Source: Candidatus Methanomethylicaceae archaeon
Lineage (GTDB): Archaea > Thermoproteota > Methanomethylicia > Methanomethylicales > Methanomethylicaceae
DNA: 50,421 bases
Assembly: GCA_026414165.1 (NCBI GenBank)
Contig: JAOAJN010000001.1
Span: 1-50,421 of the forward strand
Direction of reading: 5' to 3'
Shown: positions 1 through 50,421 of the stretch, in pieces
How the letters are laid out: every line of letters begins with the position of its first letter
How positions within the stretch are numbered: position 1 is the stretch's first letter
Translations under genes and position numbers: made by a program
Notes under the pieces: model-generated
The model's input: the letters and a program-made list of their open reading frames with translations, nothing else
Databases searched by the model: none
Told to the model about the DNA's origin: nothing

Positions 1-189
1 GGGATAGGAAGGTAAAGGGTTGACCCACCATCGTCGTCAAGGGGCACCATTTCCTTTAGTAGTTAGAAGGATCGAGTCGTTTTTAATTTGGCGAAGCGGA
101 GGAGTAAAGGATAAGTGAACTTTGAAAAATAAATGATCTAAAGGAGGGAAAGCTGAGGGATTAAATAAATAACCGATGTTAAGTGATGA
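1..189. other. Left-edge non-coding stretch, probably part of an integrated element
   Basis: No convincing gene is visible. A minus-strand reading frame opens with ATG at 50 and runs off the left edge after about 16 codons; its upstream A/G-rich stretch lies too close to the ATG to be a persuasive ribosome-binding site, so I do not call it. An AAAGGAGGG stretch near 141-147 looks like a Shine-Dalgarno site but is over 40 bases from the next start. Confidence 0.4.
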
Positions 190-792
190 ATGATGTCGGA
201 AGAAGATAAAAAAGACTGGTTAACAAGATATTACGAGTCTAACGTTAGGGAGTATTTTCCGGTCTGTCCACTATGTGGTCACGAAGAATTAGATATAGAA
301 TTCAGCTTTTTAGAAGGGGATTTCTTAACTTGCAAAAGGTGTGCGGCAACATGGCACCTCTATATAGGAATTACTGGGCTTAAGTGGGCCGAACTTACGT
401 TGCCGACAAGGGGCGGGTACGGGCGGCACCTCTTGAACCAAAAGATTGATTGTAAGTATTGGAAAGAAATGTGCCGTGAAAAGTTTACAATTGGTAGAGG
501 TTTAGAAGAAGCTAAATCGGTAGACATTAAAATCCTGAAGGAGGCAGAGCGCGAAGAGAAGGTAAAAAGAGTAAAAAAGAAAATTAAAGCGCTTAAAGAA
601 AAAGCCAAAGATGCACAAGGCGACTTAGAAAGAGCGCGTTATGACTTAGAAAGAGCGCGTTATGATAAAGATCCTAACGAATTAGAGAGGGCTTACGAAG
701 AACTAGAGAGAGCGCAGGAAGAACTGGAAAGGTGCCAAGAGGAGCTAGAGAGGGAAATAAAGAAATTGAACAGTTTATTGGAGCAGTACTGA
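190..792 (+). CDS. Zinc-ribbon plus coiled-coil protein of unknown function
   Basis: I do not recognise a named family. The 200-residue protein has an N-terminal zinc-ribbon-like region with two Cys pairs, CPLCG at about residue 26 and CKRC at about 48, followed by a mixed middle part. From about residue 115 it is a long charged helix rich in Lys, Arg and Glu. The last 65 residues carry near-heptad repeats of the form LERARYD, predicting a coiled coil. There is no signal peptide or membrane segment, so it is cytosolic. It lies on the element side of the integrase at 1309-2076, so a role in that element (DNA or RNA binding, structural scaffold) is a guess from context. A GTGA stretch just before the ATG may serve as ribosome-binding site. 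Confidence 0.6.
   Translation: MMSEEDKKDWLTRYYESNVREYFPVCPLCGHEELDIEFSFLEGDFLTCKRCAATWHLYIGITGLKWAELTLPTRGGYGRHLLNQKIDCKYWKEMCREKFTIGRGLEEAKSVDIKILKEAEREEKVKRVKKKIKALKEKAKDAQGDLERARYDLERARYDKDPNELERAYEELERAQEELERCQEELEREIKKLNSLLEQY
622..663 (+). repeat. Perfect 21-bp tandem duplication inside the coiled coil
   Basis: Two identical in-frame 21-bp units (622-642 and 643-663) encode two copies of DLERARY. The identity at DNA level points to a recent slippage or duplication that lengthened the coiled coil by one heptad. Less exact ELERA-type repeats follow to 760. Confidence 0.9.
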
Positions 793-820
793 GCCGAGAG
801 GCTGCGAGATAACGGCGAAA

Positions 821-925
821 ATGGTCGGCGACGTGAAAAATCAAAAAAAGGGAAAATTGAAAAAGGTAGAGAAGGCTTTGGGCGCACTGCGGTCGCTAAG
901 AGACTTCAGATCAGCTGCTCACTAG
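821..925 (+). CDS. Possible 34-residue basic peptide
   Basis: A short frame from ATG 821 to TAG 925 encodes a Lys/Arg-rich peptide (starts MVGDVKNQKK). It overlaps the 3' end of the opposite-strand regulator by 20 bases. No clear ribosome-binding site precedes it. Small basic proteins are common on archaeal integrated elements, but nothing beyond an open frame supports this one. Confidence 0.2.
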   Translation: MVGDVKNQKKGKLKKVEKALGALRSLRDFRSAAH

Positions 926-1121
926 GCAAGGCGTACCTCTTCGTTGGATAGCCGAGCTCTTTCAACTTGTCCATCACCGCATCCCTCACGAACTCATTAA
1001 TCCCTCTATACCTATTGGTCTCGTTCACGATTTTTTCTATGACCTCGACGTACTCTTTCGGAACGTAAAACGCCTTCCATCCCTTGCTTCTTGCAATGCA
1101 GTTCGATTCTTCCAATTCCAT
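906..1121 (-). CDS. Ribbon-helix-helix (CopG/Arc-like) DNA-binding protein
   Basis: A 71-residue protein with the layout of a ribbon-helix-helix regulator: a short N-terminal strand containing KAFYVPKEYVEVIEKI, a helix, and the conserved turn region GINEFVRDAVMDKLKELG. Such proteins bind DNA as dimers through the paired strands and repress small operons, including those of plasmids, viruses and toxin-antitoxin pairs. No toxin gene is adjacent on the same strand. A TATA-type promoter lies at 1162-1184, about 45 bases upstream of the ATG. With the integrase it probably belongs to the element inserted at tRNA-Arg. A decayed relative is seen at 28397-28650 beside a decayed integrase, so this regulator/integrase pairing recurs. 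Confidence 0.75.
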   Translation of the reverse strand: MELEESNCIARSKGWKAFYVPKEYVEVIEKIVNETNRYRGINEFVRDAVMDKLKELGYPTKRYALPSEQLI

Positions 1122-1161
1122 CCCACTTATTTCTCACTGCAGTTCCATTCAAGCATCATTT

Positions 1162-1184
1162 GTATAATATATACTTTAAATATC
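1162..1184 (-). promoter_or_regulatory. TATA-box promoter for the RHH gene
   Basis: Read on the minus strand, 1168-1180 gives TTTAAAGTATATA, a good archaeal TATA box. Start of transcription about 25 bases downstream would fall near 1145, leaving a leader of about 20 bases before the ATG at 1121. The rest of 1122-1308 shows no gene. Confidence 0.5.
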
Positions 1185-1308
1185 GCCTCGTTTCCGCCGC
1201 TTCCAGACACACACCCGTTTCCGCAAATAGCTTATACAAACATCCTAATTTCCACTTACAGTCCCAATTATTTGTTTGAAGAGTAAACCTTTCTCACCTA
1301 CTGGTACC

Positions 1309-2076
1309 TTACGAGAGCACCCTCAGCCCCGCTTTGTCGTATATCTGCTTCAGGTTCTCTAGAGAATAATCAGTATAGTGCCTGGCTAAAACACTCCTGG
1401 GTATTCGACCTTGGAAGGCGTCTATGAAGCGGTCGGGGACGCCCAAACGCGCCATCTCGTTGGCGAACCAGAAGCGGAGCGACTTGGGCGTAATGTGCAT
1501 GCCAGTCTTGTGCTGGGCGATCCTGAATATGGCGCTCCTGTAAGACTGCCTGAACGGGAAGAGCTTCCCGCCCCTCTTCGGGTCCTGCCTTACCTTCAAG
1601 TAATCCTCAAGGGCTTCCTGGCACTCCTCATTGAAGAATGAGTACCAGGTCCTCTTGGTAGTTGTGAGCTTGTTCGGCAGTATTGCACTCTCTTCCAAAT
1701 CCACCTGGCTGATTTCCAGGTCGAGGACCTCCGAGCGCCTCCTCCCAGAAGTCGCGTACATCAGGAATAGGGCCCTCTCTTTTTCGGCGTCCAGCTCGAA
1801 GAAGAACTCTTGGAGCTCCTTCTTTGAGTACAGCCTGGGAGGGAGTGGCTCCGCCCTGCAGAACCGGAAGGTCCTCACAACCTCTGGCTTACCCAAGAAG
1901 TCTCGGAAGTAGACCCTCAGGGACTTTAGGTAGTTGTTGTAGGTAAAAGGGTTTTCCACGCCGGCCAAGAAGTCCCTTATCCTGGAGGTTGTCGGCTCGC
2001 CGCCGCAGAACTCCAATACGTTCCTGATGCAGATTCTGTGCCTCCTGACCGACTCGGGCCTCAGCCTGAGGTCCAC
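1309..2076 (-). CDS. Archaeal tyrosine recombinase / integrase
   Basis: This 255-residue protein is a tyrosine recombinase, the enzyme class that inserts archaeal viruses and plasmids into tRNA genes. The first catalytic Arg is in ATSGRRRSEVLDL (about 108-120), the second Arg box is HITPKSLRFWF, and the nucleophilic Tyr is in LARHYTDYSLENL near the C-terminus. The N-terminal 95 residues match a SAM-like DNA-binding domain. The listed start is GTG at 2076. The frame stays open about 34 codons further upstream without an ATG, and the sequence just before the start (encoding EEFEKFCRV) matches the broken integrase at 27990, so the true N-terminus may lie upstream. The gene begins about 140 bp from the 3' end of tRNA-Arg(TCG), the likely attachment site. 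Confidence 0.88.
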   Translation of the reverse strand: MDLRLRPESVRRHRICIRNVLEFCGGEPTTSRIRDFLAGVENPFTYNNYLKSLRVYFRDFLGKPEVVRTFRFCRAEPLPPRLYSKKELQEFFFELDAEKERALFLMYATSGRRRSEVLDLEISQVDLEESAILPNKLTTTKRTWYSFFNEECQEALEDYLKVRQDPKRGGKLFPFRQSYRSAIFRIAQHKTGMHITPKSLRFWFANEMARLGVPDRFIDAFQGRIPRSVLARHYTDYSLENLKQIYDKAGLRVLS

Positions 2077-2104
2077 CCTGCAGAACTTCTCGAACTCCTC
2101 AAGC

Positions 2105-2140
2105 CGTACCGTACAGCTGGAATCGGGGCGTACCGTACAG
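2105..2140. repeat. Direct repeats upstream of the integrase
   Basis: The 12-bp sequence CGTACCGTACAG occurs at 2105-2116 and 2129-2140, 24 bp apart (about two helical turns). Each copy contains the self-complementary GTAC twice. The position just upstream of the integrase suggests binding sites for integrase, an excision factor or a repressor; the function is inferred. Confidence 0.55.
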
Positions 2141-2211
2141 TTTCGCGCCTGTTTAAAAGAGGCGCCTTTTTTTGGTCAAGCTTTTTTGGCGCCCGCAAAA
2201 AAGGTTGATGG

Positions 2212-2286
2212 CGGGCCCGCTGGGATTCGAACCCAGGACCTGCGGCTCCGAAGGCCGCCGCCATGATCCAGCTAGGCCACGGGCCC
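2212..2286 (-). tRNA. tRNA-Arg (anticodon TCG)
   Basis: Cloverleaf read on the minus strand: acceptor GGGCCCG/CGGGCCC, anticodon stem GCGGC/GCCGC with loop CTTCGGA (anticodon TCG, reading CGA), T arm CTGGG-TTCGAAT-CCCAG. CCA is not encoded. There is no intron. Its 3' end faces the integrase, so this gene is the likely attachment site of the left-hand element. Confidence 0.93.
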
Positions 2287-2328
2287 AAATAATCTTCCTC
2301 TATAAGGTCTTAAAGATTGTGCGCCTTG

Positions 2329-2343
2329 AAAAAGTTTAATATC
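2329..2343 (+). promoter_or_regulatory. TATA-box promoter of the aIF1A-RIO1-topoVI group
   Basis: AAAAAGTTTAATATC at 2329-2343 resembles an archaeal BRE/TATA element. Transcription would start near 2360, consistent with a leaderless or very short-leader mRNA for the gene beginning at 2358 or 2382. Confidence 0.5.
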
Positions 2344-2357
2344 TTCGCATTTCTCTT

Positions 2358-2684
2358 ATGCGTAGAGAGAAGGGTCTATTAATGTCAAAAAATGAGGAAG
2401 GATCATCGAGGGAATTAGTTCTTCCAGGAGAAGGTCAATTAGTTGGGATCGTTGCGCAACTACTTGGCTTTAATAGGGTTAAGGTCAGATGTGCCGATGG
2501 TAAGACACGTATCTGTAGGATCCCTGGCAAAATGATCAAAAAGATTTGGCTACGAGAAGGAGATTTGGTTCTCGTGGCCCCTTGGGATTTTCAGTCTGAC
2601 CAAAAAGGCGATATAATCTGGCGCTACGATAGAAACGAAATAAAGATCCTCAAATCTAAAGGTCTTCTGGGCGCACTTGCCTGA
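2358..2684 (+). CDS. eif1A: Translation initiation factor aIF1A
   Basis: A 108-residue OB-fold protein matching archaeal aIF1A, which binds the small ribosomal subunit at the A site and assists start-codon selection. The hallmark region is VRCADGKTRICRIPGKM (about 43-60), followed by DLVLVAPWDFQSDQKGDI. The length fits the family. Two starts are possible, ATG 2358 and ATG 2382. The second gives a family-like N-terminus (MSKNEEGSS), and the promoter position allows either. The gene heads a run of information-processing genes on the same strand (RIO1, KH protein, topoisomerase VI). Confidence 0.93.
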   Translation: MRREKGLLMSKNEEGSSRELVLPGEGQLVGIVAQLLGFNRVKVRCADGKTRICRIPGKMIKKIWLREGDLVLVAPWDFQSDQKGDIIWRYDRNEIKILKSKGLLGALA

Positions 2685-2725
2685 AATATTTTAACTATAT
2701 ACTTACATAATTTAAGTGGACTCTA

Positions 2726-3505
2726 ATGTCAATAAAGGATATTGAGAAGAAAATAAAGAAAGAGATGTTGAAAAAAGTAGAGCGAAAAAGGTTGAAAATA
2801 GAGAAAGACAAAGATCTATTTGAGACCGTTGAGGAGGTATTTGATAGCAGAACCGTAATGGCCCTTTATTCACTAATAAATAAGGATATAATTGATAGCA
2901 TGAGGGGCGTTGTCAAAGCGGGCAAAGAGTCAAGGGTTTATTGGGCTAAAGGAAAGAACGGAGAAGATTTGGCCGTAAAGATCTTTCTTACATCCTCTAT
3001 GGAGTTCAAGAAGAGCATGCTTCAATATATCCATGGAGACCCAAGATTTAAAGTTGGGAAAGACTACAGAAAAATAGTCTACACTTGGGCACAGAAGGAG
3101 TATCGAAATCTCTCTGAGGCAAAGTCTGCCGGCGTCCCTGTACCAACTCCGATATGCGCTTACCAAAACATTTTGGTTATGGAATTTATTGGAATTGACG
3201 GCGTTCCCGCTCCGCTCTTGAAGGACTTGCGACATTTAGATAAAGAACTCTATCAACAGATATTAACTGCCATTAAAAAGTTGTACTCTGATGCAGGACT
3301 TGTACATGCTGACTTGAGCGAATACAACATTATGGTAAACGAAGGTAAGGCTTATTTAATAGACTTTGGTCAAGCTGTATCAAAAGATCATCCTATGAGT
3401 TGGGAATTTTTAAGGAGGGATATTGTTAACATTTTGAGGTTCTTTAAAAAATCAGGATTTAACGTTCCTGAAGAGGAGGCGGTGCTAGAATGGCTGAAGA
3501 AATGA
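2726..3505 (+). CDS. rio1: RIO1-type serine protein kinase
   Basis: A 259-residue atypical kinase of the RIO family, needed for late maturation of the small ribosomal subunit. Visible motifs are the ATP loop (VVKAGKESRVYWAKG), the Lys-containing strand (LAVKIF), the catalytic loop (VHADLSEYNIMV) with its Asp and Asn, and the metal-binding IDFGQAV. There is no N-terminal winged helix, which favours RIO1 over RIO2. Its 3' end overlaps the KH gene by 16 bases, so the two are translationally coupled. This fits a shared role in ribosome assembly, since the KH protein resembles the RIO1 partner Pno1/Dim2. Confidence 0.92.
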   Translation: MSIKDIEKKIKKEMLKKVERKRLKIEKDKDLFETVEEVFDSRTVMALYSLINKDIIDSMRGVVKAGKESRVYWAKGKNGEDLAVKIFLTSSMEFKKSMLQYIHGDPRFKVGKDYRKIVYTWAQKEYRNLSEAKSAGVPVPTPICAYQNILVMEFIGIDGVPAPLLKDLRHLDKELYQQILTAIKKLYSDAGLVHADLSEYNIMVNEGKAYLIDFGQAVSKDHPMSWEFLRRDIVNILRFFKKSGFNVPEEEAVLEWLKK

Positions 3506-4086
3506 TAAGCAGGATATATATGAAAATCCCTTTGGAGCGAGCGGGTGTACTAATAGGAAATAAGGGTCGCACAAAAGCTGAAATAGAAAAAGGCACCGGA
3601 ACGAACATATCTGTAGATGGAAAGACTGGCGAGGTCATAATAGAAAGCTCTGCAAATTCTAATGATCCTTCGGGCATTCTAAAAGCGAGGGATTTAATAA
3701 ACGCAATAGCTAGGGGGTTCAGCCCTGAAAGGGCCTTCAGACTTTTCAGCGATGGACAGATACTTGAGATTATAGACCTGAAAGATCTCTTGGGCAACTC
3801 TAGAAATCAACTCATTCGCGTTAAGGGAAGGGTGATTGGTGAGAAAGGCAAAACGAGAAGGATAATTGAGAACCTAACGAATGTCTATGTTTCTGTGTAT
3901 GGTCACACGGTAGCGCTCATCGGAGATTATGAGGAAGTTAGAGTTGCAAAGGAGGCAATAGAGATGCTCTTGAAAGGCATGCCGCACGGAACCGTTTACA
4001 GATTTCTTAACCGAAGGCACATGGATCTAAAGAAGAGGGAACTCTCTATCTGGGAAGAGACGCCTCAGCTTAGGGAGGAGGAATAG
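3490..4086 (+). CDS. KH-domain ribosome-assembly protein (Pno1/Dim2 homologue)
   Basis: A 198-residue protein with two KH RNA-binding domains. The first (about 8-75) contains GVLIGNKGRTKAEIEKGTG, and the second (about 95-165) contains the GxxG turn in VKGRVIGEKGKTRRIIE. This is the archaeal counterpart of Pno1/Dim2, which works in 16S rRNA 3'-end processing. The start overlaps the RIO1 gene and its TAG stop shares one base with the GTG start of topoisomerase VI B. The order RIO1-KH-top6B-top6A is familiar in TACK archaea. Confidence 0.88.
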   Translation: MAEEMISRIYMKIPLERAGVLIGNKGRTKAEIEKGTGTNISVDGKTGEVIIESSANSNDPSGILKARDLINAIARGFSPERAFRLFSDGQILEIIDLKDLLGNSRNQLIRVKGRVIGEKGKTRRIIENLTNVYVSVYGHTVALIGDYEEVRVAKEAIEMLLKGMPHGTVYRFLNRRHMDLKKRELSIWEETPQLREEE

Positions 4087-5630
4087 TGTCCGGAGAGAAG
4101 TTCAAGGCAATATCTGCCGCGGACTTCTTCTACAAGAATAAAGAGATCGCAGGATTTGATAATCCAGTAAGAGCTACCTACACGATTATTCGAGAGTTGG
4201 TAGAGAATGCGTTGGATGCTTGCGAGCAGTATTCTATTTTGCCCGATGTTAGGGTCAAGCTGATAGACGAGGGAAACTCAATCTATAGATTGAGAGTGGA
4301 GGACAATGGAATCGGAGTACCATATGAGCAAGTGCCCTATGCTTTTGCACAAATACTCTTCGGCTCAAAGTACACGCTTAGACAGAGCAGAGGTATATTT
4401 GGTCTTGGGGGCAAGATGGCTGTCCTTTACGGGCAGATAACCGCTCATAGCACAGTCAAAGTAACTTCGAGCCAAGGAGGCTATGAAAAGTACACTTACG
4501 AATTGAACATTAACATCCAAGAGAATAAACCAATAATTAAAAGAAAGGAAGTGATGCCCAATCCAAGCAGATGGAGGGGCACTATAGTCCAGTTCAGCTT
4601 CGAAGGTGACTATGTTAGGGCAAAACCAAAGGTGGTTGAATACTTCAAACAGACCTCGATAATCCTCCCATATGCCAGCATTTTATTCATAGATCCCGAC
4701 GGAGTGATCTATCGATTCGACAGAATAACTAACGTAATGCCAAAACCCGCTGAGGAGGTAAAGCCTCATCCCCATGGAATTGATCTTGAAATGGTTCAGA
4801 GAATGATAAACGCTACCAGAAGTAGTACGCTTGTCGATTTTTTAGCAAACAACTTCCATAGGGTCGGAGTTGCCACTGCACTTAATTTCCTAAAGATCAT
4901 AAAATTAAGACCAGATGCAAATCCAAAGAGTTTGACACCCAAGGAGCTTTTGACCTTAGTAAATAAGATGAAGGAGTACGACGGGTTCCAACCACCCGAT
5001 GCGCAGTGCCTCTCATCCGTTGGAACTGAACTACTCAAAGCAGGCATAATGAGGGAGTTCAGACCTGAGTTTGTAGCTGTGACCCAAAGAGGGGCTGCTG
5101 CCTATGGCGGTCACCCCTTTATAGTGGAGGCCGCCATAGCTTACGGCGGAGAAATTCCCATCACTCCGCCGGATGAACTGACCGTATTTAGATATGCGAA
5201 TAAAATACCTTTGCTTTACGACTTGCACAGCGATGTAACCATGAAGGTTATAAAGAAAATCAACTGGAAAAGATACAAACTTGATCCTGCCACCATGCCT
5301 TTAGCATTTTTCGTTCATATATGTGCCACTAAAGTTCCATACAAGACCGTTGGTAAAGAATACATAGCGGATAGACCAGAGGTAGAATATGAAATAGAAT
5401 GGGCACTGAAAACTTGTGCAAGGCAATTAAGGATACATCTGGCAAAAAAAGAAAAAGCAGCCGTAGTACAGAAAAGACTCAGCGTCTTCGAGAAGTACTT
5501 GCCTATGATCTCACAATTTGCAGCAGAGCTTGCTGGGTCACCAAATCTGCCCACTTATGAAAAAGTTTTAAAGAGGTTACAGACCCATGCAAAAGAAATT
5601 GAACAAAGAAGTATTGTCCAAGTTAACTGA
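4086..5630 (+). CDS. top6B: DNA topoisomerase VI subunit B
   Basis: The ATPase subunit of the type IIB topoisomerase that relaxes and decatenates DNA. The 514 residues carry a GHKL ATP-binding domain: ELVENALDACE (Bergerat N box), DNGIGVPYEQ (G1) and RGIFGLGGKMAVLYGQ (G2). A helix-two-turn-helix segment and transducer domain follow. Full length. Translation begins at GTG 4086, sharing a base with the upstream stop codon. The C-terminus overlaps the start of subunit A by 44 bases, the usual coupling for the A2B2 complex. Confidence 0.96.
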   Translation: MSGEKFKAISAADFFYKNKEIAGFDNPVRATYTIIRELVENALDACEQYSILPDVRVKLIDEGNSIYRLRVEDNGIGVPYEQVPYAFAQILFGSKYTLRQSRGIFGLGGKMAVLYGQITAHSTVKVTSSQGGYEKYTYELNINIQENKPIIKRKEVMPNPSRWRGTIVQFSFEGDYVRAKPKVVEYFKQTSIILPYASILFIDPDGVIYRFDRITNVMPKPAEEVKPHPHGIDLEMVQRMINATRSSTLVDFLANNFHRVGVATALNFLKIIKLRPDANPKSLTPKELLTLVNKMKEYDGFQPPDAQCLSSVGTELLKAGIMREFRPEFVAVTQRGAAAYGGHPFIVEAAIAYGGEIPITPPDELTVFRYANKIPLLYDLHSDVTMKVIKKINWKRYKLDPATMPLAFFVHICATKVPYKTVGKEYIADRPEVEYEIEWALKTCARQLRIHLAKKEKAAVVQKRLSVFEKYLPMISQFAAELAGSPNLPTYEKVLKRLQTHAKEIEQRSIVQVN

Positions 5631-6666
5631 ATTGGGTATAGAGGTTTATGGACAGATAGAGAGAGGAGAATTTCCAAGGATCAAGCTACCTATTCGAAGC
5701 ACTTCAAATATAGTATTTGACGAAGAGCTTAAACAGCTCGTATTAGGATCTTATAGAGCAGAAAGGACGGCAAGCAATATAAAACAAATAAGGTCATTAA
5801 CCCAATTACTTTGGGTAGCTTCTTTTGCCAAAAGACTTGTCGAGGAAGGAAAAAGCAGTACCTTAAGAGATCTTTACTACCACTCCTTGAACTATGGCAT
5901 TAGGTTTAGGGAACAGTTAGAGTCTGATGATACTGTAACAGATCTAGAGGCATTACTCATGGAGCCTAGGGAGGCTTTTAACATATTTCCAAAAGAGAGG
6001 TCATCAATATTCGGGAATCTTACCATAGAATACACAACGCCAGAGACCCATAAGGGGATGCGCGCCAATTTGAGTTCAAACCCTGACGGCGTAATGATAG
6101 GACTATCCGTTGCCCAAGCTGATTTTATATCATGCAAAGCGGACAAAGTTTTTGTCATAGAAAAAAATGCGGTTTTTAGAAGGTTTATTGAAGAACGCGT
6201 TTACGAAAGATTCAATGCGATTCTCATAGATACTGCTGGACAGGCGCCGAGGCTTGCAAGACTGCTTTTGAGGAGACTAAACATGGAGCTCGGGCTACCA
6301 GTATATCTACTTACTGATGCTGACCCTTGGGGAATGCACATTGCTATGGTCATAATTAGAGGATCTGCAAACGCGGCACATCTAAGGGAGCTTACAACTC
6401 CAGAAGCAAAATGGGTGGGGTTATGGGCAACCGATATTAAGAGATTTAACCTTCCATCATTCCCCCTCACAAAACTTGATGAAGATCGAATAAGGTTACT
6501 GGAAGAGGATCTGAGATATCGTGACTTCGAATGGCAAAGTGAACTTCAAGAATTCAAGAAAACCAAAAGAAGAGCAGAACTCGAGAGCTTTAGTGCCCAC
6601 GGGCTCAGCGCTATTGTCGATAAATATCTACCAAAGAAACTAAAGATGATATCTGAAGCAAGCTAG
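5587..6666 (+). CDS. top6A: DNA topoisomerase VI subunit A (Spo11 homologue)
   Basis: The DNA-cleaving subunit of topoisomerase VI, 359 residues. The N-terminal half holds the CAP-type domain with the candidate catalytic Tyr in TLRDLYYHSLNYG (about 97-110). The Toprim domain follows, with the metal-binding motif LLTDADPWGMHI (about 240-252). The start at ATG 5587 lies inside the 3' end of top6B. The gene ends the operon; two tRNA genes follow on the same strand. Confidence 0.96.
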   Translation: MQKKLNKEVLSKLTELGIEVYGQIERGEFPRIKLPIRSTSNIVFDEELKQLVLGSYRAERTASNIKQIRSLTQLLWVASFAKRLVEEGKSSTLRDLYYHSLNYGIRFREQLESDDTVTDLEALLMEPREAFNIFPKERSSIFGNLTIEYTTPETHKGMRANLSSNPDGVMIGLSVAQADFISCKADKVFVIEKNAVFRRFIEERVYERFNAILIDTAGQAPRLARLLLRRLNMELGLPVYLLTDADPWGMHIAMVIIRGSANAAHLRELTTPEAKWVGLWATDIKRFNLPSFPLTKLDEDRIRLLEEDLRYRDFEWQSELQEFKKTKRRAELESFSAHGLSAIVDKYLPKKLKMISEAS

Positions 6667-6713
6667 AAAAGGCGTAAAGGTTTAATAGTAATTTTAGTTG
6701 GTCATCTATAAGG

Positions 6714-6787
6714 GCCGCGGTAGCTCAGTTCGGTAGAGCGACGGGCTGTTAACCCGTTGGTCGAAGGTTCGAGTCCTTCCCGCGGCG
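6714..6787 (+). tRNA. tRNA-Asn (anticodon GTT)
   Basis: Acceptor GCCGCGG/CCGCGGC, anticodon stem ACGGG/CCCGT with loop CTGTTAA (GTT), T arm GAAGG-TTCGAGT-CCTTC, discriminator G, encoded CCA at 6788-6790. No intron. A TATA-like GGTTTAATAG at about 6679-6688 lies upstream. Confidence 0.95.
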
Positions 6788-6869
6788 CCAAATTTTTCAT
6801 GATAAAGATTAAGTTCTAGTATCTAGACCCAAAAGGAATAAATTTTGGCGATGCCCTCTTTTTCATCGG

Positions 6870-6944
6870 GGGCCCGTAGCTTAGTTCGGCCATAGCGACA
6901 GGCTCATAACCTGTTGGTCGAGGGTTCAAATCCCTCCGGGCCCA
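6870..6944 (+). tRNA. tRNA with CAT anticodon (Ile2 or elongator Met)
   Basis: Acceptor GGGCCCG/CGGGCCC, anticodon stem ACAGG/CCTGT with loop CTCATAA (CAT), T arm GAGGG-TTCAAAT-CCCTC, discriminator A. The GGGCCCGTAGCT 5' end with discriminator A resembles the archaeal Ile2 tRNA whose C34 is modified by TiaS. It is not an initiator, which would begin with A. CCA is not encoded. Confidence 0.85.
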
Positions 6945-7134
6945 CTCTCCTTCCAAAATTTAACTATTAACATTTAGTACCTTGTTTTTATTGGTAATGC
7001 AAATATTGAATTACCTTAATTTTTTCTATGGCATTAATATCGCCATCATCATCGGAAAACAAATGAACCTAATTTCAAATTTATTAGCAAAAGAGGTCAT
7101 AAAAACAAATGACAGGATCTGATTTATAGTAAGA

Positions 7135-8277
7135 ATGAGCAATAAAATAGCAGAAGTGGTAATATTGATCCCGATTAATAAACCGATTTTGGGCAACGAA
7201 GAAAAAGAAGCAGTTCTAAAAGTATTAGAGAGTGGAGCTCTTACTAATGCGTCGGCAGAAGGAGGATTTTTTGTAAAGACCTTCGAAAAAGACCTGGCAA
7301 GTTTTATGGGTGCCAAAGACGCTGTTGTGGTAAATTCAGGGACCGCGGCGCTTCAGGTATCCCTTTTGGCAATGAACATAAAGCCTGGGGATGAGGTTAT
7401 AGTCCCATCTTTCACTTTTGCGGCCACAGCTGGTGCCGTGCTTCTGGTTGGTGCAAAACCCGTATTTGTAGATATAGATCTAAATACTTACAATATGGAT
7501 CCTGAAGCATTTAGAAGAGCAATTACGAGTAGAACAAAAGCGGTAATCCCTGTAGATCTTTATGGTCTGCCAGCAAAAATAGATGAGATAAGGGAGTATG
7601 CAGAAAGGTATGGGATCGCGATTATAGAGGATGCCTGTCAAGCACAGGGCGCCTCTTATAATGGGAGGATGGCCGGAACCTTAGGAGATGTGGGCTGTCT
7701 GAGCTTTTATCCTGGTAAAGTGATGACCACAGGCGAGGGTGGCGCAATAATAACCAACGATCAAGAACTAGCAGATAAACTCAGGATGATAAGGACACAT
7801 GGACAGACAAAAGGTTACGACTCTAAACTACTGGGCGGCAATTTCAGGATGCCTGAGATAGAGGCAGCCATAGGTATTGTTCAGCTAAGGAAGTTGTCCA
7901 AATTCCTTGAGGCGAGGGCAAAAAACGCTCGAATATTGATTGAGAAATTGAATGAAGCAGACCTAATTCTGCCTCAAGTACCTGAGAATACCATTCACAA
8001 TTGGTACCTCTTTACAGTGAGATTTGCAAATGAAAAAATTAGAGAGATAATTCGAAACAGATTGCTTAAGGAAGGCATAGGCGCCACAGTTTATTATCCT
8101 ACTCCAGTCCATAAACTTCCTTATTACATATCTCTTGGTTATGGAAAAATAGAGCTACCAAATACAGAAATGGCTTCCAAGACTGTGTTGTCCCTACCAG
8201 TAAATCCTCTAATTGAAGAAAAAGATCTCGAAAAGACATCAAAAATAATATTTGAGGTCTTGAGCTCGATAAGCTGA
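7135..8277 (+). CDS. DegT/DnrJ/EryC1-family PLP-dependent sugar aminotransferase
   Basis: A 380-residue fold-type I PLP enzyme of the DegT/DnrJ/EryC1/StrS family, which transfers an amino group to a keto sugar on a nucleotide carrier. Recognisable parts are VVNSGTAALQVSLLA (phosphate-binding Ser/Gly loop), IIEDACQAQGASYNG (ring-binding Asp) and SFYPGKVMTTGEGGAI with the Schiff-base Lys. The N-terminus IPINKPILGNEEKEAV is typical. Family alignment would allow a TTG start at 7165 instead of ATG 7135. The upstream 190 bp is A+T rich and holds the probable promoter. Together with the epimerase, nucleotidyltransferase, mutase, flippase and glycosyltransferase elsewhere in the window it suggests amino-sugar-containing surface glycans. 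The sugar substrate cannot be read from the sequence. Confidence 0.88.
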   Translation: MSNKIAEVVILIPINKPILGNEEKEAVLKVLESGALTNASAEGGFFVKTFEKDLASFMGAKDAVVVNSGTAALQVSLLAMNIKPGDEVIVPSFTFAATAGAVLLVGAKPVFVDIDLNTYNMDPEAFRRAITSRTKAVIPVDLYGLPAKIDEIREYAERYGIAIIEDACQAQGASYNGRMAGTLGDVGCLSFYPGKVMTTGEGGAIITNDQELADKLRMIRTHGQTKGYDSKLLGGNFRMPEIEAAIGIVQLRKLSKFLEARAKNARILIEKLNEADLILPQVPENTIHNWYLFTVRFANEKIREIIRNRLLKEGIGATVYYPTPVHKLPYYISLGYGKIELPNTEMASKTVLSLPVNPLIEEKDLEKTSKIIFEVLSSIS

Positions 8278-8316
8278 ATACAATTCAATCGATTTAAATT
8301 TGAAGTATGGAGTATG

Positions 8317-9486
8317 CTAAGCCCTACCAGTCAAAATATCTGCAATATTCTTTGACATTGCAACTATCGTCAAAATTGGCGGGATTCCAAAAGGACCGGG
8401 AATAACGCTGGCATCTGATATATATAAAGACTCGATCAATGGCTCCAAGCCCTTAACCAACGAACAACACGTACCTCCAGGATGGACTCCTCTTGGATAT
8501 GTTGAAACTATGCTCTCAGCATCTACACCCGCCCGAATGAGGATCTCCTCTGCTTCTTTTCTACCCCTATAAAGAAGATCAACATCTCTATTAGATAACC
8601 CCTTTATGACGCGCCCCTCCTCCACGGACCCTGTCGGCTCATCGGCGATTTTTACCATTATTCCTAATATGTCTATAGGGCGCACCTTATACCCTTTACT
8701 CATAAGGTAAGGCACTATAAATGAAGAATAATGAGGTGATAAGAGGTATCCTTCCCTTTTTATGAATAATGACATGTTAAGTTCGCCACTCAGACAAATG
8801 CCCTCCATTATGCCTCCAACAGTTATGAACGTATCAACATACAGTCCAGAACCAGCCCCTTCTATACCCGACCTCATTAGAATTCTGGGGGTTTCTATCG
8901 CACCAGCACATAATACTATATTATTTGCCTTGAAGGTTTTTCCATCAAAACTCTCAACACCTACGGCCTTCTCTCCCACAATTAAGACCCTTTTTATGGG
9001 AGTCTCTGTGATAATTTGGGCTCCACTGGCTTTGGCTTTTTGCACGTATGCATTTGCATCCCACTTAGCACCATGAGGGCATCCTAATGGACACTTTCCA
9101 CAAGATTTACATTTAGAAAAATCGATAGCTTTTGGCATGAATCTCCAATCCTTCGAGACAGACAATAAAAGTCTCGTCCCATTACCCATATGGGATTCTG
9201 GAACGGGGGTTACACCCATTTCCTTTTCTGTCTCAAGGTAATAACTCTCTAGTTTTTCATGAACTCCTCTTACAGCATTTCCCATAGATACCAAAGTTGT
9301 GCCACCTAAACAGACGGTCTGCCAGATCTCCACACCAGAAGGTGCTATCCTGTAAGTTTCAGCGGCGCGCTCTGCTGGGACGTTCCTCCCCTCCTCAATA
9401 ATGAGCACCTTTCTGCCAGCGAGTGCCAGCTCTTTTGCTATTGTTGCTCCGCCAGCTCCAGAGCCAACCACGATAAAGTCAAACAT
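8317..9486 (-). CDS. GMC-like FAD-dependent oxidoreductase with a Cys cluster motif
   Basis: A 389-residue flavoprotein. The N-terminal dinucleotide-binding motif is DFIVVGSGAGGATIAKELA, with the FAD ribose Glu in VLIIEEG. GTTLVSMGNAV resembles the GMC flavin loop, and the C-terminus has HPGGTCCSL and YISDASVIPG as in GMC alcohol oxidases. At about 124-142 there is CKSCGKCPLGCPHGAK, four Cys spaced C-x2-C-x2-C-x3-C, as in long-chain alcohol oxidase relatives. It may bind an Fe-S cluster or be structural. It is the last gene of the aksD-aksE-ThDP-mmp11 run and overlaps mmp11 by 8 bases. The substrate is unknown. Context suggests an alcohol or aldehyde intermediate of the CoB side chain, which is inference. 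It is shorter than typical 500-residue GMC oxidases. Confidence 0.8.
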   Translation of the reverse strand: MFDFIVVGSGAGGATIAKELALAGRKVLIIEEGRNVPAERAAETYRIAPSGVEIWQTVCLGGTTLVSMGNAVRGVHEKLESYYLETEKEMGVTPVPESHMGNGTRLLLSVSKDWRFMPKAIDFSKCKSCGKCPLGCPHGAKWDANAYVQKAKASGAQIITETPIKRVLIVGEKAVGVESFDGKTFKANNIVLCAGAIETPRILMRSGIEGAGSGLYVDTFITVGGIMEGICLSGELNMSLFIKREGYLLSPHYSSFIVPYLMSKGYKVRPIDILGIMVKIADEPTGSVEEGRVIKGLSNRDVDLLYRGRKEAEEILIRAGVDAESIVSTYPRGVHPGGTCCSLVKGLEPLIESLYISDASVIPGPFGIPPILTIVAMSKNIADILTGRA

Positions 9487-10450
9487 TATTGATCACTCCG
9501 CTAGGCAACCTGACAGCCTCGTCAGGGAATTCAACATATGGTATGGCCGCAAGTGCCCCTATCAGACCTCTACTACCCTTAATTTTTATTAGTTCAACCC
9601 CGCATTTAGATGCTATCTCTTCAGTTTCTTCCAATGAGATCATTCCTGATTTGGCTCTATTCGCAAATATCATAAGGCGCTCATCGATCATTATGCCACT
9701 CATAAAAGCCATACCAGTCTCGTCTGAAAGTGTCGCCTCCTCCAATCTCTTCTTGAAGGTCTCTATGAGCTTTGCTTTTTGGTTGGGAAGAACTGCAAAG
9801 GAAACAGATATAGACACACAATTTTGCGTCTTAAATGGGTTCTGTGGATACAACTGGACTATGGAGTGCTCTAGGTAGTCTACGTTCATTTCGATTGAAA
9901 GCTTATGGGAAATCTCATTTATTAGAGACCAAGTAGCTCCTTCGTCTTTCTTGTCAGTGTCATCCACACCAATTATCAGTTTATCTTTCTTAGGTAGGAT
10001 TATTGTGGCTCTGCCCAGCTTACTACCGCCGCCCCAGTCTTGTATTTCGACTCTCTCCACTCCCTTAGCCATGGCTCTAGTCAACGCAGCCACGCCCGCG
10101 CCAGCTAGACCAGAATAAGAGACCTTGATCTTATCTCCTTCTACAGATACATAGTCTATTGACGCAGGTCTATAGCTAGGTGTCAATTTTGAGAAGGCTT
10201 CAGATCTTGGACGGATTTTGTAGAAGATACGTGTTCCTTCTCTTTTTGACCAAAAAACACATGGACTATTCTTGGTGTAATGGTAAATCGACCATGCTGC
10301 CCCTCCAAAACAGGTGCCCCGTGCATGATCTTCAATAAGTTCAACAACACCTGATTTTTCGTCTGAAACTGCTACAACTTTGTTATGGGGTGATACCCAA
10401 GCCTTTCTCGAAAGCGCTCTCTGTATTTCATCCCTACTCATTGTATCCAT
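9479..10450 (-). CDS. mmp11: Methanogenesis marker protein 11
   Basis: A 323-residue protein that I recognise as methanogenesis marker 11, a family largely confined to methanogens and related alkane-oxidising archaea, with no established reaction. Diagnostic segments are CFGGAAWSIYHYTKNSP (about 47-63), SGLAGAGVAALTRAMAKGV, LIIGVDDTDKKDEGATW (about 158-175), QNPFKTQNCVSISV and GSRGLIGALAAIPY. The IGVDDTD motif is shared with the ATP-binding kinase-like domain of the tRNA-modifying enzyme TiaS, so an ATP- and metal-dependent phosphoryl transfer is plausible. It lies between the ThDP enzyme and the FAD oxidoreductase and overlaps the latter. A TATA-like element upstream may give it its own promoter. 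No transmembrane segment or signal peptide. Confidence 0.9.
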   Translation of the reverse strand: MDTMSRDEIQRALSRKAWVSPHNKVVAVSDEKSGVVELIEDHARGTCFGGAAWSIYHYTKNSPCVFWSKREGTRIFYKIRPRSEAFSKLTPSYRPASIDYVSVEGDKIKVSYSGLAGAGVAALTRAMAKGVERVEIQDWGGGSKLGRATIILPKKDKLIIGVDDTDKKDEGATWSLINEISHKLSIEMNVDYLEHSIVQLYPQNPFKTQNCVSISVSFAVLPNQKAKLIETFKKRLEEATLSDETGMAFMSGIMIDERLMIFANRAKSGMISLEETEEIASKCGVELIKIKGSRGLIGALAAIPYVEFPDEAVRLPSGVINNV

Positions 10451-10476
10451 AAGGGGTCATTTTAATATCTTGACAT

Positions 10477-10489
10477 CATTTATTTATCT
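10477..10489 (-). promoter_or_regulatory. Possible internal TATA box for mmp11
   Basis: Within the 40-bp gap between the ThDP gene and mmp11, the minus strand reads GATAAATAAAT at 10478-10488. A start 25 bases downstream would give a leaderless mmp11 transcript, so the two distal genes could be made independently of the aks genes. Confidence 0.35.
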
Positions 10490-10490
10490 T

Positions 10491-12065
10491 CTAATCCTTT
10501 AATATTCTTGGTTTAGTGAGCTCAACACTTTCGTTTGCGGGAATGGGAATCTCAATAAGGATCGGTTCGCGCAAATTCTCGATTGCCTTCTTTACATCAT
10601 CTGGGTTGGATGCTCTAATGCCTTCTATGCCGTAGGCATCTGCCAACTTCAAATAATCTGGCGGGGCAGTATACTCCACTCCGTATGGCTTATTGTATGC
10701 TACTTCTTGGATCTGCCTTATCAGACCAAGGGATCTATTATTAAAAACACAGACAGCAATTCCTAGACAATTTTCCTTTATTGTTGATAGTTCTGAGGAA
10801 GACATTTGGAATCCTCCATCCCCCATTACTGCAATTACCTTACCTTGAGGATTTGCTATTTTGACTCCAATGGATGCGGGTAATGAATAACCCATGGCAG
10901 AAAGATTTCCCGAAAATATTATCTGCCTTGGCCGTCTGACATTTATAGCCTGCATGATCCATATAGTATGTTGCCCGATATCTAGTGTAAAAGTAGCATC
11001 TGAAAACTTGGTTATCGCTTTGGCGAAGTTTAAAGCAATGCTATGAGATAACTGGCTCCCTTTAGGTTTAATGACTTGGCGATAGGGTCTTGGCTTGATC
11101 TTGGGGAGAATGGCTTCTATAAACAAAGATACATCGCTCTTTACCTTAATGCTGGATAAGGCTGAAAAGTTTTTATCTTCCACATCGACTTGGATTATTT
11201 TGCAGCTTAGTTTTATGTCATATAATGTAAGGTTTGTAAGTCTACAACCAAGTGATATTAAAAGATCACAAGAAGACAAAGCATCGTTTGCAACTGGATA
11301 GCCCCTCCTTCCGACAGGACCGAGAGATAATGGATGATCTTCAGGCAAAACCCCCCTCCCCATCATAGAAGTGACTACTGGTGCTCCTATGCGTTCAGCA
11401 AGACGAATAACCAAATCCGAAGCATTAGATAGAATTGCGCCCCAACCGGAGATTATGAGAGGAGAATTTGCCTCGTTGATCATCCCTGCCACAATCTCTA
11501 AGACAAGAGGATCGGGCTCAGTTCTTGGTGGAGTCGGTACATAACCTTTGTCCTTTGAGATCTTCTTCTGTATATCGCCTGGTAAGCCCACATATGAAGG
11601 TCCGGGGCATCCCTCCAAGCAGTAGTAGTATGCCCTACACATAACATCATATGCTTCAGAAGGATCAGACACTTGTGTGGCGAACTTAGTTATCGGAGAA
11701 AAGATCGCTTCTAAATCTAAATCTTCGATCCAATCCTTGCCCCGTTCATAAGTGGGAACCTGACCTGTGATCGCCAATACTGGAGAATGATCCTTAAAAG
11801 GGACTGCAATCCCCGCAGCAAGATTTACGGCCCCTGGTCCTGCCGTACTAATGCACAGTCCCACTTTTCCAGATGCTCTAGCATACCCGTCTGCGGCATA
11901 TACTGCATTCTGTTCATGCCTCATCAATACGTGCTTAATCTTCGATTCCGAAAGTGCATTGTATAGTGGTATAGACCACATTCCAGGAATACCGAAAGCT
12001 ACAAAAAACCCGAGCCTTTCTAGAGCCCTTACGACAACATCAACAGTTTTTAAACTATCGTCCAA
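10491..12065 (-). CDS. ThDP-dependent 2-oxoacid decarboxylase-type enzyme in the CoB cluster
   Basis: A 524-residue enzyme of the acetolactate synthase / 2-oxoacid decarboxylase superfamily with the usual three domains. The PYR domain (1-165) has the catalytic Glu in [17 protein letters not shown]; a central domain covers about 185-320; the PP domain (about 350-524) has the Mg-ThDP motif [12 protein letters not shown]...FNN. It would normally be annotated acetolactate synthase, but there is no regulatory small subunit and no other branched-chain gene nearby. Its TTG start lies 11 bases inside aksE, so it is translationally coupled to homoaconitase. This makes decarboxylation of a long-chain 2-oxodicarboxylate, specifically 2-oxosuberate to 7-oxoheptanoate in CoB synthesis, the best contextual hypothesis. 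I know of no assigned gene for that step. A plain acetolactate synthase remains the alternative. Confidence 0.8.
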
Positions 12066-12552
12066 GATTAGCAGACACCTTCTTCTTATAATATTCTACA
12101 AGACCGCCTATTTTCAATATATCTTGCAGAAAAGGAGGCAATGGTGATGTTTTTAGCACCCCTTGTTTGGTATGGACTTCACCCCTCTCCAGATCTATTT
12201 CAATAAAGTCTCCCTCATTAACCGCCTTGCTTATACCTCGGCACTCGATCAATGGTAATCCATTATTTATGCCGTTTCTGAAGAAGATCCTAGCGAAAGA
12301 CTCTGCAACTACTGCTGATATGCCTGCCCACTTTATTGCCAGAACTGCCTGTTCCCTACTTGAGCCGCAGCCAAAGTTCTTCCCTGCTACTATTATGTCT
12401 CCAGGTTTAATTTTGGAACTGAATGATGGGTCGAGCCCTTCTAACACATGTTTTGGCCAGATAGATTTATCCACCGATCTGAGGTATTTTGCAGGAATTA
12501 TGACATCTGTATCAATGTCGTCTCCAAATTTCCAAACCCTTCCTCTTATCAT
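12055..12552 (-). CDS. aksE: Homoaconitase small subunit (AksE)
   Basis: The swivelling small subunit of a LeuD-type hydro-lyase, about 165 residues. The motif [17 protein letters not shown] (about 9-25) includes the loop that sets substrate specificity. In Methanocaldococcus the homoaconitase small subunit MJ1271 has Arg-Thr at this place whereas the isopropylmalate isomerase has Val-Tyr; here the loop is YLRS, keeping the Arg that binds the extra carboxylate. This favours homoaconitase. [21 protein letters not shown] is the conserved substrate-binding stretch. The ATG at 12552 overlaps the aksD stop codon, and the 3' end overlaps the ThDP gene. With AksD it isomerises homocitrate-type tricarboxylates during 2-oxosuberate formation. 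Confidence 0.87.
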
Positions 12553-13787
12553 CAAATATACCTCCTCGGATCGGTTATCTGCCCATTAATGGCAGAAGCT
12601 GCAACCGTTTGAGGTGATGCCAAATATACTGACGAAGACCTTGCTCCCATTCTCCCGATAAAGTTCCTATTAGATGTAGACACACACACCTCATTATCTC
12701 CCAACACTCCCATATGCACGCCCAAGCAAGGACCACATCCAGTAACTCCTATTATTGCTCCCGCCTCTAGGAATATGTCTATGATCCCCTCTTTCTGAGC
12801 CTTAATGTATGTAGATTTGGAAGCAGGTATCACTATAAGCCTTGTATCCCTATGCACTCTCTTTCCTCTTAGTATCTTAGCAGCTTCAAAGAGATCCTCG
12901 TATCTACCGTTTGTACATGAGCCTAAAAATGCTTGATCTATTGGTTGACCTTCAACCTCAGATACCGATTTAACATTCGAAACACTGCCAGGACACGCAA
13001 CTTTTGGATCCAAAGATGACGCATCTAAAGTTATCGAATCCACTGCAGCATCAGTCCTAAAGATTTCACCATCTCGACCTAGAAACTCAATTGTCTTCTC
13101 GTCTGCCTCTATAAAGCCTGTCTTAGCTCCCATCTCCACCGCCATGTTCGACATGGTCATTCTGGATGATTGCGACATCGATCTCACAGTTTCTCCAGCG
13201 AATTCTAGCGCTTTATATGTGGCTCCATCCGTTCCAACAATTCTCACAATCTCTAGGATTAGATCCTTTGAAGAAACTCCCTTACTTAGCCGTCCGTCAC
13301 ATTTTATGTATAAAGTCTCTGGGACCTTGAGCCAAGTCTTGCCAGTTGCAAGGATATATGCCAGATCTGTCGCTCCCATCCCAGTTGAGAATAATCCGAA
13401 TGCTCCAAGTGTGCAGCTATGCGAATCTGCTCCGACTACAATCATGCCTGGGGCCACATAACCTTTTTCAGGTATCACTTGGTGGCAGATCCCCTCCCCC
13501 AGATCATGAAATTTTGAGATCCCTTGCTCTCTTGCAAATCTCCTCACTTTAGCTTGTAGTGTTGCAGCTTGGTCACTGTAAGGTGGAACCGAATGATCAA
13601 AAACTATACCTACTCTGTTGGGATCGAATATGCGCTTGACACCCATTTCGTTGAGTGCATCGATTATCAGGGGACCTGTTCCGTCATGAAAATATGCGAA
13701 GTCTACTGATACTTCAACAAAATCTCCTGCTTTAACTCGATGTCCTACCGATTTTGAGATTATTTTCTCCACTGCAGTACTACCCAA
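12552..13787 (-). CDS. aksD: Homoaconitase large subunit (AksD)
   Basis: A 411-residue LeuC/aconitase-family large subunit that carries the 4Fe-4S cluster. The cluster Cys residues lie in [13 protein letters not shown] (about 290) and [13 protein letters not shown] (about 350-362), and [20 protein letters not shown] is the usual active-site region. Length matches archaeal homoaconitase/isopropylmalate isomerase. Large subunits do not separate the two activities, so the assignment rests on the YLRS loop of the adjacent small subunit and on the aksA/mmp11 neighbourhood. The start is TTG at 13787, chosen because GAGGT lies 8-9 bases upstream. It is the first gene of the aksD-aksE-ThDP-mmp11-FAD run. 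Confidence 0.87.
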
Positions 13788-13820
13788 TTTGGCGACCTCA
13801 AACCATTCAAGTCTAGAGGA

Positions 13821-13834
13821 ATATTTTTATTTGT
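13821..13834 (-). promoter_or_regulatory. TATA-box promoter of the aksDE-ThDP operon
   Basis: The minus strand reads AAATAAAAATATTCC across this site. It lies about 40 bases upstream of the TTG start of aksD, leaving a leader of roughly 10 bases. The remaining divergent spacer to 14035 shows no gene. Confidence 0.45.
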
Positions 13835-14035
13835 CGCCATACCGGAGGCTCTGTCCAGCTATTAGTATTAATTTAGCGCATCAAGTATATCGATATGATC
13901 AACTTCAAAACACCTCTTGAATCGAATTATTAAATTATTTACATCGACATTCATGTAAACTTTCAATAAGGCGCTTCATTTTCTACCTATATTCATTTTA
14001 ATAGCTTCAATTAAGAGAATAAGTGGGAGATCTCT

Positions 14036-14650
14036 TTGAAGATCGGGGAAACCTTCCAACCAGACCCAAAGATGAAGGCCCTTTACTTCACATACCTCGC
14101 TTTAATTCTTGCCCCTCTATTTGTATTGGGTTTTGGCATTTTTTTATATCTCTTGCTCATAAGTGAGAGAACTGTTGCCACAATTTTTGCAATATTTTAC
14201 ATCCTCCCACTTATAGTTATAACGATCTTTGTTAGTTATTGGATTCCAAAATATTATAATTCAATCAAGTACCTTTTGACTGAAAATGAGGTCAGGGTAG
14301 AGAGGGGGGTGTGGTGGAAGATGCGCCACGCGGTCCCGTTCTCTAGAATAATGAGTGTTGACACAGTTCAGGGACCATTATCAAGACATTTTGGAATTGG
14401 GACTGTGGATATATATACTGCAGGTTATACTGGACGGGCTGGCGGGGGTAGTGGACCGAGTGTCAGAAGAGCTGAGGCATCTATAATGTTCGTACCTGAC
14501 TTCTTAGAGTTGAGGGAGGAGATCTTAAATATTGTAAAAGGGCGCCCCTTGTTTGGCGTTCCCGGTGTCCATTCTGATGTTTTGGGTCAGCAGATGTTGG
14601 AAGAGCTAAAAGAAATCCGGAAATTGTTGAGCTCAAAGCCAGCCTATTAA
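14036..14650 (+). CDS. Membrane protein with bacterial-type PH domain (bPH2/DUF304)
   Basis: A 204-residue protein with two adjacent hydrophobic helices (about 17-45 and 48-72) followed by a YdbT/DUF304-type PH domain. Typical segments are YLLTENEVRVERGVWW, VPFSRIMSVDTVQGPLSRHF and GIGTVDIYTAGYTG. The C-terminal 40 residues form a charged helix. It is anchored in the cytoplasmic membrane; the function of the family is not known. The start is TTG 14036, preceded by GGGAGAT. It is the only plus-strand gene inside the CoB region and splits it into two minus-strand units. Confidence 0.75.
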   Translation: MKIGETFQPDPKMKALYFTYLALILAPLFVLGFGIFLYLLLISERTVATIFAIFYILPLIVITIFVSYWIPKYYNSIKYLLTENEVRVERGVWWKMRHAVPFSRIMSVDTVQGPLSRHFGIGTVDIYTAGYTGRAGGGSGPSVRRAEASIMFVPDFLELREEILNIVKGRPLFGVPGVHSDVLGQQMLEELKEIRKLLSSKPAY

Positions 14651-14807
14651 GCCTGCGAAAACACAAACAGCAAAATTCTGAAAATCTTTTGACAGAAATC
14701 GATCATTAATTCCAATTATCATCTGTTTTCCTAAAAACTAAATTGGGTGAACACAAATCTGATTACCTCTTTTTAATCGTTGATTCAACCAATAAGCCGC
14801 TTAAATT

Positions 14808-15662
14808 TTAATTCGCCTTTCCAATTTTAATTTTAAATGACAGTGCGCTAGCAAAAACCAAAGGCAAAAAATAACTTCCCTTTGCCCTTGAAGTGTCTAT
14901 ATATATCTTTGGCAGCGCGGAAGCATAAGCCCCAAAACTATCAATGTTTGCAACTAAAACCAATGATCTGAATATTATGTTCCCTATTATTCCATCAGGC
15001 ACCAACAATATAGATACACCTGATTTTATTGCTCTTTCAATCTCTATGCCGAAGTTCTCAACCTCCAATCCGATCTCTCTGATTTTTTGCGTTAATAAAA
15101 TCGAAAATGAAAGTAGTTGATCCACTTTGGGGCTACGTCCAACATCCTCAAGTCTTCCTCCAGATATTATACCGACTCTATATTGCATACCCAAAAGCTC
15201 TGCCAAATCTTTTCCTTTTACAGCAAAAGTCAAGAGATCTTCGATTGTATCGCCCTCATCTATACCAACGGGCGCAAGCATAATAGGTCTTCCTTCTATT
15301 TCCATTAATGTTATGCGATAAAGGTTGTTACAATTAAAGGCTACGCGAAGACTCGAAAGAATGGCACCTGCACTTAAATTTCCCCTAACAGCCGCATCGA
15401 CTATCCCCTCTTTGAGCATATTTACTATGGCATGTTCAGGACGATCCACAATCACTATTGGGATCTCCTCCACAATCTCTGAAGGTCGCGAATCACGAAC
15501 CGAAACTAATACTGGGTCTGCATACCCCTCTCTCTTAACAAATAAGGCCGAATTCATTACCCTCTCAGAGGATGGTATATCTGGGTTTAGACCTATTGCA
15601 ACTTTCGCCCTATTGGCCTTTGCTAGCGAATAGATGTTAGGTCGATTTTTGTCCTTAATCAT
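14808..15662 (-). CDS. mtxX: MtxX / methanogenesis marker protein 4
   Basis: A 284-residue protein of the MtxX family (methanogenesis marker 4), distantly related to phosphate acetyl/butyryltransferases. Recognisable parts are VAIGLNPDIPS (about 17-27), DAAVRGNLSAGAILSSL (about 88-104), LAPVGIDEGDT, VGIISGGRLEDVGRSPKVDQ (about 173-192) and the C-terminal LVPDGIIGNIIFRSLVL. MtxX was named from a methyltransferase-linked locus in Methanosarcina, but its reaction is not established. The ATG start overlaps the 3' end of aksA by 8 bases, so the two are coupled. Given the fold, an acyl-phosphate or acyl-CoA transfer in CoB assembly is conceivable. A decayed second copy is present at about 33620-33945. 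Confidence 0.82.
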   Translation of the reverse strand: MIKDKNRPNIYSLAKANRAKVAIGLNPDIPSSERVMNSALFVKREGYADPVLVSVRDSRPSEIVEEIPIVIVDRPEHAIVNMLKEGIVDAAVRGNLSAGAILSSLRVAFNCNNLYRITLMEIEGRPIMLAPVGIDEGDTIEDLLTFAVKGKDLAELLGMQYRVGIISGGRLEDVGRSPKVDQLLSFSILLTQKIREIGLEVENFGIEIERAIKSGVSILLVPDGIIGNIIFRSLVLVANIDSFGAYASALPKIYIDTSRAKGSYFLPLVFASALSFKIKIGKAN

Positions 15663-16845
15663 TCTTTAATCTCTCCGAAAGAACTCGTTTCGCAAAATTT
15701 ATGAGCCCCCCATTGTCGATTAGCTCTGACCCTATGGGCAAAGTCTTCAAGCGCTTAACTATCTCTGCCAACTCTTCTTCTGTTAGCCGCATTCCGCATG
15801 CTGCCAATTTCTCTCTTACACTCTCTGTTCCTGAATGCCTTCCGAAGACCAGTTTGCGTTCCTGTCCAACGAGCTGGGGATCATATGCCTCATAAGTAAA
15901 TGGATGTTTCATTACCGCAGCTACATGTATTCCTGATTCATGCCTGAATGCATTCTCTCCCACAACTGCCTTGTTAACAGGTATGGGTATTCCTGAAAAT
16001 TTAGATACCATCGTTGAGAGATCGTGCAAAAGCTCTGTCCTTAGCTCGAGGTCTACACCATAAAGTGCATAGAGTGCCATTACGACTTCTTCTAACGCAG
16101 CGTTACCACATCGCTCTCCGATACCATTCACAGAAACCGAAATTGCGTCTATGCCTGCCTCATAAGCTGCTAGTGAGTTTGCAACTGCAAGACCAAAATC
16201 ATCATGACAATGAACGGAGAGCTCTACATCAAATAATTTTCTGATGGATTGTACAAGATATGCCATTCCCTTAGGTCTTATACATCCTGTCGTGTCTGCG
16301 ATTCCTAACCTATCTGCACCTCTTTCTTTAACAGCTGTATAAAGAGTTATCAATGAGTTTAAGGAGGTTCTGGTAGCATCCTCTGCTGATAATTGTACAA
16401 AGAGCCCATGATCTTTGGCATACTCTACCGATGCGGATGCTTGGTTAATGGCTGTGGTCAAATCCATTTTTAACTTGTACTTTAAATGGAGATCTGAGAC
16501 CGCCAAAAAAATTATAACACCGTCCACATCTGCCCTTATGGCCGCATCAATGTCTTTTTGTTTAGAACGACATAAGCAAAGTATGTCTGCATTAAGCCTC
16601 TCTGAAGCAACGGCGCGAACCGCATCCTCATCATATGGAGAGATTACTGGAAAACCTGCTTCTATTGCATGTACCCCGACCTCATCTAACTTCCTAGCAA
16701 TCTCAACTTTCTGTTCTTTGGTGAATTTAACGCCCGGTGTCTGCTCCCCATCCCTTAAGGTTGTATCGTATATCTTTACTTTCCTGTTCTCCTGATGTAT
16801 AAAATTATAGGGACTTGTAAAGTACCTCAAGGTAGACACTTTCAC
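15655..16845 (-). CDS. aksA: Homocitrate synthase family enzyme (AksA)
   Basis: A 396-residue LeuA/NifV/AksA-family acyltransferase that condenses acetyl-CoA with 2-oxoglutarate and longer 2-oxodicarboxylates on the way to 2-oxosuberate and CoB. Motifs are YDTTLRDGEQTPGVKF (about 25-40), VELSVHCHDDFGLAVANS with the metal-binding His, and SVNGIGERCGNAALEEV. The C-terminal part has GENAFRHESGIHV and LVFGRHSGTESV. It ends without the 100-residue regulatory domain of leucine-type LeuA, which favours AksA or NifV. The citramalate synthase CimA is excluded on length. Start GTG 16845. Adjacency to mtxX and homoaconitase supports AksA. Confidence 0.87.
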   Translation of the reverse strand: MKVSTLRYFTSPYNFIHQENRKVKIYDTTLRDGEQTPGVKFTKEQKVEIARKLDEVGVHAIEAGFPVISPYDEDAVRAVASERLNADILCLCRSKQKDIDAAIRADVDGVIIFLAVSDLHLKYKLKMDLTTAINQASASVEYAKDHGLFVQLSAEDATRTSLNSLITLYTAVKERGADRLGIADTTGCIRPKGMAYLVQSIRKLFDVELSVHCHDDFGLAVANSLAAYEAGIDAISVSVNGIGERCGNAALEEVVMALYALYGVDLELRTELLHDLSTMVSKFSGIPIPVNKAVVGENAFRHESGIHVAAVMKHPFTYEAYDPQLVGQERKLVFGRHSGTESVREKLAACGMRLTEEELAEIVKRLKTLPIGSELIDNGGLINFAKRVLSERLKND

Positions 16846-16878
16846 AAGGTTCTCTTAGAGAGTTGACACAACAGTAGA

Positions 16879-16925
16879 ATTAATATTTATCTCATAATGG
16901 GCTTTGAAGCCCATAATATTTATTC
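16879..16925. promoter_or_regulatory. Divergent promoters with a perfect palindrome between them
   Basis: An 18-bp inverted repeat, ATGGGCTT-TG-AAGCCCAT, occupies 16897-16914. On its left the minus strand has a TATA-like AAATATTAATT (about 16878-16890) for aksA. On its right the plus strand has AATATTTATT (about 16915-16924) for the epimerase. A dimeric regulator bound here would cover both promoters. The regulator is unknown. Confidence 0.6.
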
Positions 16926-16968
16926 ACAAGATCCTACAAATTGAAGATAAGTATTGGAGGCACTTTAA

Positions 16969-17931
16969 TTGCAAATTTTGGTCACTGGAGGTGCAGGCTT
17001 CATAGGGACCAAGCTTGCAGAAGAGCTCGTAAAGAGGGGTAATCTTGTAAAAATTTTTGATGATCTATCCTCCGGGAGAATCTCAAACATATCTCATTTG
17101 ATAAAGACAGGGGCGGTCGAATTCATAAAAGGAGACATTAGAGATTTTTCAGCCATTAAAGAAGCAGGAAGTGGATGTGATCTAATATATCACTTGGCAG
17201 CACAGTCTCTGGTCCCATTTTCTATGGAAAGGCCGGATTTAGACATGGAAATCAACATAAAGGGCACCCTCAATGTATTAATGGTCGCCAAAGAGTTGAT
17301 GAGCAAAGTTGTATTCACATCCTCCTCTACAGTGTATGGCAATGCTGTCAGGATTCCGACCCCCGAGGATGAGGTTTTAATTCCATACTCTTTTTACGGA
17401 TTATCTAAGATGGCAGCTGAGCACTATTGCAGAATTTATAGTGAACATTTCAACGTCCCAACTGTAGTTCTGAGACTTTTTAATGTATATGGGCCAAGAA
17501 ACAACAAGGGTTTAATGATTGATCTTTATAGAAAACTCTTGAGAGATCAAAAGAGACTGGAGTTGCTAGGAACTGGCAACCAACTAAAGGATTATCTTTA
17601 CATTGACGATGCTGTAGAAGCTTTAATGATCGCTCCAGATAAAGCAATATGCAAGGGCGAAACCTATAATATAGGCTCTGGTGAGTCGTTTACAGTATTT
17701 CAAATAGCAGAACTTATGCTCGAAATTTTAGGATTGAAAGACGTTGAGATCGTCGCGAGGGGTGGGAAAGCTTGGTTAGGCGATGTGGAACTGACCAGAC
17801 CTGACGTATCAAAAGCCGAGAGAGAGCTTGGCTGGAAAGCAAAAGTCGACATAAAAGAGGGCCTAACCAAGACCCTTATGTGGTTTGAAGAAAAATTTGG
17901 CAGGATTCCTGGTGCAAAAACACTTCATTAG
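16969..17931 (+). CDS. NAD-dependent sugar epimerase/dehydratase (GalE-like)
   Basis: A 320-residue extended short-chain dehydrogenase that acts on nucleotide sugars. The NAD-binding motif is VTGGAGFIGTKLAEEL at the N-terminus, followed by DDLSSGR; the catalytic Ser-Thr is in TSSSTVYG and the Tyr-x3-Lys in SFYGLSKMAAEHY. RLFNVYGPRNN and the LKDYLYIDDAVEAL segment place it with UDP-glucose/UDP-N-acetylglucosamine 4-epimerases, although a dehydratase cannot be excluded. Start is TTG 16969, preceded by TTGGAGG at about 16953-16959. It is divergent from aksA. It likely feeds surface-glycan or protein-glycan synthesis. Confidence 0.88.
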   Translation: MQILVTGGAGFIGTKLAEELVKRGNLVKIFDDLSSGRISNISHLIKTGAVEFIKGDIRDFSAIKEAGSGCDLIYHLAAQSLVPFSMERPDLDMEINIKGTLNVLMVAKELMSKVVFTSSSTVYGNAVRIPTPEDEVLIPYSFYGLSKMAAEHYCRIYSEHFNVPTVVLRLFNVYGPRNNKGLMIDLYRKLLRDQKRLELLGTGNQLKDYLYIDDAVEALMIAPDKAICKGETYNIGSGESFTVFQIAELMLEILGLKDVEIVARGGKAWLGDVELTRPDVSKAERELGWKAKVDIKEGLTKTLMWFEEKFGRIPGAKTLH

Positions 17932-18404
17932 AAGCCTCATTCTCAAGCACTAATCCTTATCAATGCCTGCCCAAAGAGTCGTCTTCTTTTTCCCCCTTCA
18001 AAAAATCATCTTATTCTGTTTTTTAATTTCAGCATCAAAAATATACCGATCATCAATACTAACCAAAACACCAAATTAAAGGAAAGCATCAAAGGCCACA
18101 CCATTCACATGTCAACATGACCATAAATCATAACTACCGTGTCGCCCCCCACAGTTGGGAAACCATAATTTATATACACATAGTCAGGTCAATCAATTTT
18201 TATGCTCACACTCAACACCAAAATTAAAAGAGGTCCAAAAAATTGAAAATGTTATCGCTAGATTCTCTCTTGACATGATCAAGAAAATAAAAGCGAGCGA
18301 TTTGACGTCATACTTTATTTAAAAATGAAATGATTTAAATTGAATTTTTAACTTAATTATAAGTTTTTTACATAAAAATTCAATTATTAATGAACACCTT
18401 ACCA
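17932..18404. other. A+T-rich intergenic region, one doubtful small membrane ORF
   Basis: No standard gene is visible. On the minus strand a 32-residue hydrophobic frame (ATG 18104 to TGA 18006) lies about 65 bases downstream of a TATA-like GTGTATATAAATTA (18167-18180), so a small membrane peptide is possible. The remainder is low-complexity A/T sequence. Confidence 0.4.
18006..18104 (-). CDS. Possible 32-residue membrane peptide
   Basis: The frame encodes one hydrophobic helix (NLVFWLVLMIGIFLML) ending in basic residues, the layout of a small single-pass membrane protein. A TATA-like site lies upstream, but there is no clear ribosome-binding site and no recognisable family. Confidence 0.2.
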   Translation of the reverse strand: MVWPLMLSFNLVFWLVLMIGIFLMLKLKNRIR

Positions 18405-19148
18405 TCATCGATCTTTGAAGGAAATGTCTTTGAAAGCTTCTTTGGCAGCTCTATAGGATTCATGTGAACCTATATCATACCAATACCCTTTAAACTTAAA
18501 CCCGTATACTGCCTCAGTCCTTGTAAGCCACTCTATAAACTTCCCAATGGGGTCTGGGGGGTTCCCCTTACTTAGATATTCATGGATTCTAGATAAGCTG
18601 CGCCAAGGCAATACGTAGATGCCTGTGGATACGAGTAGGCTTTTAGGTTCTCTGGGTTTCTCTTCAAAGTTTATTACGCACGAATTCTCATCAATTTCCA
18701 CACATGCATACTGTTTTGCCAACTCCCGATCGTTTATTTCAAAAAGCGCTATTATCGGTGCCTTAACCTTATGATAAAAAGAGACCATCTCCTTTAGATC
18801 TAGAGAGAACAGATTGTCTCCAGCCACGATCAGGTAGTCATCTGGCTGTCCTTTAACAATAGCCCATACAGCGTTTATTGGTCCAAGCTTCTCCTCTTCT
18901 CTCATGGAGGGCTCCGGAACTACTATTATATTACTATGCCCTCTTTCTTTTAGCCACTCAATAAAATTTAACTCGAATCGCTTATTTGTTGATATTATTA
19001 TCTCGCTTATATCATCGACGCTCATTATTCCCGATATAACAAAATCTAAAATATATCCGTTGCCCAAAGGCAAGAGGGGCTTAGGGCGATCTAATGTGAG
19101 AGGCCAGAGGCGTTTTGCATAACCCCCTGCCAACACTATTGCACGCAT
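18405..19148 (-). CDS. Sugar-1-phosphate nucleotidyltransferase
   Basis: A roughly 247-residue NTP-transferase that activates a sugar 1-phosphate to an NDP-sugar. The N-terminal signature is RAIVLAGGYAKRLWPLT, followed by DRPKPLLPLGN with the catalytic Lys. VAGDNLFSLDL supplies the metal-binding Asp, and YWYDIGSHESYRAAKEAF is the usual C-terminal motif. There is no left-handed beta-helix acyltransferase domain, so it is RmlA/GalU-like and not a full GlmU. The start at 19148 is preferred over ATG 19166 because GGTGG lies 6 bases upstream of it. It belongs functionally with the epimerase and the mutase nearby. Confidence 0.88.
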   Translation of the reverse strand: MRAIVLAGGYAKRLWPLTLDRPKPLLPLGNGYILDFVISGIMSVDDISEIIISTNKRFELNFIEWLKERGHSNIIVVPEPSMREEEKLGPINAVWAIVKGQPDDYLIVAGDNLFSLDLKEMVSFYHKVKAPIIALFEINDRELAKQYACVEIDENSCVINFEEKPREPKSLLVSTGIYVLPWRSLSRIHEYLSKGNPPDPIGKFIEWLTRTEAVYGFKFKGYWYDIGSHESYRAAKEAFKDISFKDR

Positions 19149-19428
19149 CTTTTCCACCCTGGTCATTTTTATAGGAGCATTCTTATACGAATTAGCCTTT
19201 TGTATATTTATAAGATAGATGATTTCTTATTACGCCCCTATCCTTTCGGAGAACAACGAGTCGAACAAACATCACAAACCTTTTGTTATGGCGTTCTTCA
19301 TTTTAGTAACTTTGACAATTAAAGCTAAATGCTAGAAATCATGGGCGGTTTTGATCACAATTAAAAATCTAAAGGATAAACAATTAATGTGTCATTATAT
19401 TTTTAGTATTTCAAAAGAGGTTCGTGGG

Positions 19429-19899
19429 ATGTCAAGTGCCGAAACACTATTAAACATTTTTTTAATAGCCCTTTCTCCTGTACTAGAAAGCAGGGTTGCA
19501 ATACCTTATGGCATATCTAGTGGTGTTGAATTACCCATTGTGCTTTTAATTTCTTTTTTGGGAAATATGGTGCCTGTGCCGTTCTTATTGTTGACTATGC
19601 AAAGTATAGAACGATGGATGACTAGGAGAGAAGATGATAGTTACTTAAAGAGACTCTTTGTACGTTACATAAATAACCTTAGAAAAAGGGGCGCCTCGAC
19701 GATTAATAAGTATGGTTTCATTGGCTTAACAATTTTTGTAGCGCTGCCCGTCCCAGGAACTGGTGCTTGGACTGGAAGTGTTTTGGCATACCTTTTTGGC
19801 ATAGAACTAAAGCGGTCTACATTTGCTATTTTAATCGGCGTACTCATCTCCATTTTTATAATAACCATAGCCGCTATTTGGTTTTCTTACTTCCTCTGA
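19429..19899 (+). CDS. COG2426-type small membrane protein (putative small multidrug export family)
   Basis: About 156 residues with roughly four hydrophobic helices. The N-terminal SPVLESRVAIPYGI and the later GLTIFVALPVPGTGAWTGS match the COG2426 'putative small multidrug export' family. That name is historic and the transported substrate is not established. The ATG at 19429 is preferred to the TTG at 19351 because GAGGT sits 7 bases upstream. It stands alone between two opposite-strand genes. Confidence 0.72.
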   Translation: MSSAETLLNIFLIALSPVLESRVAIPYGISSGVELPIVLLISFLGNMVPVPFLLLTMQSIERWMTRREDDSYLKRLFVRYINNLRKRGASTINKYGFIGLTIFVALPVPGTGAWTGSVLAYLFGIELKRSTFAILIGVLISIFIITIAAIWFSYFL

Positions 19900-19964
19900 T
19901 TAATTATGAAATTTTGTCTCCAAATGTTTAAAAATTGACCGTTGGAAACAAACATTAAAACAAT

Positions 19965-21068
19965 TTAGGATAGAACGTCTATAATCTCAATCCACAATCG
20001 CATCTTCTCTAGTTGGATCAACATGAATTTTTTGAAAACCTCATTATTCACCTCATTTATTTTGGTCTTCAAAACCTCAATCAAAGAAAGATAGCAATCG
20101 GAATAATTATTGCCAGAAAGATCGCTCTCATCAACCGCTTTCCATAACCACTCGTTAATAATCATGCCCTCCATCTCTTTTCTCAGATCGCTAAATGTAC
20201 TCCTTGGTCTCTTTTCATGTATGCCAACTGGCTTGCCGATGCATACAAGATCTCCCAAATGATCTGCTATGCGCTTTAGGAATAACCCTGACCAAATATC
20301 GTCAAACCGGTCAATTCCCATAATGTTCATATACAACTGATAGAAGGCAGGGACGACTTTCGGAACGAATGAAGTATTCATGCTACATACTGCAAAGTAT
20401 GTTCCTCTACCGACTATTACTTTCTCTTTTTTAATGTTTTTTCCAACTATGCTACACCTCCCATCTAGCCCGCCATTATAAAGAATTGTAAGGGCATCAA
20501 AATCAGGATTGCCCAACCAGTGTCCCATATTGAGGACACATTGCCCCCCTAGAGTGTGCCAACTATAATCCTCAACTCGCGTTTCGGTGGCATAAGGGTG
20601 CCCTCTAGGGAAATATCTACCATTAGAATTCAGCACTAGCAGATCTATGGTATTATACCACTTCGAGCATGAGTAAACAGTCTCGCCAGAATTTTCAAAT
20701 AGATTTGATCTATGCCCTTCGATAAGCCCTTTTATTAGAACGTCATCATCCAACTCTATTATAAAATCTGCGCCTTCTTCAAGAGCAACAAGGAATCCAA
20801 AACTAGTCTCCGCATGTGCCCTTTCAGGAATTACTGATGCATATTTTTCATAAAATCGACCGAACCTTTCCATAAACCACGCTCTACGCTCATCTGGTCC
20901 ATAATAACTCCTCTCCACATCCTTTAGGATCTCGTCGTTCTTTTTTCGAACCAGCAAATCCCCCTCATCAATAACTATTACCTTTGTTGAGGTTTTTACT
21001 AACTCTTCAATCTCTTCTACCAAATTCAATAAGGGATTAATGCTAGCCACAACTAAATAGGGTCTCAT
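19965..21068 (-). CDS. RGP/UPTG-family protein (UDP-sugar mutase-like)
   Basis: A 367-residue protein resembling the reversibly glycosylated polypeptide family known from plant UDP-arabinopyranose mutases. Supporting segments are FIIELDDDVLI (about 103-113, an Asp-Asp-Asp metal motif), MNTSFVPKVVPAFYQLYM (about 248-265) and IDRFDDIWSGLFLKRIADHL (about 271-290). A conserved tail follows with HEKRPRSTFSDLRKEMEG. In plants these enzymes interconvert pyranose and furanose forms of UDP-arabinose. Here the substrate is unknown. There is no signal peptide or membrane helix, so it is cytosolic. Its neighbours include a nucleotidyltransferase and an epimerase, which fits a nucleotide-sugar pathway. 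Confidence 0.7.
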   Translation of the reverse strand: MRPYLVVASINPLLNLVEEIEELVKTSTKVIVIDEGDLLVRKKNDEILKDVERSYYGPDERRAWFMERFGRFYEKYASVIPERAHAETSFGFLVALEEGADFIIELDDDVLIKGLIEGHRSNLFENSGETVYSCSKWYNTIDLLVLNSNGRYFPRGHPYATETRVEDYSWHTLGGQCVLNMGHWLGNPDFDALTILYNGGLDGRCSIVGKNIKKEKVIVGRGTYFAVCSMNTSFVPKVVPAFYQLYMNIMGIDRFDDIWSGLFLKRIADHLGDLVCIGKPVGIHEKRPRSTFSDLRKEMEGMIINEWLWKAVDESDLSGNNYSDCYLSLIEVLKTKINEVNNEVFKKFMLIQLEKMRLWIEIIDVLS

Positions 21069-21159
21069 ACGGATGTTCCAATTGCTGCCAAGTTATAAAC
21101 TCTTTCTAGATATGAGCGGAAGCTAACATCAAATACCAACTTTTGTGGCAATCTACCAT

Positions 21160-22332
21160 TTAACGTTTTTTTATGAATTCTACAAATACGTCCCTCACAT
21201 TTTTTAGGTCTTTGAGATACACATACTCATCTACTCCGTGAAAGTTCGTATCTTCAGCAATTGTTCCGTAGCTTACTACTGGTATCCCTTCATTCGCCAA
21301 AAACCTTCCATCGTCCCCTCCAAGCGAAGCTGCAATTGGCAAGGGCTCACCAAATACTATCCTCGTAGAGTCAACAAAAGATTGAACAAATCTGTTTGTG
21401 GGGTGAGTCAAATATCCTCTATCTGTTCCTTTAAAGGTGATCGTTGCAAACCCTTTTATAAAATCCCTAATACTATCAAAGAAAACAAGCATTTCCTTCT
21501 TTGCCTCTTCTGGATCTTCCTCAGGCAATAAACGCATATCAAAACGCGTCCATGCCTCTGAAGGTATAACGTTCTCTTTTATTCCACCACCAAGCATAGT
21601 AAAAGAGAGCCTACCCCAAACTTTCTTCTTTGGGGACCCTGGAGGTGCATCGGCTGAAGATTGTTTTTCTTCCCTCATTTTAATAAATTTCTCGAATTCG
21701 TTTATCAATCTTGAGAGCTCATGGACTGGGTTAATCGCCCTGTGAGGGTATCCGGCATGCCCCTGTTTTCCAATAACTTTAATTTCACCTTGTACTATTC
21801 CACTAGCACCTATGGAAACAATATTTGGCATAGAGTCAACAATTATTCCAAAATCAAATTTAATTCCAACGTCTTGCATCAGATACCCTATGCCCCACTC
21901 TCCGCCGACTTCTTCCTCTGGCGATGCAAGAATCTTTATGTTAAATCGTGCATCGTCTCTGACAATTTTTGCAGCGCCTAAAGAAACAGCGATCGCGCTC
22001 TTATCGTCCGCAGCTCCCCTGCCGTAGGCTTTTCCGTCGCTCAACGTGAGCCTGAAAGGAGGCTTGGTCCAGCCCTCCCCAGGAGGCACGACATCATAAT
22101 GGGTGACTAGCCCTATAGTTATCTCAGACCCCACATCTAAGGTACCAACAACGCTAGGACGTTTTATCCCGTCTGCCAGATTTGGATCAAAAACATCAAC
22201 TTTCAGACCTAATTCCTTCATTCTTTCTTTTATCAAAGAAGCACAATCGGAATATCCCTCCTTCTTCATCACATCAGTATCTATCTCTATCAGGTCTTTA
22301 AGCAAAGAGAGCTCATACTCTATTTCCATCAT
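21160..22332 (-). CDS. M20-family metallopeptidase (ArgE/DapE-like)
   Basis: About 390 residues. Zinc ligands and catalytic residues are visible in VTHYDVVPPGEGW (His, Asp), YGRGAADDKSAIAVSL (bridging Asp) and ASPEEEVGGEWG (catalytic Glu and ligand). A dimerisation domain occupies about 190-300. The family contains dipeptidases, acylases and deacetylases such as ArgE, DapE and LysK; the sequence does not decide between them. The frame extends to ATG 22359, but a TATA-like AAATTTTC at about 22362-22374 would start transcription near 22340. I therefore favour the ATG pair at 22332/22329, which gives MMEIEYELSLL. Confidence 0.85.
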   Translation of the reverse strand: MMEIEYELSLLKDLIEIDTDVMKKEGYSDCASLIKERMKELGLKVDVFDPNLADGIKRPSVVGTLDVGSEITIGLVTHYDVVPPGEGWTKPPFRLTLSDGKAYGRGAADDKSAIAVSLGAAKIVRDDARFNIKILASPEEEVGGEWGIGYLMQDVGIKFDFGIIVDSMPNIVSIGASGIVQGEIKVIGKQGHAGYPHRAINPVHELSRLINEFEKFIKMREEKQSSADAPPGSPKKKVWGRLSFTMLGGGIKENVIPSEAWTRFDMRLLPEEDPEEAKKEMLVFFDSIRDFIKGFATITFKGTDRGYLTHPTNRFVQSFVDSTRIVFGEPLPIAASLGGDDGRFLANEGIPVVSYGTIAEDTNFHGVDEYVYLKDLKNVRDVFVEFIKKR

Positions 22333-22415
22333 AAGTAAGACCATTAGAACCTTAAGCATTAGAAAATTTAAGGCTTAGCAATCTTCCTCTGGATTATTGG
22401 GAGCAGGTCTCAGGA

Positions 22416-23030
22416 TCACAATATTAACAAAACGAATAACCACGTTGGGAGGGTAAATGTTGCCCATACAATTTTTGACCACGCGTAAACTTTTGAACCA
22501 TCAAGCGGGGGAAAAGGTAGCAAATTAAACGCAGCGAGCCAAAAGTTTATTCTAAGTCCTATGGATGATATTTCGGCGAGAGTCCCGCCTAGATTAATCA
22601 GACACATAAAGAATATGGCTAACAAAAGATTCATAGAAGGTCCAGAAATTGAGATTTTTCCATATACTCTTTTTATAGCTTTTTCATCGATCTGGTTAGA
22701 CAAAACTATGGGTGTTATGTAGACCGCTCCAAGCGCTGCAAAAATAAATCTGCCAGCTGATATTAGAGAAATAAAAAGTGCCAAAATTATGCCCCATGGC
22801 CAAACTTGATAGTAGGCATAACATCCGCTTTGCTTTGCAGCAGCCCTGTGCGCAAGCTCATGAAGTAAAAACCCCACGCCTGCTGTTAGGGCGGATATTA
22901 GGAAGGTTGCAGGAAATAGCGAAGGCGCATAGAATACTACTGATACAGAAAAACAGAAACTTATCACTACCCACGAGAGGATAATTCCGTAGGACTCTCT
23001 CAAATAAAGGCACCCAATCAATAGGAACAA
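22416..23030 (-). CDS. Site-2-protease-like M50 membrane metallopeptidase
   Basis: A 204-residue polytopic membrane protein with the zinc-binding HELAHRAAAKQSG motif (about 67-79) and a downstream LPFPPLDGSKV that supplies the third, Asp ligand. About six hydrophobic segments are visible. M50 proteases cleave membrane-embedded substrates, often anti-sigma or regulatory proteins; no substrate is evident here. There is no PDZ or CBS domain, so this is the compact archaeal form. Confidence 0.8.
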   Translation of the reverse strand: MFLLIGCLYLRESYGIILSWVVISFCFSVSVVFYAPSLFPATFLISALTAGVGFLLHELAHRAAAKQSGCYAYYQVWPWGIILALFISLISAGRFIFAALGAVYITPIVLSNQIDEKAIKRVYGKISISGPSMNLLLAIFFMCLINLGGTLAEISSIGLRINFWLAAFNLLPFPPLDGSKVYAWSKIVWATFTLPTWLFVLLIL

Positions 23031-23120
23031 CGGTATTTAATAAAACTTGCAATACTAAAGTTTCTCTACCTATGACTTATTGTCTAGCCCTTATGAAGAA
23101 CTCTCGATTAATCATTAATT

Positions 23121-23555
23121 TTAACAATTTAATTTTAGTAAGAACCTCTCCGCCTCTTCTACTAGATCCTTCAAATTTCTGTATGAAATTTTGGTAAGAA
23201 TTTCATCTTTAGTCATCCAAACATATCCGTCATGTTCCGCCGAGATCTTGACTTGATCGGTATTGGTCTCTCCAAGGAAATATACTACCTTTTTCTTTAT
23301 AATATTCCCTTTCCATCTGTAAAAATATTCGATAGTTTTTTTGAAAAAAGGAACGACTTTAATTTTTACCAGCCCGGTCTCTTCTCCGAGCTCTCTAAGC
23401 GCAGTTGTGAACTCGTCTTCACCTGGTTGCTGCAAACCTTTTGGTATGTCGTATTTCCCCCTTTTTTTTAGGAATAGGTATCTAATTTTGCCGTTTTTAT
23501 GAAAGACCAAAAAGCCTGCAGACCTCTCAGTTTTATAGCCCAACTGTGCCACCAA
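23121..23555 (-). CDS. Nudix hydrolase, Ap4A-pyrophosphatase-like
   Basis: A 144-residue Nudix protein. The Nudix box GLQQPGEDEFTTALRELGEETGL (given here by its key residues G41, E47, R53, E54, E57, E58, approximate) fits GX5EX7REUXEEXGU. The N-terminal ERSAGFLVF and the YDIPKG segment resemble bis(5'-nucleosyl)-tetraphosphatases. It would remove dinucleoside polyphosphates or another NDP-X compound. It is a single gene with no operon partner. Confidence 0.85.
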   Translation of the reverse strand: MVAQLGYKTERSAGFLVFHKNGKIRYLFLKKRGKYDIPKGLQQPGEDEFTTALRELGEETGLVKIKVVPFFKKTIEYFYRWKGNIIKKKVVYFLGETNTDQVKISAEHDGYVWMTKDEILTKISYRNLKDLVEEAERFLLKLNC

Positions 23556-23801
23556 AAAGTTTTAAACTTCAAAAGAATTTAAATAAAATGGTTAATTTTT
23601 ATTATATTTTAATACAATTGACTGATATTTTTAAGATCGAAATGGTGGCTTGTATCCCCCTCTACCTCTTCAATTTTTATTTTTATAATATATTGACCTT
23701 ATTCATGCTCGAATACTCAAGAAAACTCAGATCAATCCCTCAAAAATCTTTAAGCTTATTAACGCAAAACAAACAAGAATGTTGCATACCTCAATGGAAA
23801 A

Positions 23802-26507
23802 GTGGCTAATATGCCAATAATGAATTATGCAATCGATCTAGCGCATGTAACTAAAGATCATTCAGGGAAAGTGGGGCATAAAGCAGCTAATTTAGGAGAG
23901 CTGTTGTGCTATGGTTTTTCAGTTCCAGTAGGCTTCGTAGTTAACACTGACGCATATTCATTTTTTTTAAAAGAAAACAATCTTGAAAAATTAATAAATA
24001 GCACAATAATTGACCTGCCATCAGATCCGCACTCCTTAGAAAAAATTTCTAAAAAGATTCAGACTATGATTGAAAATGCTGAACTTCCCACCGAGATTGC
24101 CGATGAGATAATAACTCATTATAAAGCACTCCCAACTCAAAACGTCGCAGTTCGGTCATCCGCAACATCTGAAGATCTTCCTCAGGAGTCTTTTGCTGGA
24201 CAAATGGAGACTTTTCTGAATATAAAGGGCGAAAATAACTTGCTTAAGCAAATTAAAAGATGTTACGCCTCTTTATGGACCTCTAGGGCTATTGCTTACA
24301 GAAACAAAAGCAAAATCCCACATGATGCTCTTAAGATGGCAGTAATAGTTCAAGTAATGGTAAAAGCCAAAAGTTCAGGCGTTCTTTTTACGGCAGATCC
24401 TGTTTACTCGGAAAGAACTCGTCTGGTAATCGAGTCTAACTTTGGTCTTGGCGAATCATTAGTCTCTGGTCGAGTAGCGCCAGACCGATTCATAGTTTCT
24501 CGCAGCGGAGAGCAGCTAAAAATCATAGCAAGGGAGATCGGAACAAAAAGTCATTTTACAGATCTAAACAAATTGTCTGGATTGGATTATTTAGAACTAG
24601 ATCCGGAAAAGCGAAGACTACCGTCCTTAAAAGACGAAGAGATCTTAAAACTTGCAGAGTTAGGCTGCACAATAGAAAAATTATTCGGATGCCCACAGGA
24701 CATTGAGTGGGCAGTAAGCGAAGACGGAATGATCTTCATACTTCAAACAAGACCTATAACATCGTTGTTCAAGGTGGCACCTGAAGATGAAATTGTATGG
24801 AGTAGGGGTTATTCTGATGACTACTGGAATGATCCAGTAACGCCTTTGTTCTTTGGGCTGTTAGGAGATCACCTAACAAATGTTGTTAATATAGAATTAA
24901 ATAAAATCATGGGTTATTCCGCCCAAGGCTTAAAGAATATGGATCAGCTTCTAAGACTACATCGTGCCCACGTATATTTCAACCTCGAAGTACTCAAGAA
25001 GAAGGTTGAATACGAAATCCCGCCTTTTTTACGCAATGAAGACATTCTTAACTACTTTCCCGACGGCGGCGGACCTTACGGTAAGGAGACTATTAAGAAC
25101 CTGCCTTTCCGACTAAGAAAAAGGATAATTGCCGAACTGCGCGTAATGCTATTTGATCCGCAAGGCTCTATTATAAAGACAGCTAAGGCTTATCAAAAAT
25201 GGACCAAAGATAAATTCGAACCGTTCTTGGAGAACTTTGATTCTAGAATGGCAGAACTAGATAAGAAAAGATGTCTTTTAGAGTATCTAAACCTTGCGAA
25301 AGAACTGGACCAGTTGATGGTGGGACACTTCCGACTCGTTCGTTATGGCATTCCCGTTCATAATATTGGTATGAATTTGATGGCGCAATACCTTTTGGCA
25401 AGATTTCTCGGTAAGGATGTGTCTTTGACCAGATATCCGTTACTTATCTCTGGACTTGAGCATAAAACCAGTGAGACCAATGATCGAATCAAAAAACTAG
25501 CCTTAAAAGCCAACTCTTCCGCTAAGGTTAAAAAGATTATTTTGGAAGTCCCGTCCGATCGTCTATTTGAAACTCTTTCCTCTGCAATGGACTCTGAGAT
25601 AATGGCCTTCATGCAAGAGTTGAGAAGCTTCATTAAAGACTTTGGTGTTCGCGGCTTCACAAGGGAGCCCTATTACCCCCGATGGTGTGAAGCTCCTCAA
25701 TACATCTTTGACGTCTTGAAGTCACTAATTAAAGAGGATGGGAAGATTGTAAACGATTCTGAAAATTTAAAGAAGCAGAAAGAAACTGAAAAAGAGATAG
25801 AACAAATGATAAAATCGCTACGTTTTGGTTGGTTTAAGTGGAAAATATTTTCTATTATTTTAGGTTTTGCAAGGAAGTATATCGTGTTTCGAGAAGACCA
25901 ACGTTTTAACCTTGACCGCTGGATTACCATGAATCGCAGGATCTATTTGAAAATAGGTGAGATCTTGAAGGATAAGGGCATCTTACAAGACGCAAATGAG
26001 ATATTCTTCCTGACTAAAGAAGAGATTCAAAAATTATGTTCAGATGGATGCTGTTATGATGAACTTAAGAATCTACTTATTTCAATTGAGAAAAGAAAAA
26101 TTGAGTTTTTAAAGTACGAAAATACTACTCCACCGAAATTCTTGCAAGGCATGAGAGAATTTAATGACCCTGTATGTGACCATAAGAAAACATTAAAAGG
26201 AATACCTGCGAGTCAAGGTCTAATTACAGCCCCCATCAGAGTTTTGAAGAGTATAGAAGAGATTCCCCAAGTTCGCGCGGGTGAGATAATTGTTGTCCCG
26301 CGCACAGACCCTGGATGGACTCCTGTATTCTGTAAGATAGGTGGTCTAATAACTGAGACTGGCGGAATTCTCTCCCACGGCGCTGTAGTATCAAGAGAGT
26401 ATGGGATTCCTGCAGTAACCAATATCCCTAATGCATGCCAAATTTTCAAAACTGGTCAAGTAGTGACGATTGACGGGACCAATGGTACAGTAAGCATGGA
26501 TGTTTAA
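23802..26507 (+). CDS. PEP-synthase-like dikinase with rifampin-phosphotransferase layout
   Basis: A 901-residue enzyme. Residues 1-325 form the pyruvate-phosphate-dikinase ATP-grasp domain: KAANLGELLCYGFSVPVGF, VRSSATSEDLPQESFAGQ, SSGVLFTADP and IEWAVSED...LQTRPIT. A long middle region (about 330-800) has no motif I can name. The phosphohistidine domain is at the C-terminus, GGILSHGAVVSREYGIPAV. True PEP synthase has the His domain in the middle and a PEP-binding barrel at the end. Here the order matches rifampin phosphotransferase, in which the middle part binds the acceptor. The acceptor is unknown. The start may be GTG 23802 or ATG 23811. A TATA-like AATCTTTAAG lies near 23747. It is followed after 12 bases by the lipocalin-like gene, so the two form an operon. 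Confidence 0.82.
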   Translation: MANMPIMNYAIDLAHVTKDHSGKVGHKAANLGELLCYGFSVPVGFVVNTDAYSFFLKENNLEKLINSTIIDLPSDPHSLEKISKKIQTMIENAELPTEIADEIITHYKALPTQNVAVRSSATSEDLPQESFAGQMETFLNIKGENNLLKQIKRCYASLWTSRAIAYRNKSKIPHDALKMAVIVQVMVKAKSSGVLFTADPVYSERTRLVIESNFGLGESLVSGRVAPDRFIVSRSGEQLKIIAREIGTKSHFTDLNKLSGLDYLELDPEKRRLPSLKDEEILKLAELGCTIEKLFGCPQDIEWAVSEDGMIFILQTRPITSLFKVAPEDEIVWSRGYSDDYWNDPVTPLFFGLLGDHLTNVVNIELNKIMGYSAQGLKNMDQLLRLHRAHVYFNLEVLKKKVEYEIPPFLRNEDILNYFPDGGGPYGKETIKNLPFRLRKRIIAELRVMLFDPQGSIIKTAKAYQKWTKDKFEPFLENFDSRMAELDKKRCLLEYLNLAKELDQLMVGHFRLVRYGIPVHNIGMNLMAQYLLARFLGKDVSLTRYPLLISGLEHKTSETNDRIKKLALKANSSAKVKKIILEVPSDRLFETLSSAMDSEIMAFMQELRSFIKDFGVRGFTREPYYPRWCEAPQYIFDVLKSLIKEDGKIVNDSENLKKQKETEKEIEQMIKSLRFGWFKWKIFSIILGFARKYIVFREDQRFNLDRWITMNRRIYLKIGEILKDKGILQDANEIFFLTKEEIQKLCSDGCCYDELKNLLISIEKRKIEFLKYENTTPPKFLQGMREFNDPVCDHKKTLKGIPASQGLITAPIRVLKSIEEIPQVRAGEIIVVPRTDPGWTPVFCKIGGLITETGGILSHGAVVSREYGIPAVTNIPNACQIFKTGQVVTIDGTNGTVSMDV

Positions 26508-26519
26508 GAGGTAAGACGA

Positions 26520-27485
26520 ATGGAATCTTTGACTCATAGACCAAAAAATCATAAGGAATGGAACGAGTCCTATTATTTTGTTTTCTATGATAAAAAACAA
26601 AAAATTGGCGGAATGACACGTTTAGGCTTCAAGCCAAACAAAGAAGAAGGTATGACATTTCTTTTTCTCTTCTTACCAGATGGAACTGTGGCAGGATACC
26701 AAGCTCTGGAAAAGAAAAGAAACTATCCAGAAGGGAGGTCATTACGTGTTGGATCTATGGTCCACGAGCCTCTATCTGATGACAAATGGAAATACCACTT
26801 TGAAGACAAAATGATCGTGGTCAGAAATCCTGAGGATCTTCTAAAGATTAACAATAATCCTCAACTAATTTTGAAGGTATCGCCAGTAAAGTTGGATCTC
26901 TTTTTCACACCAATAAATGAAGTTTACGAGTATAGTGAACACATGACTGAAGAATCAAGGAAAGTGGGCGAGAGATCTGGAGACGCTCACTGGGAACAGA
27001 TAGCCACAATAGATGGCGATATTATTTTTGGAGAAGAGCGATATCAAATAAAAGATTGCATGGGACAAAGGGATCACACTCATGGCATCCGGGAATGGAC
27101 ACACATAGATTACTGGTTTTACTACGTGATATGGTTTTCTAAGAACCTTGCAGTTAATCCTGCTGCAATAATAACAAATGATGGAAGAAGATCAATAGGT
27201 GGCTTCATATACAAAAATGGAAGAAATGTACCCATAATGGATATAAAAATAATAGATCAAAAATTCCGAGACTATTTAATCCCTATAAGCTCAAAGTTGG
27301 AGCTAATTGATGCGTTGGGGAACAAATACATATTAGAGGGAAGAGCGGGACCTGTCATACCTGTGCCTTTTAAAGATGAAGAGGGGAACTTCTCAGTTCT
27401 AACTCAGTCATTTGGAAGTTTCAAGTTGGATGGACTGGAAGGAGGGTACGGCTCTTTTGAAACGTTAAGGAAAAAGAGTGAGTGA
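26520..27485 (+). CDS. Lipocalin/CrtC-AttH-like protein (DUF7064/DUF7065-like)
   Basis: A 321-residue protein with an N-terminal half containing WNESYYFVFYDKKQKIGGM and a C-terminal half containing MGQRDHTHGIREW (about 180-192). The Arg-Asp-His triad and the beta-rich character resemble the double-lipocalin proteins related to CrtC (hydroxyneurosporene hydratase) and AttH, now split among DUF7064/DUF7065. Members often act on or carry lipids and isoprenoids. No signal peptide. It directly follows the dikinase gene, so the pair probably modifies one shared hydrophobic molecule, which is inference. The family assignment is by motif resemblance and should be read as tentative. Confidence 0.5.
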   Translation: MESLTHRPKNHKEWNESYYFVFYDKKQKIGGMTRLGFKPNKEEGMTFLFLFLPDGTVAGYQALEKKRNYPEGRSLRVGSMVHEPLSDDKWKYHFEDKMIVVRNPEDLLKINNNPQLILKVSPVKLDLFFTPINEVYEYSEHMTEESRKVGERSGDAHWEQIATIDGDIIFGEERYQIKDCMGQRDHTHGIREWTHIDYWFYYVIWFSKNLAVNPAAIITNDGRRSIGGFIYKNGRNVPIMDIKIIDQKFRDYLIPISSKLELIDALGNKYILEGRAGPVIPVPFKDEEGNFSVLTQSFGSFKLDGLEGGYGSFETLRKKSE

Positions 27486-27590
27486 TGGCAAGTTCTAAAT
27501 TCGACATTAATTTACAAACATCTTTGATAATAACTACATGGAAATTTGAATTGATTACGACGGCAGTAATTGCTTTTGATAATCTAATAG

Positions 27591-27721
27591 TGCGGGGGGA
27601 GGGATTTGAACCCTCGAAGGCCTACGCCACAGGATACCCTATCCACCCAAGCCTATGGATCTTAAGTTTGGCACGCCTTTATGGGCGTCCTGCCCCGTTG
27701 TCCTGACTTGGGAACCCCCGC
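27591..27721 (-). tRNA. tRNA-Leu (anticodon TAA) with probably two introns
   Basis: On the minus strand: acceptor GCGGGGG/CCCCCGC, D arm CCC..GGG, T arm GAGGG-TTCAAAT-CCCTC, and a long variable arm typical of Leu. The anticodon stem CAGGA/TCCTG is interrupted. The loop CTTAAG|A (anticodon TAA) is flanked by an insert of about 21 nt before it and about 25 nt after it. Removing both leaves an 85-nt class II tRNA. Exact splice points are my best fit. CCA is not encoded. Confidence 0.82.
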
Positions 27722-27867
27722 CCTAAGGATAACTAAAAAGTAGGGTGTTATTTAGATTTATTTGTGATCCATCCGCGCCCCATTAATCACTTATTTACAA
27801 CTGCCTATAATTCCAAAAACCGTATAACAAAAAGGTTTAATTCTAGATCGGATTCCTGTCCAATTGG

Positions 27868-27942
27868 GGGCCCGTGGCGCAGACTGGATAGCGCGTCGGC
27901 CTTCTAAGTCGATGGTCGAGGGTTCAAATCCCTCCGGGCCCG
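27868..27942 (+). tRNA. tRNA-Arg (anticodon TCT), left border of the nitrogen island
   Basis: Acceptor GGGCCCG/CGGGCCC, anticodon stem TCGGC/GTCGA (imperfect) with loop CTTCTAA (TCT), T arm GAGGG-TTCAAAT-CCCTC, discriminator G and encoded CCA at 27943-27945. A decayed integrase follows it, and a decayed second copy lies at 34060-34135. Confidence 0.92.
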
Positions 27943-27989
27943 CCATCAAAACTTCTTTGTCCGAGCTAAAGAAGCCTTACTAAGAAAGG

Positions 27990-28395
27990 CGCTCTCTTCA
28001 ACAGCCACGAAAGGGCATTTTACCGCCTGGGTCAACTAGTGCTTTACAAGTTCTGCAGGGTGGACCTACACTTCAAGCCATCATCAATAAAGAGCAAGTG
28101 TGTATACATCTCGAGGATGCTGAGGGAGGTCGGCTCTGATCCGACCGTAGAGGAGCTTAAGGGGTTTCTTGGTCTCCTTCGAGAACCTCTTGTCTTATAA
28201 TAAATGCGTTAAAGCCCTCAAGCTTTAATTCAGGGACTTCCTGAGGGACTTGAAGTATAAGGAAGTTCAGGCTCTGCAGGGTTGATTATGGGATCATGAG
28301 GCTCTACTCCAAGAAGGAGCTCCAGGAATTCTTATGCTAGCTGGGCACAGAAATAGAGCCCTCTTCCTGACATACGCAACTTCTGGGAGAAAGCT
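27990..28395 (+). pseudogene. Decayed tyrosine integrase
   Basis: Broken by several stops and frameshifts, but fragments in order match the intact integrase at 1309-2076. They are KFCRVDL near 28047, FRDFL near 28230, RLYSKKELQEF near 28302-28335 (identical to the intact protein) and RALFLTYATSGRK near 28355-28395, where it stops before the later catalytic residues. It starts just after the 3' end of tRNA-Arg(TCT), the arrangement expected for an element integrated there. Confidence 0.8.
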
Positions 28396-28396
28396 T

Positions 28397-28650
28397 CCGA
28401 TCCTTCGGCGATCTTCAGCAATACCGACAAATGGTCGAGATCCAGCACAACATGTTCGCCGCTTTGTAGCATCTCCTAGTAGATCTTTAGATCTTTAGGC
28501 GATCTACGTCTCACTTTTCAGTTTTCTGAATTCATAATAGAGGTAGAGTGCCTTCCTTATAAAATTACTTTGATTCTCGCCGCAGGAGGTCCGTTCTTGT
28601 AATATCCTTTCGAACTCTGGGCTGAGCGAAATGCTCGTGCGTTTGGACAC
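28397..28650 (-). pseudogene. Decayed ribbon-helix-helix regulator
   Basis: From GTG 28650 the minus strand encodes an RHH-type N-terminus (SKRTSISLSPEFERIL, then QSNFIRKALYLYYEF) ending at a stop at 28504. In another frame, after a second stop, the sequence continues with EMLQSGEHVVLDLDHL to about 28397, where it is fused to the integrase remnant. It could also be read as a 48-residue stand-alone protein. The fused continuation favours a pseudogene. Confidence 0.6.
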
Positions 28651-28741
28651 ATACAAAAAGGGGCGGTAGATAAATATTTTATTACATTTTCATAAAAAAA
28701 TATTAAATTTTATTACTAACTCCAACTTTTTAATAAATAAT

Positions 28742-28754
28742 TTTTTATATAAAT
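28742..28754 (+). promoter_or_regulatory. TATA-box promoter of amt-glnK-glutamate synthase
   Basis: TTTTTATATAAAT at about 28742-28753 is a strong archaeal TATA box. Transcription would start near 28778, just before the AAAGAGG ribosome-binding site (28781-28787) that selects ATG 28796. The 28651-28790 spacer is extremely A+T rich in contrast with the genes that follow. Confidence 0.6.
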
Positions 28755-28795
28755 CATCGGACTATTGATGTTTTGTATAAAAAGAGGAATTGAAT

Positions 28796-30124
28796 ATGAA
28801 CATTGGGTATGCAGAATCAGCAATATTCTACTCGAACGTTTATACCACAGTGGTTTCGGCGACCTATGGGATAGAGAACGCCATAGACACGACATGGATA
28901 CTGATTGCTGCCTTTCTGGTATTCTTCATGAATCTCGGATTCGCAATGCTGGAGAGTGGGATGCAGAGGGCCAAAAACACTAGCAACATATGCATGAAGA
29001 ACCTCGTGACCCCTGCGATCGGAGGTTTGGCATTCTTCATTGTCGGGTTCAGTTTGGCATTCGGGTCGGATATATTCGGGTTCCTAGGGAACCCAATCGA
29101 GTTGGCAATGCTTGGAAGGCTTGGGGCGCTTGACATATGGCCGAACACAAACGTCACTTCATATGCCTACTTCCTTTTCCAGGTTATGTTCGCGGCAACA
29201 GCGGCTACAATAGTTTCGGGTGCGGTTGGCGAGAGGATAAAGTTCATTGGGTATGTGCTCTTCACCGCGATAATACTGACCCTTGTGTACCCATTGGTGG
29301 CTCATTGGGTGTGGGGCGGAGGTTGGCTCGCGAGTATTGGGATGGTCGACTTTGCGGGATCTGCAGTAGTCCACCTCACTGGAGGTGCGGCCGCACTTGC
29401 TGGTGCTATTGTGCTAGGACCCAGGATCGGCAAGTACGCTGACGGTAAAATTAACCTAATACCAGGGCACAACATATCACTTTCAACAATCGGAGCGATG
29501 GTGCTCTGGTTCGGGTGGTTTGGTTTCAATCCAGGAAGCACTGCAGCTGCAACCATCCCGAGTATTGCGACAATAGCAATAACTACCAACATCGCGGCAG
29601 CTGCGGGGGCCTTAGGGGCAATGGTGACTGCATGGATCCACATAGGAAAGCCCGATGTTGGTATGACCATAAACGGGCTCCTTGCTGGTCTTGTAGCAAT
29701 AACTGCAGGATGTGCTAGCGTTAGCCCAGGAACGGCGATGGCAATAGGCAGTATTGCTGGGATCCTTGTCGTATTCTCAGTCGAATTCATCGATAAGGTC
29801 CTGAGGGTCGACGATCCGGTGGGCGCGATATCTGTCCATGGCGTCGGCGGAGCTTTTGGGGCGCTTGCGGTCGGCATCTTCGCTGAAAGTTCATTCTCTG
29901 GCGGTGTGAGCGGGCTTTTGTTTGGCGGCCGGACTTCACAGCTGGCGATCCAATTGGTGGGAGTCGGTTCGATATTTGCATTCGTGTTTGCCACTTCCTA
30001 TCTGGTATTCAAGGCGATTGACTATACAATAGGTCTGAGGGTCAGCGAGGAAGAGGAGATTATCGGTCTTGACATCGCTGAGCACGGCATGAGCGCATAC
30101 CCAGACTTCGAGGTGCCATCGTGA
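28796..30124 (+). CDS. amt: Ammonium transporter Amt
   Basis: An Amt/Rh-family channel of about 442 residues with roughly 11 transmembrane helices. Signature stretches are FAMLESGMQRAKNTSNICMKN, ADFAGS-type pore segments (VDFAGSAVVHLTGG) and FGWFGFNPGST with the family's conserved pore region, plus the later His in GAISVHGVGGAFGALAVG. It conducts ammonium/ammonia into the cell as a trimer. ATG 28796 is preferred over TTG 28790 because AAAGAGG lies 8 bases upstream. It is followed after 11 bases by glnK, the PII protein that blocks Amt when nitrogen is plentiful. The G+C-rich third codon positions differ visibly from the surrounding genes. Confidence 0.95.
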   Translation: MNIGYAESAIFYSNVYTTVVSATYGIENAIDTTWILIAAFLVFFMNLGFAMLESGMQRAKNTSNICMKNLVTPAIGGLAFFIVGFSLAFGSDIFGFLGNPIELAMLGRLGALDIWPNTNVTSYAYFLFQVMFAATAATIVSGAVGERIKFIGYVLFTAIILTLVYPLVAHWVWGGGWLASIGMVDFAGSAVVHLTGGAAALAGAIVLGPRIGKYADGKINLIPGHNISLSTIGAMVLWFGWFGFNPGSTAAATIPSIATIAITTNIAAAAGALGAMVTAWIHIGKPDVGMTINGLLAGLVAITAGCASVSPGTAMAIGSIAGILVVFSVEFIDKVLRVDDPVGAISVHGVGGAFGALAVGIFAESSFSGGVSGLLFGGRTSQLAIQLVGVGSIFAFVFATSYLVFKAIDYTIGLRVSEEEEIIGLDIAEHGMSAYPDFEVPS

Positions 30125-30135
30125 GGCGATAAGGA

Positions 30136-30588
30136 ATGAAACTGGTAATAGCATACATAAAGCCTGAAAAACTCGAGGACGTCAAGAGGGAGCTGGACTC
30201 CAGAGAAGTGTTCAGGATGAGCGTAACCAAGGCAAAGGGGTGCGGCGAGACAAAGGGGTACGTCGAAAGCTATCGGGGCGTTAAGAAGGACGTTTACCTC
30301 CTGCCTAAACTAAGGCTTGAGATTGCTGTAAACGACGACTTCGTGGACACGGTAGTTGAAGGGATAATTAAATCAGCTAGAACTGGAAAGATCGGAGACG
30401 GCAAGATCTTCATCTTGCCCCTAGAGGAATGCATTAGGATCAGGACAGGCGAACGTGGACCTGATGCAGTGGGAGGATGGAGCAGGTATTCTAGCAAACA
30501 TGCCCCAAACCAAGAGGGCCAGAGGGCGGACGAGCAAAAGAAAAACAATGTAGACAAAGACTTAGCGTCTTTCAAACAAGAGGTATGA
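30136..30588 (+). CDS. glnK: PII nitrogen regulatory protein GlnK
   Basis: A 150-residue PII protein. Residues 1-112 are the standard trimeric PII fold, with the T loop at about 37-55 (YVESYRGVKKDVYLLPKL) and the ATP-binding stretch TGKIGDGKIFILPLEE. The T loop has Lys-Lys where the uridylylated Tyr51 of enterobacterial PII would be, so control is probably by ATP/ADP/2-oxoglutarate alone, as in archaeal GlnK proteins. There is a charged C-terminal extension of about 38 residues (from SKHAPNQEGQ) not usual for the family. The position directly after amt fits a direct Amt regulator. Confidence 0.94.
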   Translation: MKLVIAYIKPEKLEDVKRELDSREVFRMSVTKAKGCGETKGYVESYRGVKKDVYLLPKLRLEIAVNDDFVDTVVEGIIKSARTGKIGDGKIFILPLEECIRIRTGERGPDAVGGWSRYSSKHAPNQEGQRADEQKKNNVDKDLASFKQEV

Positions 30589-30591
30589 GTG

Positions 30592-31503
30592 ATGTGCGGA
30601 ATAGCAGGCGTATTGCTTAACGGAAAGGGAGAGATAGGTCTCTTCCTCTCAGTGATGCTGGGAGGATTGCAGCACAGGGGGCTCGATTCGGCAGGTGTTG
30701 CCCTTTACAGGAGCGAAGAGATGCCGGGCGACGAGTTCATGATAAGAGTATTCACAAGAGATGTTATAGGCGCACTTAGCAAGATCTCGGCTGCAATAGC
30801 TAGCGCGGGCGGGGATATTAGGAACATAAAGCTCAATTCTATAAAGGGCTACAGCTTCGACCTCTACACAGTCAGGGCGCATGAGAAAGACCTGCCCCAG
30901 ATGGTCAAGAACATTAATGCCACCGAGCTCTCGAAGGTGCTGAGCATCGGCAGAAAGATGGATATAATAAAGGATACAGTCTCCGTGGAGGAGCTCGATA
31001 GGAACTTTAAGGTACGTGACTTTATAGGTAGCCATGGCATTGGACATGTAAGATTCTCGACTGAGAGCCGCGTCGACCTTTTCCACGCCCACCCGTTCCA
31101 GTCCTTCGACCACATAGACGTGGCCTTGGTTCACAACGGTCAGATCACGAATTACTGGAAGGCGAGGGAAAGGCTCGAGCAGAAGGGGGTCAAATTCCAA
31201 ACTGAAAACGACTCGGAATTAATTGTGCACTACATAACTGACAGGCTCAAGGACGGCGAGGCGCTCGATGAAGCACTGAAGGCATCCGTAGAGGATCTTG
31301 ACGGACCTTTCTCCTACGTATTCTCGACAGAGTGTGAACTCGGAATGGTAAGAGACAAGCTCGGACTGAGACCAATGGTCATCTTAGAAGGCGAAGAGAT
31401 TAGGGCAGTCGCCTCGGAGGAGAACGCCTTGCGTCTTTTGAATAAGAAAGGCGTCATCAGGAACGTTAAACCAGGTGAGGTAATTTGCTGGAAAACAGTA
31501 TAA
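30592..31503 (+). CDS. Glutamate synthase, glutaminase (class II amidotransferase) subunit
   Basis: About 303 residues of a GATase type II domain. The start is ATG 30592, which puts Cys directly after Met (MCGIAGVLL), the nucleophile exposed after Met removal. GTG 30589 would place it one residue further in. Further motifs are GLQHRGLDSAG, GHVRFSTESR (Arg of the substrate pocket) and LVHNGQITNYW. It releases ammonia from glutamine for the synthase encoded next. The 3' end overlaps that gene by 19 bases. In archaeal-type glutamate synthase the glutaminase is a separate polypeptide, as here. Confidence 0.88.
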   Translation: MCGIAGVLLNGKGEIGLFLSVMLGGLQHRGLDSAGVALYRSEEMPGDEFMIRVFTRDVIGALSKISAAIASAGGDIRNIKLNSIKGYSFDLYTVRAHEKDLPQMVKNINATELSKVLSIGRKMDIIKDTVSVEELDRNFKVRDFIGSHGIGHVRFSTESRVDLFHAHPFQSFDHIDVALVHNGQITNYWKARERLEQKGVKFQTENDSELIVHYITDRLKDGEALDEALKASVEDLDGPFSYVFSTECELGMVRDKLGLRPMVILEGEEIRAVASEENALRLLNKKGVIRNVKPGEVICWKTV

Positions 31504-33599
31504 AGAGAATAGATGCAAGTGGAATGAGTGTCAGGGAGCTCAACTTGGCTCTCAAATTGGCTACTGATGGAGGGCGCATTTTAATAGAAAATCCGAAGGG
31601 AATGCACCATATTGCAGCGGGACTCGTAACAAAATGCACAGTGGAGATCGAAGGGTCTGTCGGTTACTTTGCAGGGACGATGATCGATGGACCGTTCATC
31701 AAGGTCAGGGGCAATGCCGGCTGGTTCTTGGGAGACAATATGACTGCTGGCGAGATAGTTGTCGAAGGGCACTCCGGTAACGGAACTGGTCAAGGGCTAT
31801 ACGGCGGAAGGTTGGTTGTCAGGGGGGATTGCGGGGACAGGGTCGGTGCACTGATGAAGAATGGTTTAGTGGTTGTAGGAGGAGACTCAGGAATAATGAC
31901 TGGACTTTACATGATGGGGGGAGAGATCATAGTATTGGGAAGGCTCGGCGAGAGTGCGGGTGAATCGATGGTAGGCGGGAAGATATTTTTCTCGGGACCA
32001 GAGCCGACACTCGGTAAAAACGCAAATGTCGAAGAAGTGACCGATACAGAGCTCGAACATGTCGAAAGGTTGCTAAGGGACTATGGACTTGCGACCCCAA
32101 AAATGAGAAAGATTGTCCCAGAAAACCCGAGGTACTTCCGAAGATCTGAGGGGAACATTTGGAACATCAGGAGGGAGAGGAACAGATACAAAGTGGAGAT
32201 TGACCATGGAGTATGCGAGGTCTGCGGGGCATGCGCACGCGTATGCCCGCAACAAGTATTCAAGGAAGTCAAGCAGGGATATATGGCTCCTATAAACGAC
32301 TTCGAGTGCGTCGGGTGTGAGACCTGCGTGGAGCACTGCAGACAGAGGGCGGTGAGAGTCTATCCTGTCCATGAGATTGGAAGATCGACCTGGACGAGAC
32401 GGGAAATCGACGAAATCCAGATCAAGGCGGCAATAGGCAGAGCATTAGTGAGGGGCATGGGGGCATGGAATAGGTTCCCTCATTTCGACGATCTGGTATT
32501 TCTCTGTGCCCAGAACTCTAGACCACCAATTGACCACTACAGGGAGCCATGTGAAACAGAGATAGTCCTGGGCAAAGGACGAGCCGAGAGACCGCTGAGG
32601 TTGGCCGCGCCAATTCTGGTGGGGGCCATGTCGTTCGGTGCTATGAGTAAAGAGGCTAAGCTCGCAGTAGCAAAGGCAACATCAAAGATCGGAATCCCTA
32701 CGAACACAGGAGAGGGGGGAATGCTACCGGAAGAGAGAGCGCTTGCTTCCATACTCATCGCACAATATGCCTCAGGGAGGTTCGGTGTCTCGGCTGAGTA
32801 TCTTCGCTCTGCTGATGCGGTTGAGATCAAGATCGGACAAGGCGCAAAAGGTGGTCAAGGAGGGCTACTCATGGGCGAGAAGGTTACAGAAGAGGTTGCT
32901 AAGGTCAGGGGCTTGCCGCCAGGATCGGACGCGATCAGCCCTGCGAGGCACCTGGACATAGTAGGTCCGGAGGACTTGAAGATGAAGATTGAACAGCTCA
33001 GGGAAATCACGGATTGGAAAGTCCCAATAGTTGTAAAGTATTCTGCAGGAAGGGTCAGGGATGACGTGAAGATAGCGGTCAAGGCTGGAGCGGACATCAT
33101 CGTAATCGATGGCAAACAGGGCGGTACTGGAGCGGCTCCGGACATTGTTATCGAGCATGCCGGTTTGCCCACTCTTCCTGCACTAGTCGAGGCAGAGAGA
33201 AGCCTAAAGGAGCTCGGAGTTAAGGACAAGGTGAGCCTGGTGATATCTGGCGGAATAAGGAATGGGGCTGATATTGCGAAGGCCCTTGCTTTGGGAGCGG
33301 ACGCCGTAGCAATCTCAACAGGGGTGCTAATTGCGATGGGCTGTAGAACCTGCGGGTTGTGCTCCACAGGAAAGTGTTCGAGGGGGATCACGACCCAGGA
33401 TCCAGCGCTCAGGAAGCGCCTCAAAGTAGAGGAGATGGCAGCCAGGGTTGAAAATTACCTAAGGGCAATAATAGAAGAGCTCAAGATGTTCACCCAGCTC
33501 TCAGGCAAGACTTCAGTCAGGAGCTTGGATAAGGATGACCTCAGAGCGCTAACTACAGATGCGGCTGCTATAACTGGTGTAAAACTGGTAGGGAACTGA
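31485..33599 (+). CDS. Glutamate synthase, GXGXG-ferredoxin-FMN synthase fusion
   Basis: A 704-residue protein combining three parts. Residues 1-205 are a GXGXG beta-helix (repeats such as GNAGWFLGDNMTAGEIVVEG). About 225-300 form a two-cluster ferredoxin domain (CEVCGACARVCPQ and CVGCETCVEHC). About 320-680 are the FMN-binding TIM barrel of glutamate synthase (GAMSFGAMSKEAKLAVAKA, NTGEGG, KIGQGAKGGQGG, QGGTGAAPDI), with Cys residues of a 3Fe-4S site in CRTCGLCSTGKC. It makes glutamate from 2-oxoglutarate and ammonia using reduced ferredoxin-like electrons. The GXGXG domain precedes the FMN domain, the reverse of bacterial GltB. TTG 31485 is the likely start, inside the glutaminase gene. Confidence 0.9.
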   Translation: MLENSIKRIDASGMSVRELNLALKLATDGGRILIENPKGMHHIAAGLVTKCTVEIEGSVGYFAGTMIDGPFIKVRGNAGWFLGDNMTAGEIVVEGHSGNGTGQGLYGGRLVVRGDCGDRVGALMKNGLVVVGGDSGIMTGLYMMGGEIIVLGRLGESAGESMVGGKIFFSGPEPTLGKNANVEEVTDTELEHVERLLRDYGLATPKMRKIVPENPRYFRRSEGNIWNIRRERNRYKVEIDHGVCEVCGACARVCPQQVFKEVKQGYMAPINDFECVGCETCVEHCRQRAVRVYPVHEIGRSTWTRREIDEIQIKAAIGRALVRGMGAWNRFPHFDDLVFLCAQNSRPPIDHYREPCETEIVLGKGRAERPLRLAAPILVGAMSFGAMSKEAKLAVAKATSKIGIPTNTGEGGMLPEERALASILIAQYASGRFGVSAEYLRSADAVEIKIGQGAKGGQGGLLMGEKVTEEVAKVRGLPPGSDAISPARHLDIVGPEDLKMKIEQLREITDWKVPIVVKYSAGRVRDDVKIAVKAGADIIVIDGKQGGTGAAPDIVIEHAGLPTLPALVEAERSLKELGVKDKVSLVISGGIRNGADIAKALALGADAVAISTGVLIAMGCRTCGLCSTGKCSRGITTQDPALRKRLKVEEMAARVENYLRAIIEELKMFTQLSGKTSVRSLDKDDLRALTTDAAAITGVKLVGN

Positions 33600-33619
33600 A
33601 GTAGATCGACTCCTTGTCC

Positions 33620-33945
33620 CCTTTTTATTGATTTTCTAGCTCAAGGTGCTTGCCGAGATCAATGGCAACAGGCAACTCGTTTTAGATCGAGGTATCTAAA
33701 GGTCTTCGGCAGGACTCGCTCAATCACCATAGCTTTGGATCTTGCCCACGAAAACTACCTGAAAGAGGTTCCCGAATATGCCTTCACATGCGAGTATCAA
33801 AGTAAAGCCCTCATCGACCGTCCACTCTATATCCACCCCAAAGTTTTCTGCCTCGATACCTTTCGATTTCAGTTTGTTGACTGTCGCATGTCTTTTCCAA
33901 GTATTCTGTAGACGCACAATGTCTTTTCTTATCCTCGCGGCGTCC
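33620..33945 (-). pseudogene. Decayed second copy of mtxX
   Basis: The minus strand from 33945 contains GIEAENFGVDIEWTVDEG and LACEGIFGNLFQVVFVGKI, aligning with GLEVENFGIEIERAIKSG and LVPDGIIGNIIFRSLVLVA of intact mtxX at 14808-15662. After a stop at 33720 the same frame continues with ASPAEDL and SCLLPLISASTLS, matching the C-terminal YFLPLVFASALS with further stops. The N-terminal two-thirds is missing. The divergence from the intact copy suggests an old duplicate or a foreign gene brought in with the island. Confidence 0.75.
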
Positions 33946-33949
33946 TGCG

Positions 33950-33968
33950 CGTTGTCCTGACTTGGGAA
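33950..33968 (-). repeat. 19-bp fragment of the tRNA-Leu gene
   Basis: The 19 bases at 33950-33968 are identical to 27696-27714, the D-arm region of tRNA-Leu(TAA), in the same orientation relative to the nearby tRNA-Arg copy. With the decayed tRNA-Arg at 34060 it indicates that the whole tRNA-Leu/tRNA-Arg segment was duplicated. Confidence 0.7.
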
Positions 33969-34059
33969 TCCAGCCTTTCAAAAGATTAGGAGCGGACCAG
34001 TATTAAGTTTTTGGCTAATATGGAAATATTTATTGGAATAGCGCTTTTTAATCACGTCA

Positions 34060-34135
34060 GGGTCCATGGCGCAGACTGGATAGCGCTTTGGTCTTCTAAG
34101 TCGATGGTCGGGGTTTTAAATCCCCGTTTCGTCGA
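34060..34135 (+). pseudogene. Decayed tRNA-Arg (TCT) copy, right border of the island
   Basis: The core (ATGGCGCAGACTGGATAGCGC and CTTCTAAGTCGATGGTCG) is identical to tRNA-Arg at 27868, including the TCT anticodon. The acceptor strands GGGTCCA and TTTCGTC no longer pair, and the T arm has lost its TTC and one base pair. The product is probably not functional. Confidence 0.85.
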
Positions 34136-34211
34136 TTTAAAAAAATAGAAAATCTATCTAACATATCCCACAAATTTTTAGCCATGTTCGTTTGACATAT
34201 AATCAATACTG

Positions 34212-35729
34212 GTGTATCTCTTGAACGCCGAAAAAGTTCGGTTAGCACGATCCGCTGCCTATCTGACTGCACAAACTGTGGTGTCAATTATATCTGGCAT
34301 AGTCTATTTTGCATTTGCCGCTAGGCTTCTCCCTACAATCGCCGATCTCGGAAAGGTATCTGCCATAACAATGTTTTCAGGTTTGATTCTAACTGTACTA
34401 ATATTCGCATTGCCTTCCGCAGTCTCTAAGTATTACTCTGAACTTCTGGGGAAAGGACTCTCCTCTGACGCAAGTGGTGTTGCTTATATTGGGTTTAAAA
34501 TTGGAACCCTCCTAGCCATAATCGGTAGCGGCTTTTGTCTATTATTCGCTCCTTATATATCATTGATATTTTTTGGAAGCGAAGCAGAGGCATTCTTTTT
34601 CAGACTGCTTTCTTTGGATATCTTGGTCGTATTTATCTCACAATTCTCTTCTTCAGTGCTTTATGGCTCTCAAAAATTCAAGGAACTTTCCATAAGTTCC
34701 ATAATATCCAATTCGGTCAAGACTGCCGCAACGATATCTTTTCTATTACTAGGTTTTGGAATATCTGGGATAATTTTTGGATGGATAATTGCCGACTTTC
34801 TATATCTTTGCCTATCTTTATTATTTTGCCGTGAGACTATGCGAAAAATGCATGGATCATTTCCGTTATTTACCTTGCTGAAATATTCTATGCCTATTTA
34901 TGGATCAAACATATTGGGCTATCTTCAATCAACAATAGACCGTTACATTGTTCTTGGGTTGGTCGGGGCCCAAATCCTTGGCGTCTACTCTCCAGCAACT
35001 ACTGCAGTTCTTTATGTATCTTCACTACCTGGATCCTTGGCATCTGCAATTTTTCCTCGTGCCTCAGGTCTTTTTGGCAAAGGTGATATGCATGGCATAA
35101 TGAGGACAACAAACGTTGCATCAAGATACTCTGCAATTATATATTCTCCCATGGCTTTTGGGCTCGCAGCCACGGCGCTTCCCACAATAGATCTTTTTGC
35201 AGGCTCAAGATATGTCGAGGGGTCACCAGCATTGACGATTATGGCTGCTGCGTCTGTAGTGTTGTCAATTCACCACGTCGTATGTACTTATATCGCATCC
35301 ATAGGCAAGACTTTTGTCTTCTTTGTTTCTCAACTAGCTGCAATAGTGGCATGTTCCTTTATATCCATCCTATTTGTCCCTCAATTCGGTGCGACAGGGG
35401 CTGCCATCGGCAGATGTGCCCTCATATTGGTAAACTTTCTAACAATGCTGCTATATGTAAAGTCAGAGATACGTGATCTTATAGATTGGCGATGCTTCTT
35501 CGCTTCACTCACTACCTCATTTATCATGTCGATATTTGTTTTCATTTTTGTATGGAGCTATTATTCAAAATATTTGCTTCCTGCCTACATTTTTGTTGGT
35601 GGATTTGTTTATGTAATAATGCTCAAGGCTTTAAAAATTATTAATAATGCTGATTTAGAATTATTAATTGCATTTGTCCCCCAGCGCCTGAAAGGCATCG
35701 CTTACCGCTTTGGTCGTTTCTTGACTTAA
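34212..35729 (+). CDS. Polysaccharide/oligosaccharide flippase (MATE/Wzx-like)
   Basis: A 505-residue integral membrane protein with about 13-14 hydrophobic helices over its whole length and short loops. The N-terminal ARSAAYLTAQTVVSIISGIVY and the helix pair around PIYGSNILGYLQSTIDRYIV are typical of the Wzx-like oligosaccharide flippases, which move lipid-linked glycans across the membrane. Start GTG 34212. It lies just outside the right border of the nitrogen island and upstream of a glycosyltransferase (36925). Together with the sugar-nucleotide genes it suggests surface-glycan export. The glycan is unknown. Confidence 0.85.
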   Translation: MYLLNAEKVRLARSAAYLTAQTVVSIISGIVYFAFAARLLPTIADLGKVSAITMFSGLILTVLIFALPSAVSKYYSELLGKGLSSDASGVAYIGFKIGTLLAIIGSGFCLLFAPYISLIFFGSEAEAFFFRLLSLDILVVFISQFSSSVLYGSQKFKELSISSIISNSVKTAATISFLLLGFGISGIIFGWIIADFLYLCLSLLFCRETMRKMHGSFPLFTLLKYSMPIYGSNILGYLQSTIDRYIVLGLVGAQILGVYSPATTAVLYVSSLPGSLASAIFPRASGLFGKGDMHGIMRTTNVASRYSAIIYSPMAFGLAATALPTIDLFAGSRYVEGSPALTIMAAASVVLSIHHVVCTYIASIGKTFVFFVSQLAAIVACSFISILFVPQFGATGAAIGRCALILVNFLTMLLYVKSEIRDLIDWRCFFASLTTSFIMSIFVFIFVWSYYSKYLLPAYIFVGGFVYVIMLKALKIINNADLELLIAFVPQRLKGIAYRFGRFLT

Positions 35730-35746
35730 TTGCTATTATTCTTTTT

Positions 35747-36844
35747 TTAATTTTGCAAATGTGGAATTTTGCGCCCTTCACTAAAAATGCTGATTGAAAT
35801 CAAACTATTTTTTAGGACTTCTTTTATTCTCTCTCTAAGACTATCAAACTCTCCTTCATAGAATGGCTTAGATTCGAAGACCTGCTCGAATATTATTCTC
35901 CCTGCCTCGTCGTCGCTTTTGACCTTAAAAATTATCGACCCTAGAGCAACCTCTCCTTGCTGAAGCAACCCATCAGCATCTCCATCGGTAATACCAATTA
36001 TGGGAATCCCGAATCTACTGAATATGTCTCCTACGATTGCAGTCGTATCATCTCCAACAGTAACAGCAGAACACACGCCCTCATCTAATAATTTTAAAAC
36101 ATCATACCCTGCATGCTCTACATAGGCTACCTTTTTACTGATCCCCGTCTTCAGGACAATACCTCTTTTATTCTTAACATTATGCCTCAATACCTTTATA
36201 GTATCTATTTTTACCTCGGATAACTCTATCCTTCCCAACTTCTCAACCCCATGCCTCTTGATCGTAGCCCCCTTTATATCCAAAATATTCCCATTTTCGC
36301 AGATCACTACCACATCTTTAGTCTCTGCCTTTCCTACTACTATCTTGTTTATTAGTATCCAATCTCCAGGCGCGACTGCCAAGATTCTCCTAAATTCCTT
36401 TCTGCCTTCTTTCCAAAAAGTAGTCCCAAAATCCTTACCTTCCTTGAACTCGAACCTCAAATCATCGGACAACACATGTGCAAATTCTCTTGCCCCTTCG
36501 CCCCAAAAAGCTATAGCTCTACTATTGGTTTCTACACCTACTACAGGCAAAGCTGTTCTTTTATAGATATACCAACTGTCTGCCATCATCCTTTCTACAT
36601 CGCTTGTATACATCACATTAACTACAACATCAAAATCAAACCGATTATTTTTGACCCAGTCGCTGAACTTTTCTTTAATAATTATTACTTCACTCTCAAG
36701 CTGAGCATCCATCATTGCAACTGCACCAATTGTGCCCCCCACCACGGCAACAAAATCCCCATATTTTTTTATTACAAAAAGCATTCTTTCTGCCCAACCC
36801 GTATCGAATACTCCTGACATGTGGAGCCGCAGGCAAATCTTCAT
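35747..36844 (-). CDS. DUF2117 (COG4022) protein of methanogens
   Basis: A 365-residue soluble protein that I match to DUF2117, a family without known function that I associate with methanogens. Recognisable segments are the N-terminal RLHMSGVFDTGWAERML, AVVGGTIGAVAMMDAQLE and the C-terminal VTVGDDTTAIVGDIFSRFG, IGITDGDADGLLQQGEVALG (about 290-310). The Asp-rich DGDADG loop could bind metal or phosphate. There is no signal peptide or membrane helix. No operon partner lies on its strand; it is convergent with the flippase gene. Confidence 0.75.
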   Translation of the reverse strand: MKICLRLHMSGVFDTGWAERMLFVIKKYGDFVAVVGGTIGAVAMMDAQLESEVIIIKEKFSDWVKNNRFDFDVVVNVMYTSDVERMMADSWYIYKRTALPVVGVETNSRAIAFWGEGAREFAHVLSDDLRFEFKEGKDFGTTFWKEGRKEFRRILAVAPGDWILINKIVVGKAETKDVVVICENGNILDIKGATIKRHGVEKLGRIELSEVKIDTIKVLRHNVKNKRGIVLKTGISKKVAYVEHAGYDVLKLLDEGVCSAVTVGDDTTAIVGDIFSRFGIPIIGITDGDADGLLQQGEVALGSIIFKVKSDDEAGRIIFEQVFESKPFYEGEFDSLRERIKEVLKNSLISISIFSEGRKIPHLQN

Positions 36845-36924
36845 GAAATCACCAGCAATTCTAAATATTTCTCAGTACAAACAAAGATAAAGAAATAAAC
36901 CAAGAGATATATGCTCTTTTATGT

Positions 36925-37635
36925 GTGTCCCCCTTGGTAAAACTGTCAGTAATAATCCCCACATATAATGAGGAGAAAGGTATAGAGAAAACTCTCCGGT
37001 CTATTTCTTCGCAGACACTGCCAAGGAGTGATTACGAAATAATTGTGGTGGACGGCGGTAGTGTTGATAGGACTGTTGAGATCGCATCAAAGTATGCAGA
37101 CTTGATTCTCCAGCAGAAGAGCAAAGGTGTGGGTGGTGCCAGGAATGATGGTGTAGAAGTTGCTCGTGGCAGGGTTATCGTCCATACTGATGCCGACGTC
37201 ATAGTTCGGAGTGACTGGCTACACCAGATCCTCTCACATTTTTCTTCTGGCGTTGTAGCTGTATGCGGTCCGGACGAGCCCCTAGAACCAGATCCTAAAT
37301 ATCGAACCCTTTACTCTCTAATCAACTTGATTTCATTATTTGCATATAAACTGGGAATTGTTTGGACCAGAGGAACTAATACGGCAGTACTTAAAGATGC
37401 TTTTTTAAAAGTAGGCGGTTATACAGACTACCCCCTCTGTGATGACGGAGAGTTGGGCTTGAGACTGAAAAAGATCGGGAAAGTTGTCTACTCACCAAAA
37501 ATAAGTGTGAAGATGTCGGCTCGCAGGTTCAAAAAATATGGAATATTGCGGGTTATAAAAGACTGGATTAAGGGTGATTTGATGATCTTCATGGGCAAAA
37601 GAACATTTGGAAAATATCATAAAGAATCCTATTAA
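36925..37635 (+). CDS. Family 2 glycosyltransferase
   Basis: A 236-residue GT-A fold glycosyltransferase. LSVIIPTYNEEKGIEKTL is the N-terminal nucleotide-binding strand, EIIVVDGGSVDRTVEIA follows, and VIVHTDADVIVRSDWL carries the DxD metal motif. GGYTDYPLCDDGELGLRLKK supplies the ED-type catalytic Asp. No membrane helix is clear, so it is a cytosolic or peripheral enzyme that transfers a sugar from a nucleotide or dolichol-phosphate donor. Start GTG 36925. Acceptor and sugar are not known. Confidence 0.87.
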   Translation: MSPLVKLSVIIPTYNEEKGIEKTLRSISSQTLPRSDYEIIVVDGGSVDRTVEIASKYADLILQQKSKGVGGARNDGVEVARGRVIVHTDADVIVRSDWLHQILSHFSSGVVAVCGPDEPLEPDPKYRTLYSLINLISLFAYKLGIVWTRGTNTAVLKDAFLKVGGYTDYPLCDDGELGLRLKKIGKVVYSPKISVKMSARRFKKYGILRVIKDWIKGDLMIFMGKRTFGKYHKESY

Positions 37636-38021
37636 CACACTCTCCCCGCCACGCTCTTTTTTATAATAATAAAAAAGCGTTTCTCATAATAGAAATTTAA
37701 AATTTAAAAAATTATAAAATTAATAGTTAAAATGTTGATTACTTTTGTTTTTAGCATCTTTAGCGCACTAATATTATTAATTGACTATGGATTTGCACTA
37801 ATAATCGTCTATTTCTTGTACAAAAATAATTAAAAACGAATTGAAATAATGATATCTTGAGAGGTTCTTCGCACCTTCCAAAATAGTTCTCATAAATAAT
37901 ATTAATTTTAAGTGATAAATAATGATAAAATTAAAAATAAAAATTTCCTTATTATTAAGTAGGTGAAAATTAAAAAAAATCTTAAATACATCCTGTTTTC
38001 CAACCCGATTTGGGTGTTATA
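37636..38021. other. A+T-rich intergenic region with hairpin and doubtful small ORF
   Basis: An inverted repeat of the form CGCTCTTTTTT..AAAAAAGCG lies at about 37651-37679, just after the glycosyltransferase gene, and may act as a terminator. A 33-residue hydrophobic frame occupies 37732-37833. AATCTTAAATAC near 37978-37990 is a plausible TATA box for the symporter genes, giving a nearly leaderless mRNA at ATG 38022. Confidence 0.45.
37732..37833 (+). CDS. Possible 33-residue membrane peptide
   Basis: ATG 37732 to TAA 37833 encodes an almost wholly hydrophobic peptide (SALILLIDYGFALIIVYFL) ending in a charged tail. No ribosome-binding site is evident and the region is very A+T rich, so chance is a fair explanation. 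Confidence 0.2.
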   Translation: MLITFVFSIFSALILLIDYGFALIIVYFLYKNN

Positions 38022-38216
38022 ATGATACCTACATTGGTGTTGCTTTTTGTATCATTTATACCAAAAGCAACTTCGGTGGATCCTTGGCAGACCTGGGCTA
38101 TCATGTTCTTTTGGCCAGTTCTCTGGCTAGTCTTGGCATTTGTCGCTTGGGGCATTCTTAGGCGTAGGGAGAAACAAGAAGAGCTTCAATCTCAGGAGGG
38201 TGTGAGTCGTGGCTGA
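38022..38216 (+). CDS. Small subunit of a sodium:solute symporter
   Basis: About 64 residues with two hydrophobic helices (MIPTLVLLFVSFIP and MFFWPVLWLVLAFVAWGIL) followed by a charged tail with RRREKQEE. Small two-helix proteins of this kind precede many SSS-family transporters and are thought to assist the large subunit. It overlaps the large-subunit gene by 8 bases. The frame extends to TTG 38010, but ATG 38022 fits the upstream TATA element better. Confidence 0.7.
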   Translation: MIPTLVLLFVSFIPKATSVDPWQTWAIMFFWPVLWLVLAFVAWGILRRREKQEELQSQEGVSRG

Positions 38217-39825
38217 GGTTTTTCACATTGAGGCACTGATCGGCTGGGCAATTTACTTAATTATAATGGTCTTAATCGGCATATGGTCTGCGAGATTCAT
38301 AAAAAAACTAGAGGACTTTACAGTTGCTGGAAGGAAAGGTGGCGCTTTTCTGGTGGGTCTAAGCCATGGTGCAGGGTCGATGAGTGGCTTTATGTTTGTC
38401 GGATTGCCTGGCTATGCTTATACTGAAGGTGCTTTTGCTTTCTGGTACGAGGCTGGAGACGCAGGAGGCGGCTTCTGGAACTTTACTTTCCTAGGAAGGA
38501 GAATGAGAACACTCGCTGCTAAGTTGGGTGCCGTAACGCCAGTCGACCTGCTCTCAAAGAGATTCCCATCTCGAGCTACGTCCGCGGTTGGCGGTCTTAT
38601 AACTGCAATATTCTGCTGGGTATACTTACTTGCGCAAATTATTGCTGCTGGAAAGATGGCTCAGCTTCTATTAGGCGTTCCATATCAGTGGGGTGTTATA
38701 GTCGGTGGCATAGTGGTACTTATCTATGTGGCTTTAGGCGGTCTTCTTGCAGTCATGTTAACTAATGTTCTTCAAGCATCAATAATGTTAATAGGGTCAG
38801 TTATTGGTATAGTTGTCGGCTTCTCACTGGTGGGCGGACTTGGGGGCCTTACAGATCGTCTTATGGCAATAAACCCAACCATACTCTCCGTGTGGGGCAC
38901 AAACAACATGTACTATGGACAATACGGAGAGATTCTTGGATCTCTTTTGATATACATGATTGGTTACATTGGTCTTCCACATATAGTAATCTTCCACATG
39001 TCTGGAAAGAGTGTTAAGGCAATAACCAACTCCATAGTCATAAACGTCATATGGGCCGTCATTTTCACATATGCGTGCGTATTTCTGGGTCTCTTTGCAA
39101 TAGTACTGCTTCCTGGACTATCTGATCCGGAACTCGCTGCAGCAACATTCTTCTACACATTTACAAATCCGTGGCTTGCTGGATTCTTATTAGCGGCGGT
39201 CTATGCAGCCATAATGAGTACCGCAGACACTTTATCTCTGACTTCTGCATCCGCATTGATTAACGATCTCTACGTTCGTTACATAAATCCCAAACTGGAC
39301 GATAAAACTCGAATGCGCTGGACTCAGATATTGGTTTTGATTATCGGTCTCATAGCTATAGCCGTTGCCTTAATTCCTGGTGGCAGTGTATTTACTGCAG
39401 TTGTTTCCGCTTTCGGCGTTTTAGGATGTGCCTTCATTACCACAAACCTTTCTGCCGTTTACTGGAAGCGAGCAACATCGGCAGGTGCACTCGCCTCTAT
39501 GATCGGAGGAGCAGGAACGGCTGCCCTTTGGGGCCCATCTGGACTAAGAGCTCTTACTGCGGTACATCCGTTCTTCGCGGGTCTAATCGCATCCGTGTTA
39601 CTAATGATTGTAGTGAGCCTTATTACCAAACCATTGCCACCAGAAATACAGAGTCTTGTGGACGCAAGCAAGAAACACTTCATCTCACCATCGGTTGACA
39701 AGAGGATCGAAAAGTCCTCTTCAATAGAAACAAAAGTTGTAGCTTCTAACATATCAAAAAGATTCTCTGCATCTTATCTCGCAGAGCTTACTTCCATACC
39801 AATATCGCTTGGCACTACAAACTGA
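38209..39825 (+). CDS. Sodium:solute symporter (SSS family)
   Basis: A 538-residue transporter with about 13 transmembrane helices. The helix-1 region contains LIGWAIYLIIMVLIGIWSAR and DFTVAGRKGG, and the family motif follows in LSHGAGSMSGFMFVGLPG. AAIMSTADTLSLTSASALINDL is the conserved Na+-site helix 8 region of PutP/ActP-type symporters. The substrate (an amino acid or carboxylate) cannot be decided. The start is GTG 38209, with a GGAGGGTG ribosome-binding site directly upstream. The 3' end overlaps a convergent opposite-strand gene by 52 bases. Confidence 0.9.
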   Translation: MAEVFHIEALIGWAIYLIIMVLIGIWSARFIKKLEDFTVAGRKGGAFLVGLSHGAGSMSGFMFVGLPGYAYTEGAFAFWYEAGDAGGGFWNFTFLGRRMRTLAAKLGAVTPVDLLSKRFPSRATSAVGGLITAIFCWVYLLAQIIAAGKMAQLLLGVPYQWGVIVGGIVVLIYVALGGLLAVMLTNVLQASIMLIGSVIGIVVGFSLVGGLGGLTDRLMAINPTILSVWGTNNMYYGQYGEILGSLLIYMIGYIGLPHIVIFHMSGKSVKAITNSIVINVIWAVIFTYACVFLGLFAIVLLPGLSDPELAAATFFYTFTNPWLAGFLLAAVYAAIMSTADTLSLTSASALINDLYVRYINPKLDDKTRMRWTQILVLIIGLIAIAVALIPGGSVFTAVVSAFGVLGCAFITTNLSAVYWKRATSAGALASMIGGAGTAALWGPSGLRALTAVHPFFAGLIASVLLMIVVSLITKPLPPEIQSLVDASKKHFISPSVDKRIEKSSSIETKVVASNISKRFSASYLAELTSIPISLGTTN

Positions 39826-40316
39826 GTGGCTCCAGATACGCTATCGAGAAGCAACCAAACTTTTCTATTTTTTTTATCAGGTAATCGAACTAGCCAAAAT
39901 TGCTTATAAATCACTAATTTATCAACTAGAGTTATCTCCATCTCTTTTAACATAGTCAATTTTTTGAGCCTCTGGAAAGTCTTTTTTACATACTCCTTTG
40001 CTCCGTTAAGGCCCGCATCTTCTAATACTTTTAAACTTAGAACCCTTTCTTCATCTAGATCTTCCGTAACTATGTCAGGTTTTGAGCAATATCCTACAAA
40101 ACCTGTTATACCATCAACCATTAAATAAACCCCGTCGTAAGTCTTGGTTATCCCTAGAATCATAATAACCTTAACATCAAAATTTATGAGCCAATAGGGA
40201 TAGTACAAGAAACCCATGCTTGCTCCAATTAGTTCTTCCTCGCCAATCCGTTTCTTGAGCAAGTCTGTTGCTGGCTTTAGGTCTCTATAGAACCCCTTAA
40301 CCACATATGCCTTCAT
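39774..40316 (-). CDS. Conserved-looking protein of unknown function
   Basis: I do not recognise a family. The 180-residue product begins MKAYVVKGFYRDLKPATDLL. It has a central aromatic segment GFLYYPYWLINFDVKV and a repeated theme of a strand followed by MVDGITGFVGY (about 80) and LLDSVSGATQFV (about 165), which suggests two related beta sheets. No convincing transmembrane helix. The ATG at 40316 is preferred because GGTGGT lies a few bases upstream; a GTG at 40331 is also in frame. It overlaps the 3' end of the symporter gene on the opposite strand. Confidence 0.6.
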   Translation of the reverse strand: MKAYVVKGFYRDLKPATDLLKKRIGEEELIGASMGFLYYPYWLINFDVKVIMILGITKTYDGVYLMVDGITGFVGYCSKPDIVTEDLDEERVLSLKVLEDAGLNGAKEYVKKTFQRLKKLTMLKEMEITLVDKLVIYKQFWLVRLPDKKNRKVWLLLDSVSGATQFVVPSDIGMEVSSAR

Positions 40317-40438
40317 TAGACCACCTTTCACAACACTCTATTCAAACTGGTTTGCTTAATTACTTACCTGTTCTTCAATAATTATGTGAATTTTTTAATC
40401 AGGAAGATTTACTAAGCTTTCAATAATTACTATAACAT

Positions 40439-40918
40439 ATGAATGTGCCGGAGATTAAGATCTTAAAGATCGACATAACTATCTGTGATGCGGAAGCCTT
40501 AGTCAATCCAGCGAACAGTCTCATGAGTATGGGAGGCGGAGTAGCGGCTGCTATTAAGAGGGCGGCTGGACCTGTCGTAGAAGAAGAGGCGATGAGAAAT
40601 GCTCCCATTCCTGTTGGAAATGCAATCGCAACTTCTGCAGGTCACCTAAAATCAAAATATATAATCCACTCTCCCACCATGGAAAACCTTCTATGAAAAC
40701 AACAAAAAACAAAGTTCGTTTATCCACCGCCGCTGCCTTGAAATTAGCAGAATCGCTAGGTATTAATAGTATCGCATTCCCTGCTATGGGCGCTGGCGTG
40801 GGAAGGCTTCCTGTGGAAGAATCAGCAGAAGCAATGCTCGTTGCAATTCAAGAACATTTTTCGACGATCAGAACTTGCTTAAAGAATTTTTCTTATAGGT
40901 CTGAATGATGATCTATAA
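40439..40918 (+). pseudogene. Frameshifted macro-domain (ADP-ribose-binding) gene
   Basis: The first frame (40439-40696) encodes a macro-domain start: ITICDAEALVNPANSLMSMG, GGGVAAAIKRAAG and KYIIHSPTMEN. A one-base change near 40690 shifts to the frame beginning MKTTKNKVRLSTAAALKLAE, with IAFPAMGAGVGRLP, the second ligand loop. Near 40858 the frame shifts again to DDQNLLKEFFL and then to GLNDDL before a TAA at 40918. Reassembled, it is a full macro domain of about 155 residues, a family that binds or hydrolyses ADP-ribose derivatives. Three shifts point to a pseudogene, though assembly errors are possible. Confidence 0.75.
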
Positions 40919-41011
40919 ATGTCTTTAGGAAAGCCTTGCGGTCAATATTTAAAAATGAACACTCTACCGACTACCAAATATTGTGAAATGTGATCCCTTC
41001 CTAGAAAATGG

Positions 41012-41086
41012 CGCCCCGACCGGGATTTGAACCCGGGTCACTGGCTCGACAGGCCAGTATTCTAGACCGGACTATACTATCGGGGC
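41012..41086 (-). tRNA. tRNA-Asp (anticodon GTC)
   Basis: On the minus strand: acceptor GCCCCGA/TCGGGGC, anticodon stem CTGGC/GCCAG with loop CTGTCGA (GTC), T arm CCGGG-TTCAAAT-CCCGG, discriminator G. No intron. Confidence 0.95.
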
Positions 41087-41293
41087 TCACCGAGATTTTT
41101 AATTCTTATTTATTTAACCTTATCGGATTTTTCTTCTTAATACAATAATCCGAAATAAGATGTATCCAACAGATTCCTTTGCTTTTTGATACAAAATTCT
41201 TATAAAATTAGTAGGAGGGCGCTCAAAATCTGAAGATCTTATAAGAATGCTTCTATACACCTTTAATTGACATTCTGGTTCAGGAGGCATTAT

Positions 41294-42487
41294 ATGAGAG
41301 GAGACAGCTCGTCTAATATTGTCGCATTACTACTTTTAGTCTTCATAGCAGGTGCTTACATCGGTTACTCTTTCTCTTCATATGGCTCCTCACAATTAAC
41401 CTCAAAAGTCGACTCTCTGCAGAGCAAGATCTCTTCTTTAGAGTCAAAAATTAACGCTCTCCAGAGCACACTCTTGAATTTTCAGCAGAATAACGCAACA
41501 CTGATTAGCCCTTCTCTATATGATCTTTACGAATCCGTGAAGGCATCTGTAGTAATGATAAAAGGACTTGTGCCTGTCAGCGACATTTTTGGAACAACTT
41601 ATCAGGAGGTCCTCGGCTCTGGTTTTATAGTAAACCTTACTGGCACGCCCCTGCTAGTCACAAACTATCATGTGGTGGAAAATATGGTTCAAGGATCCGT
41701 CACTTTTATTGACGGTGAGGCATATCCCTTTGAGGTTCTGGGAAAGGATATGTATAGCGATCTTGCAATTCTTAGACCATTTGCTCCTAAAAACAAGCTT
41801 GTACCTATACCTGTCGCCCCCTCATCAAACCTTCGTGTAGGCGATTTGGTTGTGGCTATAGGCAACCCTTACGGTCTCCAATCAACACTCACCTCAGGAA
41901 TAGTCAGCCAACTTGGCAGAGCTATTCAGACCGAGACTGCCTCAGGCTATCTCATTGCTGATGTGATTCAGATAAGCACGCCCATAAACCCTGGCAATTC
42001 AGGTGGTCCTCTCTTGGATTCAAACGGAAGGGTGGTCGGCATAACCACCGCCATAATATCGGGATCCCAAAATGTCGGCTTTGCAGTGCCTTCAGATACA
42101 CTAATCAGAGAGTTCAAGGATCTTGTCGAGAAAGGCAAGTATGACCATCCATATTTAGGTATTACTGGTCTAACCGTTGACTACCTCGTGGCAAAAGCCG
42201 TCGGTCTTAACTATACATACGGTGTACTAATCCAATCCGTGGCAAAAAACGGTCCAGCAGACAAAGCTGGATTGAGGGGAGGCACAAAGATTGTAACCTT
42301 GGCTGGACGCCAAATATATGCTGGTGGGGACCTTGTCTTGGCAATCAATCAGCATACCATACGGACAATGGAAGAACTCTCGTCATATTTGGAGAGAGCG
42401 ACTGTTCCTGGACAATCCATAAATCTGACTGTTATAAGGGATGGACAGGTGCTATTCGTTCCCGTAACTGTGGGCATAAGGCCTTGA
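41294..42487 (+). CDS. HtrA/Deg-like serine protease with PDZ domain, membrane anchored
   Basis: About 397 residues. An N-terminal signal anchor (IVALLLLVFIAGAYIGYSF) is followed by a short coiled coil (VDSLQSKISSLESKINALQS). The trypsin-like domain has the triad His in VTNYHVVENM, Asp in MYSDLAILRP and Ser in NPGNSGGPLLDSNGRVVG. The last 90 residues are a PDZ domain. It would sit outside the membrane and degrade or refold damaged extracytoplasmic proteins. ATG 41294 is chosen because AGGAGG lies 6-7 bases upstream; the TTG at 41267 is too early. It is a single gene. Confidence 0.92.
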   Translation: MRGDSSSNIVALLLLVFIAGAYIGYSFSSYGSSQLTSKVDSLQSKISSLESKINALQSTLLNFQQNNATLISPSLYDLYESVKASVVMIKGLVPVSDIFGTTYQEVLGSGFIVNLTGTPLLVTNYHVVENMVQGSVTFIDGEAYPFEVLGKDMYSDLAILRPFAPKNKLVPIPVAPSSNLRVGDLVVAIGNPYGLQSTLTSGIVSQLGRAIQTETASGYLIADVIQISTPINPGNSGGPLLDSNGRVVGITTAIISGSQNVGFAVPSDTLIREFKDLVEKGKYDHPYLGITGLTVDYLVAKAVGLNYTYGVLIQSVAKNGPADKAGLRGGTKIVTLAGRQIYAGGDLVLAINQHTIRTMEELSSYLERATVPGQSINLTVIRDGQVLFVPVTVGIRP

Positions 42488-42567
42488 TTTTTATTACCTC
42501 TTTAAGATCCAAAAAAACTTATAAGAACCACTAAGTTTTAGCATATCTTGGAACCTTTCCCATATGG

Positions 42568-42703
42568 CCCGCCCTAGCTCAGTGGTAGAGCGCCCGGCTG
42601 TAGACCGGTGGTCGCGCAGGTAAATTCGCCTTTCGGCGGGAGATGAACCTGCGTTAGCTGGGCATTAACCGGGTGGTCGCTGGTTCAAATCCGGCGGGCG
42701 GGA
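42568..42703 (+). tRNA. tRNA-Tyr (anticodon GTA) with a 64-nt intron
   Basis: Exon 1 is 42568-42603 and exon 2 is 42668-42703, split after position 37 of the anticodon loop (CTGTAG|A). The acceptor CCCGCCC/GGGCGGG starts with C, the archaeal tRNA-Tyr identity pair. Anticodon stem CCCGG/CCGGG, T arm GCTGG-TTCAAAT-CCGGC, encoded CCA at 42704-42706. The intron (42604-42667) begins with ACCGGTGGTCGC, a near copy of the start of exon 2. A TATA-like ACTTATAAG lies near 42518. Confidence 0.9.
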
Positions 42704-42795
42704 CCACCCTCTTAGTAATAGGAAACTTTATAAATAAGCATATTTTCCAACTTATTGCTCGGCTCGGGCATATCTTTTATTTGGATAATGGTGGG

Positions 42796-43041
42796 GTGTT
42801 ATTGGTAAAGTTCGATATTCTCAAACATGAACTTGTTCCGAAGTTCACAATACTCTCGAAGGAAGAGGTTGAAGCTTTAAGACAGACCTATGGTATAAGG
42901 AAAGAGCACTTGCCTTGGATAAGGAAGAGTGACCCAATATGCAAAGTCTTAGGAGCCAAGCCAGGCGACGTCCTGAAGATAGAGCGAAATAGTGAGGTTG
43001 CAGGCAAGTCCATAGCTTATAGATATGTTGTTCCAGGGTGA
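42796..43041 (+). CDS. rpoH: RNA polymerase subunit H
   Basis: The small archaeal RNA polymerase subunit H (homologue of the C-terminal domain of eukaryotic Rpb5), about 80 residues: KFDILKHELVPKFTILSKEE, LPWIRKSDPICKVLGAKPGD and a C-terminal AYRYVVPG. The frame extends upstream into tRNA-Tyr, but homology begins at VKFDIL. Start is therefore GTG 42796 or, more likely, TTG 42802, which has GGTGGGG just upstream. CTTTATAAATAAG at about 42728-42740 is a good promoter. Five bases separate it from rpoB. Confidence 0.92.
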   Translation: MLLVKFDILKHELVPKFTILSKEEVEALRQTYGIRKEHLPWIRKSDPICKVLGAKPGDVLKIERNSEVAGKSIAYRYVVPG

Positions 43042-43046
43042 TTTAA

Positions 43047-46000
43047 TTGAATAGATTGACAATTGAAGATAGATGGGTTCTCGTAGAGAGTTTCTTCAAA
43101 GAAAAAGGTGTTGTTAGGCAGCACCTCGATTCATTTGACGATTTTATAAAGAACAAGATCCAAGAGATTGTAAATGAACAAGGTGTGATTGAGACCGATC
43201 TACCAGGATACAAAATTAAATTGGGCAAACTCACACTAAAACCGCCCACAATTCACGAGGCCGATGGTTCAGAGAAAGAGATAACGCCGATGGAATCTAG
43301 ACAGCGGAATTTGACATACGCATCCTCCATGTACCTGAAAGTCACACCAGTTGAGAACGGATTCGAAGAAGAAGAGCAAGAGGTCTACATCGGCAAACTC
43401 CCAATAATGGTTAAGTCCGCTCCTTGCGTTTTATCTAAGATGACTAAAGAGGAGCTCATTAAATGTGGCGAAGACCCAGAAGACCCTGGCGGATATTTCT
43501 TAGTCAACGGATCTGAAAGAGTGGTAGTCATCCAAGAAGATCTTGCAGTAAACAGAATATTAGTGGACGTAATGGAAGGCGCCTCCCCTGTAACTCACGT
43601 TGCCAAGGTGTTTTCAGCAACCTCTGGGTTTAGGGTTCCAGTTACTATAGAGCGCATGAAAGGCGGCGATCTACAGGTATCTTTTCCCTCGATCCCTGGC
43701 AGAATCTCTCTTTCTATAATAATGCGAGCTTTGGGCGTATCTTCAGACAAAGAGATTGTCGAATTTGTCTCAAGCGATCCCGAAATTCAAAAATCCCTCA
43801 TACCAACGCTAGAGGCAGGAATGGAAATAAATACGGTTGATGATGCACTTGACTATATCGGTAACAGGGTTGCTATTGGACAAACTCGAGACTTTAGGAT
43901 CCAGAGGGCTGAGCAGATCCTCGACAAATACTTGCTTCCACATCTTGGAACGAATAAGGATGACCGTAAGAAGAAAGCTCTATACCTAGGACAGATGGCT
44001 GAGAAACTGATAGAGCTCTCACTCGGTCGTCGTAAACCCGACGATAAGGACCATTACGCTAACAAGCGCTTAAAGCTCGCTGGGGATCTCTTGGCAAGTC
44101 TATTCCGCGTTGCCTTTAAGAGCTTCTGTCGTGACCTCAAATACCAGCTAGAAAGGGCAAAAAGCAGAAGCAGGAAGGTTTCTATACCTACTCTTGTTCG
44201 GGCAGACGTGATAACGGAAAGGATGAGACATGCCTTAGCAACAGGCAACTGGGTAGGCGGAAAGGCTGGAGTTAGTCAGCTACTGGATCGGACAAACTAC
44301 CTATCAACAGTTGGGCATTTGAGGAGAATCATCTCTCCGCTCAGTAGGAGCCAACCTCATTTCGAGGCAAGAGACCTCCATTCAACCCAGTGGGGGCGAC
44401 TATGCCCAAGTGAAACCCCAGAGGGTCCCAACTGTGGCTTGGTCAAGAACTTGGCTCTAATGGCTTTCATATCTGTGGGCGTGGATGAACGCCCTGTGGA
44501 AGACCTTCTTTATGAACTTGAGACTGAGACCATCGAATCTGCTAGGAAGAAAGGTCTAACTGGAGCGAAAGTTATCCTTAACGGACGTTTGATTGGCATT
44601 CATCAGAAGCCTGAACTTCTGGTCGCAGAACTCAGAAAGCTGAGAAGACGTGGAAGAATCCATCACGAAGTAAACGTTGCCTATTATAACTACGGAGTTA
44701 TACAAGAGGTATACGTAAATTGTGACGCTGGAAGAGTAAGGCGACCCCTCATTATTGTTGACAACGGCGTCCCACGTTTGACGAAAGACCATGTTGAGAA
44801 GCTACTATCAGGAGAATGGACTTGGAACGACCTCATACTTCAAAGCATTGTAGAATACTTAGACGCAGAGGAAGAAGAGAATGCCTACATCTCTCTGACG
44901 CCTGAGGAATTGACCAAAGAACACACTCATATGGAGATAGTTCCATCAACAATCCTTGGCATAAGTGCCTCTATGATCCCCTTCTTGGAGGCGAACCAAT
45001 CTCCAAGAAACACTTACGGCTCTGCAATGGTAAAGCAAGCCTTAGGGTTTTACGTAGCCAACTTCTCTAAAAGGCTTGACACGCGCGGACACTTGCTTCA
45101 CTATCCACAGAAACCCCTTGTTAATACTAAGCCTGCCAAGATTCTTGAGCTGGATAGGCGCCCTGCTGGTCAAAACTTCGTGGTAGCAGTCCTTTCTTAT
45201 TCCGGATACAACATTGAGGATGCTCTTATAATGAATAAATCCTCTGTGGAGAGAGGTCTTGGTCGCTCCTCATTCTTCAGATGCTATGAGACTGAGGAGC
45301 GGCGGTACCCTGGTGGACAAGAAGACAAGATTGAGGTCCCATCACCAAATGTTAGGGGATATAGAACTCCCGAGTCCTATCGATATTTGGGAGACGACGG
45401 AATAATTGAACCTGAATCAATTGTACAAGGAGGAGATGTGCTTATTGGAAAGACCAGCCCGCCCAGATTCCTAGAGGAGTATCGCGAATTTGAAACCACA
45501 GGTCCAACACGACGTGAGACCTCAGTATCGATGAGGGCTGGTGAAGATGGAATAGTAGATTTAGTGCTTGTCACGGAGTCCTCTGATGGTAATAAGCTTG
45601 TGAAGATAAGGGTCAGGAATGAGCGCATACCCGAGCTCGGGGACAAATTTGCATCTAGACACGGACAGAAAGGCGTTATCGGCATGCTCGTTCCACAGTA
45701 TGATATGCCCTATACAGAGGATGGCGTAGTGCCCGACCTCATAATAAATCCACACGCAATACCTTCAAGAATGACCTTGGGTCAGCTGCTGGAGATACTA
45801 GGCGGTAAGGCTTACGCTGTCTCAGGCGATCCACAAGAAGGAACTGCCTTCTGCGGATCAGACGAAAACAAGATGCGTGCTCTCTTAGAAAAAGCTGGTT
45901 TCAAATCTACAGGTAAAGAGGTGATGTACGATGGTCGCACCGGAAGGGTACTTGAGGCCGAGGTATTCATAGGTATAGCATACTATCTCAAACTTCACCA

Positions 46001-46376
46001 CATGGTATCTGACAAGATGCATGCAAGGGCAAGGGGTCCAGTACAGATCCTAACAAGACAACCCACAGAGGGTAGGGCCAGAGAGGGAGGTCTCAGGTTC
46101 GGAGAAATGGAGCGAGATTGCCTTATCGGTCATGGGGCTGCCATGCTCCTCAAAGAGAGGTTACTTGATGAATCTGACAGAACAGTTGTATTCATTTGTG
46201 AGGACTGTGGTCTAATAGCTTATTACGATAGAATTAAGGATAGGTACATATGCCCAGTCTGCGGTGAAAAAGCCAAGATAACGCGAGTAGTCATGTCATA
46301 TGCATTTAAACTCCTGCTTCAGGAACTCATGAGCTTGGGGATTGCCCCAAGATTAAAACTTGCTGAGAGGGTGTAA
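43047..46376 (+). CDS. rpoB: RNA polymerase subunit B (unsplit)
   Basis: The second-largest RNA polymerase subunit as a single 1109-residue chain. Typical parts are [92 protein letters not shown] and [20 protein letters not shown]. The C-terminal zinc site is CEDCG...CPVCG. The start is TTG 43047 with GGTGAT upstream. Most euryarchaeal methanogens have this gene split into B'' and B'. The intact form agrees with TACK archaea and Thermoplasmata. Confidence 0.97.
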
Positions 46377-46380
46377 GATC

Positions 46381-49038
46381 ATGTCTGTTAATGATATCGC
46401 AAAATCCATAAAGTCCATCAGATTCGGGCTACTCTCTCCAGAAGAGATTCGAAAGATGTCCGTTGTAAATATAATAACTGCTGACACTTACGATGAAGAC
46501 GGAGTCCCAATAGATGCCGGTTTAATGGACAGAAGACTTGGCACAATAGAACCTGGGCAGAAGTGCCAGACCTGCGGAAATAGGGTAGGACAATGTCCTG
46601 GTCACTTCGGACACATAGAGCTCGCTAGACCTGTAGTGCACCCTGGATTTGCAAAGACTGTATATCTTACATTGAGGGCGATTTGCTGGAACTGTGGGAG
46701 GATCTTGCTCAAGAAGGAAGATTACGACAAATATGTGCTGTTGATGGAAAAGTATAGGAGGCGCTGGCCTCAACTCAGGCACAAGCTCGCTGAGAAGATA
46801 ATGAAGAGGGCCAGCAAGCTCCAAGAGTGTCCATACTGCGGACGTGAGCAGTTTAAGATAAAGTTCGAGAAACCCACAACTTACTATGAGGAGCACCCTG
46901 AGGGCAACGTTAAACTTGCCCCGAGCGAGATAAGGGCTAGATTAGAACGCATTACAGACGCCGATGCTGCCCTTCTTGGACTTGATCCGCAGATGGCAAG
47001 ACCCGAATGGATGGTCCTTACGGTCCTTCCAGTTCCTCCATCTTCGGTTAGACCCTCTATCACATTAGAGTCCGGCGTCAGATCAGAAGACGATCTTACA
47101 CACAAATTGGTGGACATAATCAGAATAAACGAGCGCCTGAAGGAGAATATTGACGCAGGCGCTCCTCAGCTCATAATTGAGGACCTCTGGGAACTACTTC
47201 AATACCACGTTACGACCTATTTCGACAACGAGACTTCTGGCATCCCGCCCGCCAGGCATAGGTCAGGTCGTCCGCTTAGAACATTAGCCCAGAGGCTCAA
47301 AGGCAAAGAGGGACGATTCCGTTCAAATCTGTCTGGAAAGAGAGTGGATTTCTCTGCAAGAACTGTTATCTCTCCTGATCCACTCATCAGCATGAACGAA
47401 GTCGGCGTTCCAATAGAGGTTGCCAAACTCTTAACAATCCCTGAAAGAATAAACAAGTTCAACATAGAAGAGATGAAGAAGCTCATAGAAAATGGTCCTG
47501 ACAACCACCCGGGCGCAAACTACATCATTAGACCAGATGGAAGAAGGATTGACCTCAGATTTCCAAAGGACAGAAAGACTATAGCAGACTCGGTTGAGAT
47601 CGGTTATGTTGTTGAACGTCACATAAAAGATGGGGATGTAGTTCTTTTCAATAGACAGCCCTCCCTTCACAGGATGTCGATAATGGCTCACCGGGTTAGA
47701 GTCCTTCCCTATAAGACCTTCCGGTTGAATCTATGTGTCTGTCCGCCATACAATGCCGACTTCGATGGAGATGAAATGAACCTACATGTACCTCAGAGTG
47801 AGGAGGCCAGGGCAGAGGCATTGGTTTTAATGCTTGTCCAAGAACAGATCCTTTCGCCCAGATATGGCGGTCCCATCATGGGCGCTATACAGGATTACAT
47901 CTCAGGCGCATACATGCTTACAAAGAAGACCGCCCTGCTTACTAGGGAGGAAGCTTCTCAGCTCTTAATAAGTGCGGGTTATGATGGGGAGCTGCCCCCT
48001 CCTGCCATAAAAGAGCCTGAAGAGATGTGGACTGGAAAACAGCTTGTAAGCCTCTTCTTCCCGAGCGACTTCAACTACACACTCAAAGCAAACATATGCC
48101 AAAAATGCGGACAATGCAAGAAAGAAGAATGCCCCCACGATGCATTTGTGGTGATACGCAATGGTGTTCTAATCTCAGGTGTTCTCGATAAAAAATCAAT
48201 AGGTGCTGGTCAGCCGGAGAGCGTTCTGCACAGACTCGTAAAGGACTATGGCACAGATATGGGAAGAATGTTTATTGATAAAGCCTTCAAACTCTTCCTC
48301 TCCTATATTGACAGTAGAGGGCTCACGATAGGGTTAGATGAAGAGGAATTGCCCAAGGAGGCTAAAGAGAAGATAAGGATGGTCGTTGAGGAAGCGGAGC
48401 AAAAGACTGCAAAATTAATCGAGATATACAATGAAGGATTGCTGGAGCGCCTTCCAGGAAGGACTTTAGAAGAGACTTTGGAGACAAAAATCATGCAAGA
48501 ACTTGAGGAAGCCAGAGAGAAAGCTGGGGAGATCGCGAGCCAGTATTTGAAGGATACAAACTCTGCCCTACTCATGGCTAGAACTGGTGCTAGGGGCAGC
48601 CTTATGAACCTAGCACACATGGTAGCTTGTGTTGGTCAACAGTCTGTTAGGGGAGAAAGGATCAATAGAGGATACCAAAATAGGACTTTGCCACACTTTA
48701 AGCCAGGAGACTTGGGTGCTAGAGCCCATGGGTTCGTCTACAGTAGCTATAAGGATCGCCTTAATCCCATCGAATTCTTCTTCCATGCTATGGGAGGTAG
48801 GGAGGGGCTGGTGGATACGGCGGTAAGAACTAGCCAAAGCGGGTATATGCAACGTAGACTCATCAACGCATTGCAGGATATAAGAGTTGAATATGATGGA
48901 ACAGTGCGCGCTACCGACGGCTCTATTATTCAATTCAAATATGGGGAAGACGGCGTTGATCCTGCCAAAAGTGATCATGGAAAGGCGGTTAATGTTGACA
49001 AAATCATTGAAAAAGTTGTAGGGGCTGGTGTTATATAA
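46381..49038 (+). CDS. rpoA1: RNA polymerase subunit A'
   Basis: The N-terminal part of the largest RNA polymerase subunit, about 885 residues. Zinc ligands appear in [20 protein letters not shown] and [53 protein letters not shown] and the active-site loop [16 protein letters not shown] with three Mg-binding Asp are all present. An extra Cys cluster, [17 protein letters not shown], occurs at about residue 575. ATG 46381 is preferred over the upstream frame extension. It is coupled to rpoB and overlaps the frame of rpoA2. Confidence 0.97.
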
Positions 49039-49039
49039 T

Positions 49040-50236
49040 ATGGTAGACAAGAAAGCTAACACAAAAGCAGAGAAAGAAGATCAAAAACTAACGCTAATAA
49101 ATAAATTGCTTAGCGAATACTTGGATAAGCTCCCTGAGAGCCTTATAACTGAACTCAAGGAGAAACTCTACAAATTGGAACTAAATGAAGAACAGATGCG
49201 AAAAGTCGTAGAAGAGGTCAATAGAGCATATATTAGGGCTTTAGTAGAGCCTGGCGAGGCTGCAGGGACAGTGGCTGCCCAGTCTGTTGGCGAGCCTGGC
49301 ACCCAGATGACCCTTCGAACCTTTCACTATGCTGGTGTTAGGGAACTAAATGTTACACTCGGATTACCGCGCCTTATAGAAATAGTCGATGCTCGAAGAA
49401 CGCCTTCCACGCCAACCATGACTATAAGACTTGATGAAGATCATAAATACAGCCTTGAAAAAGCAAAAGAAGTCGCATCCAGAATTGAGCGCATAGCTGT
49501 AGAGAACATAGCAAAGAGCATAGAATACGACATGGTGAACTCCTCCTTCATAATTGAGATTGACGAAGAAATAGCTCAGGACAAAGGCATTGAATTAGAG
49601 TATGTAGCGAGAGCGCTTGAGCGTCTTAAGGTAGGAACTGTTGAAATTGAGGGGAATAACATAATAATCACGCCAACTACGACGTCCCCAGACAAAATAA
49701 AGAGACTCAGGGAGCGGATCTTGGACCTCCGCCTGAAGGGAATAAAGGGGATAAAAAGAGTCTTGGTCCAAAAAGAGGGCGACGAATACGTCCTCCATAC
49801 CGACGGCTCTAATCTATCTGCAGTCCTCCAAGTCAAAGGAATAGACCCGCATAAGGTCTACACAAATAACATTTCGGAGATAGCCGAGGTTCTAGGCATA
49901 GAGGCGGCAAGATCCGCAATAATAAAAGAAGCATTTCAGGTACTGGACCAACAAGGTCTTGACGTTGACATGCGCCATGTAATACTGATTGCAGATCTTA
50001 TGACATGTACTGGTAAAATAAGACAAATCGGTAGGCACGGCGTAAGCGGAGAGAAATCAAGCGTCTTGGCAAGAGCTGCGTTCGAGGTAACCGTAAAGCA
50101 TTTATTAGATGCAGCATCACATGGAGAAGAGGATGCATTGGAGGGCGTTACTGAAAACGTTATAGTCGGGCAATCGATACCCTTAGGGACAGGGGTAGTC
50201 GAGCTCTTCATGCGGTTCCCCAAGGAAGGTGCTTAA
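49040..50236 (+). CDS. rpoA2: RNA polymerase subunit A''
   Basis: The C-terminal part of the largest subunit, about 398 residues, a separate gene in archaea. [26 protein letters not shown] marks the trigger-loop region (key residues given; about 70-95), followed by [37 protein letters not shown] and the C-terminal [12 protein letters not shown] close the cleft domain. ATG 49040 lies just after the A' stop codon. It is followed by rpl30e. Confidence 0.97.
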
Positions 50237-50238
50237 GG

Positions 50239-50421
50239 ATGGACCTGTCAAAGGAACTTAAAGTCGCTATCAGCACAGGAAAAGTTGAGATTGGATACAA
50301 AGTGAGCCTTAAGGCTTTAAACAGGAAAAAAGCTAAATTAATCGTAATGGCATCAAACACCCCCGAGAATCTTTCATCACGAATAAAACAGGTTGCAGGC
50401 ACGGAAGTGCCCCTCTATATA
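50239..50421 (+). CDS. rpl30e: Ribosomal protein L30e (partial, runs off the right edge)
   Basis: The first 61 residues of L30e: MDLSKELKVAISTGKVEIGY, then LKALNRKKAKLIVMASNTPE. The family binds kink-turn RNA in the large ribosomal subunit. The ATG is two bases after the rpoA2 stop. This gene order (rpoA2-rpl30e) is the standard archaeal transcription-translation cluster. Confidence 0.93.
   Translation, partial: MDLSKELKVAISTGKVEIGYKVSLKALNRKKAKLIVMASNTPENLSSRIKQVAGTEVPLYI

Follow-up and report, generated by a model that had tools for sequence, protein, structure and literature searches.

Phages such as lambda can perform specialised transduction, in which an integrated element joins neighbouring chromosomal genes, which are then inserted at the cognate site of another cell in permuted order. 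In archaea, She et al. reportedly described, in 2001 and 2004, the capture of genes at tRNA genes by integrases. That archaeal elements integrate at tRNA genes is well established, and 30% identity over 60% of the protein has been used as the criterion for membership among classical integrases (PMC8371274). Furthermore, the integrated plasmid pM164 of Sulfolobus islandicus is described as mediating Hfr-like transfer of nearby chromosomal genes (PMC9899855). Under the names tried, no paper on Methanosuratincola integrases or Methanomethylicota mobile elements was found in the open literature searched, and no title on horizontal transfer of ammonium genes in Verstraetearchaeota was among the matches listed.

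We analyzed a stretch of 50,421 nucleotides, referred to as the window, which comprises bases 1-50421 of contig C11 (211 kb) in a 1.19 Mb genome (42 contigs, 85.7% complete) of the Methanomethylicales, a lineage of methanogens. The window was compared with congeners (G001, G002, and G003; genus g1), with the genus that holds the Methanosuratincola records (g2) and with the genus of G005 (g3). G001 and G003 probably correspond to Candidatus Methanomethylicales MAG-3 (JACIVQ01) and Candidatus Methanomethylicota JZ-2_bin_200; G004 is likely Ca. Methanosuratincola subterraneus Ch88, G010 and G021 are likely Methanosuratincola MAGs, and G016 and G005 appear to be Candidatus Methanomethylicota JZ_65_OP_bin_38 and Ca. 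Methanomethylicus oleisabuli, respectively. We are highly confident that a horizontally acquired island of g2 origin occupies the window from 27946 to about 34135; an integrase remnant probably forms its left edge.

The case is one of the known archaeal gene capture by integrases at tRNA genes, with an unusually complete anatomy. As in the capture attributed to She et al., a tyrosine integrase sits at a tRNA gene, foreign DNA has been fixed beside it and the integrase has decayed; unlike there, the DNA here comprises a chromosomal operon of the donor together with the donor's tRNA and its flank, in permuted order, and points to both the donor and the recipient site. As in lambda-type specialised transduction, the gene order is permuted relative to the donor (all three spanning g2 contigs have the other order), but host genes and a tRNA have been kept with only part of the integrase, and the case is known here from genome sequence. 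It would also resemble pM164 in that an integrated archaeal element promotes the transfer of nearby chromosomal genes; that work concerns marker exchange and recombinant tracts among strains of one species, whereas here new genes were added at a tRNA across genera.

The island begins immediately after an intact tRNA-Arg(TCT) gene (27868-27945, plus strand), which ARAGORN calls and which comparison of loci marks as the insertion point. The flank upstream of this tRNA (27591-27867, plus strand) belongs to the window's own genus: 27591-27943 is 84.7% identical to G001 and 27745-27943 is 84.5% identical to G003, both contiguous with their tRNA. Positions 1-76 of the tRNA are identical to G001 and G003, and its encoded CCA end is absent from those two. 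In G003, the counterpart of 27745-27943 is contiguous with that of 34060-37854, and in G001 the counterpart of 27591-27943 is contiguous with that of 34060-35723. Because left flank and tRNA thus run straight into 34060 onward in both congeners, the window carries about 6.2 kb of extra DNA. The site is therefore empty in 2/2 congeners whose assemblies cover it; in G002 the locus was not found, and the two tRNA matches there reach only 78%. The recipient chromosome resumes at approximately 34136 (34136-37854, plus strand), with 80.5% identity to G003 and 78% to G001. Separately, an intron-containing tRNA-like gene was recognized by eye on the minus strand at 27591-27722; it is conserved upstream of tRNA-Arg(TCT) in relatives and is not called by ARAGORN.

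At its far end the island carries a second copy of tRNA-Arg(TCT), here called tRNA' (34060-34124, plus strand), which is 87.7% identical to 27868-27932, has lost its acceptor end and is not called by ARAGORN. The island is thus bounded by direct tRNA repeats (27868-27945 and 34060-34124), of which the second, unlike an ordinary attR, includes the 5' half of the tRNA and an upstream flank. This flank, 127 bp long (33933-34059, plus strand), matches the flank of tRNA-Arg(TCT) in 4/4 g2 loci. From 33933 or 33939 to 34124, identity was 87% to G004, 86% to G010, 85% to G014, and 81% to G021 (all four compared), and the same flank compared with the loci of G001, G003, G005, G006, and G007 gave a match to the tRNA only or to a piece of 27-35 bp. 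tRNA' carries T4 and T30 as in G004, G010, G014, and G021, and also in G005; G006 and G007 share T4, which was found in all five other-genus loci families compared, and G001 and G003 have C at both positions. Base 44 of tRNA' is G, as in the recipient, although a simple crossover predicts the A of the donor; the crossover point can thus be placed only approximately.

Between the two tRNA copies, sequences of different origin follow one another. The integrase remnant (27946-28394, plus strand), recognized by alignment and placed by tree, comprises a leader (27946-28038) followed by roughly 115 N-terminal codons that are interrupted by stops and frameshifts. At 28394/28395 the integrase sequence meets a regulator gene of the donor genus, and homology to four g2 genomes ends at 28395 (G004), 28393 (G014), 28396 (G010), and 28392 (G021), which places the fusion point at 28393-28396. 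The regulator gene itself, RHH-like, truncated and frameshifted (28395-28656, minus strand), retains residues 1-46 and 54-89 of 175 by homology to g2 genomes. It is followed on the plus strand by four intact cargo genes: amt, an ammonium transporter (28790-30124; PF00909; 88% amino acid identity to G004); a glnB-like P-II protein gene (30136-30588; PF00543; 94% to G004 over 135 residues); the glutamine-amidotransferase subunit of a split glutamate synthase with an ACT domain (30589-31503; PF13537, PF01842; 87% to G004); and a 704-aa glutamate synthase subunit with GXGXG, Fer4, and Glu_synthase domains (31485-33599; PF01645, PF01493; 91% to G004). Next comes, by homology, a truncated foreign copy of the gene that adjoins gltB in g2, g277 (33642-33881, minus strand; residues 193-276 of 277), and then the g2-like flank and tRNA'.

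This order is permuted relative to g2. In all three g2 contigs that span the region (G004, G014, and G021), the order along the tRNA strand is leuC, regulator, amt-glnB-gltGAT-gltB, g277, leuA, further genes, flank, and tRNA-Arg(TCT), with most of the amt-glt cluster lost in G021; integrase sequence follows the tRNA in two of the three (G014 and G021), and none was found there in G004. In the window, the order is tRNA, integrase fused to regulator, amt-glt, flank, and tRNA'. A linear donor fragment would not yield such an order, whereas a circular or tandemly duplicated form of the donor DNA would, if opened at the tRNA; an intermediate of this kind is thus implied. The join between 33881 and 33933 skips 9.8 kb relative to G004 and 7.4 kb relative to G014, among them leuA and further genes also present in the recipient. 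In none of the sampled g2 genomes does the cluster directly adjoin the tRNA. The recipient also has a native leuC-like gene, 277-aa gene (14841-15635), and leuA-like gene, in this order at 12555-16830 and uninterrupted by amt-glt; it is between leuC and the 277-aa gene that the cluster sits in g2. The names leuC and leuA are readings, not results of a family search. The island has thus brought in a second, truncated copy of a resident gene.

We consider it probable that the island arose from a permuted donor circle inserted at the matching tRNA-Arg(TCT). In a Methanosuratincola-like (g2) donor, an element with a TCT-type integrase would have resided in tRNA-Arg(TCT), downstream of leuC, the regulator, amt-glnB-gltGAT-gltB, g277, leuA, further genes, the flank, and the tRNA. 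A circle would have formed by a join between mid-integrase and mid-regulator sequence, much as when a prophage excises aberrantly, and would have carried the truncated regulator, amt-glnB-glt, the DNA up to the flank, the tRNA, and the truncated integrase. With the circle opened at the tRNA, the fusion of integrase and regulator would be its closing point. On entering a cell of the window's genus, the circle would have inserted at the matching tRNA-Arg(TCT), by either site-specific or homologous recombination, yielding the recipient tRNA, the fused integrase and regulator, amt-glt, the donor flank, tRNA', and the recipient chromosome. About 7-10 kb between g277 and the flank, much of it with native counterparts, would have been deleted before or after arrival. 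Integrase, regulator, and tRNA' have decayed, while all four cargo genes (amt, glnB, and both glutamate synthase genes) have remained unbroken at low dN/dS. No circle was seen; this weighs against the model, as do the separation of cluster and tRNA in the sampled g2 genomes, base 44 of tRNA', the occurrence of T4 and T30 outside g2, and, as described below, the mosaic signal of the remnant and the protein tree.

The initial annotation had proposed that the broken integrase is kin to the intact enzyme next to tRNA-Arg(TCG), with which it shares the block RLYSKKELQEF, and this kinship was borne out. The intact integrase (1309-2076, minus strand; PF00589, 41.3 bits against a cut-off of 27.1; PF16795, 40.2 bits against 27) adjoins tRNA-Arg(TCG) (2209-2286, minus strand; ARAGORN), and its locus is 65% identical in DNA over 559 bp to the remnant locus of tRNA, non-coding leader of about 90 bp, and about 115 codons. 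With the tRNA left out, the best segment reached 86.0 bits, whereas none of 500 dinucleotide shuffles exceeded 32.8; the leader alone reached 31.9 bits, a score attained by 0/500 shuffles, the highest of which gave 22.9. Because the non-coding leader and the roughly 115 codons both align and beat the shuffles, the likeness is not confined to common recombinase motifs. An integrase query against the own genome gave four matches at E<=10 in two places only, three of them pieces of the remnant. The catalytic domain of the remnant is incomplete: the sequence stops at about codon 115 (28394) and contains internal stops.

The second half of the claimed mirror image, a pair of RHH genes, stood only in that the gene beside the remnant is indeed broken. 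The 50-aa ORF at 28504-28656 (minus strand) corresponds to residues 1-46 of the 175-aa protein, residues 54-89 of which survive in another frame, and it gave no BLASTP match to the 71-aa ORF at 906-1121 even at E 100. It also lies on the strand opposite to its integrase, whereas 906-1121 is on the same strand as its own. The 175-aa protein is encoded divergently to amt in G014, and homologues adjoin amt in G004, G010, G016, and G005. A role of the ORF within the integrative element was rejected, the ORF belonging to this amt-linked protein, and so was a toxin-antitoxin pair with the next minus-strand ORF, which has no toxin-like match and is part of the single 175-aa protein in G014. Pfam profiles scored below their cut-offs for the 71-aa protein (RHH_1, 16.8 bits against 20.5) and for the 50-aa protein (only the ParD-antitoxin model, 13.7 bits against 46.2, E 0.047), and a Pfam search of the 175-aa protein returned no family; "RHH regulator" is thus a tentative reading from sequence and position.

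We next consider how the two integrases relate to described enzymes and to each other. The intact ORF lies 132 bp from the end of its tRNA, with the att site outside the integrase gene, and the same holds in G021, where an unbroken integrase lies between the tRNA and a 47-nt tRNA repeat; in this they resemble the classical (pNOB8-like, non-partitioned) archaeal integrases, whose tRNA lies outside the integrase ORF. Identity to plasmid integrases of Sulfolobus, Saccharolobus, and Acidianus was 25.6-31.9% (13 of the best 15 of 16 records), the best being the integrase of the Sulfolobus sp. NOB8H2 plasmid NC_006493, which matches 66% of the query at 31.9%, and full-length matches reached only 25.6-27.0% among the best 15 of 16 records. 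Unlike pNOB8-like integrases, this enzyme is known here from sequence: relatives are encoded at 24 loci on genome contigs, most from Methanomethylicales and some from other archaea, and those above 40% identity occurred only in chromosomal assemblies of these groups. In the viral contigs searched, 13 and 22 stretches fit a pattern, and none was confirmed as an integrase relative; phage records gave four matches, to Sulfolobus virus integrases at 24.5-24.9%.

A tree was built from 15 rows and 485 columns of DNA alignable with the remnant. In it, three sequences from tRNA-Arg(TCT), namely the remnant, the G021 integrase, and the broken copy in G014, formed a clade with support of 100/100. The window's intact integrase paired there with that of G018 (95/96), but the three rows from tRNA-Arg(TCG) (window, G018, and G001) were not resolved as one clade; another tree grouped them weakly (SH-aLRT 90.9, bootstrap 72). 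A clade of the remnant with the window's intact integrase was rejected (p-AU 6.9e-8), as was one of the remnant with all three TCG rows (p-AU 1.1e-4). Thus the two integrases of the window are related, but the intact enzyme is not the remnant's closest kin. The remnant nevertheless gave a mosaic signal: 37 sites support a grouping with G021, and 29 support one with all three TCG integrases. Its identity over columns 160-280 is 72-76% to G021 and 45-52% to the window's integrase, whereas over the last ~80 columns it is 82% to the window's integrase and 62% to G021. On this alignment, either the remnant or the G021 integrase appears to be a mosaic. The RLYSKKELQEF block falls in the TCG-like part of the remnant. 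The start of the catalytic part (28299-28394) is TCG-like and the N-terminal part is TCT-like; these patterns hint that target-binding parts may be swapped between integrases.

Of two readings in which the remnant would not have come with the cargo, the first invokes two steps: an element first entered the recipient's tRNA-Arg(TCT), and the donor's amt-glt, flank, and tRNA' later recombined at the tRNA and deleted most of that element. The family does have TCT-site integrases, and the TCG-like 3' end means that the remnant need not be the donor's. We consider this unlikely, as it needs two imports at one site and a deletion that ends exactly at the edge of the import, when a single permuted circle accounts for both the truncated integrase-regulator fusion and tRNA'. 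In the second, which we hold to be distinctly improbable, two related elements integrated independently in the two tRNA-Arg genes, and the remnant is an old decayed insertion unrelated to amt. It draws on the homology of the integrases, on the presence of integrase sequence beside tRNA-Arg(TCT) in G021 and G014, and on the remnant's 3' end being closest to the window's own integrase. Against it, an ordinary insertion ends in a repeat of the 3' part of the tRNA, such as the 47-nt repeat of G021, not in a 5' half preceded by 127 bp of g2-like flank; moreover, the remnant runs directly into DNA of the donor genus, and both scorable congeners lack the 6.2 kb in its entirety.

Elements related to one another do occupy the two tRNA-Arg genes in the family, as the initial annotation had supposed. 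G001 and G018 have kin of the intact integrase at tRNA-Arg(TCG); relatives of the remnant occur at tRNA-Arg(TCT) in G021 and G014. In G021, the tRNA (C123:24319-24394) and a 47-nt repeat of tRNA positions 32-78 (96%, at 3028-3074) lie about 21.3 kb apart, and the element encodes an Eco57I/N6-methylase-type protein, a second integrase-domain fragment, a phrog_1979-like protein (P-loop by eye), and further proteins with no Pfam match. The DNA adjoining the TCG integrase of G001 encodes homologues of seven genes of the G021 element at 31-86% identity, so the two integrase groups ride on related elements. What did not hold was the view of the remnant as merely an old copy that had used a second tRNA of its own chromosome: its clade is otherwise found in another genus, it is fused to that genus's DNA, and on the simplest view it came in together with about 6 kb of it. 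Among the 15 distinct tRNA-Arg(TCT) loci fetched in the family, some of them short, integrase sequence was near three (window, G014, and G021). An integrase at tRNA-Arg(TCG) is shared with G001, whereas none was found at the corresponding tRNA of G003; neither congener has the island. As to the far end of the window's TCG element, the window opens at the first base of its contig. Downstream of tRNA-Arg(TCG), the DNA of G003 (L107:10397-14120) gave no match in the window's genome (G000); no second copy of the TCG tRNA end was found for the G001 element in C10:1-8000.

Several further observations concern this integrase family. Relatives lie beside genes for tRNA Arg(TCG), Arg(TCT), Val, Glu, Gly, Ala (two anticodons), Thr, and Phe (loci L005-L013, L044, and L057). 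Within the G021 element a block occurs twice (L181, 14017-15794 and 18099-19876). Immediately beyond the element's 47-nt repeat, a further stretch that by eye resembles an integrase leader suggests an older tandem insertion. C-terminal integrase pieces with 80-84% identity lie downstream of tRNA genes at G014:C1:317703-317906 and G007:C6:31725-31904; the G007 piece starts about 30 bp past the tRNA, and in G014 two more decayed pieces intervene. In the window's own genome, an intron-containing tRNA-Arg-like gene was recognized by eye at a contig end (C37:25-150, L036), where ARAGORN calls none. The 24 bases after it resemble integrase leaders, and the contig stops there; a third tRNA-Arg may therefore be occupied.

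The cargo is foreign to the genome that now carries it. DNA identity across the cluster is 82.1% between window and G004, 80.6% between window and G014, and 82.8% between G004 and G014, and identity to G016 is 73.3% for the window and 74.8% for G004. The cargo proteins are 88.0/85.6% (amt), 94.1/94.1% (P-II), 86.8/88.1% (amidotransferase), and 91.1/90.8% (synthase) identical to those of G004/G014; backbone proteins scored in the fetched regions are 51-77% identical to G004 (10/10) and 50-79% to any of three g2 genomes (11/11). The four cargo genes have GC3 values of 56.0, 57.0, 62.0, and 55.7%, compared with 39.9% on average in 27 background ORFs (range 34.0-48.2). In G004 and G014, GC3 of amt and gltB is 67-71%; the cargo values of 56-62% lie below this, as after some amelioration. 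In a tree of codon positions 1 and 2, the window grouped with G004, G014, G010, and G020, with the g2 genome G016 outside (support 99/100), and monophyly of g2 without the window was rejected (p-AU 0.017; 0.018 without G020). In the protein tree the inner forks of the window/g2 group were open, and the same monophyly was not rejected (p-AU 0.069). dN/dS relative to G004 was about 0.04-0.09 for the four cargo genes, values that are rough because dS is near 1. An ammonium transporter domain was found by Pfam in none of G001, G002, and G003 (8/22 family genomes and 14/14 controls were positive), and no glutamate synthase match at E<=1e-60 was found in the same three, absences that are provisional because these are draft assemblies (80-92% complete, the window's genome 85.7%). 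As a separate observation, G021 (L102:16160-17244) has lost amt and most of glt, and the C-terminal part of the 175-aa protein there abuts a broken piece of gltB; the cluster is thus being lost in one member of g2 and was gained in the window's genome.

These data also bear on whether a Methanosuratincola fragment was misjoined at the tRNA-Arg repeat during assembly, which we regard as very unlikely. tRNA genes are repeats, the bin is fragmented (42 contigs), and the junctions are known from the assembly. However, tRNA' is decayed over its 65 nt and runs straight into own-genus DNA, the longest exact run between tRNA' and the good tRNA copy is 20 nt, and the cargo GC3 is below that of g2. Vertical inheritance is hardly credible. 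On that reading the ancestor of the window's genus had amt-glt at the tRNA, and the sampled congeners have lost it. The cluster genes are also present in g3 (G005 and G015), so that their presence in the family may be old, but similarity to g2 is much higher for the cargo than for the backbone, equal divergence was tested and not found, and GC3, the codon tree, and the g2-like flank before tRNA' disagree with it.

The vehicle of the transfer can be proposed only tentatively. An uncharacterised, possibly virus-like integrative element of the Methanomethylicales may have served in specialised transduction between genera, its aberrant excision at tRNA-Arg producing a circle with the whole ammonium operon and the donor tRNA that would have been delivered to the cognate tRNA. 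Integrase scars are usually read as dead phages or plasmids, whereas this one still records the movement of a metabolic operon between two uncultured archaeal genera, with donor site, recipient site, fusion point, and gene order all legible. The full second tRNA with a donor flank at the island's far end is a signature that can be searched for, and a permuted circle carrying a donor tRNA offers a testable model for the route by which such archaea would acquire nitrogen-assimilation genes. For the recipient, the possible benefit would be genes for ammonium uptake and assimilation that were not found in its sampled congeners.

Follow-up and report, generated by a model that had tools for sequence, protein, structure and literature searches.

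Why does an archaeon with an intact mtxX gene carry a second, broken one beside a set of nitrogen-assimilation genes? The original prediction, made on the 50,421-nucleotide stretch of contig JAOAJN010000001.1 that we analyzed (the window), placed this broken copy at the right end of an island and argued that a methanogen-specific gene implies a methanogen donor. MtxX has been reported in nearly all methanogens and in very few other archaea (PMC4153887), and we found weak matches to its profile TIGR03270, below the cut-off, outside methanogens too. The host genome encodes McrA (1005 bits), and the recipient is therefore itself a methanogen. Since it also has its own mtxX, a duplicate is conceivable and a second mtxX alone does not discriminate a methanogen donor, so that the logic of the prediction is weak on this point. 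The host family also includes Methanomethylicus and Candidatus Methanosuratincola (our genus g2, including G004, G010, G020 and G021).

Extent and state of the mtxX remnant

The profile TIGR03270 (methan_mark_4, that is, MtxX) matches the host genome at two places, 14874-15449 and 33696-33881, both on the minus strand. The first lies in the intact resident gene (14808-15662, minus), which is vertically inherited, with 81-83% identity to the same genus, and which adjoins a homocitrate synthase-like gene, as is usual in the family, without glt genes. The second covers profile positions 122-185 with an E-value of 1.7e-5 and contains stops; it scores 23.6 bits against a curated cut-off of 190 and has no full-length open frame. 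When resident MtxX was compared with the whole window by tblastn, it aligned at 33875-33630 with 41% identity over 86 aa (E 3e-12; runner-up E 0.04), and Methanosuratincola MtxX queries gave 53-64% identity with E-values down to 3e-28. The proposed frame-tolerant comparison with MtxX thus returned significant alignments rather than none, and both the presence of a broken second mtxX and its clear divergence from the intact copy were borne out.

The locus was predicted correctly, but its extent (33620-33945, with no strand given) needs correction. The remnant occupies 33636-33937 on the minus strand and corresponds to the last ~40% of the gene, ending at the natural TAG stop (33636-33638), while the first ~60% is missing. 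In the DNA alignment, the mtxX homology reaches 33937 and stops at a 5-bp CCTCG that is common to a tRNA-Leu stump. With this 5' truncation, one frameshift near 33880, two internal stops and a score below the curated cut-off, the remnant is a pseudogene. It resembles the MtxX family (TIGR03270/arCOG00854) in matching the C-terminal part of the profile, but differs in no longer being a gene. A decayed mtxX in a methanogen is also known from Methanosaeta concilii (MCON_2260, PMC4153887), for which no intact copy is reported, whereas here an acquired tail stands beside an intact resident mtxX.

Donor of the block

To the left of the remnant, four intact genes lie on the plus strand. These are amt for an ammonium transporter (28790-30124, 444 aa), glnK for a P-II protein (30136-30588, 150 aa), gltA for the glutamate synthase amidotransferase subunit with GATase and ACT domains (30589-31503, 304 aa), and a gltB-like glutamate synthase gene with GXGXG, ferredoxin and Glu_synthase domains (31485-33599, 704 aa). 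Divergent from amt, and facing away from it, is the remnant of a donor ribbon-helix-helix gene (28392-28650, minus), which is cut where the chromosomal block begins on the left, keeps the N-terminal 86 of 175 residues and has a frameshift and a stop.

In seven Methanosuratincola genomes (G004, G010, G014, G016, G018, G020 and G021), mtxX lies tail-to-tail with gltB at a gap of about 110 bp or less. The gene order of this genus is tRNA-Arg, tRNA-Leu, several genes, a homocitrate synthase-like gene and mtxX, then gltB-gltA-glnK-amt tail-to-tail with it, and then gene g12552. The window order, amt-glnK-gltA-gltB followed by the mtxX tail, matches this cluster, and the spacing between the stops of gltB and mtxX is 36 bp in the window and much the same in Methanosuratincola, with 33 bp in G014 by match coordinates. 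Because the conserved gltB/mtxX junction of Methanosuratincola is reproduced here, the remnant is the donor's neighbor gene and not a host duplicate. Two mtxX copies on one contig, 18 kb apart, might suggest that the resident gene was duplicated and one copy decayed. However, the remnant is closer to Methanosuratincola MtxX than to the resident protein, and it faces gltB as in that genus. In the tree of MtxX tails, which gave the proposed placement relative to the resident copy, it falls in Methanosuratincola at 98/97, on a long branch that would be expected for a decaying copy. Tree and synteny together rule out the duplicate, and we consider it almost certainly wrong.

The rest of the block gives the same answer. 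Positions 28393-33873 are colinear with G010, G004 and G014 at 78-87% DNA identity. The island proteins are 90-93% (GltB), 87-89% (GltA), 86-88% (Amt) and 93-94% (GlnK) identical to those of Methanosuratincola, the basal G016 excepted, whereas the host baseline against this genus is about 50% for MtxX and mostly 46-76% for other neighboring proteins. In a tree of GltA and GltB, the island falls within Methanosuratincola (100/100) and branches above G016 (83/99). The GC3 of the island is 56-62%, against ~38% in the host surroundings and ~70% in donor gltB, which suggests donor DNA part-way toward the host composition. The island is separated from two Methanosuratincola species by synonymous distances of 0.8-1.3, similar to the distance between those species (0.6-1.1), so that the donor would be an unsampled relative of them. 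The low dN, with a dN/dS of about 0.05-0.09, indicates that the cargo is under purifying selection. On these sequence comparisons, we read the block at 28393-33937 as donor DNA from the Methanosuratincola lineage. The remnant nests in this lineage, as does the block as a whole, and the conclusion that the donor was a methanogen stands, proven by the gltB/mtxX junction, by the trees and by the change between host and donor sequence at two tRNA-Arg copies described below.

On the other hand, an ancestral second mtxX or amt-gltB cluster might have been kept vertically here and lost in the sisters. G022, from a sister family, has two mtxX genes, and genus g3 also has amt and glt genes next to mtxX or gene g12552. 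This explanation is contradicted by the identity of the cargo to Methanosuratincola and its nesting inside that genus, by the donor-like base composition and the donor-type tRNA-Leu/tRNA-Arg flank, and by the distance of the G022 copies from the remnant; we regard it as extremely unlikely. The second mtxX of G022 was also rejected as the source of the remnant, being distant in the tree. The two G022 genes (L073, L074) are intact and strongly diverged. At the ancestral place in G021 itself, amt, glnK and gltA have been lost, as has the N-terminal part of gltB, which survives as a remnant with stops (L078 8660-9435).

tRNA boundaries and insertion site

To the left of the block lie an intact, intron-bearing tRNA-Leu of host type (27592-27721, minus), read from the sequence and called by neither ARAGORN nor Rfam, and an intact host-type tRNA-Arg (TCT) at 27868-27943 (plus), the insertion target. 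To the right, the mtxX homology runs at 33933-33937 through CCTCG into a donor-type tRNA-Leu stump (33933-33974, minus; 5' part only), then into a donor-type spacer and a second, degenerate tRNA-Arg (TCT) at 34060-34138 (plus). The latter is uncalled by ARAGORN and scores 25.3 bits with the Rfam tRNA model (below 29). The two tRNA-Arg copies form a direct repeat of 65 nt with 88% identity, starting at 27868 and 34060, whose exact core is undefined. The remnant does lie at the right end of the island, as predicted. Further left, PEP-synthase-like and DUF7064/DUF7065 proteins are encoded at 23802-27485, between a cluster ending at 23555 and the tRNA-Leu; the loci compared in the relatives lack counterparts of them.

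The flanks of the two tRNA-Arg copies were compared in a two-by-two test. The left copy has host sequence upstream and donor sequence downstream, and the right copy has donor sequence upstream and host sequence downstream. Matching scores were 42-201 against shuffled maxima of 24-33, and every wrong-side score was at or below the shuffle level. Within the genes, the left copy is of host type at every diagnostic site, while the right copy, donor-type in its 5' half, carries the donor letter at two sites there but that of the host at position 44. These letters would not result from a perfectly reciprocal exchange with the G014 tRNA; in our reading, the genomes sampled do not include the true donor, and the right copy has decayed. 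The same-genus G001 and G003 show an uninterrupted, empty site, so that, as in tRNA-integrated islands, a foreign block adjoins a tRNA and is absent from close relatives. In the donor-type genomes G014 and G021, the tRNA-Arg/tRNA-Leu pair has the matching orientation and is separated from mtxX by about 7-9 kb.

Could the block be an assembly chimera of two co-occurring genomes? The host genome is a metagenome-assembled genome of 42 contigs, 85.7% complete, and the repeated tRNA-Leu/tRNA-Arg could misjoin contigs. However, host sequence flanks the block on both sides, the donor mtxX, tRNA and ribbon-helix-helix gene are decayed here, unlike in the Methanosuratincola genomes compared, and GC3 is already intermediate. 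We consider a chimera very unlikely.

The integrase remnant

tRNA genes are common targets of archaeal tyrosine recombinases, with the site used lying in the anticodon loop, in the T loop or at the 3' end (PMC8371274). Directly behind the intact tRNA-Arg, at one end of the island, lies the decayed N-terminal half of such an enzyme (27944-28392, plus). It is 70% identical over 69 aa to an intact G021 protein of 347 aa, which carries PF00589 and starts at the same tRNA. Pfam gave no match on the joined remnant, and its integrase nature follows from the match to this intact protein. It is nearest to the Methanosuratincola TCT integrase and is absent at the site in G001 and G003. The locus points to a tRNA-Arg integrase family as the likely carrier, although the remnant could instead belong to an older element of the host. 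An att repeat of the tRNA was sought in a 15-kb stretch of G021, and none was found. G021 also has, next to its intact integrase and tRNA-Arg, a tandem direct repeat with a spacing of 4,082 bp (L107 1909-7877). The repeat contains unknown ORFs of 121, 134, 336 and 218 aa and may be an element that occurs twice. An intact tyrosine recombinase elsewhere in the window (1309-2076, minus), 60% identical to the G021 integrase, touches a tRNA-Arg(tcg) at 2209-2286, an arrangement common to G001 (L095) and G018 (L096).

The same donor block could also have entered as ordinary DNA, by homologous recombination at tRNA-Arg and an illegitimate left joint, with the integrase remnant as a bystander. The tRNA-Arg offers an identical stretch for exchange, the joint at 28392/28393 shows no visible core site, and integrases like that of the remnant adjoin several tRNA genes across the host family. 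Against this, both the affinity of the remnant to the Methanosuratincola TCT integrase and its absence from G001 and G003 connect it with the transfer, and the geometry of a circle accounts for the four flanks together. We regard the homologous route as possible but rather unlikely.

Discussion

We consider it very probable that the remnant is the tail of a donor mtxX, and that a piece of donor chromosome was inserted at the host tRNA-Arg(TCT) and later trimmed. The piece, from a member of the Methanosuratincola lineage outside the genomes sampled, would have carried the ribbon-helix-helix gene, amt, glnK, gltA and gltB, then, facing gltB, mtxX and the homocitrate synthase-like gene, further genes, tRNA-Leu, tRNA-Arg and the integrase gene. 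It would have entered as a circular molecule by one crossover in the recipient tRNA-Arg(TCT), so that on the left the host tRNA-Leu/tRNA-Arg would lead into the donor integrase gene, and on the right the donor tRNA-Leu/tRNA-Arg would lead into host DNA. The host/donor switch at the two tRNA-Arg copies and the empty sites fit a circle that entered through a single crossover, and we consider such an intermediate likely, with good confidence. We moderately favor a crossover catalyzed by the adjacent integrase following faulty excision over one by homologous recombination.

Because mtxX and tRNA-Leu lie ~7.4 kb apart in G014, donor genes appear to have been deleted here, relative to donor-type genomes, the loss covering the 5' part of mtxX, the 3' part of tRNA-Leu and what lay between them. 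The deletion may have used the CCTCG repeat, these five shared bases being weak evidence for its mechanism. Host homologues of the deleted genes lie at 15-23 kb of the window. Afterwards, the mtxX stump, the integrase gene, the ribbon-helix-helix gene and the second tRNA-Arg would have decayed while the nitrogen-assimilation genes stayed intact. The host genome encodes a glutamine synthetase, so that the acquired glutamate synthase has a partner and the operon may work in the recipient.

In specialized transduction of the lambda gal type, chromosomal DNA adjacent to the att site is joined to the integrase side of the element and then enters the chromosome of a new host at that same site. The present locus shows the same joining and the same-site insertion; the donor chromosome is colinear from the attachment tRNA outward and fused to the integrase side, in the order and orientation of G014 apart from the probable internal 7.4-kb deletion. 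It differs from lambda gal in being archaeal, in passing between genera and in an integrase that is now decayed. Archaeal tRNA-gene islands and integrated elements (PMC8371274; Thaumarchaeota set, PMC6563490) share the tRNA target, the tRNA-touching tyrosine recombinase, the duplicated tRNA sequence at the other end and the lineage-specific insertion. In contrast, the cargo here is donor chromosome (a core operon, its neighbors and the donor tRNA pair) instead of element genes, and the second copy is a whole degenerate tRNA instead of a short 3' repeat. Our literature searches yielded nothing on horizontal gene transfer in Methanosuratincola or on a Methanomethylicia ammonium transporter. The locus is a fresh example of an already known kind of event.

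In summary, the mtxX stump allows a single locus to show which genus was the donor, where its DNA entered, what geometry the crossover had and what was trimmed later. The recipient gained a full amt-glnK-glutamate synthase module from another methanogen genus of its own family; glutamate synthase was not found in the same-genus G001-G003, which are incomplete genomes. We give about even chances to the full account, in which a tRNA-Arg integrase mobilized ~13 kb of chromosome by faulty excision and moved the complete ammonium-uptake and glutamate-synthase operon between these genera, with trimming thereafter. If true, this would be a natural, specialized-transduction-like transfer among Methanomethylicales methanogens.
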